Below are positions 1 through 64,000 of a stretch of 64,000 nucleotides of DNA, piece by piece. This DNA is from Pseudomonas sp. LRP2-20 (GTDB taxonomy: Bacteria; Pseudomonadota; Gammaproteobacteria; Pseudomonadales; Pseudomonadaceae): NCBI RefSeq assembly GCF_024349685.1, contig NZ_AP025944.1:3168001-3232000 (forward strand). Reading direction: 5' to 3'. A program made the translations under genes and the position numbers. Each line of letters opens with the position of its first letter. The stretch's first letter is position 1. The notes under the pieces are model-generated. The model ran no database searches and was not told the DNA's origin. It worked only from the letters and a program-made list of their open reading frames with translations.

Positions 1-192
1 CCCGGCCTCGGTGAGCACGTTGGCCAGGCGCTGGATACGTTCGACCAGCGTCGTGTAGCTGTAGCGCAACTGGTCGGCGTAGACGATTTCCTGGTTCGGC
101 TGGTAGCGCACGCCAGACAACAGCAGGCGCTTGATCAGCAGCGGGTAGCCGTAGGCCTGGTCGGCGGCCGGCATGATACGGGTGGTGGTCAT
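1..192 (-). CDS. Acyl-CoA ligase, N-terminal part (cut by window edge)
   Basis: The 64 visible residues (MTTTRIMPAADQAYGYPLLI...) look like the N terminus of a fatty-acid--CoA ligase of the AlkK/FadD-like AMP-binding family, with the early 'Y-x-x-L-x-x-R-x-x-x-L-A-x-x-L' segment found before the first AMP-binding motif. The catalytic motifs lie beyond the left edge. It starts 11 bases after the stop of the acyl-CoA dehydrogenase gene, so it is the last visible member of the operon that begins at 9436. The expected role is activation of a carboxylic acid to its CoA thioester before dehydrogenation. The chain length and nature of the acid cannot be read from this fragment. Confidence 0.75.
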   Translation of the reverse strand, partial: MTTTRIMPAADQAYGYPLLIKRLLLSGVRYQPNQEIVYADQLRYSYTTLVERIQRLANVLTEAG

Positions 193-203
193 AGCGGCAT
201 CCT

Positions 204-1973
204 TCACAGCAGCTCGGCATCGAGCAGGTACAGGCTGCTGCTACCCGCCTTGACGCTGGCACTCAGCGAGTGGATGCGCGGCAGCAGGCGTGCGTAGTAG
301 AACCTCGCGGTGGCCAGTTTGCTCTGGTGGAACGGCTCAGGTTGCGCCGTGTTGAGGGCGACTTCGGCCATGCGTGCCCAGAGGTAGGCATAGAGCGTGT
401 AACCGAACACCTGCAGGTATTCCACCGAGGCGGCACCGATCTCCCGAGGGTCGCCCTCGCCACGGTCGAGGACCCAGGCGGTCAGTTCGTCGAGGTTGTG
501 CATGGCCGCCAGCAACGGCGTGCCGAATTCGGCCGGCAACGTTGCGGCGTACGCGCTGACCTCTGCTGACAACTGGCGATACGCCTGGCCACCGTCGCCC
601 AGCAGTTTGCGCCCCACCAGGTCGAGGGCCTGGATGCCGTTGGCACCTTCGTAGATCTGGGTGATGCGGCAATCGCGAATCAGCTGTTCCTGGCCCCATT
701 CACGGATGTAACCGTGGCCACCGAACACCTGCTGGCCATGCACGGTGGTCTCCAGCCCCATGTCGGTGAGAAAGGCCTTGGCCACCGGGGTCAGCAACGC
801 CACCTTGGCCTCGGCCAGGCGGCGGGCGCCGGCATCCTCGCTGTACTTGGCCAGGTCCAGCTGCAGCGCCACGTAGGTGGAGAATGCCCGCCCGCCTTCG
901 TTCAGGGCCTTCATGGTCAGCAGCATGCGCCGCACATCCGGGTGCACGATGATCGGGTCGGCAGCCTGCCCCGGCACCTCGGCGCCGCTCGGGGCGCGGC
1001 CCTGCTGGCGGTCACGGGCATAGGCGATGGCATTCTGGTAGGAGCGCTCGCCCAGGGCCAGGCCCTGGATACCCACGCCCAAACGCTCGTAGTTCATCAT
1101 GGTGAACATGGCATTGAGGCCCTTGTTCGGCTCGCCGACCAGGTAGCCAATGGCGCCGTCGAAGTTCATCACGCAGGTGGCCGAGGCCTTGATGCCCATC
1201 TTGTGCTCGATCGAGCCGCAGCTGACGGCATTGGCCTCGCCCAGTGCGCCATCGTCGTCGACCAGCACTTTGGGCACCAGGAACAGGGAAATGCCCTTGG
1301 CACCGGCGGGTGCGTCGGGCAAGCGGGCCAGCACCAGGTGGATGATGTTCTCGGTCAGGTCCTGTTCACCGCCGGTAATGAAGATCTTGGTGCCGCTGAC
1401 CCGGTAACGGCCATCGGTCGCCGGTTCCGCGCGGGTGCGCAGCAGGCCCAGGTCGGTGCCGCAGTGCGGCTCGGTCAGGCACATCGAGCCGGTCCAGCGC
1501 CCTTCGTACATCGCTGGCAGGTAACGGGCCTTGAGCGGTTCGCTGGCGTGGTTGAGCAGCGACAGGCACGCGCCTGCGGTGAGCATCGGGTACAGGCCAA
1601 ACGACAGGTTGGCAGCGTTGAGCATCTCTTCGAGCTGGGCACCGATCACCTTCGGCATGCCCATGCCGCCGTACTCCGGCACTCCAGCGACCCCCACCCA
1701 GCCATCTTCGGCAAACGCCCGATAGGCGTCGGCAAAGCCATCCGGGGTGGTCACGCGGCCGTCTTCCCAGCGGCAACCCTGTTCATCACCTGTGCGGTTG
1801 AGCGGCGCCACCACTTCGGCAATCAGCTTGCCGGCCTGTTCGAGCACGGCCCGGGCAGTGTCGGCGTCGACCTGCTCGGCCAGTGCCGGGGTCTGCGCCC
1901 ACCAGGCCGGGATATCGAACACTTCGTTGAACAGGAAATCCATGTCGCGCAGTGGCGGAAGGTAATCAGACAT
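204..1973 (-). CDS. Acyl-CoA dehydrogenase, long DmdC-like type
   Basis: This FAD-dependent acyl-CoA dehydrogenase (589 aa) introduces an alpha,beta double bond into an acyl-CoA. The middle-domain signature is visible as CLTEPHCGTDLG, and the C-terminal domain carries the region FGGHGYIREWGQEQ followed by IYEGANGIQALD, which holds the expected catalytic glutamate. At about 590 residues it is longer than classical 380-aa enzymes and matches the subfamily with an extra C-terminal domain (DmdC / FadE-like). The start MSDYLPPLRDMDF is chosen because it is the usual family N terminus; an in-frame upstream start would run through the preceding permease gene. Its first 8 bases overlap the 3' end of that gene, indicating translational coupling. 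Confidence 0.9.
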   Translation of the reverse strand: MSDYLPPLRDMDFLFNEVFDIPAWWAQTPALAEQVDADTARAVLEQAGKLIAEVVAPLNRTGDEQGCRWEDGRVTTPDGFADAYRAFAEDGWVGVAGVPEYGGMGMPKVIGAQLEEMLNAANLSFGLYPMLTAGACLSLLNHASEPLKARYLPAMYEGRWTGSMCLTEPHCGTDLGLLRTRAEPATDGRYRVSGTKIFITGGEQDLTENIIHLVLARLPDAPAGAKGISLFLVPKVLVDDDGALGEANAVSCGSIEHKMGIKASATCVMNFDGAIGYLVGEPNKGLNAMFTMMNYERLGVGIQGLALGERSYQNAIAYARDRQQGRAPSGAEVPGQAADPIIVHPDVRRMLLTMKALNEGGRAFSTYVALQLDLAKYSEDAGARRLAEAKVALLTPVAKAFLTDMGLETTVHGQQVFGGHGYIREWGQEQLIRDCRITQIYEGANGIQALDLVGRKLLGDGGQAYRQLSAEVSAYAATLPAEFGTPLLAAMHNLDELTAWVLDRGEGDPREIGAASVEYLQVFGYTLYAYLWARMAEVALNTAQPEPFHQSKLATARFYYARLLPRIHSLSASVKAGSSSLYLLDAELL

Positions 1974-4431
1974 GAGGCGAACACTCGGTTTCTTGGGTTG
2001 ACGAACGTGACGCGGCACGGGCCCGGCTCGCCGCCGGGGCGCCATGGCCGCGCAGGAGGAAGTGCGACAGCGCCGGGATCAGCACCAGCGCGCCGAGCAT
2101 GTTCCAGAGGAACATGAAGGTCAGCAGCAGGCCCATGTCGGCCTGGAACTTGATCGGCGACCAGGCCCAACCGACCACGCCGGCGGCCAGGGTGATACCC
2201 ACCAGGCCGACCACGCGCCCGGTGAACGCCACGGCCTTCTGGTAGGCCTGGGCCAGCGGCAGGCCGGCGCGCTGGTGATATAGCTGCACGCTGAGCAGGT
2301 ACAACGCGTAGTCGACGCCAATGCCCACACCCAGGGCGATCACCGGCAAGGTGGCGACCTTGACGCCGATGCCCATGGCCACCATCAGCGCTTCGCACAG
2401 CAGCGAGGTGAGCATCAGCGGCAGGATCGCCACCAGGGTGGCGCGCCAGCTGCGGAAGGTGAACAGGCAGAACAGGGTGACAGCCAGGTACACCAGCAAC
2501 AGCATGCGGTGGTTGGCTTCGCGCACGACGATATTGGTGGCGGCCTCGATACCGGCGCTGCCGGCGGCCAGCAGGAACTGGCGTTCCTCGCCGCTGTTGG
2601 CCTGGGCGAAGCGCTCGGCGGTGGCGGCGACCTGCGCCAGGGTGTCGGCGCGGTGGTCCTTCAGGTACGCGATCACCGGCATCAGCGAGCAGTCGTTGTT
2701 GAACAGCTCCGGGGTGTTGACCGAAGCCTGCTGGGCCGCGTAGTTGAGCACGTCCTGATTGCGCTGCAGGCTGTTCAGGCGCGGGTTGCCCTCGTAGGTG
2801 CCGGCGGTGATCTGGCGCACCGCGTTGGCCAGCGACAAGGTGGTCTGCACCCCGGGCAGCTGCTGCAGCTCCCAGGCCAGGCGGTCGGCCAGCACCAGCG
2901 TCTGGTAGCGCAGGCAGCCTTCCGGCGGCGTCTTGACCATCACCGCGAAGGTGTCGCTGCTCAGTGCGTAGTGGCGGGTGATGAAGGCGTTGTCGCGGTT
3001 GTAGCGCGAGTCGGCGCGCAGCTCCGGGGCACCGCTGTCGAGGTCGCCGATCTTCAGTTGCAGGCTGCCCCACACCCCGATGGCGGCCAGGGCCACGGCC
3101 ACCAGCAAGGCGCCCGTGGCCCACTTGCGCTCGGTGAAGCGGTCGAGCAGGTCCCACAAGCGGCCAAAGCCACGGTGCTGCGCCGCGCGGGCATCGATGT
3201 ACAACGCGCGCTCGGCAGCCTTGCGGCCCACGCCGACATACGACAGCGCCACCGGCATCAGCAGCAGCGAGGTGAAGATCAGCACCGCCACGCCGATGCT
3301 GGCGGTGATGGCCAGGTCCTGGATCACCGGGATATCGATCAGCATCAGCACGGCAAAGCCTACGGCGTCCGCCAGCAGCGCGGTGACCCCGGCCACGAAC
3401 AGGCGGCGGAAGGTGTAGCGTGCGGCGATCTGCCGGTGGGTGCCACGGCCGATGTCCTGGAGGATGCCGTTCATCTTCTGCGCGGCGTGCGAGACGCCGA
3501 TGGCGAAGATCAGGAACGGCACCAGGATCGAGTACGGGTCGATGGCATAGCCCAGCCAGGCGACGATGCCCAGCTGCCAGACCACCGCTGTCAGCGAACA
3601 CAGCACCACCAGCAAGGTGCTGCGCACGCAGCGGGTGTACAGGTAGATGATCACCAGGCTGGTGACCACGGCCAAGGCAAAGAACGCCATCACCTGGATC
3701 AGCCCGTCGATCAGGTCGCCCATCAACTTGGCGAAGCCGATCACGTGTATCTGATACTGGCCGCTGGCCTGGTACTGGCTGCGCAGGTGCTCGAGCTTTT
3801 GCGAGAAGGCGTGGTAGTCGATGCCTTTGCCGGTGGCCGAATCCTGATCCAGCAGCGGCACGATCAGCATGCTCGACTTGAAGTCGCGGGCCACCAGGCT
3901 GCCGACGATGTTGGCGCGCTCGATGTTCTGGCGCAGCTGCTCGATGTCGGCAGCCCCGCCCTGGTAGCCATCGGGCATCACCGGGCCGCCCTGGAAGCCT
4001 TGTTCGGTGACCTCGGTCCAGCGCACTGCCGGGCTCCACAGCGATTTCATCCAGGCGCGGTCGACGCCGTCACTGAGGAACAGCTCGTCGTTGATCTGGC
4101 GCAGGGTCTGCAGGTAGTCGGGGTCGAAGATGTCGCCGCGGGTGTTCTCCACCACCACCCGCACCGAGTTGCCCAGGCCGCGCAGCGACGGGCGGTTTTC
4201 CAGGTAGTTCTGAATGTAGGGGTGGCTCTGCGGCAGCATCTTCTCGAAGCTGGGGCGCAGTTCCAGGCGGGTCAGTGCCATGTAGCCCAGCACCAGGGTG
4301 GTCAGGAGCATGCACAGCACAAAGGCCAGGCGATGGTTGAACACCAGGCGCTCCAGGCGATTGCCCGAACGGGGGTCGAAGTCGGCGAGGTTGTGGATCA
4401 CCGGCAGTGGGTCTTGGCGGATATCGGCCAT
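1966..4431 (-). CDS. MMPL/RND-superfamily permease
   Basis: An inner-membrane transporter of 821 aa with the MMPL/RND layout: one N-terminal membrane helix (about residues 34-54), a large periplasmic loop (about 55-235), a cluster of five to six helices with sterol-sensing-domain-like character (about 240-420), a second periplasmic loop, and a second helix cluster (about 650-800). Proteins of this kind move hydrophobic or lipid-like substrates using the proton gradient. The ATG shares one base with the TGA of the upstream beta-propeller gene (TGATG), and the 3' end overlaps the dehydrogenase start. No classical MFP/OMF tripartite partners are present; DUF1302 and DUF1329 proteins accompany it instead. 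Transport direction is not determinable from sequence. Confidence 0.88.
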   Translation of the reverse strand: MADIRQDPLPVIHNLADFDPRSGNRLERLVFNHRLAFVLCMLLTTLVLGYMALTRLELRPSFEKMLPQSHPYIQNYLENRPSLRGLGNSVRVVVENTRGDIFDPDYLQTLRQINDELFLSDGVDRAWMKSLWSPAVRWTEVTEQGFQGGPVMPDGYQGGAADIEQLRQNIERANIVGSLVARDFKSSMLIVPLLDQDSATGKGIDYHAFSQKLEHLRSQYQASGQYQIHVIGFAKLMGDLIDGLIQVMAFFALAVVTSLVIIYLYTRCVRSTLLVVLCSLTAVVWQLGIVAWLGYAIDPYSILVPFLIFAIGVSHAAQKMNGILQDIGRGTHRQIAARYTFRRLFVAGVTALLADAVGFAVLMLIDIPVIQDLAITASIGVAVLIFTSLLLMPVALSYVGVGRKAAERALYIDARAAQHRGFGRLWDLLDRFTERKWATGALLVAVALAAIGVWGSLQLKIGDLDSGAPELRADSRYNRDNAFITRHYALSSDTFAVMVKTPPEGCLRYQTLVLADRLAWELQQLPGVQTTLSLANAVRQITAGTYEGNPRLNSLQRNQDVLNYAAQQASVNTPELFNNDCSLMPVIAYLKDHRADTLAQVAATAERFAQANSGEERQFLLAAGSAGIEAATNIVVREANHRMLLLVYLAVTLFCLFTFRSWRATLVAILPLMLTSLLCEALMVAMGIGVKVATLPVIALGVGIGVDYALYLLSVQLYHQRAGLPLAQAYQKAVAFTGRVVGLVGITLAAGVVGWAWSPIKFQADMGLLLTFMFLWNMLGALVLIPALSHFLLRGHGAPAASRARAASRSSTQETECSPHV

Positions 4432-5408
4432 CAGGGTCTTCTCTCGTCGAAGGTGCGCACGCCCCGCTCGCCCACCAGCACCAGCCCGGTAGCGGCAGTG
4501 CTGGCAAGCGCGGTCACCGGGCCGCGTGTGGCTTGTGGCTGCGGGCTGAAGCTGGCGCCGCCATCGCGGCTGAGCAGCAGGTCGCCAGCCTGGCTGGCCA
4601 GCCAGACATCGCCGGCAGCCGTGAGGCTCGCGGCCGTCAGGCTAGTCTGCACGCCACTGCTGACCGGCTGCCATTGCTGGCCGCCGTCGGTGCTGCGGTA
4701 GGCATTGCCACGCAAGCCGTAGATCACCAACAGCCCGGGTTTGCCCACGGCTCCGAACAAGGTGCCGGCATAGGGCGTCGGCACCTGGGTGAAGCGCTCA
4801 CCAGCGGCATCCAGCTTGAGCAAAAGGCCCTGCTCGCCGGTGATGTACAGCGCCTCACCAACCGGCGCCAGGCTGGTCAGGTGCAAGCCTTGCGGGTTGT
4901 CGCTGTGGTCCTGCCACGGCAACCAGTGCTGGCCGCCGTCCTCGGTGCGCAGCAACAGGTTGAACAGGCCCACGGCATAGCCATGCTGGTCATCGCTGAA
5001 CCACACATCGAGCAAGGTGCTATCGCTGCCGTCGGCCAGCGCACGGCCATCGAGCTGCTTTTCCCAATGCTGGCCACCGTCACGGCTGTGCAGCACCACA
5101 CCGTCGTTACCCACCGCCCAACCCTGCTCGGCGGTGGCGAAGCTGACGGCATTGAGGTCGGCACTGACCGGCACCTGGGCCTGCTGCCAGTGCGCGCCCT
5201 GGTCGTCGGAATACAGGATGTGCCCACGCGGGCCCACCGCCACCAGGCGCTCACCGGCCCGGGTCACATCCCGCAGCGCACTGCTGGCGGCCAATGCACT
5301 GGGCATCGCCGGCAGGTCCAGCACGTCGGTGAAAGGCGCTGCCTGGGCCGCGCCTTGCAGCGCAACCCAGCACAGCATCGCCACGCTGCATCGTTTGAAG
5401 ACAGACAT
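4431..5408 (-). CDS. Ycf48/BNR-repeat beta-propeller protein, exported
   Basis: A secreted protein of 325 aa with a signal peptide (SVFKRCSVAMLCWVALQGAAQA) and at least five Asp-box/BNR repeats of the form S/T-x-D-x-G-x-x-W/F: SDDQGAHW, SRDGGQHW, TEDGGQHW, STDGGQQW and SRDGGASF. This is the architecture of Ycf48-like photosystem-assembly relatives that non-photosynthetic proteobacteria encode next to MMPL permeases. The start at 5408 is preferred over an ATG 18 bases upstream because AGAGG lies six bases before it and it leaves a normal signal peptide. It probably works as a periplasmic assembly or docking factor for the permease; that role is inferred from gene order only. Confidence 0.85.
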   Translation of the reverse strand: MSVFKRCSVAMLCWVALQGAAQAAPFTDVLDLPAMPSALAASSALRDVTRAGERLVAVGPRGHILYSDDQGAHWQQAQVPVSADLNAVSFATAEQGWAVGNDGVVLHSRDGGQHWEKQLDGRALADGSDSTLLDVWFSDDQHGYAVGLFNLLLRTEDGGQHWLPWQDHSDNPQGLHLTSLAPVGEALYITGEQGLLLKLDAAGERFTQVPTPYAGTLFGAVGKPGLLVIYGLRGNAYRSTDGGQQWQPVSSGVQTSLTAASLTAAGDVWLASQAGDLLLSRDGGASFSPQPQATRGPVTALASTAATGLVLVGERGVRTFDERRP

Positions 5409-5430
5409 TGCGAACCTCTGCGCCATGCGC

Positions 5431-6789
5431 TCAGCGGATGCCGTTGCCGGCCAGCGATTCAGGCGACCACTGGGCCTTGGACAGCGGGTCGATGTAGCGG
5501 ATACCGCCATAGGCACCGACCACGCCGTTGAGGTTGTAGGTGCCGCCGACCAGGTCGTAGATCATGAACGGCGTGGCGTCCGGGGTCTGCTTGTCGTAGC
5601 TCTGGGTCAGGAAGGCGAACGAGCCACGGTACAGCTGGCCGCGGGCGTCGTACTGGTCGGAGGCCAGGGCGACCCAGCTGTCCTCGTCGAGGTAGAAGCG
5701 GCGCTTGTGGTAGATGTGCCGCGCACCGTCCTTGAGCTTGCCTTCCACCACCCACACACGGTGTTTTTCCCAACGCACGAACTGCGGGGCAAGGTGGTTG
5801 GGGGTGATCAGCTGCTTGACGTCGGTGTTGTAGGTCAGCTGGTAGGTGTTGTACGGCACGTACATTTCCTGCTTGCCGACCAGGGTCCAGTCGTAGCGGT
5901 CGAGGGCGCCGTTGAAGACGAACACGTCATCGTAGGTGCCGGAGCCCGAGGTGCCGGGGTTGGGCGTGTCGTAGGCCAGGTTCGGCGCCAGCTTGACCCG
6001 GCGCTGCCCAGGCAGGTACTGCCAGGCGCTGCGCGGCTGCACCAGCGGGTTGGCGGCATCGCGCAGCATCATTGCTTCGCCGGCGCGGCGGGCGGGGCCG
6101 GTGTACACCAGTTTCATCTGGTAGTACGTGTCCTTGGCGCCGATGGGCTTGTTCATGTCTTCGTAGATCGGGTAACTGATGTTGGCCTGGCCGGTGGTCG
6201 ACAGCGTGGGCTTGCCGGCCGCATCGACGTTCCACGAATCGTACTTGGCGGTCATGCTCACGCCCTGATAGCGCAGCAGGAAGTTCCACATCGCCTCGGC
6301 GCCGTTCTGCGGGATCGGGAACGGGATGCCCGGCAGCACGTTGTTCACGGCGGTGCCACCCTCCTGGCTGTTGGCGCCGGTGGCGTTCTTCAGGGTGTTG
6401 TCCAGCACCGCCTGGGGCAGCGCGACGCTGCGGTGGGTCGGGTAGACATCAACGCGCATGGTCGGGAAGCGCTTGAGCAGCTCAAGGGTGGTGGCCGTCA
6501 GTTGGGCCTTGTACTGCTCGGCGTTCTTGCCATCGATGACCAACAGCGGTTTGTCGCTGGCGAAAGGGTCGGGGCGCATGCTGGCGCCGCTCTGGTAGCT
6601 GGCGGGCGGCGTCAGCAGGCCGCCCTGGTAGGCCGGGATCGAGCCATCGGCATTGGCGGCCTTTTCCGCGCCAAGAGTGGTCAGGCTCTTGCCCAGCTTG
6701 GCAGCCTGGTCAGGGGATACCGCGGCGTGGGCCGCGTTGAAGGCAGCCAGCGACAGGCACGTGGCCAACAGGGTGTTCACGTAGTTCAT
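5431..6789 (-). CDS. DUF1329 protein, exported LolA/LolB-like family
   Basis: A 452-aa protein with a clear signal peptide (NYVNTLLATCLSLAAFNAAHAA) followed by the DUF1329 domain over nearly all of its length; family members are predicted to adopt a LolA/LolB-like lipid-binding half-barrel. Typical features are the early PDQAAKLGKSLTTLGAEKAA segment and the C-terminal region rich in Tyr and Trp. It sits directly after the DUF1302 outer-membrane gene (38-base gap) and before the beta-propeller gene (22-base gap). The DUF1302-DUF1329 pair is recurrent in proteobacteria. An inferred role is to carry a hydrophobic ligand across the periplasm between the outer-membrane protein and the RND permease. 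Confidence 0.87.
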   Translation of the reverse strand: MNYVNTLLATCLSLAAFNAAHAAVSPDQAAKLGKSLTTLGAEKAANADGSIPAYQGGLLTPPASYQSGASMRPDPFASDKPLLVIDGKNAEQYKAQLTATTLELLKRFPTMRVDVYPTHRSVALPQAVLDNTLKNATGANSQEGGTAVNNVLPGIPFPIPQNGAEAMWNFLLRYQGVSMTAKYDSWNVDAAGKPTLSTTGQANISYPIYEDMNKPIGAKDTYYQMKLVYTGPARRAGEAMMLRDAANPLVQPRSAWQYLPGQRRVKLAPNLAYDTPNPGTSGSGTYDDVFVFNGALDRYDWTLVGKQEMYVPYNTYQLTYNTDVKQLITPNHLAPQFVRWEKHRVWVVEGKLKDGARHIYHKRRFYLDEDSWVALASDQYDARGQLYRGSFAFLTQSYDKQTPDATPFMIYDLVGGTYNLNGVVGAYGGIRYIDPLSKAQWSPESLAGNGIR

Positions 6790-6790
6790 G

Positions 6791-6801
6791 ATTGTTGTTT
6801 T
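6791..6801 (-). promoter_or_regulatory. A-rich Crc/Hfq-like site before the DUF1329 gene
   Basis: On the minus strand GGAAAACAACAATC runs straight into the ATG at 6789. It contains the AAnAAnAA pattern (AACAACAA) that Hfq-Crc binds at translation starts of catabolic mRNAs in Pseudomonas. Related sites occur at 8798, 9616, 13949 and 15171. Confidence 0.5.
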
Positions 6802-6827
6802 CCTGTGAAGTCTGTGGGGGACAGGTC

Positions 6828-8783
6828 TCAGAACGTGGTCTTGAGGGTCAGGTACAGGGCGCCACGGTCTTCGGTGGTGGCACCACCGCCGGAGAAGGAG
6901 GCATAGCCGCCGCCGTAGCAGGTGTAGTCCTGTTCGCCGTCGAGGGCGTTCGGCGTGCTGCCGTCGGTTTGGCCATCCTTGCAGGACTGGGTCTTGCCGA
7001 AGCTGTCGACGTACTTGAGGTCGACGAAGTACTGGTTGTAGATGGCGGCGCTGACGCCGACCGCATAGTTGCCGGTGTCCTTGGCACCGCCGCCCTGCAC
7101 CGGCGACACCCCGTCGATGCCGACGTTGACCGACAGTGGCAGGCTCAGGTCCATGCCTGGCAGCACCTGGAACCAGGTGGGCGTGAAGTTGACGGCGATG
7201 CCCCAGTTGTCGCGGGTCGGCTGGTCGATGCCGCGGTAGCTGCGCTTGCCCTTGTACAAGGCCTCGTTGTGGCCATCGAGCTTGAGCAGGTTGCTGTAGA
7301 ACAGCTCGCCGAGCAGGGTCGCCGAGTCGAACAGCGGCGTGTTGCCGATGGTCATCAGGCCGTTGAGGGTCCAGTGCAGGGTTTCGCCGGTGGCGCTCAG
7401 GCTGTCGCCGTCCTTGGGCACGTCGTAGATCACCCCGCTGCTCGCCAGGCGTGGCGGCAGCAGGCCGAAGCCGCCACCCAGGCCAGCGGTGCCAGGGGCA
7501 CTGACGATGGCCGGGATGCTCGCCAGGGGCATGTGGTGGCGAATGTTGAGGTCGCTGCCGACGCTGACGCCGCCGATGTCCTTGGACAGGCTCAGGCCAT
7601 AGATGTCGATGTCGTCGGCATAGGCGAACTGGTAGGTGGTGCTCTGCAGCGAGTTGTACAGGTTGCCGACGGCCCCCTGGCGGCTGCCGGGCGGGTTGCC
7701 GAACGGGCCCCTGGCCACGGTCATGCCACGGGCATCGAGCCAGGCCTGGGGCAGGATCTCGGAGGTCTTGCGGTAGTAGAAGCCCAGGGTGCCACCGAGC
7801 CACTCGGGCGACCACTTGGCCATGACGCCCCAGTCGCCGCTGTTGCGCGGGGTAAGGTCGTCGCCTCGGCGGATGGTGGTGAGCGCACCACGCACCGGGA
7901 TCAGCCCGGGGGTGCCGGTGTGGCCAAGCAGGAAGCTCTGGGCACCCTCGCCCACCACGTCGGAGCCGCCATAGTAAGTGCCGGCCTCGGGCAGGCGCGC
8001 GGCATCCCAGTCGAAGAAGTACTGCGCGCCCAGGGTCAGTTCGGGGTTGACCATGAACGACGTGGACAACTGGTTGCGCGGTACGAACAGTTCCTTGGCT
8101 TCGGTACCGGGTGAAGCCGCCAGCTTGGCCAGGTCCAGCCCGGACTGGCCGTAGCTCAGCGAGTGCACCGGGTTGAGCAGGGTTTCACCCCAGAACAGGT
8201 TGTGCTGGCCGACTTTGGCGCTGACCTGCGACTGCTCGCCCACATCGCGGCTGAAGAACACGAAGGCATCCAGCACTTCGCCTGACGGGCCGCTGTAGTA
8301 GCGCTGGGCATAGTTGCTCAGGTGGGGGCTGCCCAGTGGCACGCCGGTGCCCGGCAGGCCGTTGAGGCTGGGGTTGATGCCGGACTGGTCACCGTTGCCG
8401 TTGACGAACGGGTTGCTGTTGGAGCCGGTGTTGTCATACGCCTTGTCGTACCAGCTGGCGGTGCTGACACGAAAGCCGGTGTTGCCCTGGTAGACCACGT
8501 CCAGCTCGGTCAGCAGGTCGACCCGATTGGTGACCGTGGTGCCGGCCTTGCGGAAGTTGTAATCACCGTCGTTGCTGTTGGGCGTGCCCAGCATGCGTTT
8601 GTCGGCACTTTCGGTGCGTACGCCATAGTTGTACTTGACCGTGTTGTCGAAGCGCACGGCCCAGTCTTCGCTACCGGTGGTGACTTCGATGGCGTGCGCG
8701 CCGGGCAGGCTGAGCAGGCTGATGGCGCAGGCGAGCAGGCAGCGCTGTGGCTTCACAGCACGGTGAATGCGGTGTTCTGGCAT
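6828..8783 (-). CDS. DUF1302 outer-membrane protein
   Basis: A 651-aa protein with a signal peptide (CLLACAISLLSLPGAHA) and a long beta-strand-rich body ending in a C-terminal phenylalanine (LYLTLKTTF), the usual sorting signal of outer-membrane beta-barrels. Early residues EDWAVRFDNTVKYNYGVRTE and the conserved N-x-N-D-G-D-Y-N-F segment match the DUF1302 family. It probably forms a barrel that admits or releases a hydrophobic compound, working with the DUF1329 protein encoded immediately downstream. The start at 8783 gives a complete signal peptide and lies just behind an A-rich Crc-like motif; no strong Shine-Dalgarno sequence other than GGAG is visible. Function beyond the family name is inferred. 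Confidence 0.88.
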   Translation of the reverse strand: MPEHRIHRAVKPQRCLLACAISLLSLPGAHAIEVTTGSEDWAVRFDNTVKYNYGVRTESADKRMLGTPNSNDGDYNFRKAGTTVTNRVDLLTELDVVYQGNTGFRVSTASWYDKAYDNTGSNSNPFVNGNGDQSGINPSLNGLPGTGVPLGSPHLSNYAQRYYSGPSGEVLDAFVFFSRDVGEQSQVSAKVGQHNLFWGETLLNPVHSLSYGQSGLDLAKLAASPGTEAKELFVPRNQLSTSFMVNPELTLGAQYFFDWDAARLPEAGTYYGGSDVVGEGAQSFLLGHTGTPGLIPVRGALTTIRRGDDLTPRNSGDWGVMAKWSPEWLGGTLGFYYRKTSEILPQAWLDARGMTVARGPFGNPPGSRQGAVGNLYNSLQSTTYQFAYADDIDIYGLSLSKDIGGVSVGSDLNIRHHMPLASIPAIVSAPGTAGLGGGFGLLPPRLASSGVIYDVPKDGDSLSATGETLHWTLNGLMTIGNTPLFDSATLLGELFYSNLLKLDGHNEALYKGKRSYRGIDQPTRDNWGIAVNFTPTWFQVLPGMDLSLPLSVNVGIDGVSPVQGGGAKDTGNYAVGVSAAIYNQYFVDLKYVDSFGKTQSCKDGQTDGSTPNALDGEQDYTCYGGGYASFSGGGATTEDRGALYLTLKTTF

Positions 8784-8797
8784 TGCGATGACTCCAC

Positions 8798-8813
8798 TTA
8801 TTGTTCTTGTTGT
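8798..8813 (-). promoter_or_regulatory. A-rich Crc/Hfq-like site before the DUF1302 gene
   Basis: The minus strand reads ACAACAAGAACAATAA about 15 bases before the ATG at 8783. It holds two overlapping AAnAAnAA matches (AACAAGAA and AACAATAA), the strongest A-rich motif of the five in this block. Confidence 0.55.
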
Positions 8814-8869
8814 ATTGGGCCGCCCGTCATCTGCGGGCTTGGCCTGGGCATCCGTGCGCGGTTGGCGGA

Positions 8870-9436
8870 TCAGTGGTCCAGGCGGCGAATCAGGTTTTCG
8901 GCCAGCGGCCAGGGGCCGAAGCCGGCTGCCGGGTTGAGGTGGCCGACCGCGCCCAGGGCGACCAGCTCGCTGCCCCAGGCCTGGGCCATGGCACCGGCGG
9001 CGTCGAAACTGGCCAGGTGGTCGTTGCTGCTGGCAGCGACGATGCTGGGGAATGGCAGCGGCGCCATCGGCAAGGGCGACCAGCCCTGCTCGGCCAGACG
9101 TTGCGGGCTGGGGTAATGGGCCGGCCACTGGGCGTCCAGGTCAGGCGGTGCGGCCAGCAATGCGCCCTTGATCGGCCGCTGGTAGCGGGCCGCCCAGTGA
9201 GCCACCATCAACACGCCAGCGCTGTGCGCCACCAGCACCACCTCACCGTCGACCTGCTCCAGCTCGCGCTGGATGGCTTCGACACGGGCGTTGCAGCTGA
9301 GCCCGTCGACCTGCAGCGGTGGCACGCTGCGGACCTTGGCCAGGCGCGCTTCGAGCAGGGTTTGCCAATGCTCGCTGACATGATCGCGCAGGCCGGGGAT
9401 GATCAGCACGGTGGCGGCGGTTTGCAGTTTTTCCAC
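8870..9436 (-). CDS. RBBP9/YdeN-family alpha/beta hydrolase
   Basis: A small serine hydrolase of 188 aa. After VEKLQTAATVLIIPGLRDHVSEHWQ comes the nucleophile elbow LVAHSAGVLM (G/A-H-S-x-G), an acid region near PSIVAASSNDHLASF and the catalytic histidine in ALGAVGHLNPAAGFG. This matches the RBBP9/YdeN family of cytosolic hydrolases. I place the start at the GTG at 9436 because GAGG sits seven bases upstream and the homology begins there; longer in-frame readings use TTG and lack a ribosome site. It is the first gene of the seven-gene operon that runs off the left edge. The substrate is unknown; an ester or lactone in the same pathway is a reasonable guess. Confidence 0.8.
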   Translation of the reverse strand: MEKLQTAATVLIIPGLRDHVSEHWQTLLEARLAKVRSVPPLQVDGLSCNARVEAIQRELEQVDGEVVLVAHSAGVLMVAHWAARYQRPIKGALLAAPPDLDAQWPAHYPSPQRLAEQGWSPLPMAPLPFPSIVAASSNDHLASFDAAGAMAQAWGSELVALGAVGHLNPAAGFGPWPLAENLIRRLDH

Positions 9437-9530
9437 GTCGGAACCTCGTTTTGCATCGGGGCTTGGATCGGGTACGAGGTTCACAGTAATGAGGGGGCTC
9501 GGCGGGTGCTTCACATTGCGCGTCAGTGGC

Positions 9531-9584
9531 TTTTCATTTGATGACAAGGTGCTGTTGCGGGCTTGTGCTTCTCAATTGATGACA
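9531..9584. promoter_or_regulatory. Paired TTGATGACA motifs, candidate AraC operator
   Basis: TTTTCATTTGATGACA (9531-9546) and a second TTGATGACA (9576-9584) lie 38 bases apart in the region between the hydrolase gene and the divergent AraC-type gene. The 16-nt form recurs exactly at 17163-17178, in the same orientation and at nearly the same distance (about 95 versus 103 bases) from the minus-strand gene it precedes. Direct repeats with regular helical spacing are typical AraC-family targets; the link to the adjacent regulator is inferred. Confidence 0.55.
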
Positions 9585-9615
9585 CGCAGGCTATAAATCA
9601 CAGACCGCCTGACGG

Positions 9616-9627
9616 AAAACAATAAAA
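9616..9627 (+). promoter_or_regulatory. A-rich Crc/Hfq-like site before the AraC gene
   Basis: AAAACAATAAAA abuts the ATG at 9628 and includes an AAnAAnAA match (AACAATAA). If functional it would place the regulator itself, and so the whole regulon, under catabolite repression. Confidence 0.5.
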
Positions 9628-10638
9628 ATGCCCGCCCTAGTCCGTGCCGCCAGCCTGACCAATTACCTCGAAGTGTCCCGCCATGTGGGCCTGAACCCCA
9701 ACGCCCTGCTCGCCCAGGTCGGCCTCAGCGCCGCCCTGCTCGACGACCCCAACCGGCGTATTCCGGCGGCCAACGTGATAACCCTGCTGGAAGAGTCGGC
9801 CCGTGCCAGCGGTTGCGAAACCTTCGGCCTGCGCATGGCCGAATCGCGCCAGCTCTCGGACTTCGGCGAGATCAGCCTGCTGCTCAGCCACCAGCGCAAC
9901 CTGCGTGATGCCCTGGAAGTGATCGTGCAGTATCGCCACCTGCTCAACGATGCGCTGGCCATCCACGTCGAGGAAGCCGGCAAGACCGTCATCATTCGCG
10001 AAGAAGTGATCAATGAACGGGCGCCGTGCAGCCGCCAGGCCACCGAGCTTGCCATCGGCGTGATGCTGCGCCTGTGTGCGGCGCTGCTGGGTGCCCAGTG
10101 GCACCCGATCAGCGCCAACTTCACCCATGCCGCACCCGCCGACCTGGCCATCCACCGGCGTATCTTTGGCTGCAAGCTGGTGTTCGGCAGCGAGTTCAAC
10201 GGCATCGTCTGCCCCGCTGCCGACCTCGACAGCGCCAGCCCCCAGGCCAACGAGGCCATGGCGCGCCTGGCGCGGCGCTACCTGGACACGCTGCCGGCCG
10301 GCGGCACGCCGTCACTGGAACTGGAGCTGCGCAAGACCATCTACCTGCTGCTGCCCATGGGCCGCGCCACCATCGAGCAGGTGGCGCAGACCCAGGGCAT
10401 GAATGTGCGCACGCTGCAACGGCGCCTGGAAGAAGACGGGCTGACGTTCAAGGACATGATCAACAACGTGCGCCGCGACCTGGTGATGCGCTACCTGGAA
10501 AACCCCAGCTATTCGCTGGGGCGCATCGCCGACATGCTCGGTTACTCGATGCCCAGTTCGTTCACCCGCTGGTTCATCGCCCAGTTCGGCATGCCGCCGG
10601 CCAGCTGGCGGGCACAGCATACCGAACAGGCGCCTTAG
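9628..10638 (+). CDS. AraC-family transcriptional regulator (arabinose-binding-like N domain)
   Basis: A 336-aa regulator. The N-terminal part (about residues 15-200) matches the Arabinose_bd/OruR-type ligand domain with LTNYLEVSRHVGLNPNALL, and the C-terminal 85 residues form two helix-turn-helices: IEQVAQTQGMNVRTLQRRL and GRIADMLGYSMPSSFTRWF. It is transcribed away from the hydrolase-RND operon and converges on the YeiH gene, whose stop codon overlaps its own (TTAG at 10635-10638). The position between two catabolic operons that share a TTGATGACA motif suggests it activates both. The inducer is unknown. Confidence 0.9.
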   Translation: MPALVRAASLTNYLEVSRHVGLNPNALLAQVGLSAALLDDPNRRIPAANVITLLEESARASGCETFGLRMAESRQLSDFGEISLLLSHQRNLRDALEVIVQYRHLLNDALAIHVEEAGKTVIIREEVINERAPCSRQATELAIGVMLRLCAALLGAQWHPISANFTHAAPADLAIHRRIFGCKLVFGSEFNGIVCPAADLDSASPQANEAMARLARRYLDTLPAGGTPSLELELRKTIYLLLPMGRATIEQVAQTQGMNVRTLQRRLEEDGLTFKDMINNVRRDLVMRYLENPSYSLGRIADMLGYSMPSSFTRWFIAQFGMPPASWRAQHTEQAP

Positions 10639-11645
10639 AGGCCCCAGTGCATCAGCGCCAGCACCAGCAAAACGAGGAACACGCTTTCCCCTACCATCAG
10701 CGCGATGGGCTTGAGCCCCACTGAAGCCAAGGCCTTGAGCTGGGTCTTCATGCCCAGGGCGCTGATGGCCACCACCAGGCAGCCACGTGACAGGTCATTG
10801 ATGCCGCCCTGTACTGCCGCAGGCACCCAGCCGGTGCTGTTGACGCAGGCCAGCAGCACGAAGCCGACGGCGAACCATGGCAGCAATGGTGGGCGCTGGC
10901 CACTGGCATCCAGGCCCTGACGGCGGGTGATCATCGCCGCGCAGACGATCACCGGCAGCAACATGGCCACGCGCATGAGCTTGACCACCGTGGCGATGTC
11001 GCCGGTTTCGGTGGACATGCTGTAACCGGCGCCGACCACCTGGGCGACGTCGTGGATGGTGGCCCCGAGGAATACCCCGGCCTGCCCCGGCGACAGATGC
11101 AACCCATTGGCAATCATCGGGTAGAGGATCATCGCCAGGGTCGACAACGCCGACACGCCAATCACCGTGAACAGCGTGGCGTGTTCCTTGCGCGGGTGCT
11201 GGGGCAACGCCGCCGCCAGCGCCAATGCCGCAGAGGCGCCGCAGATGGCCGTGGCACCGCCGGTCAACAGGCCGAACAACCGGGAAAAACCCAGCGCCTT
11301 GGCTGCAATCACCGACACCACGATGGTCACCAGCACCAGGATGACCACCAGCGCCACTGGCCTCCAGCCAAGGCTGGCGATCTGGCCGAGGGTAATGCGC
11401 ATGCCCAGCAGGGCCACCCCCAGGCGCAGCACGCCGCGGGCAGTGAACTCGATGCCAGCCTTGCACGGTCCGTCGACGGCCAGGAAGTTCAGGGCCATGC
11501 CCAGCAACAACGCGAACAGCATGACCGGCGCCGCGTAGTGCTCACTGAGAAAGCTCGCCGCCGCGCCCACGATCAGGCTGACCGCGATGCCTGGGGCCAA
11601 TGCGCGAATGCGGTGCTGCGCCGCCGTGATCGCCAGCGTGCTCAT
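10635..11645 (-). CDS. YeiH/COG2855-family putative sulfate exporter
   Basis: An integral membrane protein of 336 aa with about ten hydrophobic helices and the family signature GGATAICGASAALALAAALP in the middle. The family (YeiH, COG2855) includes putative sulfate or sulfite exporters encoded with taurine-degradation genes. It is the last gene of a block whose junctions are all 4-base ATGA overlaps (MFS, DsbA-like, Rieske, YeiH), so it is very probably co-transcribed with them. A TauD-type dioxygenase about 3.5 kb upstream on the same strand gives the sulfonate idea some support, but the substrate is not shown by sequence. Confidence 0.85.
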   Translation of the reverse strand: MSTLAITAAQHRIRALAPGIAVSLIVGAAASFLSEHYAAPVMLFALLLGMALNFLAVDGPCKAGIEFTARGVLRLGVALLGMRITLGQIASLGWRPVALVVILVLVTIVVSVIAAKALGFSRLFGLLTGGATAICGASAALALAAALPQHPRKEHATLFTVIGVSALSTLAMILYPMIANGLHLSPGQAGVFLGATIHDVAQVVGAGYSMSTETGDIATVVKLMRVAMLLPVIVCAAMITRRQGLDASGQRPPLLPWFAVGFVLLACVNSTGWVPAAVQGGINDLSRGCLVVAISALGMKTQLKALASVGLKPIALMVGESVFLVLLVLALMHWGL

Positions 11646-11968
11646 TGCCCGCCCTCCTCGTTGCCCAGCACGATGTACACCTGCTGGCCCTGGCATTCGA
11701 CCGGGTAGCTGTTGACTTTCAGCGCCCTGGAGTTGAGCAGGTAGCCGCTGGCCAGGTCGAAGCGCAGGCCATGGGCGCAGCACTGGATGACCCGGCCCTC
11801 CAGGCGCCCGCCGCACAGCGAAGCGCCCTGGTGCGGGCAACTGTCGTCGATCGCGTACAGGGTATCGGCCACATTGAACACGGCCAGGCTCTTGCCGTGG
11901 CTTTGCACCAGCACACGCCCGTTGCGCTCGGGGACCTGGCTCGCGGCCAGGGCGATCCGCCGGGTCAT
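11642..11968 (-). CDS. Rieske-type [2Fe-2S] ferredoxin
   Basis: A 108-aa soluble Rieske protein. Both cluster-binding boxes are present: Cys44-Pro-His46 and Cys63-Cys-Ala-His66, separated by 16 residues, as in ferredoxin components of ring-hydroxylating oxygenases and NirD-like proteins. No oxygenase alpha subunit is encoded nearby. It overlaps YeiH by four bases downstream and the DsbA-like gene by four upstream, so it is part of the same operon. It probably passes electrons to an oxygenase or reductase encoded elsewhere. Confidence 0.88.
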   Translation of the reverse strand: MTRRIALAASQVPERNGRVLVQSHGKSLAVFNVADTLYAIDDSCPHQGASLCGGRLEGRVIQCCAHGLRFDLASGYLLNSRALKVNSYPVECQGQQVYIVLGNEEGGQ

Positions 11969-12618
11969 GCCGGCACCTGCACTTGCAAGGCTTCGAGCAT
12001 GGCCGCGAACAGCACATCGGCCGGTTGCGCGCCAGCGATCAGGCGGCCCTCATTGAAGCGAAAACGCGGCACCGCGCTGCCCGCGCGCCCGGCACCGTCG
12101 AGAAACGGGCTGCCATCGTCACGCAGGCAGTCGACCACTTGCGCCGCCTGCAACCCGCAGGACTGGGCAATGGCAAGCAGTGTCCGGCTGTCGCCCAGGT
12201 CACGCCCCTGATGAAAGCAGGCAATGAACAGCTGTGCCAGCAAGGTTTCAAGCCGCCTGGCGCCAAGCAGGCCGGATGCACGTTGCAACAGGCGGTGGGC
12301 ATTGGCGGTATTGGGCATGCGGCGGATGCGCGTGAAGTCGATGTCTTCGCCGACCACGCTGGCCGCTGCACGCACCTGCGCCTGGCGCTCGCGCACGGCC
12401 TGCTCGCTGCCCAGCCGCTGCACATAGAACGCGTGGAATGGCACGCCATTGGCCGGCAGGCCAGGCAGCAGTTGCACGCCGCGCCACTGCAGGTCCACCT
12501 GCACCTGCGGCTGTTCGCGCTGCAACAGCAACAAAGCGGCCTGCAATTGCCGCTGACCAATCAGGCACCACGGGCAAATGAAATCGAACAACACTTCAAC
12601 CGATAACGTCTGTTTCAC
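11965..12618 (-). CDS. DsbA/FrnE-like thioredoxin-fold protein
   Basis: A 217-aa cytosolic DsbA-family protein with an N-terminal active site FDFICPWCLIG (Cys15-Pro-Trp-Cys18) and a helical insertion ending in an AGSAVPRFRFN segment with the cis-Pro loop typical of FrnE. There is no signal peptide, so it is not the periplasmic oxidase DsbA. Relatives include FrnE-type disulfide isomerases and 2-hydroxychromene-2-carboxylate isomerases, which use glutathione. In this operon an isomerase step in catabolism is as likely as redox repair. Confidence 0.83.
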   Translation of the reverse strand: MKQTLSVEVLFDFICPWCLIGQRQLQAALLLLQREQPQVQVDLQWRGVQLLPGLPANGVPFHAFYVQRLGSEQAVRERQAQVRAAASVVGEDIDFTRIRRMPNTANAHRLLQRASGLLGARRLETLLAQLFIACFHQGRDLGDSRTLLAIAQSCGLQAAQVVDCLRDDGSPFLDGAGRAGSAVPRFRFNEGRLIAGAQPADVLFAAMLEALQVQVPA

Positions 12619-13919
12619 GAACTCAACTCCTCGGTACGGCTGACCGATGCTTGCAGACGCTCCATGTCGCGGTGGTAATGGCGTTTGCCGATGAAGAACA
12701 CGGCCGCAGCGGCGATGCTCACCAGCGGCACCAGCTGGAACGCGGCGTGCAAACCGATCAGGTCAGACACCCGTCCGGTGATCAGCGGGCCGGTGGCCAG
12801 GCCCAACAGGTTGTTGGCCAGGGTCAGGGTGGCGAACGCCGTGCCATGCACGGCGGCGTGGGTCAGGTTGGCGACCATGGCGCTGGACGGGCCATTGGTG
12901 CCGACGGCGATCATCATGCCCAGGCAGATCAGCACCAGCTGCGCGGTGCCCACCGGCAGCGCAAAGGCCAGCGACAGCAGCAGGCAGCTGCCCAGGCAAT
13001 AACCGATGGCCAGGCTGATCTTGCGGTCCGGGCGTTGTCGGCCCAGGCGGTCGCAGAGCATCGCGCAGAGGATCGTGCCGATGCCGCTGCACAGCACGAT
13101 CACTGCGGCAATGGCCCCGGCGCGATCAGTGCCCATGGCGTAGTAGCGGTTCAGGTAGCTGGGCATCCAGACGATCACCGTGCCACCGACGAACAGTTGC
13201 AGGCCGCTGCCGATGTACGCGGCGATCACCGAGCGCGAGCCATACAAGGAGCGCAGCGGGCGACTCGCCTTCAGCTGCGCCTGTTCGGCGCATTTGGCGG
13301 AGATGCGGGCTTCCTTGACGATCAGCGGGTACAGCAGCGCCAGCACCAGGCCGAACAGCGCCATGCCGGCGAACGCCCAGCGCCAGCCCAGGTGCTGGGC
13401 CAGGACACCGCCCAGGGCCATGCCCAGCACCGAGCCGAACATGCCACCGGCCATGAAGGCGCCGGCCAGGGTCGAGCGCATGTCGCGGGGGAACACCGCC
13501 ACCACCACGGCAATGCCGACGCTGCCGTAGGCGGCCTCGCCGACACCTACCAGGAAGCGCGCGATGAACATCTGCGGGTAGTTTTCTGCCAGGGCGCAGC
13601 CCAGGGTCGCCAGGCTCCACAGCACGGCCATCAGTACCAGGCTGCGGACCCGGCCGAAGCGGTCGGCCAGCAAGGACAACGGGAAGGTCAGCAGGCCGAC
13701 CATCAGCGCGACAATGCCACTGAGCAGGCCGAGCTGGCTGTCGCTCAGGGCCCACTCGCCCTTGAGCAGCGGGAACACGGCATTGAGCACCTGGCGCGAC
13801 ATGTAGTCGGAGATCAACAGGCCGAAGGTCAGGGCGAAGACGACCCAGGCATAGCGCCGGGGGACGCTGTGCAAGGTGTCGGTGCCGGGTGCCTGGGCAC
13901 TGGCGAGATAGGTGGCCAT
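12615..13919 (-). CDS. MFS transporter
   Basis: A 12-helix major-facilitator permease of 434 aa. The loop 2-3 signature is LLADRFGRVRSL, and RFLVGVGEAAYGS in helix 4 resembles organic-anion or spinster-type carriers. The start at 13919 follows CGAGGAGG by six bases. It is the first gene of the MFS-DsbA-Rieske-YeiH block, each gene overlapping the next by four bases. A pair of REP palindromes separates it from the BKACE gene upstream. It likely imports the substrate of the adjacent pathway, but its specificity cannot be read. Confidence 0.88.
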   Translation of the reverse strand: MATYLASAQAPGTDTLHSVPRRYAWVVFALTFGLLISDYMSRQVLNAVFPLLKGEWALSDSQLGLLSGIVALMVGLLTFPLSLLADRFGRVRSLVLMAVLWSLATLGCALAENYPQMFIARFLVGVGEAAYGSVGIAVVVAVFPRDMRSTLAGAFMAGGMFGSVLGMALGGVLAQHLGWRWAFAGMALFGLVLALLYPLIVKEARISAKCAEQAQLKASRPLRSLYGSRSVIAAYIGSGLQLFVGGTVIVWMPSYLNRYYAMGTDRAGAIAAVIVLCSGIGTILCAMLCDRLGRQRPDRKISLAIGYCLGSCLLLSLAFALPVGTAQLVLICLGMMIAVGTNGPSSAMVANLTHAAVHGTAFATLTLANNLLGLATGPLITGRVSDLIGLHAAFQLVPLVSIAAAAVFFIGKRHYHRDMERLQASVSRTEELSS

Positions 13920-13948
13920 GGTGCCTCCTCGGAGTATCTGGCGTGGGG

Positions 13949-13962
13949 TTGTTCTTGTTTTT
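13949..13962 (-). promoter_or_regulatory. A-rich Crc/Hfq-like site before the MFS gene
   Basis: The minus strand reads AAAAACAAGAACAA about 30 bases ahead of the MFS start, containing AACAAGAA. It sits upstream of the ribosome site rather than over it, so it is a slightly weaker case than those at 6791, 8798 and 9616. Confidence 0.42.
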
Positions 13963-13994
13963 ATGGATACAGCCAACAATCATTACTGCCTGTT

Positions 13995-14092
13995 CTGGCC
14001 TCTTCGCGGGCAAGCCCGCTCCCACAGGTACTGCACAGGCCTGAGTGATGTGCAGAGCCTGTGGGAGCGGGCTTGTCCCGCGAAGAGGCCAG
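13995..14092. repeat. Inverted pair of REP elements
   Basis: The arm 13995-14028 (starting CTGGCCTCTTCGCGGG) and its near-perfect reverse complement at 14058-14092 face each other across about 29 bases. Each arm is a Pseudomonas REP unit with the GCGGG...CCCGC TCCCACAGG core. The pair can form a long cruciform and probably ends or insulates transcription between the BKACE and MFS genes. Confidence 0.9.
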
Positions 14093-14102
14093 TCCTGCTT
14101 TG

Positions 14103-15155
14103 TCAGGCCCGCTGCGGCACGCCCCTCTGCCCCGGCAGGCGATTCGGCGCCATGCCGTTGGCCTTGAGCGTCTGCTCGATGCTGGTGTACTGCTCGCCAA
14201 TGCGGTAAATGGCCCGGGCCTCTTTGCCGTTGGCCACTTCCCGGCCCAGTTCATGGGCCACGCGCACGGTCTGCTGGATCTGCTGCACCGAGCCGAAGCG
14301 CTTGCCGTGCTGGTCGATGATGGTGTCTTCGTTGCCGCAGCGCGGGTGCAGGCCCATGGCCAGGGCCATGGTGTTGAACGGCAACACGTTCTTGAGCAAC
14401 GACTCGGCCGTCAGCGTGCAGCCATCTGGCGCGCGGTGGATGAAGTTGAAGAAGTTGAACGGGTTGGGCCCATCAAATCCGCCACCGATGCCGATCCAGG
14501 TCAGGTTCAGCGGGCCCATGTAGTCGCCACGGCGAACGATGCGCTCGAGGGTTTCCAGGGCATGCATGCCGGTCAGCTGGAAGTGCGGCTGGATGCCACT
14601 GGCCTGCAACCGGCGCAGGTGTTCGCGGACCCAGGCCGGGCCGGCAGGCACGGTCATCTCGCTGTAGGCAGCGTGGATCGCCGGGTGGGCCAGGGAGGTG
14701 CCTTCCAGGTACTGCGGGTACAGCAGCTCCATGATGTTCATCTGCGTGGTGTTGATTGCCACGGTCACCTGGTCGGGGCGCGGCGTCAGCTCGGCGAGCA
14801 TGTGCCGGGTGTCGTCGGACAGCCACTTGGCCGCCTCACCCTCGCCTTCGGGGGCGAAGGAAATCGAGCCACCGACCTGGATGATCATGTCCGGCACCGC
14901 TTCACGCACACCGGCGATCAGTTCGTTGAACTTGGACAGGCGCTTGGAGCCCTTGCCGTCCAGTTCGCGCACATGCAGGTGCAGCACGGTGGCACCGGCT
15001 TCGTAGCAATCGACGGCCTTCTGCACCTGCTCATCCATGGTCAGCGGGATGTCTTCGGGGAAGTCCTCGGGCATCCATTCCGGGCCGTACGGGGCGACGG
15101 TGATCACCACCTTTTCCATGTTTTCCGGGTGCAACGAATCATCGAAGAATTGCAT
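14103..15155 (-). CDS. BKACE (3-keto-acid cleavage) family protein, DUF849
   Basis: A 350-aa zinc-dependent enzyme of the beta-keto acid cleavage family, which condenses a beta-keto acid with acetyl-CoA to give acetoacetate and a new CoA ester. The metal site shows as His59-Leu-His61 (VLHLHVRE) and the downstream HPRCGNEDTI segment supplies the glutamate. The start MQFFDDSLHP follows AGGAC by several bases and gives the family's usual length. It follows the dioxygenase gene on the same strand after 62 bases. BKACE members act on carnitine-derived 3-dehydrocarnitine, 3,5-diketohexanoate and other keto acids; which one applies here is open. Confidence 0.88.
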   Translation of the reverse strand: MQFFDDSLHPENMEKVVITVAPYGPEWMPEDFPEDIPLTMDEQVQKAVDCYEAGATVLHLHVRELDGKGSKRLSKFNELIAGVREAVPDMIIQVGGSISFAPEGEGEAAKWLSDDTRHMLAELTPRPDQVTVAINTTQMNIMELLYPQYLEGTSLAHPAIHAAYSEMTVPAGPAWVREHLRRLQASGIQPHFQLTGMHALETLERIVRRGDYMGPLNLTWIGIGGGFDGPNPFNFFNFIHRAPDGCTLTAESLLKNVLPFNTMALAMGLHPRCGNEDTIIDQHGKRFGSVQQIQQTVRVAHELGREVANGKEARAIYRIGEQYTSIEQTLKANGMAPNRLPGQRGVPQRA

Positions 15156-15170
15156 GCAGTAGTCCTCGCT

Positions 15171-15181
15171 ATTGTTATTGT
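15171..15181 (-). promoter_or_regulatory. A-rich Crc/Hfq-like site before the BKACE gene
   Basis: The minus strand reads ACAATAACAAT about 15 bases before the ATG at 15155, containing AATAACAA (AAnAAnAA). Confidence 0.45.
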
Positions 15182-15217
15182 GCTGTGCGCCGCGCGCCTG
15201 AGTGTGCGGCGGGTGAC

Positions 15218-16066
15218 TCAGAAGGTGCGGCTGCCCTTGATCCCCGCGCGCTCCATCTTGCGATGGCACGGTGGGTAGTCCATGACCGCGTAATGCTGGG
15301 TGCTGCGGTTGTCCCAGATCGCCACGCTGTTGGGCTTCCAGCGCCAGCGCACCTGGTACTCGGGCAGGTAGGCCTGGCTGACCAGGTAGCGCAGCAAGTC
15401 GGCGGCACCGGGGTTGGCGTCCTGGCCGAAGCGCACGCGCTGGGGGGTGTGGTAGTTGCTGAAGTGGGTGGTGAAGGCGTTGACGAACAGCACCTGCTCG
15501 CCGGTTTCCGGGTGGGTGCGTACCACCGGGTGCTCGGCGTCTGGGAACTGCGCCTTGAGCGCCAGGCGCTTGTCGATCGGCATGGCGGCGCCGAAGCTGG
15601 CTTCGATGCTGTGGCGTGCGCGCAGGCCTTCGACCTTGGCTTTCACGTCGGCGGGCAGGTTCTCATAGGCCAGCACCATGTTTGCCCACAGGGTGTCGCC
15701 GCCCACCGGCGGGCACTCGACGCAGCGCAGCACGCAGCCCATGGGCGGCGCTTCGCGCCAGGTGGCGTCGGTGTGCCAGGCGTTTTCATAGCGGTCGTTG
15801 GGCTGGTCGGGGCGTTTGTAGATCTGCACCAGGCCAGGGTGCTCCGGGTCGCTGCCGGCCACCGGGTGATCTTCCAGCTCGCCAAAGCGCCGGGCAAAGG
15901 CCACGTGTTCGGCACGGCTGAAGTGCTGGTCACGCAGGAACAGCACACGGTGCCTGAGCAACTGCGCGCGCAGCTGCTCGAACAGGTCGTCGTCATGGAT
16001 CGCGTCAGCCAGGTTGACGCCGCTTATCTCGGCGCCGATCGCACAGGTCAGTTGTTCGATGTGCAT
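15218..16066 (-). CDS. TauD/TfdA-family 2-oxoglutarate dioxygenase
   Basis: An Fe(II)/2-oxoglutarate dioxygenase of 282 aa. The metal triad is visible: His98 and Asp100 in AWHTDATW and the distal His258 in STQHYAVMDY, with a downstream arginine (RKMERAG) for 2-oxoglutarate. TauD enzymes hydroxylate taurine so that it releases sulfite and aminoacetaldehyde; relatives act on other sulfonates, alkyl sulfates, 2,4-D and carnitine precursors. It lies between the quinone oxidoreductase (13-base gap) and BKACE genes. The HTD motif is certain; the substrate is not. The nearby YeiH-type exporter makes a sulfonate plausible, while the BKACE partner fits a betaine or carnitine-like compound equally well. 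Confidence 0.9.
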   Translation of the reverse strand: MHIEQLTCAIGAEISGVNLADAIHDDDLFEQLRAQLLRHRVLFLRDQHFSRAEHVAFARRFGELEDHPVAGSDPEHPGLVQIYKRPDQPNDRYENAWHTDATWREAPPMGCVLRCVECPPVGGDTLWANMVLAYENLPADVKAKVEGLRARHSIEASFGAAMPIDKRLALKAQFPDAEHPVVRTHPETGEQVLFVNAFTTHFSNYHTPQRVRFGQDANPGAADLLRYLVSQAYLPEYQVRWRWKPNSVAIWDNRSTQHYAVMDYPPCHRKMERAGIKGSRTF

Positions 16067-16079
16067 GCTGTTGCCCTCT

Positions 16080-17060
16080 TCAGATGACGAAGATCGACGA
16101 GCCGGTGGTCCTGCGCGCTTCCAGGTCGCGATGGGCCTGGACGGCGTCCTGCAGGGCATAGTGCTGGTTGATCTCGATACGGATGCGGCCGCTGCTGACG
16201 TGGTCGAACAGCTCGCCGGCCAGGTCGGCCTTTTCCGCAGGGTCGGCAATGAAGTCGGCCAGTGCCGGGCGGGTCAGCTGCAGCGAACCCTTGATCGCCA
16301 GCAACTGTGGATCGAACGGCGCAATGGTGCCCGAGGCGGTCCCCACGCAGACCATCAGGCCACGGCGCTTGAGCGAATCGAGCGAGCCCATGAAGGTGTT
16401 CTTGCCAACGCTGTCGAACACCACGTTGACGCCAACGCCATCGGTGAGCGCGCGCACGCGGCTGGCCACGTCCTCGACGCTGTAGTTGATGATGTGGTTG
16501 CAGCCATGGGCGCGGGCGACCTCGGCCTTGGCCTCGGTGGACACCGTGCCGATCACGTTCAGCCCGAGCAGCCGCGCCCATTGCGCGACGATCAGGCCGA
16601 CGCCGCCCGCAGCGGCATGCAGCAGCACGGTGTCGCCGGGCTTGAAGGCGTACAGCCGGCGCATCAGGTAGGCCGCGGTCAGGCCACGCATGGTCATGGC
16701 GGCGGCGGTTTCGAAGGCGATGGTTTCCGGCAGCTTGATCAGCGCCGCAGCGGGGATCAACCGCTCGGTGCAGTAAGCGCCGAGGGTATTGAGAAACCCG
16801 GTGTAGGTCACCCGGTCACCCACCGCCACCTGGGTCACACCCTCACCTACCGCCTGCACCACGCCGGACGCTTCCACGCCGATGCCATTGGGCAGCGGGA
16901 TCGGGTAGGTACCATTGCGAAAGTAGGTGTCGGCATAGTTCAGGCCAACCGCCACCTGACGCAAGCGCACCTGCCCCGGGCCAGGCTCACCGACCTCGGC
17001 ATCCTCGTAGCGCAGCACTTCGGGGCCACCGGTCTGATGGAAACGTACGACTTTGGACAT
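16080..17060 (-). CDS. Zinc-less quinone oxidoreductase (QOR family)
   Basis: An NADPH:quinone oxidoreductase of the medium-chain dehydrogenase superfamily, 326 aa. The N-terminal GroES-like domain has GLNYADTYFRNGTYP, and the Rossmann domain has the dinucleotide motif HAAAGGVGLIVAQWA. The cysteine ligands of zinc-dependent alcohol dehydrogenases are missing, as expected for QorA-like enzymes. The start at 17060 is chosen over an ATG six codons upstream because family members begin MSK-x-V-x-F. It is the first gene of the QOR-TauD-BKACE operon, 103 bases downstream of a TTGATGACA motif. Confidence 0.88.
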   Translation of the reverse strand: MSKVVRFHQTGGPEVLRYEDAEVGEPGPGQVRLRQVAVGLNYADTYFRNGTYPIPLPNGIGVEASGVVQAVGEGVTQVAVGDRVTYTGFLNTLGAYCTERLIPAAALIKLPETIAFETAAAMTMRGLTAAYLMRRLYAFKPGDTVLLHAAAGGVGLIVAQWARLLGLNVIGTVSTEAKAEVARAHGCNHIINYSVEDVASRVRALTDGVGVNVVFDSVGKNTFMGSLDSLKRRGLMVCVGTASGTIAPFDPQLLAIKGSLQLTRPALADFIADPAEKADLAGELFDHVSSGRIRIEINQHYALQDAVQAHRDLEARRTTGSSIFVI

Positions 17061-17162
17061 GCTTGTCTCTCCAATCATCGATCTGGACGCTAGGCGTCAG
17101 TTCTGGGTAATTGGAATGTAAGCGCTCGGGGTACGGGATGCTTCGCATCGGGCGACAGCGGG

Positions 17163-17178
17163 TTTTCATTTGATGACA
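17163..17178. promoter_or_regulatory. Second copy of the 16-nt TTGATGACA operator-like motif
   Basis: TTTTCATTTGATGACA here is identical to 9531-9546. It lies about 103 bases upstream of the quinone oxidoreductase start, in the same orientation relative to transcription as the first copy. About 39 bases further upstream is a degenerate match, TTCATGAGC (17209-17217), echoing the 38-base spacing of the first pair. Confidence 0.55.
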
Positions 17179-17279
17179 GGTTGCCGTACCTGCCGCTGCA
17201 ATCTTTTCTTCATGAGCCGCCTTGAAGGCTATCAATGGCCCGACTAATACTTAGGTCTCTGCCTGGGGAGGCACGAAAA

Positions 17280-17486
17280 ATGCAACCGAGATTCGTTATC
17301 GTTCCAGCTGTGCCCGTCGAAAAGACGTCCTTTCGCATCGGCAGCCGGTACTACGCGGCGACCGTTTGCGGCGGTTTCGACATCTATGACAATCAGGAAA
17401 AGCAGCGGCTCAAACCCAGTTATCCGAACAAGACGGACGCCGAGGTGCAGTGCCGCAGCCTGAACATGGCAGAGCGCGTCAGGTAG
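17280..17486 (+). CDS. Small hypothetical protein
   Basis: A 68-aa orphan protein beginning MQPRFVIVPAVPVEKTSFRIG. The start at 17280 is chosen because GGGGAGG lies eight bases upstream; an earlier in-frame ATG at 17235 has no ribosome site. It has no signal peptide or membrane segment and looks like a small alpha/beta protein with several aromatic residues (YYAATVCGGFDIYDN). It is transcribed towards the MerR gene. I do not recognise a family. Confidence 0.55.
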   Translation: MQPRFVIVPAVPVEKTSFRIGSRYYAATVCGGFDIYDNQEKQRLKPSYPNKTDAEVQCRSLNMAERVR

Positions 17487-17549
17487 CCCGCGACCTTGCC
17501 CGCCATGCGTGAGGGCCGGCAAACCGGCTCTCGCTGCAGAATACCCGCA

Positions 17550-17975
17550 TCAGCACTGCGCCTTGTCGGCCTCTCCTTCCTGCCACCCGGCAATCAGGCG
17601 CTGGGCATTTTCGGCGCAATCCATGCCCTGCGGTTTGCTCTGCATGCCTGCGATCACTGCCAGCAATTGCGCACGGTTCTGCGCCAGGCGCAGCTGCATC
17701 GCTTCGATCTCGGCCACCTTGCGCTTGAGGCTCGCCAGCAACAGATCATGCCGAGCCGACTCGTCGCCAGAGGCGCTGGTCAGTTTGCGCATTTCCTCGA
17801 GGCTGAACCCGGCCTGCTGGCCACAGGTGATGATTTCCAGCGACCTCACCACCTGTTCCGGATAATCCCGATAACCGTTGCCCAGGCGCCGGGCCTCGAT
17901 CAGCCCGCTGGCTTCATAGAAACGGATGCGCGATGCGCTAAGGCCCGTGCGCCGGGCCAGTTCGCCTATTTTCAT
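17550..17975 (-). CDS. MerR-family transcriptional regulator
   Basis: A 141-aa MerR regulator: winged helix-turn-helix at residues 1-70 (MKIGELARRTGLSASRIRFYEASGLI...GNGYRDYPE), then a dimerisation coiled coil (about 80-115) and a short C-terminal tail with two cysteines (MDC and AQC). It is divergent from the flavin oxidoreductase gene at 18075, and the intergenic region carries a MerR-style overlong promoter spacer with an inverted repeat. It therefore probably activates the oxidoreductase in response to an electrophile or oxidant. The cysteine pattern does not match the metal-binding motifs of MerR, CueR or ZntR. Confidence 0.9.
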   Translation of the reverse strand: MKIGELARRTGLSASRIRFYEASGLIEARRLGNGYRDYPEQVVRSLEIITCGQQAGFSLEEMRKLTSASGDESARHDLLLASLKRKVAEIEAMQLRLAQNRAQLLAVIAGMQSKPQGMDCAENAQRLIAGWQEGEADKAQC

Positions 17976-17993
17976 GCTCTGTGAAATTTCCTG

Positions 17994-18024
17994 TTGACCT
18001 TAAGGTTTACTTTAACCTTAGCCT
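17994..18024 (+). promoter_or_regulatory. MerR-type promoter with 19-bp spacer
   Basis: TTGACC (17994-17999) and TAGCCT (18019-18024) are separated by 19 bases, the overlong spacing used by MerR activators. Centred in the spacer is AAGGTT-N6-AACCTT (18002-18019). The promoter points at the flavin oxidoreductase gene starting at 18075. Confidence 0.65.
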
Positions 18025-18074
18025 TCTCCAAAACCCAACCCGCCCGACGCCTGGCGCTAACTTGGAGAACCCCC

Positions 18075-19310
<1,236 letters not shown>

Positions 19311-19349
19311 TGCTGTTCCGTAACGGCGTTCTCTGACGGGAGCCCTGCC

Positions 19350-19715
19350 ATGAACAAATCAACTTGTGCGCTGATGCTGGTATTGGCAGCGCTCACGGGC
19401 TGTTCAAGTAATTCATCGCTCTACCATGACCAACCGTTGGTTGCCAAAGTCGATACCGGCATGAGCAAAGCGCAAGTACTGCAAATTGGCGGCAAACCGA
19501 GCGCCGAGTCCGACCGCACGGCAGTGCCGGGTACTTGCTTCGATTACATGCTTACCCAGCCTGGGCAAAAACAGCAGCCCTACATGGTCAGCTTCGACCA
19601 GGCCGGCAAGGTCGACAAGACCAGCTTCATGACCTGCGCCGAATGGAGCAATGCGCAGCACACGTCCCGGCAAGCATTGCCCAGCATGGGCGGCATGGGA
19701 GGTTCTGGCTACTGA
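19350..19715 (+). CDS. osmE: OsmE-like osmotically inducible lipoprotein (BamE fold)
   Basis: A lipoprotein of 121 aa with lipobox LTGC. The mature part has the SmpA/BamE-type core: VDTGMSKAQVLQIGGKPS followed by GTCFDYMLTQPGQKQQPYMVSFDQAGKVDKTSFMTCAEW, matching OsmE. The tail is rich in Gly and Met (MGGMGGSGY). It starts after GGGAG and stands alone, transcribed towards a second lipoprotein gene on the other strand. OsmE in enterics is induced by osmotic stress and enters the outer membrane; induction here is assumed from the family. Confidence 0.82.
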   Translation: MNKSTCALMLVLAALTGCSSNSSLYHDQPLVAKVDTGMSKAQVLQIGGKPSAESDRTAVPGTCFDYMLTQPGQKQQPYMVSFDQAGKVDKTSFMTCAEWSNAQHTSRQALPSMGGMGGSGY

Positions 19716-19731
19716 TGCCATTGACAGCGGG

Positions 19732-20061
19732 TTATTCCAGGCATTCTCTGGCGGCCATGCGCAACTTGTCACTCGACAGGAAACTGCCTTTATAGAAAGT
19801 TGCGCGGCTGCCTTCGTGATATTCAACGACTTCCAGCACTTCGTCTGAAGTCACCGCACTGGGCGCGGTCAACCGATACCCGTGGTTGATGGACTTTTGC
19901 GTGGTCTGGGGGGACAGCGCCTGCCACTTTGGCAGGACACACGCGGCGTAATCTTCCGGGGATTTTGCTGTCAGCTTGCTGGCGGTAGGCTTGCCGGGGT
20001 TTGCGCAAGCGGCAAGGCTGGCAGCAAGTACGGAACACAACAGGATGCGAAAGGTTGGCAT
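19732..20061 (-). CDS. Small lipoprotein of unknown function
   Basis: A 109-aa protein with signal sequence MPTFRILLCSVLAASLAAC and lipobox LAAC. The mature domain (YAACVLPKWQALSPQTTQKSINHGYRLTAPSAVTSDEVLEVVEY) has two further cysteines that could pair. A TTG two codons upstream is an alternative start; the ATG at 20061 is preferred because it gives a normal signal peptide. It converges on osmE with a 16-base gap. I recognise no named family. Confidence 0.7.
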   Translation of the reverse strand: MPTFRILLCSVLAASLAACANPGKPTASKLTAKSPEDYAACVLPKWQALSPQTTQKSINHGYRLTAPSAVTSDEVLEVVEYHEGSRATFYKGSFLSSDKLRMAARECLE

Positions 20062-20231
20062 TTGCAATTAACCAGAATGGAACTTGAGCCATTCTAGCCG
20101 GGATCGAGCCGCAGAAGTAATCCACCAAGGTCGTGTCCTGGCCCGATGGCAATGGCGCGAGACTTCCGTCGAATGGGCAAGCCGGCTGGTTCCCTTAGAA
20201 TGAAAAACGCTGATGGATCAGCACCCATCGC

Positions 20232-20261
20232 AAAAAGCCCGCTCTCATGTGCGGGCTTTTT
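20232..20261. terminator. Bidirectional terminator hairpin
   Basis: AAAAAGCCCGC and GCGGGCTTTTT flank a short loop. The T run on both strands lets it end transcription either way; it lies before the stop of the lipoprotein gene at 20281 (minus strand). Confidence 0.8.
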
Positions 20262-20280
20262 GCTCTTGCAGATCAACACG

Positions 20281-20649
20281 TCAGGCTTTTTTGCACATCA
20301 GCGCAGCGTCGAGCAGCCTGCCATGGTCGTACCAGGCGTCGCGCTGGTAGGCGGTGAACTGGCGCTGGGCTCCCGTGCCGCGTAGTTCGACCAAGCCATC
20401 AGCCTTATTGGGGTCGGTACTTTCGACATACAGTTTTACCGAGTTGTCGCCGTCGACTTCATAGGTTTTCACGTTGCCTTGAAGTTCGCCTTTGACGCAC
20501 CCCAGATAGGCTGGCGTGCTTCTATCGGTGGTGCCAGACGTATAATCATGGCTATTTCGTACATCCGGGTTCTGTGCGCACCCGGCCATGAACAACGTGG
20601 CGAAAGTGGTAAACAGTACTGCGCCTGCGACCGATCTTGAGCTCTTCAC
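20281..20649 (-). CDS. Lipoprotein of unknown function
   Basis: A 122-aa protein with a signal peptide ending in lipobox FMAGC. The mature domain begins AQNPDVRNSHDYTSGTTDRSTPAYLGCVKGELQG and ends AALMCKKA, with two conserved-looking cysteines. Family not recognised; it resembles small Pseudomonas lipoproteins encoded singly. A strong hairpin with T run follows the gene. The adjacent minus-strand gene at 19732 is a different lipoprotein and not a paralogue. Confidence 0.75.
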   Translation of the reverse strand: MKSSRSVAGAVLFTTFATLFMAGCAQNPDVRNSHDYTSGTTDRSTPAYLGCVKGELQGNVKTYEVDGDNSVKLYVESTDPNKADGLVELRGTGAQRQFTAYQRDAWYDHGRLLDAALMCKKA

Positions 20650-20896
20650 GCGACACGCTCCTGCTGCCCCATCTGGAACTTAGGTAAGAGTTGCCAAGCA
20701 CGCGCCCTTTTTTGGTTTTCATTGGCCCATGGTACTGCGCAATCTGCGCAGCACCATAGGCTTGTTTGCTATATGGGAGAGGGTCGGTTACCGGCCGCTT
20801 TTTTGCTTTCGCGTTATTTCTTTAGCCGAGCGGAACGATTTCAACTCGCCATGATTCTGATGCGTATCGACAGTTACAAACGCTCAGGAGACAACC

Positions 20897-21211
20897 ATGG
20901 TGTGGTGGCTGGAAATACTCGCCCAGTACGTGACCTCCACCGGCCTCGCCGTGTTCTGCATCTTTGTGTTCTGGGCCTACACGCTGGCGTTTGGCAGGAC
21001 ATACATCAAGTTGCTGTCGGCTGCGCTGGCCGTGGCATTGCTGGGTATTGCCGCCGTTCCCCACGGGGCGAGCTTCGCCTTCAGCCACAAGACACTGCTG
21101 GGGGATGGCAGCGAATTCCTGTTGCTGATCGCAGACGCAATGGGTGTGATCAGTGCCGTGATAATTGCATCGTTCTTTTACGACCCTGGGCGGTTGCTGG
21201 ATGAAGCATGA
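20897..21211 (+). CDS. Small inner-membrane protein
   Basis: A 104-aa protein with three predicted membrane helices (about residues 8-28, 38-56 and 74-94) and charged turns HGASFAFSHK and DPGRLLDEA. The ATG follows CAGGAG by eight bases. It stands alone between convergent lipoprotein genes. I recognise no family. Confidence 0.7.
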   Translation: MVWWLEILAQYVTSTGLAVFCIFVFWAYTLAFGRTYIKLLSAALAVALLGIAAVPHGASFAFSHKTLLGDGSEFLLLIADAMGVISAVIIASFFYDPGRLLDEA

Positions 21212-21275
21212 CTGCCCGGCAAGCTATTCGCCCAACCCTTGGTCGGTGAGCGAATAGCCGTCTATTTCAGTGCTA

Positions 21276-21437
21276 TCAGCGTGGGCCGCCACCGTGCCCG
21301 CCACCCATCATGCCTGGGCCGCCATGCCCCCCGCCGTGCCCACCACCGCCACCTGGCGGCATGAACATCCAGCAACCTGCCAGCGTGGATACCAGGGCAA
21401 CCACCACGGCTGCACGCACTACCTGCTTCAACTTCAT
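21276..21437 (-). CDS. Very small Gly/His-rich lipoprotein
   Basis: A 53-aa lipoprotein: KLKQVVRAAVVVALVSTLAGC is the signal with lipobox, and the mature peptide is a low-complexity Gly-His-Met-Pro segment (PPGGGGGHGGGHGG...) with repeated GGGHGG units. The His clusters suggest metal binding. The start at 21437 gives a minimal signal peptide; a longer reading has no ribosome site. A second tiny His-rich lipoprotein gene follows upstream on the same strand. Confidence 0.6.
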   Translation of the reverse strand: MKLKQVVRAAVVVALVSTLAGCWMFMPPGGGGGHGGGHGGPGMMGGGHGGGPR

Positions 21438-21575
21438 ACAACACTCCAAAAGGCAAAAACCGGTGCCCTGCCTGGTGCCAGGCAGGGCAGCGCCGCCAGT
21501 GTAATTTCCCGACCGGCCAGCCTGTGCGAGCTTTTCCATTTCTTTACAGTTGCGTGAAGTCAACGCGGCCTTGCG

Positions 21576-21722
21576 TCAGTAGCGACGATAGTCCTGGTGC
21601 CCCCCACGATCTTCATCGTAGTAATGCCGGTGATGATGGCCTCCGTCGTGCCAGTACGGCCAGCAGCCACTGAGCAACAACAACCCTGACAACACGACAA
21701 CCCATGCAGTCTTGCGTTTCAT
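21576..21722 (-). CDS. Very small His/Tyr-rich lipoprotein
   Basis: A 48-aa lipoprotein with signal KRKTAWVVVLSGLLLLSGC and a short mature peptide WPYWHDGGHHHRHYYDEDRGGHQDY rich in His, Asp and Tyr, which could bind metal. The second of two close ATGs is chosen because GGAGG lies seven bases upstream. It resembles its neighbour at 21276 in design but not in sequence. Confidence 0.65.
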   Translation of the reverse strand: MKRKTAWVVVLSGLLLLSGCWPYWHDGGHHHRHYYDEDRGGHQDYRRY

Positions 21723-21933
21723 GTGCATACCTCCGGCCAGGCGAAGCAAGGCCTTGCATAGGTTGGACTGCGCCAGGACGCAAGGTTCGGGCCGGGGGCC
21801 GGCCGCTGATCTTGTTTCATGAATGCAAGAAAAAAGCGGTTGGCTGTCCACCCATCCAGCGTGGATAAAAATGCAGATAACAAACCGATTTCGGCGGTAG
21901 TACTGTCAAGTCGTCCATTCCAGGGAGAGAAAC

Positions 21934-22170
21934 ATGAGCATTCGCAGCCTCGCCAAAAATCTTCCAGCAGACCCTGACAATGAGGGCTGTGTGCTTGGCT
22001 GGGGTGTTCTACGCGCCGTACATCCGTGGCACTTTGTCGACGTCTATGCCGACCAGAAGACCGCCAGGGCCGAGGCACAACGCCGTGGCGATGGCTACGT
22101 GGTGGAATTTGGCTCGCACCGGCTCGGCTCGGATGAATTTGTCTGTGGGGTAACGCTGCCGGAAGGATGA
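21934..22170 (+). CDS. Small conserved hypothetical protein
   Basis: A 78-aa soluble protein, MSIRSLAKNLPADPDNEGCVLGWGV..., preceded by GGGAGAG at good spacing. The middle is a WHFVDVYADQKTARAEAQRRGDGYVVEFGSHRLGSDEF segment that looks like a small alpha/beta fold. No signal or membrane helix. Family not recognised. Confidence 0.6.
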   Translation: MSIRSLAKNLPADPDNEGCVLGWGVLRAVHPWHFVDVYADQKTARAEAQRRGDGYVVEFGSHRLGSDEFVCGVTLPEG

Positions 22171-22231
22171 CAAGGCGCTCGTCCAGTGCCAGCGCCTTCA
22201 AACCTGTGTTGATCTCGTGTTGATTCGTTGT

Positions 22232-22459
22232 TCAGGCTTCATCTGGCTGGCGGGCATCGCCAGGCGCCCGCGGGGCCTTCAGCAACAAGGTAAAGCTGCC
22301 AGTAAGGTGCTGACGCAGCTCTTTGGGCATGAAGAAAGCAAAATGCACAAGCCATGAACCATCGCCCAGCAAGAACGCTTCACGGCGATAAAGAGTGACT
22401 TGTTGTTCGGAAACACCGATGCACGCGGCTATAAACGAGTCGCTTGGTTCTTCGTCCAC
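22232..22459 (-). CDS. Small hypothetical protein
   Basis: A 75-aa reading frame starting with GTG (MDEEPSDSFIAACIGVSEQQ) and ending in an acidic tail. The central SWLVHFAFFMPKELRQHLTGSF is predicted beta-alpha. The ribosome site is weak and no family is recognised, so it may be misread at the start or not expressed. Confidence 0.4.
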   Translation of the reverse strand: MDEEPSDSFIAACIGVSEQQVTLYRREAFLLGDGSWLVHFAFFMPKELRQHLTGSFTLLLKAPRAPGDARQPDEA

Positions 22460-22538
22460 TGGGGAACCCCCGAGCCTGCGCAGTCAATGGCGCTGTAATG
22501 GTATGGCCATGTCCGGTAGCAAGCGCCGGCACTGTTCA

Positions 22539-22712
22539 TCACATCTTTGCTGTTCGCTCTTTTTTCCACTGAACCTTGGAAACGCCATCAGGAGAACCGG
22601 TGACGCCGGATGCAACGTGCTGAATGTGGCCGCCATGCTGAAGGAAGATTTCGATTTGCTCGCAGAGGCGTTGGTGGGCTTTGTGGGCCGCGCTGGGGTA
22701 CGTCTGGTACAT
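22539..22712 (-). CDS. Small hypothetical protein
   Basis: A 57-aa reading frame, MYQTYPSAAHKAHQRLCEQIEIFLQHG..., with regular helical character followed by a basic tail (KVQWKKERTAKM). Its composition is protein-like but the ribosome site is poor. No family recognised. Confidence 0.35.
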   Translation of the reverse strand: MYQTYPSAAHKAHQRLCEQIEIFLQHGGHIQHVASGVTGSPDGVSKVQWKKERTAKM

Positions 22713-22892
22713 GTTGGCGTCTCGGTTGTGAGCCACTGAAAGACAGTCACCCGAGCAATGACTATACACCCTGTTTTGAAGTCAGGGGCTGTACCGAGGC
22801 CCCCCCTGTGTTTATCGACCAAAGGCAGGAGGGAGATGCACACCAAGTTCGCTGATGACAGACCACAGAGCAGACCTGACAAGCAACCTAAC

Positions 22893-23159
22893 TCAAGGTT
22901 TGGGCAGGTAATAATGGGGGTATAGCGCCATGTCGCGTTCCAGTTTTTCAGCGTCAGTCACTCGCTTGCGGACCTCGGCATAGAATCGCTGGCTCTGGTT
23001 CTGAAAATGCCTGAAATCTTGCTCCGCCGTCTCGATCGCGCCCTTCAGGGCGTGCCCCCTCAGCCCGTCGGTAAGCCGCTGCGATGAGATATACCTCTGC
23101 CAGCAGGCCTCGACCTGCAACAGCCCTTGCGCGAAGACTTCAGTGTCGATAGTCGCCAT
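22893..23159 (-). CDS. Small helical hypothetical protein
   Basis: An 88-aa, mostly alpha-helical protein (ATIDTEVFAQGLLQVEACWQ...RFYAEVRKRVTDAEKLERD) ending MALYPHYYLPKP. GAGGGTG lies six bases before the ATG. Heptad-like spacing in residues 45-80 suggests a coiled coil. Family not recognised. Confidence 0.6.
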   Translation of the reverse strand: MATIDTEVFAQGLLQVEACWQRYISSQRLTDGLRGHALKGAIETAEQDFRHFQNQSQRFYAEVRKRVTDAEKLERDMALYPHYYLPKP

Positions 23160-23501
23160 TGGTGCACCCTCTTTGGGCCATTCAGGGCCCGTCGGTGTGA
23201 ATCGCCAGAGCGACGATAGCTTGATGAAGCTCGGTCACAATCAGCTTCGGCTCGAAGTGTAGTCTATCTCGGGCCAGGCACACGGCCTCATTGCCTTGAG
23301 CGCAAGGCGGGAGCGTTCGCCGTGCTCATGGATCTGACTGACCACACTCGTGGATCGATGAGCGATCAACTTCGATGCCTCTTCCGATTGACCCCGTAAC
23401 CGCAGCGACTTGTCGTTAGCCGCCAATCATCACTTTCGTTGTTTGACAGGCAGCGAAACTTACCACCCTGTTCAACGATTACGCCTCCCTGGCGAGGGCG
23501 A
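23160..23501. other. Gene-poor stretch
   Basis: No convincing gene. A 61-codon minus-strand frame (23241-23426, MAANDKSLRLRGQSEEASKL...) has no ribosome site and no recognisable family. Confidence 0.5.
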
Positions 23502-23690
23502 TTACCTGGTACTCGGGTGCTTGCTGGCTTCCAAACGCTGCGCATCTCTGGCGAACCATATACCTACCGCAATCACCATCAGGCAAATGAACACCACATC
23601 CCATGCCCTGTGCTCGATGGCCGCCAGGATCGCGAAAAATTGCAAGGCGCCAGCCCACCAGAGAAACGGCCTGATTTTTGAGTAGCGCAT
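23502..23690 (-). CDS. Small membrane protein
   Basis: A 62-aa protein with two hydrophobic helices (RPFLWWAGALQFFAILAAI and VVFICLMVIAVGIWFA) and a basic tail. GCGAGGTG lies a few bases before the ATG at 23690. It is probably a real small inner-membrane protein of unknown role. Confidence 0.5.
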   Translation of the reverse strand: MRYSKIRPFLWWAGALQFFAILAAIEHRAWDVVFICLMVIAVGIWFARDAQRLEASKHPSTR

Positions 23691-24063
23691 GACTCACCTC
23701 GCAGTCCCCTCTGTTCCAATTCTAGTCGAGCCGGCGAACTGAAACAGCGCACGGCGAAGACCCGTCGCGTTAAACGTCAATCGAGGGCTGCAACCAGGAC
23801 GCAACGATTTCGTGGATGACGGATATTCCAGACTGAGGTTGCCAGCAGCGGTGCGAGGTTTGTTGTATCTGGCGCAAGATGGATACTCATCGCTGAAGGC
23901 TGAGGCCCTGACCGCAGGAAGCGGTGCCTGATCCTGCCCTTGAACTACCCAGCCTATCGGATCTAAGGGAGCCGCGATGAGCAAGCGCTGAATGAACCTA
24001 GAGCAATCCCTTTCCCCCTCTTTTCAAGGCCGCTGACATGCGCGGGCATGGAGCGCTATTGCC

Positions 24064-24276
24064 ATGACGGAAGAAGCACTCGCGAGCGTGCCTGCGAAGG
24101 TCCGCATTGTGATCGAGGCCAGTTAAGCCACAGCGGCTGCGTTGGGACTGCAGTACCTGGCCTTCGCGTCAGCCAACTGCCGGGGGCTGCCTGGCTATGT
24201 ACAGAAGAAAAACCACAACGACGGCACGGTGTTCACCTGGAATGGCTTAACCAGGCCAGGGCAACAACCCGCTTAG
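24064..24276 (+). pseudogene. H-NS-like nucleoid protein remnant
   Basis: The frame reads MTEEALASVPAKVRIVIEAS, then TAA (24124-24126), then continues in the same frame ATAAALGLQYLAF... to KNHNDGTVFTWNGLTRPGQQPA. The 'ATAA-LGL' hinge and the final T-W-x-G-x-x-R-P segment resemble the linker and DNA-binding end of H-NS-type proteins. The internal stop and short length indicate decay. Assignment is tentative. Confidence 0.35.
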
Positions 24277-24379
24277 CGCCGGCGTGCAAGCAATGCACAA
24301 GTTGTTGAAGGACCATGGCGTCAACTGCTGATATCGGAGGCTCTGCGAGCATCTGACGCGGGTCAATGAGGTCAGCGCT

Positions 24380-24413
24380 GACTGGCAGTTATCGACCCAT
24401 AGCGGACTGCCAT
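24380..24413. repeat. Dispersed 'TCGACCC' repeat, copy A
   Basis: GACTGGCAGTTATCGACCCA plus the following AGCGGACTGCC match a degenerate intergenic repeat found also near 32793, 39088, 42267 (inverted) and 44110. Confidence 0.5.
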
Positions 24414-24531
24414 AGCCAACAGATACCGCAGGAGTGAAGCATCTGGGGCTACACCAATGCACAACGCGCGTGCGAAGGTCGCGATCGTGAATGACTCTTG
24501 TCGATTTATCTCAGAGCTCTGTTTGTGATCG

Positions 24532-24681
24532 TTACATTTGAATGTCTTGCTTCGGCGGAGCACCGTGGTAGCGCCGATACTCCCTACTAAACTGAGATGG
24601 GCTTTCATATCTCACGCGATATGCCGCACCTGCAGCATCCAATTGCTCGCTGAGCATCAGGCGGCGCGCCTCGTTTAGCCG
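24532..24681 (-). pseudogene. AraC-family regulator, 3' fragment
   Basis: The minus strand encodes [20 protein letters not shown] then [29 protein letters not shown] and a stop: the last helix-turn-helix and tail of an AraC-type regulator (consensus 'RL-EARRLML...A--VGY-S-SQFSREYKR-FG-PP--D'). Upstream sequence (to about 24711) is out of frame and no N-terminal domain is present, so this is a truncated relic. Confidence 0.75.
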
Positions 24682-24799
24682 GTCTCACGATGAATGCGAT
24701 CCGGTGGGCCTTTCAGTTCGCCCTGGTTGACGTCCGGATCTAAGCAGTAGATCGACGGGCTATGAAAGTCGAAGGTGGCTTGTGAAGTGTGAAATACGA

Positions 24800-24823
24800 A
24801 CGGGGCGACAATGGTCGCCCCGT
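24800..24823 (+). terminator. Terminator hairpin
   Basis: ACGGGGCGAC, loop AATG and GTCGCCCCGT are followed by TTTTT on the plus strand. It lies just beyond the 3' end of the esterase gene (minus strand) and may serve both directions. Confidence 0.7.
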
Positions 24824-24838
24824 TTTTGATCGCCGCTG

Positions 24839-25855
24839 TTACTTCAGGTGCTGCTTGATCGCCTTTGCAGCCTGGTCCATCGCACTGCGGGTCCCAGGCA
24901 CTTCGCCGAGGACGTTGAGCAAGCCGAAGTCATGGATCATGCCGTTATAGCGCACTGCGGTTACTGGCACACCAGCGGCGTTCAACTTGCGGGCATAGGC
25001 TTCGCCTTCATCACGCAGCACGTCCATTTCTGCAGTTTGTACCAATGCCGGCGGCAGACCTTTCAACTGATCCAGGCTAGCCCGCAGGGGCGATGCGTGA
25101 ATGTCGTCGCGCTGCTTCGGATCAGTGGTGTAGCTGTCCCAGAACCACTCCATCATGTTGCGTGTCAGGAAGTGCCCTTCAGCGAATTGGTTGTAGGAAC
25201 TGTTGTTGAAGTTGGCATCAGTCACAGGCCACAGCAGCGCTTGGAAGCGCAGCTTCGGAGTTCCGGCTTCCTTCGCCTTGATGGCTACTACCGCGGCCAT
25301 GTTGCCGCCGACGCTGTTGCCTGCCACTGCCAGGCGGCTGCCGTCGACACCAATCTCCTTGCCATGCTCAGCGACCCAGCGGGTGGCGGCGTAAGCCTGG
25401 TTGATCGCAGTGGGGAATTTGGCCTCGGGCGATGGCGTGTAATCGACGTAGACCGCTGCCGCACCAGAGCCCACTACCAAGTCGTGTATCAGTCGCTCGT
25501 GGGTCGGATAGTCGCCCAACACCCAGCCACCACCATGGAAGAACATGAATACCGGCAGGTCGCCCTTAGCGCCCTCCGGGCGCACTACCCGGATCTCCAG
25601 CTGCTGGCCATCGGTTTGGATGGTACGGCGCTCGACCTGAATACCGGACAAGTCGACCTTCACGCCTGCCTGAGCGCCGGTCAGCACCGACCGGGCGTCT
25701 TTCGGCGACAGGGTTTCAAGCGGCTTGCCGCCGCCTGCAGCCAGAGCTTCAAGGAAGCCTTGGGTGGTGTGTTCCACGCCCGGGCTACCAGCGGCGAAGG
25801 CACTGTTGACAGCCAGAGCCAGCAGGCCGGCGGTGAGGGTACGGGACAGTTTCAT
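24839..25855 (-). CDS. Exported HSL-family esterase/lipase
   Basis: A periplasmic or secreted alpha/beta hydrolase of 338 aa with a signal peptide (KLSRTLTAGLLALAVNSAFAA). It belongs to the hormone-sensitive-lipase family: oxyanion motif HGGG at 107-110, nucleophile Ser181 in AVAGNSVGGNM, acid in EMDVLRDEGEAY and histidine in GMIHDFGLL. Such enzymes cleave short-chain esters. The start follows AGGAG by seven bases. It lies 30 bases downstream of a DUF2790 gene on the same strand, so the two form an operon controlled from the palindrome near 26200. Confidence 0.88.
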   Translation of the reverse strand: MKLSRTLTAGLLALAVNSAFAAGSPGVEHTTQGFLEALAAGGGKPLETLSPKDARSVLTGAQAGVKVDLSGIQVERRTIQTDGQQLEIRVVRPEGAKGDLPVFMFFHGGGWVLGDYPTHERLIHDLVVGSGAAAVYVDYTPSPEAKFPTAINQAYAATRWVAEHGKEIGVDGSRLAVAGNSVGGNMAAVVAIKAKEAGTPKLRFQALLWPVTDANFNNSSYNQFAEGHFLTRNMMEWFWDSYTTDPKQRDDIHASPLRASLDQLKGLPPALVQTAEMDVLRDEGEAYARKLNAAGVPVTAVRYNGMIHDFGLLNVLGEVPGTRSAMDQAAKAIKQHLK

Positions 25856-25885
25856 GGTTTGAGCTCCTAGGGCGTGGGCAGGCGT

Positions 25886-26131
25886 TTAGTTCTGGTTGGC
25901 TGCAGTGTTCGGACGGATGTAACTCACCTTCTGCTCCTTGCCGTGGCTGTCACGGTAGGTCAGAGTCGCAATGCTGTTTTGGCCGCCGCTGCTGGGTGCG
26001 GCATCCACAGAGACAACCTTGTCGATATCCAAGTCCATTCCGTACTGGTACGGAGTGGCGGTCTGCGCGAAAACACCAGCATTGACGCCGAGTGTAAGAG
26101 TGAGGATGGCGAATGTTTTATGAATGGTCAT
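25886..26131 (-). CDS. DUF2790 small exported protein
   Basis: An 81-aa exported protein with signal peptide ending VNAGVFAQ and a mature domain containing TPYQYGMDLDIDKVVSVDAAPS and ATLTYRDSHGKEQKVSYI, the DUF2790 pattern common in Pseudomonas. It is the first gene of the DUF2790-esterase operon. A paralogue at 31151 follows cynS. The function of DUF2790 is not established. Confidence 0.8.
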   Translation of the reverse strand: MTIHKTFAILTLTLGVNAGVFAQTATPYQYGMDLDIDKVVSVDAAPSSGGQNSIATLTYRDSHGKEQKVSYIRPNTAANQN

Positions 26132-26199
26132 GATCGTTCTCCAGTGTCTCGTAAGGGGTGAGCGGCTGCTTGGTACTTGGGATTAATATTGCGCGATAA

Positions 26200-26217
26200 T
26201 ATTTTGCGCGCAAAATA
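26200..26217. promoter_or_regulatory. 18-bp perfect palindrome upstream of DUF2790-esterase operon
   Basis: TATTTTGCGCGCAAAATA is a perfect 18-bp palindrome about 70 bases upstream of the DUF2790 start. A weaker TATTGCGCGATA-type site lies one to two helical turns to its left (about 26187-26198). The surroundings are AT-rich and promoter-like. It is probably the operator of a dimeric repressor; which protein binds is unknown. Confidence 0.6.
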
Positions 26218-26657
26218 CTTTTCCGCTATGGTCGTGATTAATTCAGTGCATCGGCCTCGGAGGACCGCCGGCCCCGACAGCCATCGATAGGCGCAGCGCT
26301 TTGTGCTTGGCGGCGTCATCAGAGGGGTTTCGTCGTCCGCTTAGTCCCGCTCGCAACCCCGACGCGGCCGTCGCATTTGCATCTGAGCCGTACCAAAGGC
26401 TCTCCTCAACACCCAGTGCCATCAGCCATTAGTTGCGATGTGGCCCCGCAACCGCTCTCTAACTAGGCCCTCCCATAAGGGATGGCCCGGGACGAGTGCC
26501 CGCCGCGCACGTCTGGATCATCAAACCCTATCTCCCCGGAGAACTGTCTAGTCGGCCTTGAAGCTGCTCTAGCCATCTAGGACGGTCTTGGGTGACGGCC
26601 CGAAGCTGTCTATCACTGGGGTTCGCTCCGTTAATCGAAGAAATTACTTGATGGTGC
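26218..26657. other. Intergenic region, no gene seen
   Basis: About 440 bases between the palindrome and the TetR promoter show no gene. Reading frames here are short and lack ribosome sites. Confidence 0.5.
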
Positions 26658-26686
26658 TTGACCGGGGAGAACGATCGTTCTACATT
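26658..26686 (+). promoter_or_regulatory. TetR-gene promoter with embedded palindromic operator
   Basis: TTGACC (26658-26663), a 17-base spacer and TACATT (26681-26686) form a sigma-70 promoter. The spacer contains the perfect palindrome AGAACGATCGTTCT (26668-26681), suiting autorepression by the TetR protein that starts at 26693. With the -10 so close to the ATG, the message is nearly leaderless. Confidence 0.65.
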
Positions 26687-26692
26687 GAGCTC

Positions 26693-27262
26693 ATGAGCAG
26701 ACCAACGATAGATCACAGAGCCCAGATCCTGGCCACCGCCGAGAAACTCATCTACGAAAACGGGATTCATGCCACGGGCATGGATCTACTGGTGAAGACC
26801 TCTGGAGTGTCAAGGAAGGGTATCTACAACCACTTCGCTACCAAAGATGATGTCGCGGCTGCGGCCTTGAGCGCCCGCGACGTACGCTGGATGCAATGGT
26901 TCAGAACTGAATGCGACAAAGCAGCTACGCCGTATGATCGCGTACTGAGTATGTTTACTGTTTTGAAAAGCTGGTTTGAGGCTGATGATTTCCGCGGCTG
27001 TGCGTTCATTAACACGGCAGGTGAGGTAGGGGATCCCGATGACCCCATCCGCCAGATCGCCAAGCTGCACAAGCAGAAACTCTTAGACTATACGCTTGAA
27101 CTGACTGAGCAATTGAACACCGAGCAACCGTTGCTCTTAGCTAGGCAGTTATTTATTTTGATGGAAGGCGCAATCACCATGGCTCGCGTTATGGGTGATT
27201 ATCACGGCGCTGATAACGCAAAGGAAGTTGCGCGGATGTTGCTGAAAGAGCTCGCGCCTTAA
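26693..27262 (+). CDS. TetR-family transcriptional regulator
   Basis: A 189-aa TetR repressor with an N-terminal helix-turn-helix: AEKLIYENGIHATGMDLLVKTSGVSRKGIYNHF, then a ligand domain with FRGCAFINTAGEVGDPDDPI, a motif seen in TetR members that control reductases and NTF2-like enzymes. The start MSRPTIDHRAQIL is taken over a longer reading because the palindrome and -10 box lie just upstream. The SnoaL-like gene begins 60 bases downstream on the same strand and is a likely target. The inducer is unknown. Confidence 0.88.
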   Translation: MSRPTIDHRAQILATAEKLIYENGIHATGMDLLVKTSGVSRKGIYNHFATKDDVAAAALSARDVRWMQWFRTECDKAATPYDRVLSMFTVLKSWFEADDFRGCAFINTAGEVGDPDDPIRQIAKLHKQKLLDYTLELTEQLNTEQPLLLARQLFILMEGAITMARVMGDYHGADNAKEVARMLLKELAP

Positions 27263-27322
27263 AGCTTGAGCTTTAGAAGTACTACTCACACTTATCTATC
27301 TAACTAGACTGGAGTCACTACC

Positions 27323-27799
27323 ATGTCCGATGCCCAAACTCGCCCGCCACTTCCTCCTTTTACTCGCGAAACGGCGATTGAAAAGGTCCGACTTGCTGAA
27401 GATGGCTGGAACAGCCGCGACGCGGAGAAAGTCTCGCTCGCCTACACGGTGGATACCAAATGGCGTAACCGCGCTGAGTTTGCTACCAACCGTGAAGAGG
27501 CCAAAGCCTTCCTCACCCGCAAGTGGAAAAAAGAGCTGGATTACCGTCTGGTCAAAGAGCTTTGGGCGTTTACCGATAACCGGATCGCCGTCCGTTACGC
27601 GTACGAATGGCATGATGATTCCGGTAACTGGTTCCGCTCCTATGGCAACGAGAACTGGGAATTTGAAGCTGATGGTCTGATGCACCGTCGCTTCGCCTGC
27701 GTAAACGACATGCCTATCAAGGAAAGCGAGCGCAAATTCCACTGGCCGCTGGGCCGCCGTCCAGATGATCATCCGGGGCTGACTGAGTTGGGGCTGTAA
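27323..27799 (+). CDS. SnoaL/NTF2-like protein, DUF1348 (copy 1)
   Basis: A 158-aa cone-fold protein of the SnoaL/NTF2 superfamily, DUF1348 type. Conserved segments are [29 protein letters not shown] and [27 protein letters not shown]. The fold usually binds a small hydrophobic ligand in a central pocket. It differs from the copy at 28158 in only four of 158 residues, although the DNA has many silent changes. It follows the TetR gene, and its ATG is preceded by TGGAG at suitable spacing. The biological role of the family is not established. Confidence 0.85.
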
Positions 27800-28157
27800 A
27801 TCCGGCACAACTGTAAATTCTTTCGAACTCAGAGTGCTCGGCTAGGCAGAATGAAATTTAAATTCGATTGCCGCCACTGCAGGTAGAGTACGAACGCTTC
27901 TAGCATAAGCATGGTTCTACCAAGAGTTATGATATTCCACGGAACCAAAGTTCCGAGGATACGTACGCCTGCACCTGTAGCATCTCTATTAATTGCGACC
28001 GCCTCCATCAAGGCGTGGCAATAGAATTCAATTTTAATGCTGTCGTTAGCAGCGCGATTTAACTTTCACAAATTGATGATTTAAGCGGCCTTGCTATAGG
28101 CCTGCGATTTACTGGCACTGGTTTACTCAATTATCCATCTCATCTGGAGGCACCACC
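27800..28157. other. Intergenic region between the two SnoaL-like genes
   Basis: There is no intact gene. A 60-codon minus-strand frame (27829-28011) has a hydrophobic stretch TLVPWNIITLGRTMLMLEAFVLYLQWR that loosely resembles the tail of DUF1772/anthrone-oxygenase proteins and could be a relic. The region is AT-rich compared with the flanking genes. Confidence 0.35.
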
Positions 28158-28634
28158 ATGTCCAATACCCAAACTCGCCCACCACTTCCGCCTTTCACTC
28201 GCGAAACGGCGATTGAAAAAGTCCGACTGGCGGAAGATGGTTGGAATAGCCGCGACGCGGAGAAAGTTTCGCTCGCCTACACGCTGGATACTAAGTGGCG
28301 TAACCGCGCTGAGTTTGCTACCAACCGCGAAGAAGCTAAAGGGTTCCTTACCCGCAAGTGGAAAAAAGAGCTGGATTATCGCCTGGTCAAAGAGCTCTGG
28401 GCCTTTACCGATAACCGTATCGCCGTCCGTTACGCATACGAGTGGCACGATGATTCCGGTAACTGGTTCCGCTCCTACGGCAACGAGAACTGGGAATTTG
28501 AAGCTGATGGTCTCATGCACCGCCGCTTCGCCTGCGTAAACGACATGCCTATCAAGGAAAGCGAGCGTAAGTTCCATTGGCCACTGGGTCGCCGTCCGGA
28601 TGACCACCCAGGTCTGACCGAGCTCGGCCTGTAA
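28158..28634 (+). CDS. SnoaL/NTF2-like protein, DUF1348 (copy 2)
   Basis: A second 158-aa DUF1348 protein, identical to the one at 27323 except at positions 3, 4, 43 and 62 (Asp/Asn, Ala/Thr, Val/Leu, Ala/Gly). Third-position changes are scattered throughout, so the duplication is not recent unless both copies came from different donors. TGGAG precedes the ATG. A strong terminator follows directly. Having two copies implies dosage or separate control, since 358 unrelated bases lie between them. Confidence 0.85.
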
Positions 28635-28643
28635 GTCACCGCC

Positions 28644-28680
28644 AACCTGATCCTGTTGACTCAAAGGATCAGGTTTTTTT
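28644..28680 (+). terminator. Intrinsic terminator after copy 2
   Basis: AACCTGATCC and GGATCAGGTT form a 10-bp stem around a 12-base loop, followed by a run of T. It ends the SnoaL-like transcript. Confidence 0.9.
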
Positions 28681-28873
28681 CGTTCAGAAGCGATTCGTCA
28701 TCCCAATTGCGGTTTGTGATACACATCAGTGCGCCGTCTGCAGCTAGAAAGCCAATAGGGGGCTTTCCTCTCCTTCCAATCTCCGCTTCGTCGGTCGGGC
28801 AGGCCATCATCGTTGCACTTTCCCTTTCCCTTGGGCCCTGTTGCACACGCGCATCCTGCGGTCCCGCAAACCC

Positions 28874-29761
28874 TCACTGATCGAGATCGCTGGATACCTC
28901 TTTAGTCAGATCGATGAAGACGCGCACCGCTGCGCTCAGAAAGGCGTCTTTGCGCCGCATTAGAACGGCCCGTCGCTGCAAGCGCTCCGGCTCCAACGTG
29001 ATGGCCACCAGGTCGTCATGGGCCAATGCGATTCTGGCAGGCAATAAGGTCGAGAGATTCGTCCGGCGAACGATCTCGATCACTGCGCCTAGGGCATTGG
29101 CCTCCATCTGCACCTTTGGGCGAATCTCATATTTGCGGCAGTAACGGTCGATTTGCTCGCGAGTGGCAAACTCAGTGCTGAGCAAGACTAAAGACTCAGC
29201 ACTCAGGCCGTGCGAGGTAATGGAGCGTTCCTCGGCCAGGCGGTGTCTGCGGTTCATAACCAAAGCGAGTGTTTCGTTCAGCAAGGGGATGGCTTCGATG
29301 TCAGGTGCATGTATTTCATCGAATGCGATCCCTACGTCCAAATCTCCCGCCAACAGCAGCTCCTCGATACGCTCCTGGGAGATCTCTTTCAGGTTGACGG
29401 TGATCTTGGGGTACCTGAAATGAAATGCCTCGATTAGCGGCCCCACTAGATAAGTTGTGAACGTCGGCGTTACGGCAACACGCAATGAGCCACGGCTGAG
29501 GTCGCTGACATCATGTATAGCCCTTTTGGCTTCCTGCAATTCCTGATACGCACGGCGCGCATAGAGAAGATAGACATCCCCCGCGTCAGTCAAACGCGTC
29601 GTGCGGCCTGACCGGTCAAACAACTGGGCTCCTAGGCTCTCTTCCAACTGCCTTACTTGCTGAGAAAGGGCCGGCTGAGAGACATGCAGCGCCGCTGCAG
29701 CCTTCGTGAAACTGAGATGTTCCGCAACGGCTAGGAAGTACTGGATGTGTCGAGCGAGCAT
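28874..29761 (-). CDS. cynR: CynR, LysR-type activator of cyanate operon
   Basis: A 295-aa LysR regulator closely resembling E. coli Cyn[36 protein letters not shown], then [32 protein letters not shown] and [18 protein letters not shown]. The start at 29761 is chosen to match the CynR N terminus (MLSRHINYF in E. coli) rather than an ATG four codons upstream. It is divergent from cynTS, the standard arrangement, and should activate them when cyanate is present. Confidence 0.93.
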
Positions 29762-29871
29762 GTCGAAACCCATAAGATAATCTGATCCTAATCATAATAA
29801 ATGAGACTTTTACCTTATGCCATGCACTGCTTAATCTTTGTCTCACACCCAGCGACATTGAGACAGCAACC

Positions 29872-30531
29872 ATGAAAGCGATCATCGACGGATTTCTGAA
29901 GTTTCAAAAAAACGCCTTTCCTGAGCGGGTCAAACTGTTCAAGGACCTTGCTAACCAGCAGGCGCCAAAGGCTCTCTTCATCTCCTGCTCTGATAGCCGA
30001 CTGGTGCCTGAGCTGGTCACCCAACGGGAGCCAGGCGATCTGTTTGTAATCCGCAACGCCGGCAATATCGTGCCGTCGTACGGGCCAGAGCCGGGGGGTG
30101 TTTCGGCTTCGGTCGAATACGCGGTCGCCGGACTTAACGTTGCGGACATCGTGATCTGCGGCCACTCCGACTGCGGTGCAATGACCGCCATCGCCACCTG
30201 CAAATGCCTGGACCACATGCCCGCCGTAGCCGGCTGGTTGCGGTACGCCGACTCGGCCAAGGTAGTAAACGAGGCCCGTCATCACGTGGATAAGCCCAGC
30301 AAAGTCGCCTCCATGGTGCGCGAGAACGTGATTGCGCAACTGGCCAACATCCAGACCCACCCATCCGTTCGCCTGGCTCTCGAAGAAGGCCGTGTGACCC
30401 TGCATGGCTGGATCTATGACATCGAGACCGGACGTATCGACGCCTTTGATGGCAGTACCGGCACCTTCGTATCTCTCGCAGAAAACCCAGAAGTCCACGC
30501 CGTTTCCCAGCAAGCCAGGCACGTCGCCTGA
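29872..30531 (+). CDS. cynT: Carbonic anhydrase CynT
   Basis: A beta-class carbonic anhydrase of 219 aa. Zinc ligands are visible: Cys39 in [10 protein letters not shown] (with the Asp41-Arg43 dyad) and His98 and Cys101 in [10 protein letters not shown]. In the cyanate pathway it converts the CO2 released by cyanase back to bicarbonate, the cosubstrate, preventing its loss. It is followed after 39 bases by cynS. Length and motifs agree with E. coli CynT. Confidence 0.95.
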
Positions 30532-30570
30532 AACCTGTACCTGCACCTTTACTTACCCAGGAGATTCAAC

Positions 30571-31041
30571 ATGATCCAGACTCAAGCCACTCGCACCGCT
30601 CGCCAAGAACTGACTGAAGTGATCATTCTGGCCAAGGCTCGCAAGGACCTGTCCTTTGCGCAAATCGTTGACGGTACCGGCCTGTCCGAGGCCTTCGTCA
30701 CCGCTGCCTTGCTTGGCCAACATCCGCTGCCTGAAAGCGCCGCGAAGGTCGTCGGCGAGAAGCTCGACCTCGATGCTGATCAAGTCGCGCTGCTGCAATC
30801 GATGCCGATCCGCGGCAGCTTCTTCGACGGCGTGCCGAGCGACCCCACCATCTACCGCTTCTACGAAATGATGTCGGTGTATGGAACCACCCTCAAAGCG
30901 CTGGTCCACGAGAAGTTCGGCGACGGCATCATCAGTGCCATCAACTTCAAGCTGGACATCAAGAAGGTCGAAGATCCGGATGGTGGCCACCGTGCTGTGA
31001 TCACCCTGGACGGCAAATACCTGCCTACCAAACCCTTCTGA
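30571..31041 (+). CDS. cynS: Cyanate hydratase (cyanase) CynS
   Basis: A 156-aa cyanase, which reacts cyanate with bicarbonate to give ammonia and CO2. The catalytic residues are at the same positions as in E. coli: Arg96 and Glu99 in YRFYEM and Ser122 in GIISAINF. The N-terminal helix-turn-helix-like domain is present ([23 protein letters not shown]). CAGGAG precedes the ATG. A GC hairpin (31051-31074) follows. No cynX-type transporter gene lies downstream. Confidence 0.97.
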
Positions 31042-31150
31042 TGTAGCTCAGCCCGGCGCCCTGCTGCGCCGGGCCATCCCCAACATTTATGACGACTGAG
31101 CGCTGATTGGATGCTCAGGACTTCTTACGCCCTCAGTACAGGTGATTACC

Positions 31151-31408
31151 ATGAAACTTTTACTCGTTTTGTTCCTAGGCTGCCTTGGTTCTGTTGCTAT
31201 GGCCGATGACCAAGGTACTCAAACCGCACAAATAACGGTTGAGCCCTACCGTTACTCTCAGAACCTGGATATCGCGCACGTTGTGGCTGTGACGGCGGTG
31301 CCCAATGTCTGCGAAGTTGTGCCGATGCAGCTGACTTACGACGACTCCAAAGGCGAGCGGCATATCATGGAGTACCACATTGTGGGGAATGGCTGTTCTA
31401 ACAACTGA
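31151..31408 (+). CDS. DUF2790 small exported protein
   Basis: An 85-aa exported protein, signal KLLLVLFLGCLGSVAMA, with PYRYSQNLDIAHVVAVTAVPNVCEVVPMQLTYDDSKGERHIMEYHI. It belongs to the same DUF2790 family as the protein at 25886, with two extra cysteines. AGGTGA precedes the ATG at 31151. It is 110 bases beyond cynS, outside the hairpin, so it probably has its own transcript. Role unknown. Confidence 0.78.
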   Translation: MKLLLVLFLGCLGSVAMADDQGTQTAQITVEPYRYSQNLDIAHVVAVTAVPNVCEVVPMQLTYDDSKGERHIMEYHIVGNGCSNN

Positions 31409-31492
31409 TGCGCCTTCCATACTCCAGCCTGACGGGCAGCTCCTGGACATCAGGGGCGATGCGATTGAGGCTTAACATCCTGTATAGGAGGA

Positions 31493-31519
31493 AGCCCACT
31501 TCGAAACTCGCTGTGGGCT
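31493..31519 (+). terminator. Terminator-like hairpin
   Basis: AGCCCAC and GTGGGCT pair around a 13-base loop, followed by CTCTTGCTTT. It lies about 85 bases after the DUF2790 gene. Confidence 0.45.
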
Positions 31520-31696
31520 CTCTTGCTTTCGACGGAGGGTGATCCGCCCAAGCAAGACCAATCAATTGCCGACTCGTAGCTCAATTGGGCCTGCCTCGTC
31601 ACTGCTTCACCTAAGACCGCAAATCGTCGAAAGTAAGCGGATATGGAGTGGGGTTAAACTCGAACCATCCGGCGCTACGATGGGAGAAGGATGAGA

Positions 31697-32554
31697 ATGC
31701 AATACCAGCGCGCTCAAGAATTGGAACGAGAATTTGATGCTTTGATCGCGTTGATCGCTGACATGATCACTGCCCAAGCAAAACAGCACGTTCCCACTGC
31801 CCATACGCCAGCTTGGATGTTCAGCCAGCATGACCTGGCGAAGAAGCTGTTTCGGCATATGTGCTCTGTACGCTCCTTGCTGGAGCCTTCGCCCTTCCGG
31901 AACCAAGTCATTCCCTCGCACAGCTTTATCGATCACTCCTCGGTGGCGGTCCTGACTCGATCTGCGATCGAGAATTATCTGGTCATGACATGGCTACACA
32001 GCAAAGGTAATGAATCGTTGCGGGATTTCCGGCACAACGTCTGGGAATATTGCGGTTGGAAGAAGCGAAGCAAGATGGCTGCAACCACGGATGACGCTCG
32101 CCTCGCTAGACAGAAAGCTGAGGCAGACGCTGCTCTGTTGTGGCCTTCCATAGAGAGCTCCCGTTACTTCCAGAGCTATGCTGAGCCTCACCAAGAACGC
32201 CTTCGCAAGGGTAGTTGGGATGCAGGGTGGCATTGGAACGATCTAGCTGTGGAAGCAGGGTTGCACAAGACCTACTTCACCTCGTACTACCCCTTCCTGA
32301 GCGGGCATGTGCACAGCGACTACATTGGAACGCTCCAGAATGCTCAGGCGGTCTCGTTGGCCGACCAGTACATGCTGGCCTCAGCCAACCTGCAGATCAT
32401 TCTGATGTTAATCGGTCATTTTGCTCATCATTATGCTGGCGTGTTTGCTCCCGCTGAGGCTGTGCTGCGTAGGGCAGGTGCTACACGTGAAACTGCTGAA
32501 AAGTGGCACATTCGAGCAGAGGATATGGATTTTTTGTATCGACCAGAAGGTTGA
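31697..32554 (+). CDS. Helical hypothetical protein (possibly DUF5677-like)
   Basis: A 285-aa soluble, mainly alpha-helical protein. GGAGAAGG lies at the right distance for the ATG at 31697 and too close for the one at 31691. Visible segments are RSAIENYLVMTWLH, KTYFTSYYPFLSGHVHSDYIG and a C-terminal helical bundle with HFAHHYAG. The spaced His and Glu residues recall DUF5677-type proteins, but I cannot confirm this. It stands alone in the accessory region; its role is unknown. Confidence 0.7.
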   Translation: MQYQRAQELEREFDALIALIADMITAQAKQHVPTAHTPAWMFSQHDLAKKLFRHMCSVRSLLEPSPFRNQVIPSHSFIDHSSVAVLTRSAIENYLVMTWLHSKGNESLRDFRHNVWEYCGWKKRSKMAATTDDARLARQKAEADAALLWPSIESSRYFQSYAEPHQERLRKGSWDAGWHWNDLAVEAGLHKTYFTSYYPFLSGHVHSDYIGTLQNAQAVSLADQYMLASANLQIILMLIGHFAHHYAGVFAPAEAVLRRAGATRETAEKWHIRAEDMDFLYRPEG

Positions 32555-32792
32555 GTTTCGCTATCTAGCCAGGTATCAGGCTACCTGAGGTGTGATGGTG
32601 GCTAAGAGCCGTAGGATGAGATTTATTAGGGTGAATACGCAGACTGGATTTCCATAGCGCGGCGCACGTTTCACACCCCAATTTCGCTCCGGACGCAGAT
32701 AGGTGTGCACGTCGCTGCCGTCGCTCCTTGGTATCGGCCACCAGGCATTACAAATCACATCAAATGACCGCTTCGGTCCAAACTTGCCGGTA

Positions 32793-32825
32793 GCGACTGG
32801 CAGCTATCGACCCAAAGCCGCCAGT
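32793..32825. repeat. Dispersed 'TCGACCC' repeat, copy B
   Basis: GCGACTGGCAGCTATCGACC followed by CAAAGCCGCCAGT; a second imperfect unit in the other orientation precedes it (ATGACCGCTTCGGTCC). Same family as the copies near 24380, 39088, 42267 and 44110. Confidence 0.5.
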
Positions 32826-32840
32826 GAAGTTGGCAGTGAT

Positions 32841-32900
32841 TCTGTGGGAGCGGATTTATCCGCGATGCGCCGCGCGGGCGGCGCTCGATCTCATAGGCGC
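32841..32900. repeat. REP-type element
   Basis: TCTGTGGGAGCGGATTTATC then CGCGATGCGCCGCGCGGGCG is the REP variant with 'TGTGGGAGCGG-TTTA-CCGCGA' core. It lies past the 3' end of the betaine-binding protein gene, where it may protect the transcript end. Confidence 0.7.
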
Positions 32901-32954
32901 TACATACCCCAAGGCAAACACACCAGGCACCACACAAACCTTAGGCATGCTGTG

Positions 32955-34001
32955 TCATTGCGCGGCCACCTTGGTGCCGGCGGCACTCAACCAGCGGTCG
33001 ACAGTCGTCTTGTTGGCTGCAACCCAAGCCTTAGCCGCGGCGTCCGCCGGCTGCTTTTCGCGCTCGATCTTGAGGATCAGGTCATTGAGGGATACCGGAT
33101 CGATGCTCACGTTCTCCAGGAATGCGGCGATCCGGGGCGCACGCTGCTGCAGGGCCGAGGACGCGAGAATGTGCACCTTCGCATCGGGATAGGCACAGGT
33201 GACGCTGCTCTTGTTCAGCCAGTCGGCATCGACGGTCGGGCTGATGAACTTCCAGCAGCCATCTGCCTTGTAAAGCGGGTCGCCCTTCTTGTTGTCCTGG
33301 GCATATCCGTCGAACGGCGGCTCATCGAGACGGCGCAGATCATAGGCAGAGAAGATCCAGTCCGGCGTGTAGGCATAGAAGATCACGCCGCGCTCGGCCT
33401 TGTAGGCCGCGTCGAGCTTCGCGTAAGTCACCGAGGCCTCGGTGGACACCGCCTCGAAATTGCCGTCGAAGCCAAAGTCCTTGGCCTTGATCTGACCGAT
33501 ATAGGTCGACTCCCAGCCCGCCGGGCCGACCAGCAGTTGGGACTTGCCCCCGCCCAGCGGAGCAAACAGCTTGGCCACCTCCGGCTTCTTCAGGTCGTAC
33601 ACCGACTTCACATCGTACTTGTCCTGGATGTAGCCCGGAATGTAGAAGCCCTGCACGCCGACATAGGGCTGTTTGTTAGGAATCAGCGAATGCGTGCCAC
33701 CGCTGACGTACTTGGCCCAGGCTGCGGACTGGTTCGGCAGCCAGATGTCGGTGAGCACGTCCACCGAACCGTCGCCCTTGGCGGCCGCAGCGAACAGTAC
33801 AGGCAGGTCACCGGCAAGGTAGGAGACGTCCCCATCGAGACGACTGGAGATGATGTCGCCGAGGATGTACTGAATGGCGATGGCGCCGGTCCAGTTCTGC
33901 TCGCCGATGACGATCTTGTCCTTGGCGAAGCTTGCCGTGGCCGGCATGAGCGCACCCAGCAAGGCGGCACCCGCGAGCGCGCGAGAAAGGAATCTGGCCA
34001 T
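32955..34001 (-). CDS. ProX-like glycine betaine/choline-binding periplasmic protein
   Basis: A 348-aa substrate-binding protein of the OpuAC/ProX type with a signal peptide (FLSRALAGAALLGALMPATASFA). The domain starts DKIVIGEQNWTGAIAIQYIL and carries GGTHSLIPNKQPYVGVQGFYIP and VIFYAYTPDWIFSAYDLRRL, with scattered Trp and Tyr that would make the aromatic cage for a trimethylammonium group. It follows the fused ATPase-permease gene by 8 bases, so the two make a complete ABC importer. Ligand choice among glycine betaine, choline, carnitine or proline betaine is not readable. Confidence 0.88.
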   Translation of the reverse strand: MARFLSRALAGAALLGALMPATASFAKDKIVIGEQNWTGAIAIQYILGDIISSRLDGDVSYLAGDLPVLFAAAAKGDGSVDVLTDIWLPNQSAAWAKYVSGGTHSLIPNKQPYVGVQGFYIPGYIQDKYDVKSVYDLKKPEVAKLFAPLGGGKSQLLVGPAGWESTYIGQIKAKDFGFDGNFEAVSTEASVTYAKLDAAYKAERGVIFYAYTPDWIFSAYDLRRLDEPPFDGYAQDNKKGDPLYKADGCWKFISPTVDADWLNKSSVTCAYPDAKVHILASSALQQRAPRIAAFLENVSIDPVSLNDLILKIEREKQPADAAAKAWVAANKTTVDRWLSAAGTKVAAQ

Positions 34002-34009
34002 GGAATGTA

Positions 34010-36118
34010 TTACTCCTGAGTGGAAGGATGACGTTTGCGAAGGGATGCCTGGATAATCCGGTCGGGTACCAGGGCACAAAAAACAATGGCTATGCCGGCG
34101 AGGACACCCTCCCCGCCCTTGATGTTGCGCAGGGCGGTCATGACGTCGTATCCCAGGCCGCCAGCGCCGATCAGCGCTGCCACGACGACCATCGACAGAC
34201 TCATGACGATGGTCTGGTTGACACCCAGCAACAGGGAGCCGGAGGCCAGCGGCAACTCGACCCGGGTGAGCGTCTGCCAGGGCGTCGCACCATGGGCGAC
34301 CGCGGCCTCGACGGCGGCCTTGGGGACCTCCCGGATGCCCAGGGCGGTGAGGCGGATCATCGGCGCCAGGGCAAAGATCACCGTAGCGATTACCGCCGGC
34401 GTCTTGCCGACGGAGAAGAAGGCCACCGCCGGGATCAGGTAAACGAAAGTCGGCAATGTCTGCATGACGTCCAGCAGCGGCGTGATCACACGCCGCGCCA
34501 GCGGCCGCTTGGCCAGCAGGATGCCCGTGGGAATACCGATCAGCAGCGACAGCAGAACCGATGAGCCGACCAGAGCGATGGTGGAAACCGTTCGTTCCCA
34601 GAAGCCGAACAGGCCGATGTAGCCTAGGGCCAACGCACTGGTCAGGGCCAGGGCGGCGCCGGCAGAGCGCCAAGCCAGGTAGACCAGGGCCAGCGCCGGT
34701 ACGGGCCAGGGAATCCAGCCCAACACGCCTTCAGCGCCCTCGATGACGGTGCGCACCGCAACTATCACCCCGACGAAGGCGCTCTCGAAGGTCAGCTGCG
34801 ACCAGGCGATCAATCGGTCAATGGCACCGGCGACCGCCAGCATGCTGTCGCGGTCGGCGGGGAACTGCAGCAGTGCGCCGGTGGCATCAGGTATCAGGGC
34901 GCGCCAAAGCGTCAACATCTGACTCGCCAGCAGCAGCGCCAGGGGCAGCACCACACCATGGGAGTCGCGGCCGTTGCCACGACGGCTCAGCCAGGCGCTG
35001 GCGATGCGGTTGACCAATAGCGCTGCCACTGCCGTGGCCAGCGTCCACCCAGCGCCCTCGCGCCAAGCGCCAGCGAACCCGGCCAGGGCCATCAACTCGA
35101 CCAGCAGCGCCAGCCAGAACAGGCCGTTTCGTCCGGCGGCCGCCAAGGCTGCCGGCCCCAGGAGGCCCTGGCGAATCCAGTTGTTTGCCGAGATTTCTTC
35201 CACGGCCGCCGGAGATGAGGCGCCGACCGCCTGGTAGCCAGGCGACGACACGGCTGGACTGACATGGGGTCGCTCGTCAAAGAAATCCGCCACGCCCTCG
35301 TCCGCCGGGTGTTCGAGCAGTTCTTCGGGAGTTCCGACCTGAATCAGTCGACCGGCGCGCAGCACGGCAATGCGGTCGGCCAGACGCAGCGCCTCGCCCG
35401 GATCGTGAGTCACCAACAGGGTCGTGATTGCGCGTTCGCGCACCAGATGCAGGAAGCGACCCTGCAGGTCGCGGCGGATGGTCGGGTCCAACGCGCTGAA
35501 GGGTTCGTCCATCAGCAGAATGTCAGGCTCGGTGACCAGAGCCCGGGCAAGCCCAACGCGTTGCTGCATGCCACCAGACAACTCGTGGGGGAAATGCTCG
35601 CCCCACTCACCGAGCCCCACTGCCTGCAACTGCCGTTGCGCCGCCGCGTGCCGCGCGCCTTCCGGCTCACCACGCAGCTCCAGGGGCAGGGCAACGTTGT
35701 CGCGCACGCTGCGATGAGGCAGCAGTCCGAAGTGCTGAAACACCATACCGATGCGCTGCGAACGCAGCTCACGCAGCGCTGGAAGGGTCAAGTTGCCCAG
35801 CACTTCGCCATCGATCAGCACTTCGCCGCTGCTCGGTTCTATCAACCGGTTCACGTGGCGCAGCAAGGTCGACTTGCCACTGCCGGAAGTGCCCATCAGG
35901 CAGAGCACCTCACCGCGCCGCACCGCGAGGCTTACCTGCTCTACTGCGTTCTTCGGATCTGACCGGCCACCTTCGTAGCGCTTGGTCACCGCGCGGAACT
36001 CCAGCGCGATGTCGGCGGTTTTTGTAGAAGCACAGGCGAAACTTTGTCCATCCGCGCCTGCCAGCGCAGTGGCGTCTACTCGTTTTCTGGCAATCAGCGG
36101 GTATTCGTCAGTGCTCAC
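34010..36118 (-). CDS. Fused ATPase-permease of a betaine/choline ABC importer (ProV-ProW fusion)
   Basis: A 702-aa protein joining two subunits usually encoded separately. Residues about 40-285 are a ProV-like ATPase: Walker A MGTSGSGKST (75-84), Q-loop VFQHFGLLPH, signature LSGGMQQRVGLARAL, Walker B ILLMDEPFSALDP and switch VTHDPGEA. There are no CBS domains. After a short linker come about ten membrane helices ending in a ProW-like permease with the coupling segment REVPKAAVEAAVAHGATPWQ. The fusion stays in frame with no stop, and the binding protein follows 8 bases later. The extra helices (about 325-520) exceed a normal ProW and suggest an added membrane module. Confidence 0.88.
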   Translation of the reverse strand: MSTDEYPLIARKRVDATALAGADGQSFACASTKTADIALEFRAVTKRYEGGRSDPKNAVEQVSLAVRRGEVLCLMGTSGSGKSTLLRHVNRLIEPSSGEVLIDGEVLGNLTLPALRELRSQRIGMVFQHFGLLPHRSVRDNVALPLELRGEPEGARHAAAQRQLQAVGLGEWGEHFPHELSGGMQQRVGLARALVTEPDILLMDEPFSALDPTIRRDLQGRFLHLVRERAITTLLVTHDPGEALRLADRIAVLRAGRLIQVGTPEELLEHPADEGVADFFDERPHVSPAVSSPGYQAVGASSPAAVEEISANNWIRQGLLGPAALAAAGRNGLFWLALLVELMALAGFAGAWREGAGWTLATAVAALLVNRIASAWLSRRGNGRDSHGVVLPLALLLASQMLTLWRALIPDATGALLQFPADRDSMLAVAGAIDRLIAWSQLTFESAFVGVIVAVRTVIEGAEGVLGWIPWPVPALALVYLAWRSAGAALALTSALALGYIGLFGFWERTVSTIALVGSSVLLSLLIGIPTGILLAKRPLARRVITPLLDVMQTLPTFVYLIPAVAFFSVGKTPAVIATVIFALAPMIRLTALGIREVPKAAVEAAVAHGATPWQTLTRVELPLASGSLLLGVNQTIVMSLSMVVVAALIGAGGLGYDVMTALRNIKGGEGVLAGIAIVFCALVPDRIIQASLRKRHPSTQE

Positions 36119-36725
36119 ATCGGCCCCTGGGATTCATGAGATTCCAGGGGACAGGGCAGACTTCATGCCAACCGGCTAGACCCTATGTATTTCTACGCCG
36201 GCCAGCGCTTTATCGTGGACGGCATGCTGCTACAGCAACATCGCTGTACGGCTACTGTTGGGTGGACAACAGCGAGGAGGAGGCACGTCATCCAAGGCGC
36301 ACCGAGATGAGCCTTCACGTACTTGCTTACAATCTCAAACGAATGATGAGCATCTTTGGCATCGCTGGGCTGATTGAAGCGATCAGAACATGAGTCCAAG
36401 CGTTTTATGTCCGCATACGGCTATCTGAGCCGCTGCCGCGGACCACATAGCACAGGCCGCACCTGGTGCCCGACTGAGGTAGATCTGCACTTACATCTGC
36501 TGAATTTACAGGGTGCCCCTGCTTCTTTTGCTACTCGACGTACTTACTTGCGTTTTCACACAGCCTGGACCCGAAGCAGACATTGCCGGCAAGTCGCTGA
36601 CAGCTCATTGCGCACGCCGCAGGCGATGGATTGGGTCATGGATTTGCTCCAGGCAAAAAAACCCGCACGAGGTGGGCACTGACATAGATGCGCTATGATT
36701 CGGCAATCACAAACGGAGTGACCTG
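36119..36725. other. Intergenic region with transposase relic
   Basis: No intact gene. It contains the tail of an IS1182-type transposase (36295-36393), and just before the YceK-like gene a stretch (from about 36635) that resembles the region upstream of the second YceK-like gene at 44436. Confidence 0.5.
36295..36393 (+). pseudogene. IS1182-type transposase, C-terminal relic
   Basis: RRTEMSLHVLAYNLKRMMSI then FGIAGLIEAIRT and a stop is the typical end of IS1182-family transposases ('RTEMSLHVLAYNLKRVI-ILG...L--AI'). No other part of the transposase and no terminal repeats remain. Confidence 0.72.
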
Positions 36726-37049
36726 ATGAAAACGCTATGGATGGGAATGGTGCTGGCCATTGGTCTCAGTGGGTGCGGGACTGTGCAAACAGTGTCAGAC
36801 GAGTCGAAAGCCGTGGACGATCTGGCGAAATGGCAGACCAACTGCCATTCGATTACTCGAGCGTATAGCGGCGTTGCGTATCAGTATTGCAACTTGAATG
36901 GGCCGCAACGCACCGGGGCGCACTGGGCTCCATTCCCCATCCTTGTCGATATGGCTGCATCAGGCATTGCCGATACAGTAATCCTTCCTTACACCGGCTA
37001 TCAGCAATATATGCGGGGCAATGTACCCATACGTAGGTTGCAGTATTAA
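36726..37049 (+). CDS. YceK/YidQ-family lipoprotein (copy 1)
   Basis: A 107-aa lipoprotein with signal KTLWMGMVLAIGLSGC. The mature part has TVQTVSDESKAVDDLAKW, then IADTVILPYTGYQQYMRGNVPIRRLQY, matching the DUF1375 YceK/YidQ pattern 'P...--D---LP-T'. A paralogue at 44436 is about two-thirds identical, and similarity extends upstream through a GGCAAAAAAA hairpin region and a TATGATTCGGC-ATCAC promoter segment. GGAGTGA precedes the ATG. Confidence 0.8.
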   Translation: MKTLWMGMVLAIGLSGCGTVQTVSDESKAVDDLAKWQTNCHSITRAYSGVAYQYCNLNGPQRTGAHWAPFPILVDMAASGIADTVILPYTGYQQYMRGNVPIRRLQY

Positions 37050-37494
37050 GCCGTTCGTCCAGATCGTTTCGGCTGCCACCCGCAGCCAGGCCAACTACAA
37101 GGTCTATCAGGAAATGGCTGAGGTCTTCGACGACAACCCGAGGGCCATGCTCGAATTTGAGGTTCGCCGGGCCTTACCCTCCGGCGCTGCCCGCCAGCGC
37201 CCTGCCCTACACTACCGTTAACCAACCTAATCGCAGCCCTTATTTTTCTCCTCTCCTGGAGGACTGTACATCCCACGATCCTCGCTCAGCCGGTGAAATG
37301 GTGAACGTTTCATAAAAGGGATTGCGAAATGGTAAACAATGAACAGCATTGCCCATCCAGCAAGGCAGAAAAACGAACGCTCGCTTTTGCTCAACGACAG
37401 GTCGAAGGTTCATTTACAGCGAGGCTGTGAAGGGCCAAGCTCTGCAGTCCCAGGGGAAATCCCGATGGGAGTACAAAAGTACTCTAGCCAGCAG
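37050..37494. other. Intergenic region, possible gene remnant
   Basis: The frame 37021-37221, which begins inside the YceK-like gene, encodes KPFVQIVSAATRSQANYKVY then QEMAEVFDDNPRAMLEFEVR, which reads like protein but matches no family I know and has no start of its own. From 37222 to 37494 I see nothing convincing. Confidence 0.35.
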
Positions 37495-37779
37495 TTACCC
37501 CTCCCCAGCAGGGGAACACTCGCAAGCAACTCGACGCGCTCGGCCAATACCCCATGCTAACGAGCGGCACATCGATTCACCCGGTCTGGACTCGTAAGCC
37601 TCTTCATGCAGTGCCATGCCGGAGTGTGCGTAGACGCCTAGAAAAAGCTGGGTGCAGCCGGTGCGCGAAAGTCTCACCTGGACGTCGATGAGGGTGCCGC
37701 CGTGCACGGTTTCTTCGTGGGATCGGTGATGAAGTGTAGGGTCTGACCAAGCCCAGTACACACCGCCTCGTCTGCGCAT
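37495..37779 (-). CDS. Small hypothetical protein
   Basis: A 94-aa soluble protein, RRRGGVYWAWSDPTLHHRSH..., with a perfect GGAGGAG six bases before the ATG at 37779. The core GGTLIDVQVRLSRTGCTQLFLGVYAHSGMALHEEAYE looks like alternating beta-strand and helix. I know no family name. It lies 220 bases left of the IS5-family element. Confidence 0.6.
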   Translation of the reverse strand: MRRRGGVYWAWSDPTLHHRSHEETVHGGTLIDVQVRLSRTGCTQLFLGVYAHSGMALHEEAYESRPGESMCRSLAWGIGRARRVACECSPAGEG

Positions 37780-38000
37780 AGTGCTCTCCTCCGCCGCCGG
37801 TGGCTTGTTGGTGAAGCTAGGACGGCAGGCCACTCATTTGTAATTAGGCCTATCCAACTAGCTTGACCACCGGTCACGGAAAAAAGGTCCATTTTTTTAA
37901 CCGCTCTCCCCTCTATCCACTCCCGCGATATGGCGGCCAGGGTATGCCGAGCTCTTCCCATGCTCGGAGGCGGCGCGGCAAGCTGCAGACGCCATTCCTA

Positions 38001-38930
38001 GGCTCTGTACGAAATCCCGAGAAACCCAATCGTCGCCCCTTGAACGCCGAGATTTTGTAGAGCCCCCCGCCATCGACGGAAAGGAATTCTGTGATGGCAA
38101 AGCGTTACGAACTCTCGGACGAGGCGTGGGGTTTGGTCTCCGATCTCTTCATCGAAACCCATGGCCGAGGGCGCCCGCGCCTTAGCGACCGATTGATGCT
38201 CGATGGCGTGCTCTGGGTGCTCTGCTCGGGTGCTGCGTGGCGAGATATGCCGGAGCGCTTCGGCCCGTGGTCAACGGTGTATCAACGGTTTCGGGGTTGG
38301 CGAAATCAGGGCACATTCGACCAGATGCTTAAACGTCTGCACCTGAGATTGAATGAGCAAGGCTTGATCAATCTGCAAACCTGGATGATCGACTCAACCG
38401 CAGTACGTGCAACCCGAGCCTCATCTGGCGCTCGGAAAAAAGGGGGCCTGAGAGCCTGCCGATCACGCTCTAGGCCGCAGTCGCGGCGGCCTGACAACCA
38501 AGATCCACATGCTCTGCGACGCCAACGGGACACCGTTGCGCTTCCTTCTCTCTGGCGGTCAAGCCAGTGACATCAGCTACGCCCAGCCTCTGCTGGACGG
38601 CGTCAGCATTCCTTCAAGCCAACGTGGTCGTCCGCGTAAACGCTGTAAATGGCTGCTTGCCGACAAGGGCTACGCCTCTACTGCGATCAATATCGGATGC
38701 AGCCTGTCATCCCGCTACGCTCAATGAAGCGCAAGCCCAAACCTGGCTTACCAAGACTGTTTGATCGGCCCAAGTACCGGCAGCGCAACATGATCGAGCG
38801 CATGTTTGGCTGGCTGAAAGGGAATCGCAGGATCGTGACACGCTTCGACAAGCTTGCAAAAAGCTATGCCGCAATGGTCTCACTGGCTTGTTCCATGCGG
38901 TGTTTGCGACAACTCTTTTCGTACAGAGCC
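38001..38930 (+). mobile_element. IS5-family insertion sequence (IS427-like), 930 bp
   Basis: Terminal inverted repeats GGCTCTGTACGAAAT (left) and the reverse complement of TTTTCGTACAGAGCC (right) match at 14 of 15 bases. TA flanks both ends, consistent with a 2-bp target duplication. The single transposase region inside is broken (see 38094). Size and ends suit the IS427 subgroup. Confidence 0.88.
38094..38930 (+). pseudogene. IS5-family transposase, frame-disrupted
   Basis: The N-terminal part (38094 to about 38440) has the DUF4096 domain: RYELSDEAWGLVSDLF...GVLWVLCSGAAWRDMP. The catalytic middle (LTTKIHMLCDANGTPLRFLL...LLADKGYAS) is in the +1 frame after an A6G5 run at 38436-38446 and a TGA, and the end (MKRKPKPGLPRLFDR...NMIERMFGWLKGNRRIVTRF) is back in the first frame. 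IS427-type elements normally need one frameshift at such a run, so the second change, near 38670-38690 around ACTGCGATCAA, is a lesion. This copy should not transpose by itself. Confidence 0.85.
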
Positions 38931-39080
38931 TAGCCTAGGCGCCTACACCCAGATGTCGCTGGATAGCCGGGACATCATTCAAGGCACTCGGAACAACTAC
39001 AAGAGCATCATCGACATTTACTGGATGCCGGACCTCTCTACGCGACGCTTAGCAAGTACTCGCTTGGTATCACCTGATAG

Positions 39081-39150
39081 TCGCCGCTGGCTGTCCGCTT
39101 TCGACCCATTGCTGCCGTTCACCGAGGACAGCTATCGGTCAGAAGCGGCC
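39081..39150. repeat. Dispersed 'TCGACCC' repeat, copy C
   Basis: GTCCGCTTTCGACCCATTGC followed by TGCCGTTC and, about ten bases on, AGCTATCGGTCAGAAGCGGCC. This is the fullest direct-orientation copy and shows the two-part unit; copy E (42267-42355) is the same unit inverted. It is next to the stop of the VOC gene. Confidence 0.55.
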
Positions 39151-39155
39151 CTTCG

Positions 39156-39782
39156 CTACAGTATTTTGAGACCGTCCGGAGTCTCAATATAAGCCCGCAA
39201 ACCATAGTGGTCATTGCGTATGACTTTGACCGGACCGCAGAAGCCAATCATTTCCAAATGGTGCTCGACAGCACCCGGTTCGGGATGGAAAATTTCAAGA
39301 CGATGCAACTGACAACCCTTCTCGTCAAGTCTCTGTGCCGGTGGCTTCGAGTCGCCCCAGTCGATCAGGCTGGGCACTACTCCATCCAGCGGCAGTCGTC
39401 CGTCTGTATGGATGGAAATACTCCACGACAGCTCGCCTCTGTTCATCGGTTCGATAACACCAAAAGCACTCTGTAGCTCTTCATCTGCGGCATCCAGAAA
39501 TTCCGTGCGCGCGACCCAGTGGGCCAGACGTGGAGATGTTTGGGCGTTTAGTTTATCAAGCCCAAACCACCTGGGCCTCCTGGGTTTCGGCGCCAAAGGG
39601 TCGGGCGCAATCACCTCGAGATAAAAACAGTCGCCTAATCGTAAAAGTAGATTATGAGTGCTCATGCGGGGATGATTGCCACCCTGCTGCATGCTCACCC
39701 CTAATTGACTTTCGACCAGTTGTGCGCCTGCCGCTAGTGTCGGTGACACGATGACAAGATGGTCAACAATGGAACGCCTCAT
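39156..39782 (-). CDS. VOC/glyoxalase-like protein
   Basis: A 208-aa protein of the vicinal-oxygen-chelate superfamily, Glyoxalase_3 type: RRSIVDHLVIVSPTLAAGAQLVESQLGV at the N terminus, HNLLLRLGDCFYLEVIAPDP in the middle and LHRLEIFHPEPGAVEHHLEMIG near the end. Possible metal ligands are His and Glu in these segments. Its ATG overlaps the TGA of the lysA-like gene (ATGA), so the two are translationally coupled. It may act on a product or analogue linked to that decarboxylase; the reaction is not known. Confidence 0.82.
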   Translation of the reverse strand: MRRSIVDHLVIVSPTLAAGAQLVESQLGVSMQQGGNHPRMSTHNLLLRLGDCFYLEVIAPDPLAPKPRRPRWFGLDKLNAQTSPRLAHWVARTEFLDAADEELQSAFGVIEPMNRGELSWSISIHTDGRLPLDGVVPSLIDWGDSKPPAQRLDEKGCQLHRLEIFHPEPGAVEHHLEMIGFCGPVKVIRNDHYGLRAYIETPDGLKIL

Positions 39783-41017
39783 GGGCACAACTCCAGATTC
39801 AAGAGTTCCTGGACGGTCTGCCGCCGCCTTATCATTCGGTAGCTTTGGTTCTCGATCAGTAACTCCGGCAACAGGGGGCGACTGTTGTAGTTCGAAGACA
39901 TGGAAGCACCATAGGCGCCCGTATCATGAATCACCAGCAGGTCGCCGACCCTGGCCTGGGGCAAGTCCTGGGGAGCCAACGCGTGTTCGCTCTGAGTAAA
40001 CACATCACCAGCCTCACAGAGTGGGCCCGCCACCAGGGTGGGTTGCAAAGGGCGAGACACTGGTAGGCCATCAACGTCGAGCAAGGTCATGCGATGGTAC
40101 GAGCCGTACAAGACGGGCCGCATCAAGTCATTGAACCCGGCATCGACCAGAATGAAGGTATTGCCACCTGCCTTCTTCACAGCGCGAACCTCGGTCACGA
40201 GGTAACCCGATTCTGCCAGCAGAAAGCGTCCAGGTTCGATCTCCATGCGTACGGCATGGCCAAGGATTGCCTCGATTTTCTCCCGAGCAGCGGCCCAAAT
40301 CCGGGCATATTTGTCGATATCGACCGGTTTGTCGGTACTTGTGTACGGTGTAGCCAGACCTCCACCAAGGGAGAAGGCCTCTATGTTCCTGTCCAGCCGA
40401 GCAATGAGGTCAGTCATCGACTGAGCTACCTGCGCCAGGTGCGGGTAATCCACGCCCGAGCCAATATGCATATGGACACCTACCAGGTGCAGACCCCAAG
40501 TGCTGATGCAGTCGAGTGCCTCTTCCAGTTGTTCGTGCCAGATACCATGCTTGCTATTTTCGCCTCCCGTGTTGGTCTTGCGACTGTGACCATGGCCGAA
40601 CCCGGGATTGATACGGAGCCAGACCCGATGCCCTGGCGATCGCTCCCCCAACTGCCGAAGCATATCGATCGAGCCGACATTGACCTCAATCCTTGATTCG
40701 ATTACCCGGGCCAAGGTCGTTTGATCTAGCAGGTCACACGTCAACACAACACCCGCTGGATCGCCATCCACCGACGCTCCCGCCGCGAAGGCACGCTCCA
40801 CCTCCCCCCAAGAAACCGCATCGAGCACCACCCCCCGTTCGCGCATCAAGCGAAGAATATGCAGATTGGGATTGGCTTTCTGCGCGTAGCGCACCGTATC
40901 GAAGCCGTGCAGTTTTTCAATTCGATCAATAATCGTCCGGGCGTCATACGCCCAAAGTGGCGAACCATGACGGCGAACCGCAGCGGCTAGTAATTCAAAA
41001 GGTGCATCAGCATTCAT
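39779..41017 (-). CDS. Diaminopimelate decarboxylase-like PLP enzyme (LysA family)
   Basis: A 412-aa fold-type III PLP decarboxylase. The Schiff-base lysine is in RYAQKANPNLH (about residue 48). Other motifs are INPGFGHGHSRKTNTGGENSKHG, the HMHIGSG phosphate region, GGGLATPYTS, EPGRFLLAESG, and GPLCEAGDVF with the catalytic cysteine, then DTGAYGASMSSNYNSRP. These fit meso-diaminopimelate decarboxylase better than ornithine or arginine types. A divergent LysR ortholog makes the arrangement the same as E. coli lysA-lysR. The chromosome should have a housekeeping lysA elsewhere; this is probably a second, accessory enzyme. Confidence 0.87.
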   Translation of the reverse strand: MNADAPFELLAAAVRRHGSPLWAYDARTIIDRIEKLHGFDTVRYAQKANPNLHILRLMRERGVVLDAVSWGEVERAFAAGASVDGDPAGVVLTCDLLDQTTLARVIESRIEVNVGSIDMLRQLGERSPGHRVWLRINPGFGHGHSRKTNTGGENSKHGIWHEQLEEALDCISTWGLHLVGVHMHIGSGVDYPHLAQVAQSMTDLIARLDRNIEAFSLGGGLATPYTSTDKPVDIDKYARIWAAAREKIEAILGHAVRMEIEPGRFLLAESGYLVTEVRAVKKAGGNTFILVDAGFNDLMRPVLYGSYHRMTLLDVDGLPVSRPLQPTLVAGPLCEAGDVFTQSEHALAPQDLPQARVGDLLVIHDTGAYGASMSSNYNSRPLLPELLIENQSYRMIRRRQTVQELLNLELCP

Positions 41018-41098
41018 GAGCGTGCCTCGTTACAGGAATGCGACCAGCATGAACTGAGTAAAAGTTTCATAAAAATAGCTTTTTTTCTTTAATCGATT

Positions 41099-41111
41099 CA
41101 TATCTGATATG
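41099..41111. promoter_or_regulatory. LysR-type operator-like palindrome
   Basis: CATATCTGATATG is a perfect inverted repeat around one central T, in the 121-base region between the divergent lysA-like and lysR genes. Its size and place suit a LysR-type recognition site. Confidence 0.5.
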
Positions 41112-41138
41112 CCCAGTCTTTTCCTTTCTGGTCTCCCC

Positions 41139-42053
41139 ATGAAGCTATCGCTGCGCCATATCGAAATATTCAGAGCTATCATGGCTGCCGGCAGCGTTAC
41201 CAATGCTGCGCGACTGCTGTTCACCTCACAGCCGACTATTAGCCGTGAACTGGCTCGGTTGGAGCAGGTTGTTGGGCTGCGCCTGTTTGACCGTGAGGGG
41301 GGGCGCCTGCTAGCGACGGCGCAGGCGTTGCTGCTGATTGAGGAAGTCGAGCGGGCCTACGTCGGCCTGGAGCGCATTGATCGATTCGCCCAGGCGATCC
41401 GCAACTTTGAACATGGCAGGCTGGCTATTACTTCCCTGCCTCTCTTCTCTCATGCCTTGCTCCCTGAGGTGTGCCGGCAGTTTCATCAGAGTCACCCGGG
41501 CGTCAGCGTGAGCATCACTGCACAGGAGTCGCCATTGCTGGAAGAGTCACTGCTGGCACAGCAGCATGACCTTGGCTTGACTGAAGGCGAGCAAGTGCCA
41601 CGAGGTGCCCAAGGAGAGCTCCTATTTAGCGCTGGCCTGGTTTGCGTGTTACCGGATCGACACCCATTGTTGAACAAGCCCCAACTGGAGCTGAGCGACT
41701 TTCACGAGGTGAGTTTCATCAATCTGGCGAGCCTTGATACCTACCGGCAACGGTTGGATCAGCACTTCAGAGCTGCGGGAGTGAACAGGCGCACGATAAT
41801 CGAGACGACTAGCGCGGCATCGGTATGCGCCATGGTCAAGCAAGGGCTGGGAGTGGCGATTATCAACCCATTGAGCGGGTTAGAAGCAGTGCACAGTGGG
41901 CTGTCGATTCGCCGGCTGAGCGTTAGCGTCCCCTATTCGGTCATGTTGATACGCCCCGAACATAGACCGGGCTCAGCAGCAGTGGATTTGTTTTGTGAGG
42001 CGCTGCGGGCGCAGGCGCTAGAACTTACCGCTCGCCTGGCAAAAGGGATTTGA
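41139..42053 (+). CDS. lysR: LysR, activator of the adjacent lysA-like gene
   Basis: A 304-aa regulator similar along its length to E. coli LysR itself: LRHIEIFRAIMAAGSVTNAA, FTSQPTISRELARLEQVVGLRLFDR, QESPLLEESLLAQQHDLGLTE, ETTSAASVCAMVKQGLGVAI and PYSVMLIRPEHRPGSA. The start at 41139 is chosen to match LysR proteins. It is divergent from the lysA-like gene, as in enterics, where LysR activates lysA and senses diaminopimelate and lysine. The operon partner (VOC gene) is new relative to that model. Confidence 0.9.
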   Translation: MKLSLRHIEIFRAIMAAGSVTNAARLLFTSQPTISRELARLEQVVGLRLFDREGGRLLATAQALLLIEEVERAYVGLERIDRFAQAIRNFEHGRLAITSLPLFSHALLPEVCRQFHQSHPGVSVSITAQESPLLEESLLAQQHDLGLTEGEQVPRGAQGELLFSAGLVCVLPDRHPLLNKPQLELSDFHEVSFINLASLDTYRQRLDQHFRAAGVNRRTIIETTSAASVCAMVKQGLGVAIINPLSGLEAVHSGLSIRRLSVSVPYSVMLIRPEHRPGSAAVDLFCEALRAQALELTARLAKGI

Positions 42054-42440
42054 AAGGGCAACTTGGTCGCGTTGAGGCTAGGCACCCAGCAGCCCACACT
42101 GATGCTGCGTTGAAAAATGTAGCTTCTAGGCTTCCGGATAGACAGCGCATGATGAACCATTTGGGTCGTACATCCTTGAGTCAGAGCTGCGTGCCCATTA
42201 CGCATTGAGGTCGCTCATCACCTGACGGTGCATCGCGATGTCGCAACGTGAAAACCGCCGAGGTCATCGACAGACCGCTATTGGCCGATTGCTGCCCTTC
42301 GCGAGAGGCAGCTTTGGGTCGAAAGCTGCCCTTGCGACGGGCAGCTAGCAGCCGATGGGCGACATCTGGATGTTGGGGCCGCACTGCAAAACTGAATCTC
42401 GGAGGAAATTCTGCCTCGGGCTTCTGGCAGGAACCTAGGA
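42054..42440. other. Intergenic region with inverted repeat unit
   Basis: No gene seen in about 390 bases; it holds copy E of the dispersed repeat (42267-42355). Confidence 0.55.
42267..42355. repeat. Dispersed 'TCGACCC' repeat, copy E (inverted)
   Basis: CGACAGACCGCTATTGGCCG...GGCAGCTTTGGGTCGAAAGC...GGGCAGC is the longest copy. Read on the minus strand it gives GGCAGCTTTCGACCCAAAGC, aligning with copies A to D. It ends about 90 bases before the MAPEG gene's 3' end. Confidence 0.6.
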
Positions 42441-42869
42441 TCAGCGCACCCATATCGTCATTGTGAGCGACGTGCAGAACCCCAAGAGACAGAGTATCCC
42501 GATACCATAGAAAGCCGTGCGCCATGGCTGAATACCCCTCAAGTAAGCCAAGGTATGCAGGACCCTGGCGGCGGTGAACAGAATGCTCAACACTGCCGTG
42601 ACGGTTGCAGGCGCATTCATGGCAATGGCCAACCCACCGAGCGCGAAAAAAGTCGGGATGTTCTCCAGGTCGTTTGCCCAGGCCCTGCTCGCCCGATTCA
42701 CTTGTGCAAGCTCTGCTTCACGGGCAACCCGATTGAAAACAGCGGCGTCTTCTGCGTTGGTAAATGCCCTGTGTCGCAGTCGGAACCAACCTTGGTAACC
42801 GGAGACTGCAAACATCTTGAGGAACAGCACAACCACGCACATCGCGTAGACGTTCAAGGCATCGTTCAC
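42441..42869 (-). CDS. MAPEG-family membrane protein
   Basis: A 142-aa protein with four membrane helices and the MAPEG signature: FNRVAREAELAQVNRASRAWANDLENIPTFFALGGLA, which includes the R/N-rich loop conserved in microsomal glutathione transferases (E-N-x-P-x-F). Bacterial MAPEG proteins may have glutathione transferase or peroxidase activity. The ATG region overlaps the DUF2834 gene upstream by four bases. It is divergent from an XRE-type regulator, with a 21-bp palindrome between, so it is probably regulated by that protein. Confidence 0.85.
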   Translation of the reverse strand: MNDALNVYAMCVVVLFLKMFAVSGYQGWFRLRHRAFTNAEDAAVFNRVAREAELAQVNRASRAWANDLENIPTFFALGGLAIAMNAPATVTAVLSILFTAARVLHTLAYLRGIQPWRTAFYGIGILCLLGFCTSLTMTIWVR

Positions 42870-43180
42870 ACCTGGCGCCCCCGATCAAGGCCATTGACCG
42901 CCAGATAGAGCAGCGGCCCCACGGAAACGAATACCGCCGTCAGCAGCAAGTAGGGAAGCATTGCGATGAGCGACCTGCCCCGAGAGCGGTTGTCCTTCAC
43001 CATCCAGACGCAGGCCAGCGCCGCCATCAAGTACAAGTCGATGACGACCTGGGCTGTGTCCGGCCGCGAAACGAGCGCGCGCCCAAAGGCCAGCAGCGAT
43101 TGTTCGGCAATCAATATCGTCCAGCCGCTCTATATCGAAAAGAGCACCAACGATGCCAGCGCAAAAAAACGAAGTGCCAT
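42866..43180 (-). pseudogene. DUF2834-like membrane protein with in-frame amber stop
   Basis: Read on the minus strand from the ATG at 43180 the frame gives MALRFFALASLVLFSI, then TAG, then SGWTILIAEQSLLAFGRALV...VVIDLYLMAALACVWMVKDNRSRG in the same frame. The whole (about 104 residues) has three membrane helices in a DUF2834-like pattern (helix, loop, 'F-D-----ALA-VW', helix). The stop (near 43130) lies at what is usually a Tyr or Phe in 'FS-YS-W'. It is either a nonsense mutation or a site of readthrough or restart at the TTG just downstream. The stop codon overlaps the MAPEG gene start. Confidence 0.72.
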
Positions 43181-43233
43181 GATCATGTCCCTGATAGGTT
43201 TCCTGGCACAGTAGGGGTAGGATTGTCGGCGTT

Positions 43234-43254
43234 CAATGACCTCTGAGGTCATTG
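43234..43254. promoter_or_regulatory. 21-bp perfect palindrome, candidate XRE operator
   Basis: CAATGACCTC and its exact reverse complement GAGGTCATTG flank a single T. It is 34 bases upstream of the XRE regulator's ATG and about 55 bases from the divergent DUF2834 start. A long perfect dyad here strongly suggests control of both directions by the adjacent regulator. Confidence 0.65.
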
Positions 43255-43287
43255 AGCGCGAGCGCAAGGACGGGCTAGAGACGAAGC

Positions 43288-44109
43288 ATGAGTTACCCAC
43301 TGTTCCATCAAAAATCCCCCACACCGGCCACTTCCGCGGGCCAGCATGTGCGCCACCTGCGTCGGCAGGCGGGGCTCAGCCAGCTTGACCTGGCCCTGAT
43401 GGCCGGGGTTTCACAACGCCACCTCAGTTGTGTGGAAACCGGGCGTGCCAAAGCCAGCCCCGGCACTTTGCATGCCTTACTGACGACCCTTGGAGCGCCA
43501 CTGGATCACTGCAACGAAGTGTTTCTTGCCGCTGGCTACGCGCCGCGCTACGCCGCGACGCCACTCGATGCGCCCGCTATGGGTGTGGTACACATGGCCC
43601 TCGAACATATCCTGCATGCAAGCAATCCGGCGCCTGCCATCGTCATAGACAGCAACTGGGATATCACCGCCGCCAACGTGAGCACAGGTCTACTGTTGGC
43701 GCTGGCGGGTGTGGCGCAGGACCTGTCATCCGGCCTCAACCTGCTGGAAACACTGTTATGCCCCGGCGGCCTCGGTGATCGCCTGGCCAATGCCCAGGAG
43801 ATCCGTGCTGCCGCGTGGCAACGCGCGGCCAGGGAGTCAGTCAGCAACCCTACGCTCGCAGAGCGCCTGAGCAGCCTCCCGCCACCGGGCATGGTCTTGC
43901 ACGCAGAGACTGTCAGCCCCGTGCTGCTGACACGAGTGCGCATTGCAGATGGCGAGTTGAGCTTTCTCTCTACCTTTACGACCTTCGGGCTACCCTTGGA
44001 CATCACTGTAGAGTCACTGCGAATCGAGCATTTGATACCTGCCGATTTGTCGACCAGACAAAGGATGATGCAAGCTTTCGATGCTTGGAATGCGAACCAC
44101 GGCCAATAG
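43288..44109 (+). CDS. XRE-family regulator with MmyB-like ligand domain
   Basis: A 273-aa regulator: N-terminal Cro/C1 helix-turn-helix (VRHLRRQAGLSQLDLALMAGVSQRHLSCVETGRAKAS) followed by an MmyB-like PAS-type domain (from about residue 95, AIVIDSNWDITAANVSTGLLL to FGLPLDITVESLRIEHLIPAD). Members of this family commonly bind a small ligand and regulate an adjacent short-chain dehydrogenase or membrane gene. Here the divergent target is the DUF2834-MAPEG pair. Identified with confidence; ligand unknown. Confidence 0.88.
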   Translation: MSYPLFHQKSPTPATSAGQHVRHLRRQAGLSQLDLALMAGVSQRHLSCVETGRAKASPGTLHALLTTLGAPLDHCNEVFLAAGYAPRYAATPLDAPAMGVVHMALEHILHASNPAPAIVIDSNWDITAANVSTGLLLALAGVAQDLSSGLNLLETLLCPGGLGDRLANAQEIRAAAWQRAARESVSNPTLAERLSSLPPPGMVLHAETVSPVLLTRVRIADGELSFLSTFTTFGLPLDITVESLRIEHLIPADLSTRQRMMQAFDAWNANHGQ

Positions 44110-44435
44110 TGGATAGCAGCCATCGACCCATGGCGGACGACGCATGCCATGCGTCGTTCCTGTCTAATTGGCATTGGCAAGTTTGAGCGAGTTTCGCCCA
44201 GTGAAACCGAGAAGCTTTCAAGCGGTTTTAGACAGCCATGGCGAAGCGGCCATCAGGTTCCTTGCCGATCTGGCCTTGCCAGTCATTGCGTGGGTTGAAG
44301 TCGATGTTGCCGGGGTTGTTATTGCGAACGTCGCGGGGTTTGCTCATTGGATTTCTCCAGGCAAAAAAAAGCCCGCGCATGGCGGGCGATGGAATAGAGG
44401 TGATATGATTCGGCCATCACCGTCGAGGTGGCCTC
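44110..44435. other. Intergenic region with repeat and terminator
   Basis: No intact gene. It holds dispersed-repeat copy D (GGATAGCAGCCATCGACCCA, about 44110-44136) and, at 44362-44387, an A8 run followed by GCCCGC-N5-GCGGGC, a terminator for minus-strand transcripts. The last 80 bases resemble the region ahead of the YceK-like gene at 36726. Confidence 0.6.
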
Positions 44436-44756
44436 ATGAAACTATGGATTGGGTTGGCGTGCGGAGTAGTGCTTAGCGGGTGCGGTACCATTGAAACGGT
44501 ATCCGACGAGTCAAAAGCAGTCGATAACCTCGCCCGCTGGGGATCGGACTGTCATTCAATTTCTCGAGCCTACAGCGGCCTCGCTTATCAGTTCTGCAAC
44601 CTGAGCGGGCCTGCTCGATCGGGTAACCACTGGTCTGCAGGTACGGTTTTCGTGGATATGGGATTATCGGCCATTGCCGACACGCTCATCCTTCCATACA
44701 CCGGCTATCAGCAGTACAAGCGGGGCAATGTACCCATCCGAAGATTGGATTATTGA
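44436..44756 (+). CDS. YceK/YidQ-family lipoprotein (copy 2)
   Basis: A 106-aa lipoprotein with signal KLWIGLACGVVLSGC, then GTIETVSDESKAVDNLARW and FVDMGLSAIADTLILPYTGYQQYKRGNVPIRRLDY. It aligns without large gaps with the copy at 36726, roughly two-thirds identical. Conservation is strongest at both ends of the mature domain, and the upstream hairpin plus TATGATTCGGC promoter segment are shared as well. Both copies seem intact. Confidence 0.8.
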   Translation: MKLWIGLACGVVLSGCGTIETVSDESKAVDNLARWGSDCHSISRAYSGLAYQFCNLSGPARSGNHWSAGTVFVDMGLSAIADTLILPYTGYQQYKRGNVPIRRLDY

Positions 44757-44902
44757 TCTCATTCTTCCGGCCGCAAGCGCCCATTGAGACTTGGAACGCA
44801 CCACTGCTCTTGTTAAGCAATCAATTGCCTAGGCCTTCTCATGAGGCTTAGAGGTGTTTAGGAAGCCAGAGGCGATCGGCTACTCTAGATTGCGCAAACC
44901 CC

Positions 44903-45598
44903 TCATAGCATCCGTTCTGCACCTTGCCCGAACGAGAACCTGTAGCCCCTGCAGAATGCCTCCCACTCATCCCCTGACCATCCTGACCTGCGTTTGACTT
45001 GTCTCAAGTCATGACGTCCAGCCTTCTTAGCGGTGAGGCGCTTCCTGGCCTTCTCCAGGTCAAGCAGCGCCACTTTCACGCACGGCTCGCTGAAGTCTAC
45101 AAAGACATGTTTGAGGTACAAGCAACCGTGCTGCCAACGACCAAGGTTCAACCTGGCGAGCACTCGGCCATATGCCTCCAGGATCTCATGGTGACGTCTG
45201 GATCCAAGTGATTGGTCAAGATTATGAGCGTAGAAGTCCTCAAGCGACAAATAGCCGTCTAGACCTGCCGTCACCATCACTGCATTCCAATCTCTGCCGC
45301 ATTTGTAAATGTCAGCGTAGAGAAGCGGTGGCGTATCCACTCCCAATAACGCTGCCGCACGAAGGGCCTTCGCTTCGCGAGCAACAGTCGGGTAGCCAAA
45401 CGGGTGGAAAAGGCTTCGATAGACATGCCCGACTTGCTGCTTTTTGTAGAAAGTCAGGCCCTCTAGCTCAACCCGAAGCACACCGCTCTCCCCGCCTCTG
45501 CGAATGTTGGGAGGCTCGACCCATGCTCCGGGAGCATTCAGTATTTCCTCCAAAGGCGGGTAGCAGGGCCTCAGAATGGTTGAATTGTTATTTGTCAT
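44903..45598 (-). CDS. InaA/WaaP-like lipopolysaccharide kinase family protein
   Basis: A 231-aa protein of the LPS kinase InaA family, related to Kdo kinase and WaaP. Visible kinase-like elements: a glycine-containing RRGGESGVLRVELEG loop, the FYKKQQ lysine region, REAKALRAAALLGVDTPPLLYAD, the HGCLYLKHVFVDF catalytic segment and ALLDLEKARKRL for metal. E. coli InaA is acid- and salicylate-inducible. The gene is single, in an accessory setting beside a phage relic. Confidence 0.85.
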   Translation of the reverse strand: MTNNNSTILRPCYPPLEEILNAPGAWVEPPNIRRGGESGVLRVELEGLTFYKKQQVGHVYRSLFHPFGYPTVAREAKALRAAALLGVDTPPLLYADIYKCGRDWNAVMVTAGLDGYLSLEDFYAHNLDQSLGSRRHHEILEAYGRVLARLNLGRWQHGCLYLKHVFVDFSEPCVKVALLDLEKARKRLTAKKAGRHDLRQVKRRSGWSGDEWEAFCRGYRFSFGQGAERML

Positions 45599-45769
45599 TC
45601 AGCTCTCACTCATTTGCCAACCTTGGCGCGGCGAAATACGAATATAACAGCCTGTTCGACGATAGATCGAAAAATAAGTATGGAAGGGGCACTCCTTTCC
45701 AGAGTGGAACGGCGCAAAGGCCATACCCAAAGACCAGCCCGACCATTGCCAGCCAAATCGACTTGTGCC

Positions 45770-46002
45770 CGTCAACAGCTTGGCCGGATCCTTGATGTTG
45801 ATCGGATCAGTGGTGCGCACGCCCAGGCGTTTAGCCACGACCGAAGCGTAGGCCTGGGTATCGCTCGTTTCTCGGCGCCCAGCGGTTGATGGTCTCCAGC
45901 ACCGTGTCGATGCCCTTCCCGCCCACGCCGGGCATGCCGTCCTTGCCCCGATAGTTGATCAGCAGTTTGCACAAGGCGCGGATGCCATTCTCGGGCTCGT
46001 TA
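45770..46002 (-). pseudogene. Phage structural/virion protein fragment
   Basis: The minus strand reads NEPENGIRALCKLLINYRGK...GVGGKGIDTVLETINRWAPRNE, then, after a one-base shift near 45873, DTQAYASVVAKRLGVRTTDPINIKDPAKLL. This matches the phage protein type described as 'structural protein P5', with the 'ING W AP-NEND T--Y--V-----G' pattern. Both ends are missing. It marks a decayed prophage. Confidence 0.65.
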
Positions 46003-46029
46003 ACACCTGCAAACCCTGCTGCGCCACAT

Positions 46030-46552
46030 CATCGCTGACAGCGACTGGACATCGGCAAACGTCAAACGTAAAAAAGACGGTTCACGTCAAGAGGACCGTT
46101 GCCCTGGGCAAGGTGGAGGAAAGGACCAAAACCGGCAGAGACCGGTTCGTGCTACTGAATGATCGGGCCTTGCGGGCGGTCCGGTTCGCGAGGGAATACG
46201 CGGACCGCCGCAGGCCTGGAAGGGAGTGGTAAACGAAACACCGTACCTGTTCCCGCCGTCGAAGAACGCTGAGTACGTGAAACAGACGTCTGATCTGCAC
46301 AAACAGTGGGTGCCGGTGTTGAACGATTTGGGGATCAGATGTCGCCCCCCATACAACTGCCGCCATACCTATGCGACAATATGCTCAATGTCCGGCCTCA
46401 ACCCCGCATTTATCGCCCAACAGCTGGGTCACAGCGTTCAGATGCTGCTGTCGACGTATGCCCGTTGGCTCAACTCAAGCTCCGACTGGAGCGAGCTGGA
46501 AAGACTCAAGATTGGTATCAAATCGGTATCAGCTGAAAATCCAGCGTCGTAA
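46030..46552 (+). pseudogene. Tyrosine integrase, 3' fragment
   Basis: The last part of a phage integrase is readable in two frames: TVALGKVEERTKTGRDRFVL then LNDRALRAVRFAREYADRRR, a frameshift near 46205, and then NETPYLFPPSKNAEYVKQTSDLHKQW leading to YNCRHTYATICSMSGLNPAF and QQLGHSVQMLLSTYARW. The Arg-His, the GHS histidine and the nucleophile Tyr are all present. The N-terminal arm-binding region is missing, so this is inactive. It stops 20 bases before the start of ybiT. Confidence 0.8.
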
Positions 46553-46572
46553 GTTACTGATAGGTAAGCCCT

Positions 46573-48159
46573 TTGATCTCCACCGCCAACATCACCATGC
46601 AGTTCGGCTCCAAGCCGCTGTTCGAAAACGTTTCGGTCAAATTCAACAACGGCAACCGTTACGGCCTGATCGGTGCCAACGGTTGCGGCAAGTCGACCTT
46701 CATGAAGATCCTCGGCGGCGACCTGGAGCCGTCCGGTGGCCAGGTCATGCTCGAGCCGAACACCCGCCTGGGTAAACTGCGCCAGGACCAGTTCGCCTAC
46801 GAAGAATTCACCGTGATCGACACCGTGATCATGGGCCACGGCCAGCTGTGGAAGGTCAAGGCCGAGCGCGACCGCATCTACTCGCTGCCGGAAATGACCG
46901 AGGAAGACGGCATGGCCGTCGCCGAGCTGGAAACCGAATTCGCCGAAATGGACGGCTACACCGCCGAATCCCGCGCCGGTGAACTGCTGCTGGGCCTGGG
47001 CATTCCGCTGGAACAGCACTTCGGCCCGATGAGCGAAGTGGCACCGGGCTGGAAGTTGCGGGTGCTGCTGGCCCAGGCGCTGTTCTCGGACCCGGACGTG
47101 CTGCTGCTGGACGAGCCGACCAACCACCTGGACATCAACACCATCCGCTGGCTGGAAACCATCCTCACCGCGCGTAACAGCACCATGGTGATCATTTCCC
47201 ACGACCGGCACTTCCTCAACAGCGTCTGCACGCACATGGCCGACCTGGACTACGGCGAACTGCGCGTATTCCCAGGCAACTACGACGAGTACATGACCGC
47301 CGCCACCCAGGCGCGCGAGCAACTGCTGTCGGACAACGCCAAGAAGAAAGCCCAGATCGCCGAGCTGCAGACCTTCGTCAGCCGCTTCTCGGCCAACGCC
47401 TCGAAGGCCAAGCAGGCCACCTCGCGAGCCAAGCAGATCGACAAGATCCAGCTGGCCGAAGTCAAACCGTCGAGCCGTGTGAGCCCGTTCATCCGCTTCG
47501 AGCAGACCAAGAAACTGCACCGCCAGGCCGTCACCGTCGAGAAAGTGGCCAAGGCCTTCGACGACAAAGTGCTGTTCAAGGACCTGGGCTTCACCATCGA
47601 GGCTGGCGAGCGCGTGGCGATCATCGGCCCCAACGGTATCGGCAAGACCACTCTGCTGCGCACCCTGGTCGGTGAAATGAGCCCGGACAAGGGCGAAGTG
47701 AAGTGGACCGACAGCGCCGAAGTGGGCTACTACGCCCAGGACCACGCCCACGACTTCGAAGACGACATGACCCTGTTCGACTGGATGGGCCAGTGGACCA
47801 GCGGCGAACAGGTGATCCGCGGCACCCTGGGGCGCATGCTGTTCTCCAACGACGAGATCCTCAAGTCGGTGAAGGTGATTTCCGGTGGTGAGCAAGGCCG
47901 CATGCTGTTCGGCAAGCTGATCCTGCAGAAGCCGAACGTACTGGTGATGGACGAGCCGACCAACCACCTGGACATGGAATCGATCGAAGCGCTGAACCTG
48001 GCGCTGGAAAACTACCCGGGCACCCTGCTGTTCGTGAGCCATGACCGCGAGTTCGTGTCGTCGCTGGCCACCCGCATCATCGAGCTGAGCGCCGATGGCG
48101 TGGTGGACTTCAGCGGCACATATGACGACTACCTGCGTAGCCAGGGTGTCGTGGTCTGA
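46573..48159 (+). CDS. ybiT: ABC-F ATPase YbiT
   Basis: A 528-aa ABC-F protein with two nucleotide-binding domains and no membrane segments, co-linear with E. coli YbiT. First domain: Walker [10 protein letters not shown], Walker [12 protein letters not shown]. The linker is rich in Lys/Arg ([31 protein letters not shown]). Second domain: Walker [10 protein letters not shown], signature [14 protein letters not shown], Walker [16 protein letters not shown] proteins act on the ribosome to relieve stalling. The start is a TTG (46573) matching the usual [12 protein letters not shown] opening, with TAGGTAA ahead of it. A decayed integrase ends 20 bases upstream. Confidence 0.93.
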
Positions 48160-48171
48160 GATAGCTGACCT

Positions 48172-48199
48172 GGCCCGGCCACCTTGTGGTGGCTGGGCC
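48172..48199 (+). terminator. GC-rich hairpin after ybiT
   Basis: GGCCCGGCCACC, loop TTGT and GGTGGCTGGGCC form a 12-bp stem with one G-T pair. There is no T run, so it may be a stability element. Confidence 0.5.
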
Positions 48200-48201
48200 G
48201 G

Positions 48202-48337
48202 CCTCTTCGCGGGTGAACCCGCTCCCACAGGTTCAATGCTTACCTCAAGGCATGCGCAATCCCTTTGGGAGCAACTGTCTTGCTCAATTTCCAGAATCTG
48301 GCGCGATCCCTGTGGGAGCGGGTTTACCCGCGAAGAA
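48202..48337. repeat. Inverted pair of REP elements
   Basis: Arms 48202-48231 (CCTCTTCGCGGGTGAACCCG...) and 48309-48337 (CCTGTGGGAGCGGGTTTACC...) are reverse complements and share the REP core. About 77 bases lie between them, without coding features. Confidence 0.85.
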
Positions 48338-48456
48338 TCCACCGCCAACTCCACGGGCATGCACTCTGCGACGAATAATTCGTTAGCCTGCTTTCATTTC
48401 TTTCGCCCAGCGGCCATGATGAGGGCACGCCCAACCGCCCGCCCGCGAAAGAGCCC

Positions 48457-49650
48457 ATGACCGCGCCACAGCCCGCCCCCGCCAGCAGTACCTTCAGCAT
48501 CACCCTGCAGATCCTGTCGATCGTCTTCTACACCTTCATTGCCTTCCTCTGCATCGGCCTGCCGATCGCGGTGCTACCCAGCTATGTGCACGACCAGCTG
48601 GGCTTCGGGGCGGTGATTGCCGGGGTGACCATCGGCCTGCAATACCTCGCCACCCTGCTCAGCCGCCCCTTCGCCGGGCGCGTGGCGGATACCTTGGGGG
48701 GCAAACAAGCGATTGGCTATGGCCTGCTGGGCATTGCTGGTTGCGGGGTGCTGACGCTGCTCTCGGCCTGGTCGCTGCAGGTGCCGCTGCTGAGCCTGGC
48801 CCTGCTGCTCGGTGGCCGTGTGCTGCTGGGGCTGGCCCAGGGGCTGATCGGCGTCGCCACCTTGAGCTGGGGTATCAGCCAGGTCGGCCCGGAACACACG
48901 GCGCGGGTGATTTCGTGGAATGGCATCGCCTCGTACGGCGCTATCGCCATCGGTGCGCCGGTCGGTGTGCTGGCGGTCGCCGGGCTGGACTTCAGCGTGC
49001 TCGGCGCTGCCCTGCTGGTGCTGGCCGTGCTGGCCTTGCTGGTGCTGCGCAAACGCCCGGACGTGGTGGTGACGCGTGGCGAGCGCCTGCCGTTCTGGTC
49101 GGCGTTCGGTCGCGTCGCACCTTGCGGCCTGGGGCTGACCCTGGCGTCGATCGGCTACGGCACCCTGACTACCTTCGTCACCCTGTATTACCTGGAACGC
49201 GGCTGGGTCGGTGCGGCATGGTGCCTGAGCGCCTTCGGCCTGTGCTTCATCATTTCCCGGCTGATGTTCGTCAATGCGGTCAACCGCTTCGGTGGTTACA
49301 ACGTGGCCATGGCCTGCATGGCCACCGAAGTGCTCGGCCTGAGCCTGCTGTGGCTGGCTCCCTCGCCGCCCTGGGCGCTGGTGGGTGCCGGCCTGACCGG
49401 CTTCGGCCTGTCGCTGGTGTACCCGGCACTGGGTGTCGAGGCGATCAAGCAGGTGCCGAGCAGCAGCCGTGGCGCGGGGCTTGGGGCTTATGCAGTGTTC
49501 TTCGACATGGCCTTGGCCATCGCCGGCCCGGTGATGGGCGCGGTCGCGGTGCACCTGGGCTATGCCTCGATCTTCTGCGTCGCTGCCCTGCTGGCCTTGG
49601 CCGGGGTCGGCCTGACGTTGCTACTGGCGCGGCGCGGCCGTCGCGGCTGA
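48457..49650 (+). CDS. MFS transporter, YhhS/YfcJ-like
   Basis: A 12-helix major-facilitator protein of 397 aa. It opens with SITLQILSIVFYTFIAFLCIGLPIAVLPSYVH and carries LLSRPFAGRVADTLGGKQAIGYG in loop 2-3, and GFGLSLVYPALGVEAIKQVP near helix 10, which fit the YhhS/YfcJ arabinose-efflux-like family. It is probably an exporter of small metabolites. Its last 30 bases overlap the 3' end of the convergent hydrolase gene. The ribosome site (GAAAGAG) is weak, so expression may be low. Confidence 0.86.
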   Translation: MTAPQPAPASSTFSITLQILSIVFYTFIAFLCIGLPIAVLPSYVHDQLGFGAVIAGVTIGLQYLATLLSRPFAGRVADTLGGKQAIGYGLLGIAGCGVLTLLSAWSLQVPLLSLALLLGGRVLLGLAQGLIGVATLSWGISQVGPEHTARVISWNGIASYGAIAIGAPVGVLAVAGLDFSVLGAALLVLAVLALLVLRKRPDVVVTRGERLPFWSAFGRVAPCGLGLTLASIGYGTLTTFVTLYYLERGWVGAAWCLSAFGLCFIISRLMFVNAVNRFGGYNVAMACMATEVLGLSLLWLAPSPPWALVGAGLTGFGLSLVYPALGVEAIKQVPSSSRGAGLGAYAVFFDMALAIAGPVMGAVAVHLGYASIFCVAALLALAGVGLTLLLARRGRRG

Positions 49651-50655
49651 ACGCTCGGCCGGTTCCGGGGCGCCCAAGGCCTGGGTGAAGAAGGCCGCCG
49701 TGTCGCGCTGCAGCGAATGGTGGATGTGGCGGCGGTCGACGCCATCGGCGTCCTTGCACAATGCCGGCATGCGCGCATGCTGCTCCTCGTCGCAGCGGGC
49801 CATGAACACGAAGTGCCCGGCCCCGGCCAATAAGCGGTAGTCCGGAGTGATTGGCAGCTTGCGCGCCAACTCCTCGGCATTGCGGTCCACCGCCACCAGT
49901 TGGTCGCTGTCGCCGCTGTAGATCAGCGCAGGCACCTTCACACCGGCCAGCGCATGGCGGCCGAACATCAGGCTCAGCGGTGCCATCAGCATCACCGCGC
50001 CTACCCGTGAGTCGGCCTTGGGTGCCAGCTCGCTGCGGTCGGCAATCAGCACGCCGTGGGTCTTGCAGGCATCTGCGTCCCCTGGGCGCTCCAGGCAGTA
50101 ACGGCGCAGGCGATCCAGGTCAGGCTGGGCGCCAGACAGGATCAATGCGGTTTCGCCACCGGCCGAATAACCAATCACACCGACCTTGCCGTCATTCAAG
50201 TAAGGGCCAAGCAACGTATCCTCGCGGGCGGCGGTGATCGCCTCGCTGACCTGCAAAGGCCGGCCATAAAGGTTGCTCAGCGTGCCCAGGCGGCTGTGGT
50301 CACGGGCGTTGTCGCCCGGGTGCACGACCGCCACCACGACGAAGCCCTGGCGGGCCAGGGAGGTAGCCAGGTAATGCAGCGCCAGCGGGCTGCCGGTGTT
50401 GCCGTGGGACAGCACCAGCAACGGAAACTGCCCGAGCGCTACCGGGGCCTCTTCAGCGACGTCTATGGGGTAACCGTCGATGCGGATATTGCGCGGTGTG
50501 CCTTGCGACGGATAAAACGCCAGGGCTTGCATCGGCCTGGCATCGACCGGGTCGTCGAGGGTCATGTGATGCAAACCGGCCACCCAGGGGGCGGCCTCGG
50601 CATGGGCCAGCAGGCCACCGAGCAGCAATGCCAGCAAACAGCGGGGAGTGTTCAT
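49621..50655 (-). CDS. Exported alpha/beta hydrolase (dienelactone hydrolase / PAF acetylhydrolase-like)
   Basis: A 344-aa protein with a signal peptide (CLLALLLGGLLAHAEA). Catalytic features: oxyanion region LLVLSHGNTGSPLALHYLA, nucleophile VIGYSAGGETALIL, acid YSGDSDQLV and histidine GAGHFVFMARCDEE. This matches secreted platelet-activating-factor acetylhydrolase-like hydrolases in Pseudomonas. Its 3' end overlaps the convergent MFS gene by 30 bases, coded on both strands. The substrate is unknown, probably an ester. Confidence 0.83.
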   Translation of the reverse strand: MNTPRCLLALLLGGLLAHAEAAPWVAGLHHMTLDDPVDARPMQALAFYPSQGTPRNIRIDGYPIDVAEEAPVALGQFPLLVLSHGNTGSPLALHYLATSLARQGFVVVAVVHPGDNARDHSRLGTLSNLYGRPLQVSEAITAAREDTLLGPYLNDGKVGVIGYSAGGETALILSGAQPDLDRLRRYCLERPGDADACKTHGVLIADRSELAPKADSRVGAVMLMAPLSLMFGRHALAGVKVPALIYSGDSDQLVAVDRNAEELARKLPITPDYRLLAGAGHFVFMARCDEEQHARMPALCKDADGVDRRHIHHSLQRDTAAFFTQALGAPEPAERSAATAAPRQ

Positions 50656-50736
50656 CGGTCAGCTATCGCGCAGCAGGCACCAGGATAGCGTCAGCATAGA
50701 ACCGGGCCGGCCGCTGGCAGATGAAAACTGGATGAA

Positions 50737-50771
50737 AAAACCGGCTGGCACACGGGGCGCCAGCCGGTTTT
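50737..50771 (-). terminator. Terminator for azoR
   Basis: AAAACCGGCTGGC and GCCAGCCGGTTTT flank a short loop. On the minus strand it follows the azoR stop after 15 bases and ends in a T run; it can also work on the plus strand. Confidence 0.85.
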
Positions 50772-50786
50772 GTTGAAGCCAGGGGA

Positions 50787-51398
50787 TCAGGCTGCAGCGA
50801 ACAGCTCGTTGGCAATCTGCGCCTGGGCGGCATCGATGGCCTGGGTACGGTGCTCCGGGCCATAGGCCAGGCCGTGGGCACGCACGACTTCCAGGTCGGT
50901 GATACCGATGAAGCCGAGGAACACCTTGAGGAAGTCCTCATGGCCAACGCCGGTCGGCTGGCCAGCGTGCAGGCCACCGGCGGTGGACACCAGCACCACT
51001 TTCTTGTTGCCGCACAGGCCTTCTGGCCCAGCTTCGGTGTACCGGAAGGTCTTGCCGGCTACGGCAACGCGGTCGATCCAGGCCTTGAGCTGGGTCGGCA
51101 CGCTGAAGTTGTACATCGGCGCGCCAATCACCACGGCGTCGGCGGCGAGGAATTCTTCGAGGGTTTCGGCACTCAGCTTGGCTTCTAAGGCCTGGGCGGC
51201 GTCGCGGGCTTCTTCAGGGGTGCCAGCGGCCACCAGGGTGGCGGACGAGAAGTGGGCGATGGCGTCGGCGGCCAGATCACGGTAGACCACTTCGATGCTC
51301 GGATCTGCGGCTTTCCAGGCTTCGACCACTTCACGGCTCAGTTGGCGAGAGGCGGAATTGTCGCCCAGGATGCTCGAATCGATATGCAACAGTTTCAT
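50787..51398 (-). CDS. azoR: FMN-dependent NADH-azoreductase
   Basis: A 203-aa flavodoxin-fold quinone/azo reductase. Opening [25 protein letters not shown] matches AzoR, then [36 protein letters not shown] and STAGGLHAG for FMN. AzoR reduces quinones and azo dyes with NADH and protects from thiol stress. The start at 51398 follows GGAGAG. It is divergent from a LysR gene, with an inverted repeat between, as is common for azoR genes. Confidence 0.93.
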
Positions 51399-51500
51399 GG
51401 GACTCTCCAGTGAGTGAAGACCGCAGCGGTGGGCGATCACGATGGAGAAAATCCTACCGGGGTGTCGAATGGCTGATAAGGCGATAAAAATGCGTTAGTT

Positions 51501-51526
51501 TGTCCCACAGGTAGAACAGTGAGACA
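51501..51526. promoter_or_regulatory. Inverted repeat between azoR and LysR gene
   Basis: TGTCCCAC and GTGAGACA (7 of 8 matched) lie 10 bases apart, five bases before the LysR start. LysR-type regulators usually bind such dyads and repress themselves while activating the divergent gene. Confidence 0.5.
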
Positions 51527-51531
51527 TTTCG

Positions 51532-52434
51532 ATGCAAGACCTCAATGACCTCTTCTATTTCGCCCGGGTCGTCGAAGCCGGCGGCTTCGCTGCGGCCGGG
51601 CGCCAGCTGGGCATCCCCAAGTCACGCCTGTCACGGCGCATTGCCGAACTGGAAGAACGCCTCGGCACCCGCCTGCTGCAGCGCACCACACGCCAGCTCA
51701 AGCTGACGGCCGTCGGTGAGCGCTATCTGCACCATTGCCAGGCCATGCTGCTGGAGGCCGAAGCCGCCGACGAAGTCGTGGCCAGCATGAGCAGCGAGCC
51801 GCGTGGGCGGCTGCGGGTGTCGTGCCCGGTGGCACTGGCCCATGCGTTTCTTCCCGATGTGATCAGCCGCTTCCTTGAGCAGTATCCCCAGGTGCAACTG
51901 GACATGGTCCTGCTCAACCGCCGTGTCGATCTGATTTCCGAAGGTATCGACGTAGCCCTGCGGGTACGCGACCTGGGCGACGAAGACCCGGCACTGGTCA
52001 CCCGCCGGCTGCGCCAGGCGCAGATGCAACTGGTGGCCGCACCAGGCTTTGCCGAACATATCCGCGAGCCGTCCGAGCTGGCCTCGTTGCCGGTGCTGGG
52101 GGCCGCCGAGGCCGACCGCCTGGTGCACTTCCGCCTGTTCGGCCCCGATGGCCGCCAGCAGGAGATCGCGCTGGAGCCGCGGCTGGCGATTGACGATTTC
52201 GTCGTGCGCAACGCCGCCGTGCGCGCCGGCCTGGGCTTCACCGCACTGCCCAGCATGTTCTGTGAAGAAGAGCTCGAACGTGGTGAGCTGGTGAGGTTGC
52301 TGCCCGACTGGTCGTTGCCAGGCGGTTACCTGCAGGCAGTCTACCCTCATCGCCGTGGCTTGCTACCGGCCGTGCGGGCATGGATAGATCACCTGGCGGC
52401 GTCGTTCGAGGCATGTGGAGAGCGTTATGTCTAG
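51532..52434 (+). CDS. LysR-family transcriptional regulator
   Basis: A 300-aa LysR-type protein: MQDLNDLFYFARVVEAGGFAAAGRQLGIPKSRLSRRIAELEERLGTRLLQRTTR is the winged helix, followed by a substrate-binding domain with GRLRVSCPVALAHAFLPDVI and GIDVALRVRDLGDED. This pattern belongs to the YhjC/DsdC-like group often divergent from azoR or pirin. Expression of azoR is the likely target. The next gene begins before its stop codon. Confidence 0.9.
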   Translation: MQDLNDLFYFARVVEAGGFAAAGRQLGIPKSRLSRRIAELEERLGTRLLQRTTRQLKLTAVGERYLHHCQAMLLEAEAADEVVASMSSEPRGRLRVSCPVALAHAFLPDVISRFLEQYPQVQLDMVLLNRRVDLISEGIDVALRVRDLGDEDPALVTRRLRQAQMQLVAAPGFAEHIREPSELASLPVLGAAEADRLVHFRLFGPDGRQQEIALEPRLAIDDFVVRNAAVRAGLGFTALPSMFCEEELERGELVRLLPDWSLPGGYLQAVYPHRRGLLPAVRAWIDHLAASFEACGERYV

Positions 52435-52786
52435 GCAGAAAATGACCGAGGAACAGGTAGCAGCGTTCTGCCTGAGCCTGCCGGGTGCACGGGAAGACTA
52501 CAAATGGGGCGGCATCCGGGTGTTTTCCGTGGCCGGCAACAAGATGTTCGCCGTGCTCGACCTGGCCGGTGCGGGGTTGTCGTTCAAGGTCGCCGATGAG
52601 CTGTTTCTGGGCTATTGCGACCGGCCTGGCGTGCGGCCGGCGCCTTATCTGGCACGTGCCAGGTGGATCAGCATGGAGCCGCCCTACCCCATGGGCCGGG
52701 ATGAACTGTGCGACCTGCTGCAGCGCTCGCACCAGCTGGTGGTGCGGCGGCTGCCGAAACGGCTGCAGGCAGGCCTGCTGGGCTGA
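52427..52786 (+). CDS. MmcQ/YjbR-family protein
   Basis: A 119-aa protein with the MmcQ/YjbR fold: TEEQVAAFCLSLPGAREDYKWGGIRVFSVAGNKMFAVLDL and YLARARWISMEPPYPMGRDELCDLLQRSHQLVVRRLPKR. Such proteins are called DNA-binding by fold, but the activity is not proven. The ATG at 52427 overlaps the LysR stop (TAG at 52432), and GGAG lies ten bases upstream, so the two are probably coupled. Confidence 0.85.
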   Translation: MSRQKMTEEQVAAFCLSLPGAREDYKWGGIRVFSVAGNKMFAVLDLAGAGLSFKVADELFLGYCDRPGVRPAPYLARARWISMEPPYPMGRDELCDLLQRSHQLVVRRLPKRLQAGLLG

Positions 52787-53215
52787 TCAGTTGAACGGCA
52801 GGAATCGGCTGCCCAGGAACAGGTAGTCGAGCCAGAACACCTGATGCAGCAGCACGATGCCCCAGAACACCAGCTGGTAGGACAGTTTGCGTGTCTTGTG
52901 GCGCAACAGCTGCTGAGCGACCAGCGCGCCGGGCCAGCCCCCCAGCAGCTCGCTGGCATGCAACACCTTTTCCGGCGTGCGCCAGGCATCGCCCTGGGCC
53001 TGGCGCTTGTCCTGCCAGTACAGCAGCAGGCTGATCAGGCTGACCAACGGGTACAACGCCAGTGGCACCCATGTCTGCCCACTCCAGCCCATCTGTGCTG
53101 CGCCAACCCCCGGCAACAGGCACAGTGCACCCAGCAGCAACAGCTTCAGGCGCGCATTGCGCACGCCCGTTGTGCGTTCAGCGCCGCGTGGCGCCGTGCC
53201 CTGTGCGCGCGCCAT
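52787..53215 (-). CDS. DUF1294 membrane protein
   Basis: A 142-aa membrane protein. After a basic N terminus come helices (LKLLLLGALCLLPGV, LALYPLVSLISLLLYW) and the DUF1294 core YWQDKRQAQGDAWRTPEKVLHASELLGGWPGALVAQQLLRHKTRKLSYQLVFW. In many relatives a cold-shock domain precedes DUF1294; here it is absent. It begins one base after the uppP stop and is probably co-expressed. Function not known. Confidence 0.85.
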   Translation of the reverse strand: MARAQGTAPRGAERTTGVRNARLKLLLLGALCLLPGVGAAQMGWSGQTWVPLALYPLVSLISLLLYWQDKRQAQGDAWRTPEKVLHASELLGGWPGALVAQQLLRHKTRKLSYQLVFWGIVLLHQVFWLDYLFLGSRFLPFN

Positions 53216-53216
53216 G

Positions 53217-54047
53217 TCAGCTGTGCGCCGTCGACCAGTCGACCCAGCCGAACTGCCAGGTCGCCAGAATCAACATACCAAAGACGATGCGATACCAGGC
53301 AAAGGCGGCATAGCTGTGGTTGGCGATGAACTTCAGCAGCGCCCGCACGGCGATCATGGCGAAGATGAACGAGGTCACGAACCCGATAGCGAACACCGGC
53401 AGGTCGCTCGGTTCGAACAGGTGGCGGTACTTGTAGCCCGAATACACCGCCGCACCGACCATGGTCGGCATCGCCAGGAAGAACGAGAACTCGGTTGCCG
53501 CCTTGCGCGACAGGCCGAACAGCAGGCCGCCGATGATGGTGGAGCCGGAGCGCGAGGTACCCGGGATCATCGCCAGGCACTGCAGCAAACCGATCTTCAG
53601 GGCGTGGGTCCAGCGCATGTCGTCGACATGGTCCACGGCCACGGTGTGCTGACGGCGTTCGGCCCAAAGCATGATCACGCCACCGATCACCAGCGCCGTT
53701 GCCACGGTGATCGGGTTGAACAGGTACTCGTGAATCAGGTCGGCGAACAGCACGCCCAGCACCACCGCCGGCATGAACGCCAGCAACAGGTTGCCGGTAA
53801 AACGCCGAGCCTTCGGCTGGCGGGTCAGGCCGAACACCACTTCGAGGATCTTGCCACGAAACTCCCACATGACCGCCAGGATCGCTGCCAGCTGGATGAT
53901 GATGTTGAACGCCATGGCCCGTTCGCCGCCAAATCCGATCAGGTCGGCGACGATGATCTGGTGGCCGGTACTGGAAATCGGCAGGAACTCCGTAAGCCCC
54001 TCGACCACACCTAAGATGATTGCCTGCAAGGCAGTCCAAAAATCCAT
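53217..54047 (-). CDS. uppP: Undecaprenyl-diphosphatase UppP (BacA)
   Basis: A 276-aa membrane enzyme that removes a phosphate from undecaprenyl diphosphate to recycle the peptidoglycan lipid carrier, giving bacitracin resistance. Both motifs are present: [17 protein letters not shown] (residues 16-32) and [28 protein letters not shown] (about 163-190). The start [17 protein letters not shown] is the family's. It is divergent from the chemoreceptor gene across a 299-base region. Pseudomonads can carry more than one copy. Confidence 0.96.
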
Positions 54048-54346
54048 TCTTCCCCCGATGAAGCACTGCTGCTTGCAGGCCCCTTATTCTTGGTTTGCTT
54101 GTGATTGCCGCACGCGGCGCGGCCTTTTTACAGCGACTTCTGGGACCGGCGCCAGTGGAAAAGTTCAGCCTGCCTAAAGGTTTCATCTTGCCCGGCCGAA
54201 ATCCTATCAAAGCGGCATGGCAAAGGCGCGTGCGGCCTGTGGCAGAGTAGCCAATAACTAGCACTTAGCCATTAGTCGAGTGCCTGCCGCCTGCAAAGCA
54301 TGCTTGGATGCAGCTGAATAAAAAGAACAATGCAGGAGTGGATTCG
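54048..54346. other. Region between uppP and chemoreceptor genes
   Basis: About 300 bases with promoters for both divergent genes expected. A GC-rich GCACGCGGCGCGGCC hairpin followed by TTTTT lies near 54110-54130. I see no gene. Confidence 0.5.
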
Positions 54347-55981
54347 ATGAAGGCATTGCGGTCGATGTCGATCAGCCGGCGTCTGTGGCTGATTCTGGTG
54401 GTTGCGGTGGGCATGCTGGTGGTGCTCGGTTTGCTGATGCTGCGCCAGATCCATGGCGACCTGTACCAGGCCAAGGCGGAAAAGACCCGCCACGTGGTAC
54501 AGACCGCCGCTGGCGTGCTGGCCTACTACCAGGGCCTGGAAGCCGCCGGTACGCTCAGCCGCGAGGCGGCCCAGCAGCAGGCCCTGCAAGTGGTGCGGGC
54601 GCTGCGCTACGACCAGAACGACTATTTCTGGATCAACGATCTGGGGCCGAAGATGATCATGCATCCGGCCAACCCCAAACTCGACGGCCAGGACCTCTCC
54701 GCGATCCGCGACCCGGACGGTTTCGCCGTGTTCAACGAGATGGTCGCCCTCGCCCGCAGCCAGGGCGCCGGCCCGGTCGACTACCGCTGGCCCAAGCCTG
54801 GGGCCAGCGAGCCGGTGGCCAAAACGTCTTATATCCAGCTGTTCAAACCCTGGGGCTGGATCATCGGCTCCGGCGTCTACGTCGACGATGTACAGGCAGA
54901 ATTCGCCCGCCAGCTGCGTGATGCCTCACTGGTCGGCCTGGCCATCGCCGTGCTGATGGCCCTGGTGGTCATGCTCATCGCCCGCAGCATTGCCCGCCCC
55001 TTGCAGGAAGCCGTGCACGCCATGGGCAACATCGCCAGCGGCGAAAGCGACCTTAGCCGGCGCCTGGACACCCACGGCCGCGACGAGATCACCCACCTGG
55101 GCCAGCACTTCAACCAGTTCAACGGCAAGCTGCAGGGGGTGGTCGGCCAACTCCAGGGTGCCGCCCACGCCCTGGCGCAGTCGGCCGGGCAGGTCGGCGA
55201 CAATGCTGGCGCCGCACAGCAGCACAGCGCCCAACAGTCGCTGCAGATGGACCAGGTGGCGACAGCGGTCAACGAAGTCACCTATGCCGTGCAGGATGTG
55301 GCCAAGACCGCCGAACAGGCCGCCGGTGAGATGCGCGCCGCACAGCAGCAGGTGGAGCACGGCCAGCAGGCCATTCACGGCAGCCTGCAGCAGATCGACC
55401 GCCTCTCGGTGACCATCGAGCAGGCGGTGCAGGTAATCCGCGAACTGGCTGGGCACAGTACCAGGATTGGCGGGGTACTGGAGGTGATCCGCGCCATCGC
55501 CGAGCAGACCAACCTGCTCGCCCTCAACGCCGCCATCGAAGCCGCTCGCGCTGGCGAACAGGGCCGCGGCTTCGCCGTGGTTGCCGACGAGGTGCGCCTG
55601 CTGGCGCAACGCACCGCGCAGTCGACTGCCGAAATCCACACCATGATCGAGCACCTGCAAGGCCAGTCCGATGCCGCAGTCAAAGCCATCGACACCAGCA
55701 GCGAAGCCTCGCGCCAGACCGTGCAGCAAGCCCGCGAGGCCGGCGCCAGCCTGGATGCCATCAGCCAGGCGCTGCACAGCCTCACCGCCCTCAACGCTTC
55801 GATCGCCAGTGCCACCTTGCAGCAGTCGCATGTGGTCGAGGAAATCAACCGCAATGTGCTGGACACCGCCGGGCTGTCGCAACAAACCGCCGACGCCGCA
55901 CGCCAGTCCAGCGACGCCGGCATGGCCCTGGGCCGGCTCAGCGAGGAGCTTGAACAACTGTTGCGCCAGTTCCGGGTCTGA
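54347..55981 (+). CDS. mcpP: Cache-domain methyl-accepting chemotaxis protein (McpP-like)
   Basis: A 544-aa chemoreceptor. One membrane helix (about residues 12-32), a periplasmic sCache_2 domain (about 35-180, [32 protein letters not shown]...), a second helix (about 190-212), HAMP (215-268) and the signalling domain with the tip [20 protein letters not shown] then [20 protein letters not shown]. The start follows CAGGAG. No C-terminal CheR-binding pentapeptide. sCache_2 receptors usually bind C2-C3 carboxylates (acetate, pyruvate, propionate, lactate), as for P. putida McpP; the name rests on domain and neighbourhood, so ligand specificity is inferred. Confidence 0.85.
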
Positions 55982-56103
55982 ACCGGCCGTGATCACTGGC
56001 CCGCGCGCCGCCAAGCCGGCGCATGGGCCGGTGCAGGTTGCGCGCTACACCTCCTGCCCTGCACAGGCTACAATCGCCGCCCTTTGCCAACCAAGGATCG
56101 CCG

Positions 56104-56670
56104 ATGTCCGGCCTCGAACTCATCGCCGCCGTGCTCGGCGTGACCGCCGTGTGGCTCACCGTCAAACAGAACGCCTGGTGCTGGCCGATCGGCCTGGTCA
56201 TGGTGCTCATCTATGGCTGGCTGTTCTACGAGGTGAAGCTGTACTCGGGCATGCTGCTGCAGTTGGCCTACGCCGTGCTGCAGCTGTACGGCTGGTGGCA
56301 GTGGAAACGCCCGGATCGGGTAGAGGACGCTCGCCAGGTCTCGCGCCTGCCAGTACGCTCGCTGCTCGGCGGCTTGGCGGCGGGGCTGCTGCTGAGCGTT
56401 GCACTGGGTGCGGCGATGGCCGGCTGGACCGATGCCGCGCTGCCCTGGCTGGATGCCACGCTGACCGGCTTCAGCCTGGTCGCGCAACTGTGGATGGCGC
56501 AGAAGCGCGTGCAGTGCTGGCCGCTGTGGATCGTGGTGGATGTGGTCTATGTCGGCCAGTACCTGCACCAACAGCTGTACTTCACGGCCGGTTTCTTTGC
56601 CGTGTTGACCCTGATCGCAGTGCGCGGCTGGCTGGAATGGCGCCGTGACCCTGCGTTGGTGCACCCATGA
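56104..56670 (+). CDS. pnuC: Nicotinamide riboside transporter PnuC
   Basis: A 188-aa membrane protein with about seven helices. Family features: VWLTVKQNAWCWPIGLVMVLIYGWLFYEVKLYS near the N terminus and LQLYGWWQWKRP, then WIVVDVVYVGQYLHQQLYFTAGFFAVL at the C terminus. PnuC carriers import nicotinamide riboside, trapped by phosphorylation. The ATG at 56104 has AAGGATCGCCG before it. The next gene, a NadR-like kinase, overlaps it by four bases, which completes the salvage step. Confidence 0.9.
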   Translation: MSGLELIAAVLGVTAVWLTVKQNAWCWPIGLVMVLIYGWLFYEVKLYSGMLLQLAYAVLQLYGWWQWKRPDRVEDARQVSRLPVRSLLGGLAAGLLLSVALGAAMAGWTDAALPWLDATLTGFSLVAQLWMAQKRVQCWPLWIVVDVVYVGQYLHQQLYFTAGFFAVLTLIAVRGWLEWRRDPALVHP

Positions 56671-57218
56671 AGGTCCTGGTCCTGTGCGGCCCCGAGTCCA
56701 GCGGCAAAAGCTGGCTAAGCGGTGAAATCCAGGCGCATTTCGGCGGTATCGTGGTGGCCGAATACGTGCGCCACTTCATCGACCAGGAGTGCCGCGACAC
56801 CTGCTATGCCGATATTCCCACCATCGCCCGCGGCCAGCTGGCCTGGGAAGACCAGGCCCGCCAGCAGGCTCCCGAACTGCTGATTCTCGATACCCACCTG
56901 CTCAGCAACATGCTGTGGAGTCACGCCCTGTTCGGTGCTTGCCCAGCCTGGCTGGAACAGGCGTTGCTTGCCCGTCGATACGACCTGCACCTGCTGCTCA
57001 GTCCACAAGGGGTGGGCTGGGTCGCCGATGGTCAGCGCAGCCAGCCGGACCTGGCCGACCGCCAGGTGTTCTTCGAGGACAGCCGCCGCTGGCTGGAGCG
57101 CCATGGGCAACCGCTGCAGATCATCGAAGGCGACTGGCCGCAGCGCAGCGCAACGGCCCTGCTTGCCGTGCAGCGCCTGCTGGCAGGCAAAACCCCGGTC
57201 TGCCCAACCGAGTGTTAA
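56667..57218 (+). CDS. NadR-type ribosylnicotinamide kinase
   Basis: A 183-aa ATPase with the P-loop GPESSGKSWLS (residues 8-18), AEYVRHFIDQ, and DTHLLSNMLWSHALFG typical of the kinase half of NadR. There is no N-terminal adenylyltransferase and no helix-turn-helix, so it is a stand-alone kinase that turns imported nicotinamide riboside into NMN. It overlaps pnuC by four bases (ATGA) and is coupled to it. Confidence 0.88.
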   Translation: MKVLVLCGPESSGKSWLSGEIQAHFGGIVVAEYVRHFIDQECRDTCYADIPTIARGQLAWEDQARQQAPELLILDTHLLSNMLWSHALFGACPAWLEQALLARRYDLHLLLSPQGVGWVADGQRSQPDLADRQVFFEDSRRWLERHGQPLQIIEGDWPQRSATALLAVQRLLAGKTPVCPTEC

Positions 57219-57515
57219 TCCCATGACACACCCAGGTGAGGCCAAGTCCCCGTTTCTGTGGGCTCACATCCAATTGCGGGGGCAGTGTCAAGGTTATGAA
57301 ACATTCGTTGAAAAGCCCCTTCGAGTAACGCAAATGCTGGGCCAAACGCCGATTCATTGAAAATTTGTCTCAGCGCTGATACAGCAAATTCACTGTTGGT
57401 TCAGACAGTGCGCCCAACGCTCTGATTTAAAAGAAATCTCCAAAAACGGCACGGCTTTCGCTCTCCTCCTTCGCAACGCTGAACAAGACCAGCGCATCAA
57501 GAAGGAGTAGCCGTC
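57219..57515. other. Region upstream of the fap operon
   Basis: No gene. It contains the palindrome TCAGCGCTGA (57370-57379) and a GG-N10-GC element (57447-57461). AAGGAG precedes the fapA start. Confidence 0.55.
57447..57461 (+). promoter_or_regulatory. Candidate sigma-54 promoter element before fapA
   Basis: CGGCACGGCTTTCGC has GG and GC separated by ten bases, as in the -24/-12 element (consensus TGGCACG-N4-TTGC). Two consensus positions differ. It would start transcription about 40 bases before fapA. Confidence 0.4.
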
Positions 57516-57947
57516 ATGGGGAAACTGGATAAAGGCATTTTTCGCCTGCTGCTGGTCGGTTGTGCACTGGGTTCGGCGCTGCCCGTACACGCCGACAACG
57601 GCATCATCGTAATCACCCGCGATGTGCAACCGCGCATGGCCATTCGAGCGCCGCTGGCGCCCGACCCCTACCCTACCACCGCCAATGCCAACCCCTCCGC
57701 GCAAGTCCTCAAGCAAACCAACGAACTGAGCGACGGCGATTTTGCCAGCATCACCAGCGGCACGGGGATTTCCTCGCTGGTCACCCAGCAGACCGACAAC
57801 CTGGGCGGCCACATCGGTAACCAGACGCAATTGGCGAACCAGGCTGCCGGCCGTGGCACAGGTTCAGGCAACGGTATTTCCAACATGGTCAACTCAAGCG
57901 TCCAGCGTGGTCTTGCCCCACTGCAGATCCTCACGGGAGGCAAATGA
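57516..57947 (+). CDS. fapA: FapA, functional amyloid chaperone-like protein
   Basis: A 143-aa exported protein with signal peptide ending ALPVHA. It contains TNELSDGDFASITSGTGISSLVTQQTDNLGGHIGNQTQLANQAAGRG, the FapA-type Gln/Asn-rich region, and begins the fap operon. In other pseudomonads FapA affects the FapB/FapC composition of the fibre. AAGGAG lies seven bases before the ATG. fapB starts one base after its stop. Confidence 0.88.
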   Translation: MGKLDKGIFRLLLVGCALGSALPVHADNGIIVITRDVQPRMAIRAPLAPDPYPTTANANPSAQVLKQTNELSDGDFASITSGTGISSLVTQQTDNLGGHIGNQTQLANQAAGRGTGSGNGISNMVNSSVQRGLAPLQILTGGK

Positions 57948-57948
57948 C

Positions 57949-58527
57949 ATGAGGCAAACGCTGTTCATCCTGGCCCTGCTGGGCAGTGCCACGGCCCTGG
58001 CGCAGTCACCGGTTCCGGTGATCAACGACGCCAACATCGACAGTTCCGGCGCGCAGTACCAAGGCAACTTCAGCGTCAACCAGGCCGCTGGCGATGGCCA
58101 GCAACAAGCCAACGCCCGGGCACTCGCCACAGGCCACGAGGCCACTGCAACCACGCTGATCCGTCAGCGCCAGTTGTCCATCGTCGACCCCAACATGGGC
58201 GCCAGTGCCAGCATCCAGGGCAACGCCTTCAGCCATGGCAGCGGCGCTCTGGGCGTCAACCAGAGTGCGGGCGCTGCCACCCAGCAGGCCAATGCCCTGC
58301 GCATCAGCATCAGTACACAACCGCAAAGCATCGATGACAGCGTCCTTCTGCAACAGAACGTGGCGCTGATCAACAGCTCCGATCCATCTGATACCTCACC
58401 CGGCTATCGCCACGTCACCACCGGTGACCAGGCATTCACCGGTAGCCGCGGGGTCATCCAGCTGAATCAGAGCGCCGGGGTGGGTAACCAGACGGCAAAC
58501 ACCCTGAGCGTACGGGTCGCGAACTGA
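57949..58527 (+). CDS. fapB: FapB, minor amyloid subunit / nucleator
   Basis: A 192-aa exported protein (signal RQTLFILALLGSATALAQ) with three amyloid-type repeats, each having the 'GN-SVNQAAGDGQQQAN' pattern: SVNQAAGDGQQQANARAL, GVNQSAGAATQQANALRI and QLNQSAGVGNQTANTLSV. FapB is thought to nucleate the FapC fibre. GGGAGG precedes the ATG. There are no cysteines in the mature part. Confidence 0.92.
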   Translation: MRQTLFILALLGSATALAQSPVPVINDANIDSSGAQYQGNFSVNQAAGDGQQQANARALATGHEATATTLIRQRQLSIVDPNMGASASIQGNAFSHGSGALGVNQSAGAATQQANALRISISTQPQSIDDSVLLQQNVALINSSDPSDTSPGYRHVTTGDQAFTGSRGVIQLNQSAGVGNQTANTLSVRVAN

Positions 58528-58579
58528 CCCAGCAGGTAACAGGTAAGAACAACACTTAACCTAAAGACGGAGAAACACC

Positions 58580-60070
58580 ATGAAACCCTCGATGGCAATC
58601 AAGCCTCTGGTTTTCGCAATTGCTGCGGTCATGGCTGTTGCTGCACAAGCGGATCAGAACAATCGTCGTGGTCACGACAACCACAATAACCACCACCGGC
58701 AAATGGACAGGGCTGTTTTCACCAGCGCCTCTGCTGAAGCGACTGACTCGCAAAGAAGCACCGGCAATACCATCTACAACGAAGGCACCGTCAACGAAGC
58801 TGAAATGAGCAGCTCGGGTGCCGGTGCCAGCGGCAACGTGGGCGTGAACGTGGCGGCCGGTAACGGCAACCAGCAGGACAACGCCGCGGCCATCGCCAAC
58901 ACGTCGTCCGACAATGCCGACATCGACAACAGCTTCGTCTTCGGCACCGCCACTGCGAACGCTGAAGTGACCCAGCGCAGCAACAACAACACCGTCAACA
59001 ACTGGTCGACCCGCAGCTCCGCCGTCATGAGCGGCTCGGCCGACGGCAGCAGCGGCAACATTGGTATCAACATTGCTGGCGGCGACCTGAACCAGCAGAA
59101 AAATACCATGGCGATCGCCAACAACGCCGCGCCTATCGGTAACTCCAGCGCTACGGCTTCGGCCGACCAGAACGGCCCTGGCCTGACGGTGAACAACCGT
59201 GCTGACCGGACCTACACCATCGATACGCTGAGCCTGACCGTTTCCAAGAGCGGTTCGGCCTCGCGCAGCGGTTCGTTCGATGCCAGTGTCGACAAGAGTT
59301 CCAGCTCGAGCTGGAGCGCGTCGGGCAGCAATAGCGCCAGCGCCAGCGGCAGCAAGAGCAGCAGCGCCAGCGGTTCAACCAGCATGACCGCCAGCGGCTC
59401 CAACAGCAGCAGCTCCAGTGGCAGCAACAGCATGAGCGCCAGTGGTTCCAACAACTACGCTGCAAACGGCAGCGCCAGCAACAACCACAGCTCGTCGTCC
59501 AATACCACGGTTAGCGCATCGCTCGATGCCAGTGCCAATGGCAGTGCATCGTCGTCGCAAACCTTCGGCAACTTCACTCGCTCGCGCAGCTCCGACTTCG
59601 ACGCATCGCTCAGTGCATCGCTGGATGCCTCGATCGACAAGTCCCATGAGTCGGCCAGCAACTCGTCGTTCGACAAGTCGTTCAGCTCGTCCTTCGACAA
59701 GGCCTACGATTCTTCGTATGACCGTAGCCATGACTCGTCCTATGACAAGTCTCGCGATACGTCTTACGAGAAGGCCAACCAGTCGGCATGGGAAAAAGCC
59801 AGTGCCTCGGCCTACGAGAAAGCCGGCGAGAAAGCTTCGCAATCGTCGGACAGCATCTCGAAGAGCTTCAGCGAGTCTAGCGAGTATGCCCTGAGCAACA
59901 CCGTGTCGTGGCAAGTGCTGACCCCGACCGGCTGGGCCAACCCTGTGACCAACACCGCCACCCTGAGTGGTTCGGTGAACGGTGGCAGCGGCAACCTGGG
60001 CGTGAACGTGGCAGCCGGTGTAGGCAACCAGCAAAGCAACTCGCTGGCCATCTCCAACACCTCGATGTAA
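58580..60070 (+). CDS. fapC: FapC, major amyloid subunit
   Basis: The main structural protein of the Fap fibre, 496 aa, with signal peptide ending AVAAQA. Repeats R1 (about residues 45-110), R2 (117-182) and R3 (433-496) share the core G-N-x-G-V/I-N-V/I-A-x-G-x-x-N-Q-Q-x-N. A very short linker joins R1 and R2, while about 250 residues separate R2 from R3, rich in Ser, Ala, Gly and Asn and then in Asp-Lys-Ser units. No cysteine occurs anywhere, so the C-terminal CxxC reported for some FapC proteins is absent. The spacing agrees with the FapC plan apart from the linker. Fibres support biofilm. Confidence 0.93.
   Translation: MKPSMAIKPLVFAIAAVMAVAAQADQNNRRGHDNHNNHHRQMDRAVFTSASAEATDSQRSTGNTIYNEGTVNEAEMSSSGAGASGNVGVNVAAGNGNQQDNAAAIANTSSDNADIDNSFVFGTATANAEVTQRSNNNTVNNWSTRSSAVMSGSADGSSGNIGINIAGGDLNQQKNTMAIANNAAPIGNSSATASADQNGPGLTVNNRADRTYTIDTLSLTVSKSGSASRSGSFDASVDKSSSSSWSASGSNSASASGSKSSSASGSTSMTASGSNSSSSSGSNSMSASGSNNYAANGSASNNHSSSSNTTVSASLDASANGSASSSQTFGNFTRSRSSDFDASLSASLDASIDKSHESASNSSFDKSFSSSFDKAYDSSYDRSHDSSYDKSRDTSYEKANQSAWEKASASAYEKAGEKASQSSDSISKSFSESSEYALSNTVSWQVLTPTGWANPVTNTATLSGSVNGGSGNLGVNVAAGVGNQQSNSLAISNTSM
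59281..59850 (+). repeat. Low-complexity linker repeat inside fapC
   Basis: The first part encodes alternating Ser/Ala/Gly/Asn units such as SASGSKSSSASGS and SASGSNN; the second encodes repeats built on S-F/Y-D-K/R (SFDKSFSSSFDKAYDSSYDR...). Near-identical AGC/AGT and TCG codon runs suggest growth by slippage. Confidence 0.75.
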
Positions 60071-60083
60071 CAACGGCGGTCTG

Positions 60084-60110
60084 GAGGCTCCCTTCGGGGA
60101 GCCTCTTTCT
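60084..60110 (+). terminator. UUCG-capped hairpin between fapC and fapD
   Basis: GAGGCTCCC, loop TTCG and GGGAGCCTC are followed by TTTCT. A nine-bp stem with a stable tetraloop and a short T run is an intrinsic terminator that is probably leaky, since fapD to fapF follow without other promoters seen. Confidence 0.75.
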
Positions 60111-60138
60111 AACAAGAATAAGGCAGGGGGCGTCGAAC

Positions 60139-60819
60139 ATGCGCATTATCGCCTTGGCATTTCTGCTGTGCATCGCCAGTGTCAGCGAAGCCTCGCAGAT
60201 GCCGTTGTCCGTGCTGCCAGGTGGTGCAGTGATCTACAAACCGGTCCAGAGCATCCGCGAACGCAAGTTCGCCGACCTGGTCCAGCAGAAAACCGACTTC
60301 AGCTGCGGCGCGGCATCCCTGGCGACCATTCTGCGCCAGGCCTACTGGCTGGACGTGGATGAAAACCAGGTGATCGAGGGCATGCTGGCCCACGCCGACC
60401 AGGACCTGGTGCGTACCCAGGGCTTCTCCATGCTCGACATGAAGCACTACGTGGAAAGCCTGGGCATGCGTGCACGCGGCTACAAGGTAGCCCCCGACAC
60501 GCTGCAAAGCATCCGCATTCCCGTGGTCGTGCTGATGGATATCCGCGGCTACAAGCACTTTGTGGTGATGCAGAAGGTCGACAGAGGCTGGGTGTACATC
60601 GGTGATCCGGTACTGGGCCACAAACGCTTCAAGCTCGACGATTTCATCAAAGGCTGGAACGGCATCATCTTCGCCGTCATTGGCAAGGGCTATGACAAGA
60701 ACAACATCCTGCTCGACCCGCCGCTACCGCTGAGCGCCAGAAACCGCGTCAGCAATTTCACGCCGGTGCCGGATGCAGAGCTGATGGACTTCGGTTTCAT
60801 TCAAAGCGACTTCTTCTAA
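60139..60819 (+). CDS. fapD: FapD, C39-family cysteine peptidase
   Basis: A 226-aa exported peptidase (signal RIIALAFLLCIASVSEA). The C39 triad is visible: Cys56 in DFSCGAASLA, His140 in RGYKHFVVM and Asp156 in YIGDPVLG. FapD is thought to process Fap components during export. The start at 60139 follows AGGCAGGGG. It is separated from fapC by a terminator-like hairpin. Confidence 0.92.
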   Translation: MRIIALAFLLCIASVSEASQMPLSVLPGGAVIYKPVQSIRERKFADLVQQKTDFSCGAASLATILRQAYWLDVDENQVIEGMLAHADQDLVRTQGFSMLDMKHYVESLGMRARGYKVAPDTLQSIRIPVVVLMDIRGYKHFVVMQKVDRGWVYIGDPVLGHKRFKLDDFIKGWNGIIFAVIGKGYDKNNILLDPPLPLSARNRVSNFTPVPDAELMDFGFIQSDFF

Positions 60820-60863
60820 TGACCTTCTTAACGACGTAGGGCAAGACGCTCCGGGAGAGCCCC

Positions 60864-61616
60864 ATGAAGACTTCCCTCTGGCTGGCAGTGGTTTGCCTGG
60901 CCGCCAGCCTGCCAACCCAGGCAGAAACGTTCAAACCGATCGAATTGAAAGACCAGGAACTGGCCGGCCTGCGTGGGCGTTATGTGATGCCAGGGCGGAT
61001 CGTGAGCTTTGGCGTGGTCATGACCAGCACCTGGCAGAACGCCAATGGCGAAGTGATTGGCGCGACATCGGCGATGCAGATCCAGCAATCGACCATCAAG
61101 CCACAGTTCTATGTCTCGATGATCGATGAAAAGGGCACCGGCAGTGCACAGACTCGCAGCACCGGCACCGGCACCGGCACCGTCAGCGGCGGTGGCGGCC
61201 TCAACACGACCCAGGGCGTGACCCAGGTGGTACGTGCGGCGGGTGATTTCAACGCGGCCAACAACAATGTCGACATCAACGTCACCAAGGGCAACGAGGC
61301 GCCATCCGGGCAACCCCAGGGCCAGGCCCTGGCGGCTGGCTCCACCCTGGTGGGGAGCAATGGCGCGGGCTCGTTGAGTGTGTCGTCGACCAGCAGTGGC
61401 GTGCAGATGAATATCGTCGCCAACGGCAACCAAGGTAATTCTATGCAAAGCCTGGGCCAGGGCGGACTGATGCAGAACACCACCCTGCTGGGCGCCAGCA
61501 ACCGTGTCAGCAACCTGACATCCCTCAATGTCGTGCTGCGCGACAATGCGCCGATGGCCGGATCCGTGGGTGCCAATCTCGAACAACTCAAAGGCATTCG
61601 CAATCTCGGATACTGA
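60864..61616 (+). CDS. fapE: FapE
   Basis: A 250-aa exported protein (signal SLWLAVVCLAASLPTQA) with the FapE segment KPIELKDQELAGLRGRYVMPGRIVSFGVVMTSTWQNANGE, a central low-complexity GTGTGTVSGGGG stretch and SVSSTSSGVQMNIVANGNQG near the end. FapE is an extracellular component of the fibre found in small amount. GGAGAG precedes the ATG. Confidence 0.9.
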   Translation: MKTSLWLAVVCLAASLPTQAETFKPIELKDQELAGLRGRYVMPGRIVSFGVVMTSTWQNANGEVIGATSAMQIQQSTIKPQFYVSMIDEKGTGSAQTRSTGTGTGTVSGGGGLNTTQGVTQVVRAAGDFNAANNNVDINVTKGNEAPSGQPQGQALAAGSTLVGSNGAGSLSVSSTSSGVQMNIVANGNQGNSMQSLGQGGLMQNTTLLGASNRVSNLTSLNVVLRDNAPMAGSVGANLEQLKGIRNLGY

Positions 61617-61663
61617 TCTACGCTCAAGTCTCATCGTATGTAGTCAGAAGGGACGGCTAATCC

Positions 61664-62944
61664 ATGCACCGTTTGTTGACGTTCAGAGCTATCGTTTGCA
61701 TTACCACACTGGCCCCGGCCACTCTGCTACAGGCGGCAACCGACCCACAGGTCGAAGCACTCAAACAGGAACTGATTGCGCTGAAACAGCGCTACGAAGC
61801 CCAACAGAACGCACTGATGGTGCTGGAACAGCGGCTCAAGCAGGTCGAGGAGGCCCCCGCCCAGCCAGCACCGAAACGCCTGACCAAGTCCCCAGCACAG
61901 GGGGTAAAAGGTGGCCAGACCGTTGCCACCGGTACGCCGGGCAGCAGTGGCGCTTCTTACGGGCAGTCACTGCAGGACAACTCGGAACCGGCGCAGAGCG
62001 TGTCCAACCTGTACGACGAAGCGAGCGGCTTCTTCGGTGGCGGCAAGTTCAGCGTCGAAACCGGCCTCACCTACACCCACTACGACACCCGCGCCCTGGT
62101 GCTCAACGGGTTTCTGGCGCTGGACTCGATCTTCCTCGGCAACATCAACATCGACCGCATCAAGGCAGACAACTGGACCCTGGACCTGACGGCGCGCTAC
62201 AACGTCGACCAACGTTGGCAGTTCGACATCAACGTGCCCATCGTCTACCGCGACTCCACCTACTCGTCAGGTGGTGCAGGCGGGGCCGCCGGGACCACGT
62301 CCGACGCATCGGTTACCCGCGACCCGACCATCGGCGACGTCAACTTCGGCATCGCCTACAAGTTCCTCGACGAGTCGGAAACATGGCCTGATGCGGTTGC
62401 TACCTTGCGCGTGAAAGCACCAACCGGCAAAGACCCCTACGGCATCAAGCTGCAACAGGTGGCGGGCAACGACAACCTGTCGGTGCCCGAGGACCTGCCG
62501 ACCGGCAACGGTGTCTGGGCCATCACGCCTGGCATCTCGCTGGTCAAGACCTTCGACCCGGCCGTGCTGTTCGGCAGCCTGTCGTACACCTACAACATGC
62601 AGGACTCGTTCAGCGACATCAGCCCGCAGGTGAACACCAAGGTGCCGGGTGACGTGAAACTCGGCGATTCCTGGCAGATCGGCGGCGGTATTGCCTTCGC
62701 CCTCAACGAGAAAATGAGCATGTCGTTCTCGGTCACCGACCAGTTCGCCCGCAAGAGCAAGATCAAGCCCGACGGCGGCGACTGGCAATCGATCACCAAC
62801 AGCGACTATAACGCGGCCAACTTCAACGTCGGCCTGACCTTTGCAGCCTCCAACAACCTGACGATCGTGCCGAACTTGTCGATTGGCCTGACAGATGATG
62901 CGCCGGACTTTTCCTTCAGCCTGAAGTTCCCGTACTACTTCTGA
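61664..62944 (+). CDS. fapF: FapF, outer-membrane amyloid secretion channel
   Basis: A 426-aa outer-membrane protein with signal peptide, an N-terminal coiled coil (about residues 27-65, [20 protein letters not shown] then [14 protein letters not shown]), a Pro/Lys linker and a C-terminal beta-barrel ending in SLKFPYYF, whose last Phe is the sorting signal. FapF forms a trimeric pore that releases FapA, FapB, FapC and FapE. It ends the fap operon. A GC hairpin follows at 62950. Confidence 0.93.
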
Positions 62945-62949
62945 CAGCC

Positions 62950-62966
62950 GGGGCGCAAGGCGCCCC
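62950..62966 (+). terminator. GC hairpin after fapF
   Basis: GGGGCGC, loop AAG and GCGCCCC; no T run follows. Confidence 0.5.
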
Positions 62967-63066
62967 CAATTGGTTACCAACCTTGTAGCCAACGGCTTTC
63001 CTGGTATCGGCCTGTTATCATCGCGCACAGATATGTGACGATTTCATGGCAAAAAGGAAAGTTTTC

Positions 63067-64000
63067 GTGAAGAACCTGCAAGGCCCGCCACGCACCCGGC
63101 TGCTCGCCCTGATTACCCTGGTGCTGGTGATCCCTCTGGTCGTGCGCGCCCTGTTGGGTTGGTCCAACCCCTATGGCTACCTGTCGGACCTGGCGCTGGG
63201 CAGTCTGCTGGTGCTGCTGTTGCAGCGCCGCCCGTGGTGGCTGGCGCTGCCGGTTCTGCTGGCCTGGGCCACCCTGTGGGTAGCTTCGGCCGAACTGGTC
63301 AGCGCCGTTGGCAGGCTGCCGAACAGTGCCGACCTGGGCTACCTGTTCGACCCGCAGTTCATGGAAAACTCCACCGGTGGCGGTCTGGCCCATACCTGGC
63401 TGCCCTTATTGATGGCGGGCGGCCTGCTGGTCTGGCTGGGCAGCGCCTGGCACAGTCGCAGGCAACCCGGCGCGAAGTTCGCGCGCAAGGCCTGGGCTAT
63501 TCCGGCGCTGCTGTTCGTTGCGCACTGGGGCAGCCAGCACCTGGCGCCCAGCGAAGCCGACCAGTGGCGCCAATACAACCTGCCCCATCAGTTGCTGTCT
63601 GCCGCCGCCGGCGACCTGCAGCGTCACGTCCAGCACTGGGCGGGCCACGCCCCAACGGTCACGCCGCTGCCAAGCGCTGGCCTGACACAGCATGACTTGA
63701 GCGGGCAAAAGCTGCTGACAGCGCCAGGCCGCGCCCGCAACCTGCTGGTCATCACCCTCGAAGGCATCCCCGGCGCCTATGTGCGCCCCAACCGTCAGGC
63801 CCTGCACAGCCGTTTCGATGAAGACCTGATGCCCAGGCTCAGCCAGTGGGCTGAACGCGGCATGAACACCCCGGACTATGTGTTGCACACGCACCAGACC
63901 ATCCGCGGCCTGTATGCGATGCTGTGCGGCGACTACGACAAACTCGCCAACGGCACGCCCAAAGGGGTCGAGCTGCTCACCCAGCACCAGCGCAACCAGG
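63067..64000 (+). CDS. LTA-synthase/sulfatase-like membrane protein (cut by window edge)
   Basis: The first 311 residues of a membrane protein with about five N-terminal helices (TRLLALITLVLVIPLVVRAL through LLFVAHW) and then a periplasmic domain starting NLLVITLEGIPGAYVRPNRQ and LMPRLSQWAERGMNTPDYVLHTHQTIRGLYAMLCGDY, which follows the alkaline-phosphatase-fold sulfatase/LTA-synthase pattern. The nucleophile is likely the Thr in HTHQTIRG. The GTG at 63067 has AGGAAAG upstream; an ATG at 63046 is the alternative. The C terminus lies beyond the right edge. Probably a phosphoglycerol or phosphoethanolamine transferase. Confidence 0.75.
   Translation, partial: MKNLQGPPRTRLLALITLVLVIPLVVRALLGWSNPYGYLSDLALGSLLVLLLQRRPWWLALPVLLAWATLWVASAELVSAVGRLPNSADLGYLFDPQFMENSTGGGLAHTWLPLLMAGGLLVWLGSAWHSRRQPGAKFARKAWAIPALLFVAHWGSQHLAPSEADQWRQYNLPHQLLSAAAGDLQRHVQHWAGHAPTVTPLPSAGLTQHDLSGQKLLTAPGRARNLLVITLEGIPGAYVRPNRQALHSRFDEDLMPRLSQWAERGMNTPDYVLHTHQTIRGLYAMLCGDYDKLANGTPKGVELLTQHQRNQ

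Follow-up and report, generated by a model that had tools for sequence, protein, structure and literature searches.

A putative AraC/XylS-type operator shared by two operons of Pseudomonas sp. LRP2-20, with hints of a link to sulfite

Introduction

Two gene sets of Pseudomonas sp. LRP2-20 that flank a gene for an AraC-type regulator carry the same 16-nucleotide motif ahead of their first genes, raising the question of whether they form a single regulon and which compound that regulon might serve. The window analyzed here is the 64,000-nucleotide stretch of contig NZ_AP025944.1 between positions 3,168,001 and 3,232,000, and positions below are numbered from its first letter. A sequence-only reading had proposed a shared AraC regulon and had taken pairs of the core TTGATGACA, 38–39 bases apart, to be its operator. 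The first of these proposals is strongly supported by the sequences, and the second gives way to a different arrangement of the same region.

Results

The 16-mer TTTTCATTTGATGACA occurs exactly at 9531–9546 and 17163–17178 in the plus-strand reading and appears as TGTCATCAAATGAAAA on the minus strand, to which both flanking gene sets also belong. Pattern searches of the window and the genome bore out these two places, and the distances first given to the gene starts, about 95 and 103 bases, fit a GTG at 9436 and an ATG at 17060 that are preceded by the ribosome-binding-like stretches GAGG and GGAGAG. A third copy with two mismatches lies at 9569–9584. Allowing up to three mismatches, the window holds three matches against 0.12 expected, a number reached by none of 100 shuffles, and at up to two mismatches the whole 6,034,532-base (6.03 Mb) genome has three, all at this locus, while the reversed 16-mer has none. 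Many copies in unrelated genes, which the sequence-only reading had named as speaking against a regulon, are absent, as the genome contains three 16-mers and two of the pairs described below. The 16-mer is significant, but the 9-mer core TTGATGACA alone is uninformative, with 12 occurrences in the window at up to one mismatch against 10.65 expected, which is the level of chance.

When the upstream regions of the two operons are set side by side, the likeness runs on past the 16-mer and, after five bases, continues as TG(A/T)CGCnC(A/G)ATGnGAAGC. This stretch begins 21 bp after the first element (TG.C....ATG..AA) and is a diverged copy of it. The minus-strand layout is TGTCATCAAATGAAAA-N5-TGnCGnnnnATGnnAAGC, a direct repeat in 21-bp register whose first half is the 16-mer. 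Ahead of operon 1, the distal half-site TGTCATCAAATGAAAA (9531–9546, minus strand) is followed 21 bp later by the proximal half-site TGACGCGCAATGTGAAGC (9508–9525, minus), a −35 place at 9506–9511 that reads AAGCAC and a predicted −10 box TACTGT (9483–9488, minus). Ahead of operon 2, the distal half-site TGTCATCAAATGAAAA (17163–17178, minus) is followed by the proximal half-site TGTCGCCCGATGCGAAGC (17140–17157, minus) and a predicted −10 box TACATT (17115–17120, minus). The distal halves were located by pattern match and the proximal halves by alignment, both with the relatives described below in agreement; the proximal halves had escaped the sequence-only reading, which noticed only the stronger half of each site. 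Two direct-repeat halves in a register of about 21 bp, with the proximal half at −35, are what defines an AraC/XylS-type operator, and the pair combined with a fixed −10 is, judged from sequence, the layout of a class II activator site of this family. A scan for consensus sigma-70 promoters, a method that depends on a good −35, returned none in either operon region. The 39-base pattern of the pair occurs in the genome in exactly two places, with 0 mismatches at each, and its reversed control in none.

This arrangement was followed through 80 loci that encode relatives of the AraC protein (49–99% identity; named organisms, mostly Pseudomonas) in which the genes of the window were placed; the relatives are not independent of one another and the counts ignore kinship. 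Both halves are present in 61 of the 63 loci that have the hydrolase gene and at least 150 nt upstream of it. Among 60 Qor upstream regions, 58 have a candidate first half and 53 a good second half. For both genes, a second half was accepted with no more than a single miss across eight key positions. A TAnnnT box stands at offset 58 in 59 of the 61 hydrolase sites (59 in the other two) and in 52 of the 53 Qor sites (57 in the remaining one), and at no other offset from 44 to 71. This fixed offset places the −35 on the end of the second half, as in a class II layout. Information content reaches 1.2–2.0 bits at most half-site positions against 0.0–0.5 in the ten bases upstream, and the distal half is better conserved than the proximal. 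The pair extends to a Caulobacter (L080) and a Burkholderiaceae MAG (L079). With a scoring matrix trained on the same loci, the 400 nt ahead of the araC relative contain a pair in 74 of the 80 loci, whereas none of seven paralogous AraC-type genes in those loci is preceded by one at that range; six loci have no pair within that distance of araC and four have no pair at all.

The AraC-type gene that had been described between the operons is indeed there (9628–10638, plus strand), divergent from the hydrolase gene with the first site in the gap between them. In profile searches its product shows the C-terminal helix-turn-helix (PF12833, HTH_18; E 4.6e-17) and N-terminal sensor/dimerisation domain (PF12625; E 9.2e-51) of the AraC/XylS family, both above the curated cut-offs, and it scores below the equivalog cut-offs for QhpR (NF049968; 195.8 against 250) and GliR (NF050186; 135.8 against 570). 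Across 298 Pseudomonas genomes the lone 16-mer at two mismatches matches 221 and is too loose; searches of the genus therefore relied on the 39-base pattern of the pair. At up to three mismatches for the pair and E<=1e-120 for the regulator, the pair occurs in 66 genomes and the regulator in 63, with both in 63 and the reversed control in one; in other words, all 63 regulator-bearing genomes have the pair, compared to 3 of the 235 without the regulator.

Much of this co-occurrence could stem from one locus inherited whole, and sites unlinked to it were therefore sought. The same consideration favors the most durable alternative, that the pair is recognized by some other transcription factor and the neighboring AraC gene came along with the locus as a bystander. 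The three genomes with a pair but no regulator at the threshold are in keeping with such a factor, as are genomes where two or more relatives of the regulator pass E<=1e-120; in the 11-kb stretches searched around those three pairs, one (G135) has Qor alone of 16 window proteins and two (G228 and G108) have none. Against it stand the 21-bp direct repeat, which is AraC/XylS geometry, the pair adjoining the araC relative in the 74 loci despite differing neighbors, and the unlinked sites themselves.

Several additional pair sites in relatives precede a gene for a predicted molybdenum sulfite dehydrogenase (sorA). The protein at the locus checked in full (L122) matches subunit A of sulfite:cytochrome c oxidoreductase (SorA, 2blf; E 4.3e-157), and a cytochrome c gene adjoins it on the downstream side (Cytochrom_C; E 2.8e-11), the combination of sequence relation and gene neighbor by which SorA was assigned here. 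The gene was first noticed behind three of nine sites fetched (an extra 100-base stretch from G144 was left out), and of 11 sites then chosen by sequence likeness, 10 have sorA behind them and the eleventh (L131) ends at a contig edge. A fairer count starts from sorA rather than from the sites: SorA of the L122 type (E<=1e-150) occurs in 25 of the 298 genomes, and a matrix that was not trained on sorA sites finds the pair upstream of it in 18 of the 21 genomes with the regulator and in none of the four without, three of which have sorA genes that are 86–87% identical. The three misses among regulator-bearing genomes are G015, with no site, G233, whose gene is 63% identical, and G070, whose gene aligned only from residue 190 and whose sorA promoter lies outside the examined sequence. 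The regulator itself is present in 21 of the 25 sorA genomes, compared to 63 of 298 overall (Fisher p 2e-12, kinship ignored). The layout is not uniform, in that TAnnnT was not found at the sorA sites; in the 19 sorA-locus sites scoring above 40 (the 18 counted and one additional), TACTG lies one base further in 17, at offset 61 in one, and is missing from one. As the presence of sorA sites tracks that of the regulator away from the shared locus, the site appears to be tied to the regulator in trans, and a different factor, with araC as a bystander, becomes improbable. Pair sites also precede genes for DUF1329 (L137 and L143), BKACE (L142) and PhaC-like (L124 and L139) proteins, a chemoreceptor (L138; L037, beside araC) and a CoA-ligase (L144), and the second operon of G045 is broken into pieces that each have a pair of their own.

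The third copy of the 16-mer points to a further role for the half-site. It lies at 9569–9584 in minus orientation and covers the −35 and spacer of a predicted araC promoter, TTCTCA-N17-TATAAA (9569–9597, plus strand), with the −10 box at 9592–9597, a prediction drawn from the spacing between half-site and −10-like box in relatives. A lone half-site in the same orientation stands upstream of araC with a TATAA-like box in 40 of the 80 loci, the gap between them being 7 nt (39 loci) or 8 nt (one locus). In the same 40 loci, the nearest pair is 36–38 bp away in 16 and 49–190 bp away in 22, and in two there is no pair in reach. As the distance to the pair varies while the gap to the box stays fixed, the lone half-site is assigned to the araC promoter, where its simplest reading is probable autorepression. 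The other 40 loci fail the search criteria for half-site and box (for example L054–L062 and L064), and three of them (L033, L037 and L043) have the box with a half-site that is part of a pair; autoregulation is not universal among the relatives.

These distances also bear on the operator first proposed, a pair of TTGATGACA cores 38–39 bp apart, possibly joined by looping or contacted by a wide dimer. The copy 38 bases upstream of the first site is real (9531 and 9569 are 38 bp apart), and the 16 loci with a spacing of 36–38 fit such a pair, but a range of 36–190 does not make this copy a conserved partner and the 38-bp operator was rejected on that account. The degenerate copy near 17209, sought in 42 nt upstream of the Qor site, is present in the window and at L004, L005 and L065 and absent from the other listed loci, unlike the widely conserved 21-bp half. 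The relatives retain a second half that has diverged but keeps its 21-bp register, and an operator built on the wider spacing is more doubtful still than one bound by another factor. Chance similarity or plain conservation among close relatives, which regulators 97–99% identical in the nearest of them might suggest, has a negligible claim and chance was rejected, given window shuffles, genome-wide counts with reversed controls, pair scores of 65.6 and 62.6 (from the matrix trained on these loci) against a best of −1.6 in 30 Markov-resampled windows, and conserved bases that fall mainly in the half-sites and −10 across regulators 49–99% identical.

Discussion

The preferred reading, to which we assign a probability of roughly 0.87, is that the protein encoded at 9628–10638 binds the 21-bp repeat, activates both operons in class II fashion and acts on araC through a lone site. 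This AraC/XylS-type protein, probably as a dimer, would bind the direct repeat before each operon, where the proximal half-site runs into a poor −35 hexamer. Once in place, the regulator would attract RNA polymerase to the weak promoter, probably with a metabolite of the pathway bound in its N-terminal domain. At the third, single half-site it would probably limit its own synthesis. The sites, spacing, conservation, fixed −10, regulator co-occurrence and sorA sites are taken from sequence; binding, activation, autorepression and the ligand are what we infer.

The gene content provides some indication of the substrate. Operon 1 (204–9436, minus strand), for which a single transcript is suggested by gene order and spacing, would encode a serine hydrolase (8870–9436), a DUF1302 protein (start taken as 8783), a DUF1329 protein (5431–6795), a YCF48/BNR protein (4431–5516, start uncertain), an MMPL/RND transporter (1966–4431) and an acyl-CoA dehydrogenase (204–1961), all on the minus strand. 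Operon 2 (10635–17060, minus strand), likewise a presumed single transcript, would encode the quinone reductase Qor (16080–17060), a TauD/TfdA-type dioxygenase (15218–16066), a BKACE protein (14103–15155), an MFS carrier (12615–13919), a DSBA-like protein (11965–12618), a Rieske protein (11642–11968) and a PF03601 membrane protein (10635–11645), again all on the minus strand. The nearest solved relative of the dioxygenase (5vn6; E 9e-165) was named taurine dioxygenase by its depositors, and the protein scores 256 against a cut-off of 313 for the taurine dioxygenase equivalog (PRK09553). Similarly, the membrane protein belongs to PF03601 (E 2.4e-70) and scores 154.7 against 232.6 for the YeiH putative sulfate exporter subfamily (TIGR00698). 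In P. putida, PP_0765 and PP_0766 (DUF1302 and DUF1329) are reported to be required for growth on Tween20 (PMC10866462).

The occurrence of sorA behind the same operator in relatives hints that the pathway releases sulfite or degrades sulfur-containing organic compounds, and it makes a sulfite-releasing substrate, a sulfonate, the best single hypothesis. There is perhaps an even chance that this is a conserved AraC regulon, new to the literature, serving the breakdown of an amphiphilic or acyl-type organosulfonate. In that case sulfite would be released by the TauD/TfdA-type dioxygenase and the PF03601 membrane protein would export sulfite or its product, while in relatives the same regulator would control SorA and its cytochrome, which would oxidize sulfite, and in some of them the regulon would add the PAS-type chemoreceptor, PhaC-like, CoA-ligase, BKACE and DUF1329 genes. 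The LRP2-20 genome has no SorA at E<=1e-20 with the same query that matches 25 other genomes. The novelty of the regulon is judged from a search of the open-access literature, in whose titles and abstract starts no account of the regulator or cluster was found, and in which the exact motif strings returned nothing beyond a cotton paper.

For a cluster of genes that is conserved across part of the genus Pseudomonas, the analysis supplies a predicted operator and names the probable regulator. The regulatory mechanism is a textbook one, of a known kind, and the sulfite link is the interesting part: an unlinked sorA under the same operator turns an unassigned catabolic operon into a specific hypothesis of a sulfite-releasing substrate. 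The regulon may also help to assign DUF1302/DUF1329/RND export systems.

The TauR taurine regulons couple sulfonate breakdown to the export of sulfite or sulfate, and TauD occurs in those of two Ralstonia species, but TauR is of the MocR type and the main pathway runs via Xsc rather than a TauD/BKACE operon (PMC5320631). Operon 1 resembles the AmeABCD exporter of Castellaniella defragrans, in which a DUF1302 outer-membrane protein, a DUF1329 periplasmic protein and an RND transporter are clustered (PMC6394551), with the addition of an acyl-CoA dehydrogenase and a serine hydrolase; unlike operon 1, AmeABCD lies in a monoterpene island, and the term 'AraC' is absent from the text of its paper. 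The nearest solved full-length relative of the regulator is VirS of M. tuberculosis (PDB 8rcx; E 1.4e-33), whose genes and biology differ. SphR of P. aeruginosa differs in half-site (TGNCCSNNRNNSNCC), ligand (sphingosine) and target genes (sphA, sphBCD and cerN), but it too is an AraC-family activator with a small regulon and an operator of two direct-repeat half-sites that begin with TG, and its 15-nt half-sites with 6–8 bp between them give, by our calculation, a register of about 21–23 bp (PMC3900636). MtlR at PmtlE of P. fluorescens has a different sequence and responds to mannitol, yet there, as at XylS/Pm cited in the same work, the operator comprises two direct-repeat half-sites, with a register at PmtlE of about 22 bp as calculated here from the published consensus, and the upstream half is strong while the downstream half, next to the −35, is weak (PMC4514859), as predicted for both operons of LRP2-20.

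Pair sites at other loci

Two PAS-type methyl-accepting chemotaxis genes were observed behind pair sites, the two direct-repeat half-sites in 21-bp register that form the predicted operator of the AraC/XylS-type regulator, and on this basis chemotaxis may be part of the regulon. One of these genes adjoins a relative of the araC gene (locus L037, 8131–9696), and the other lies elsewhere (locus L138, 1460–3025). The 21-bp pair also occurs upstream of a gene for a SorA-like sulfite dehydrogenase, unlinked to the main locus, in the Pseudomonas loci L120, L122, L123, L126–L130, and L132–L136. Beside the main locus in L031, a second copy of the BKACE-TauD genes (17776–19873) has its own pair site, with a score of 43.6 against the matrix built from the loci of araC relatives.

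Good pair sites are present in L116, L117, and L118, whose source genomes (G135, G228, and G108, respectively) have no match to the regulator at E ≤ 1e-120. One of these sites still has Qor alone behind the pair, one pair now faces an RHS-repeat gene, and one has no gene of the window nearby. Collectively, they look like the remnants of a lost locus. Numerous Pseudomonas genomes in which this regulator is absent (e.g., L093, L097, and L103) contain the recurring sequences GGTCATCAAATGAAAA and TTTCATCAAATCAAAA, which are perhaps the sites of other AraC-type regulators.

Other features in and near operon 2

Upstream of Qor in the window, a candidate open frame of 68 aa (17280–17486, + strand) had no Pfam match. 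Within operon 2, REP-like nested inverted repeats (13995–14092) occur between the MFS and BKACE genes, with 30-nt arms that are 90% complementary and 16-nt arms that are 100% complementary. A possible role of these repeats is to keep the two parts of the operon apart or to attenuate them.
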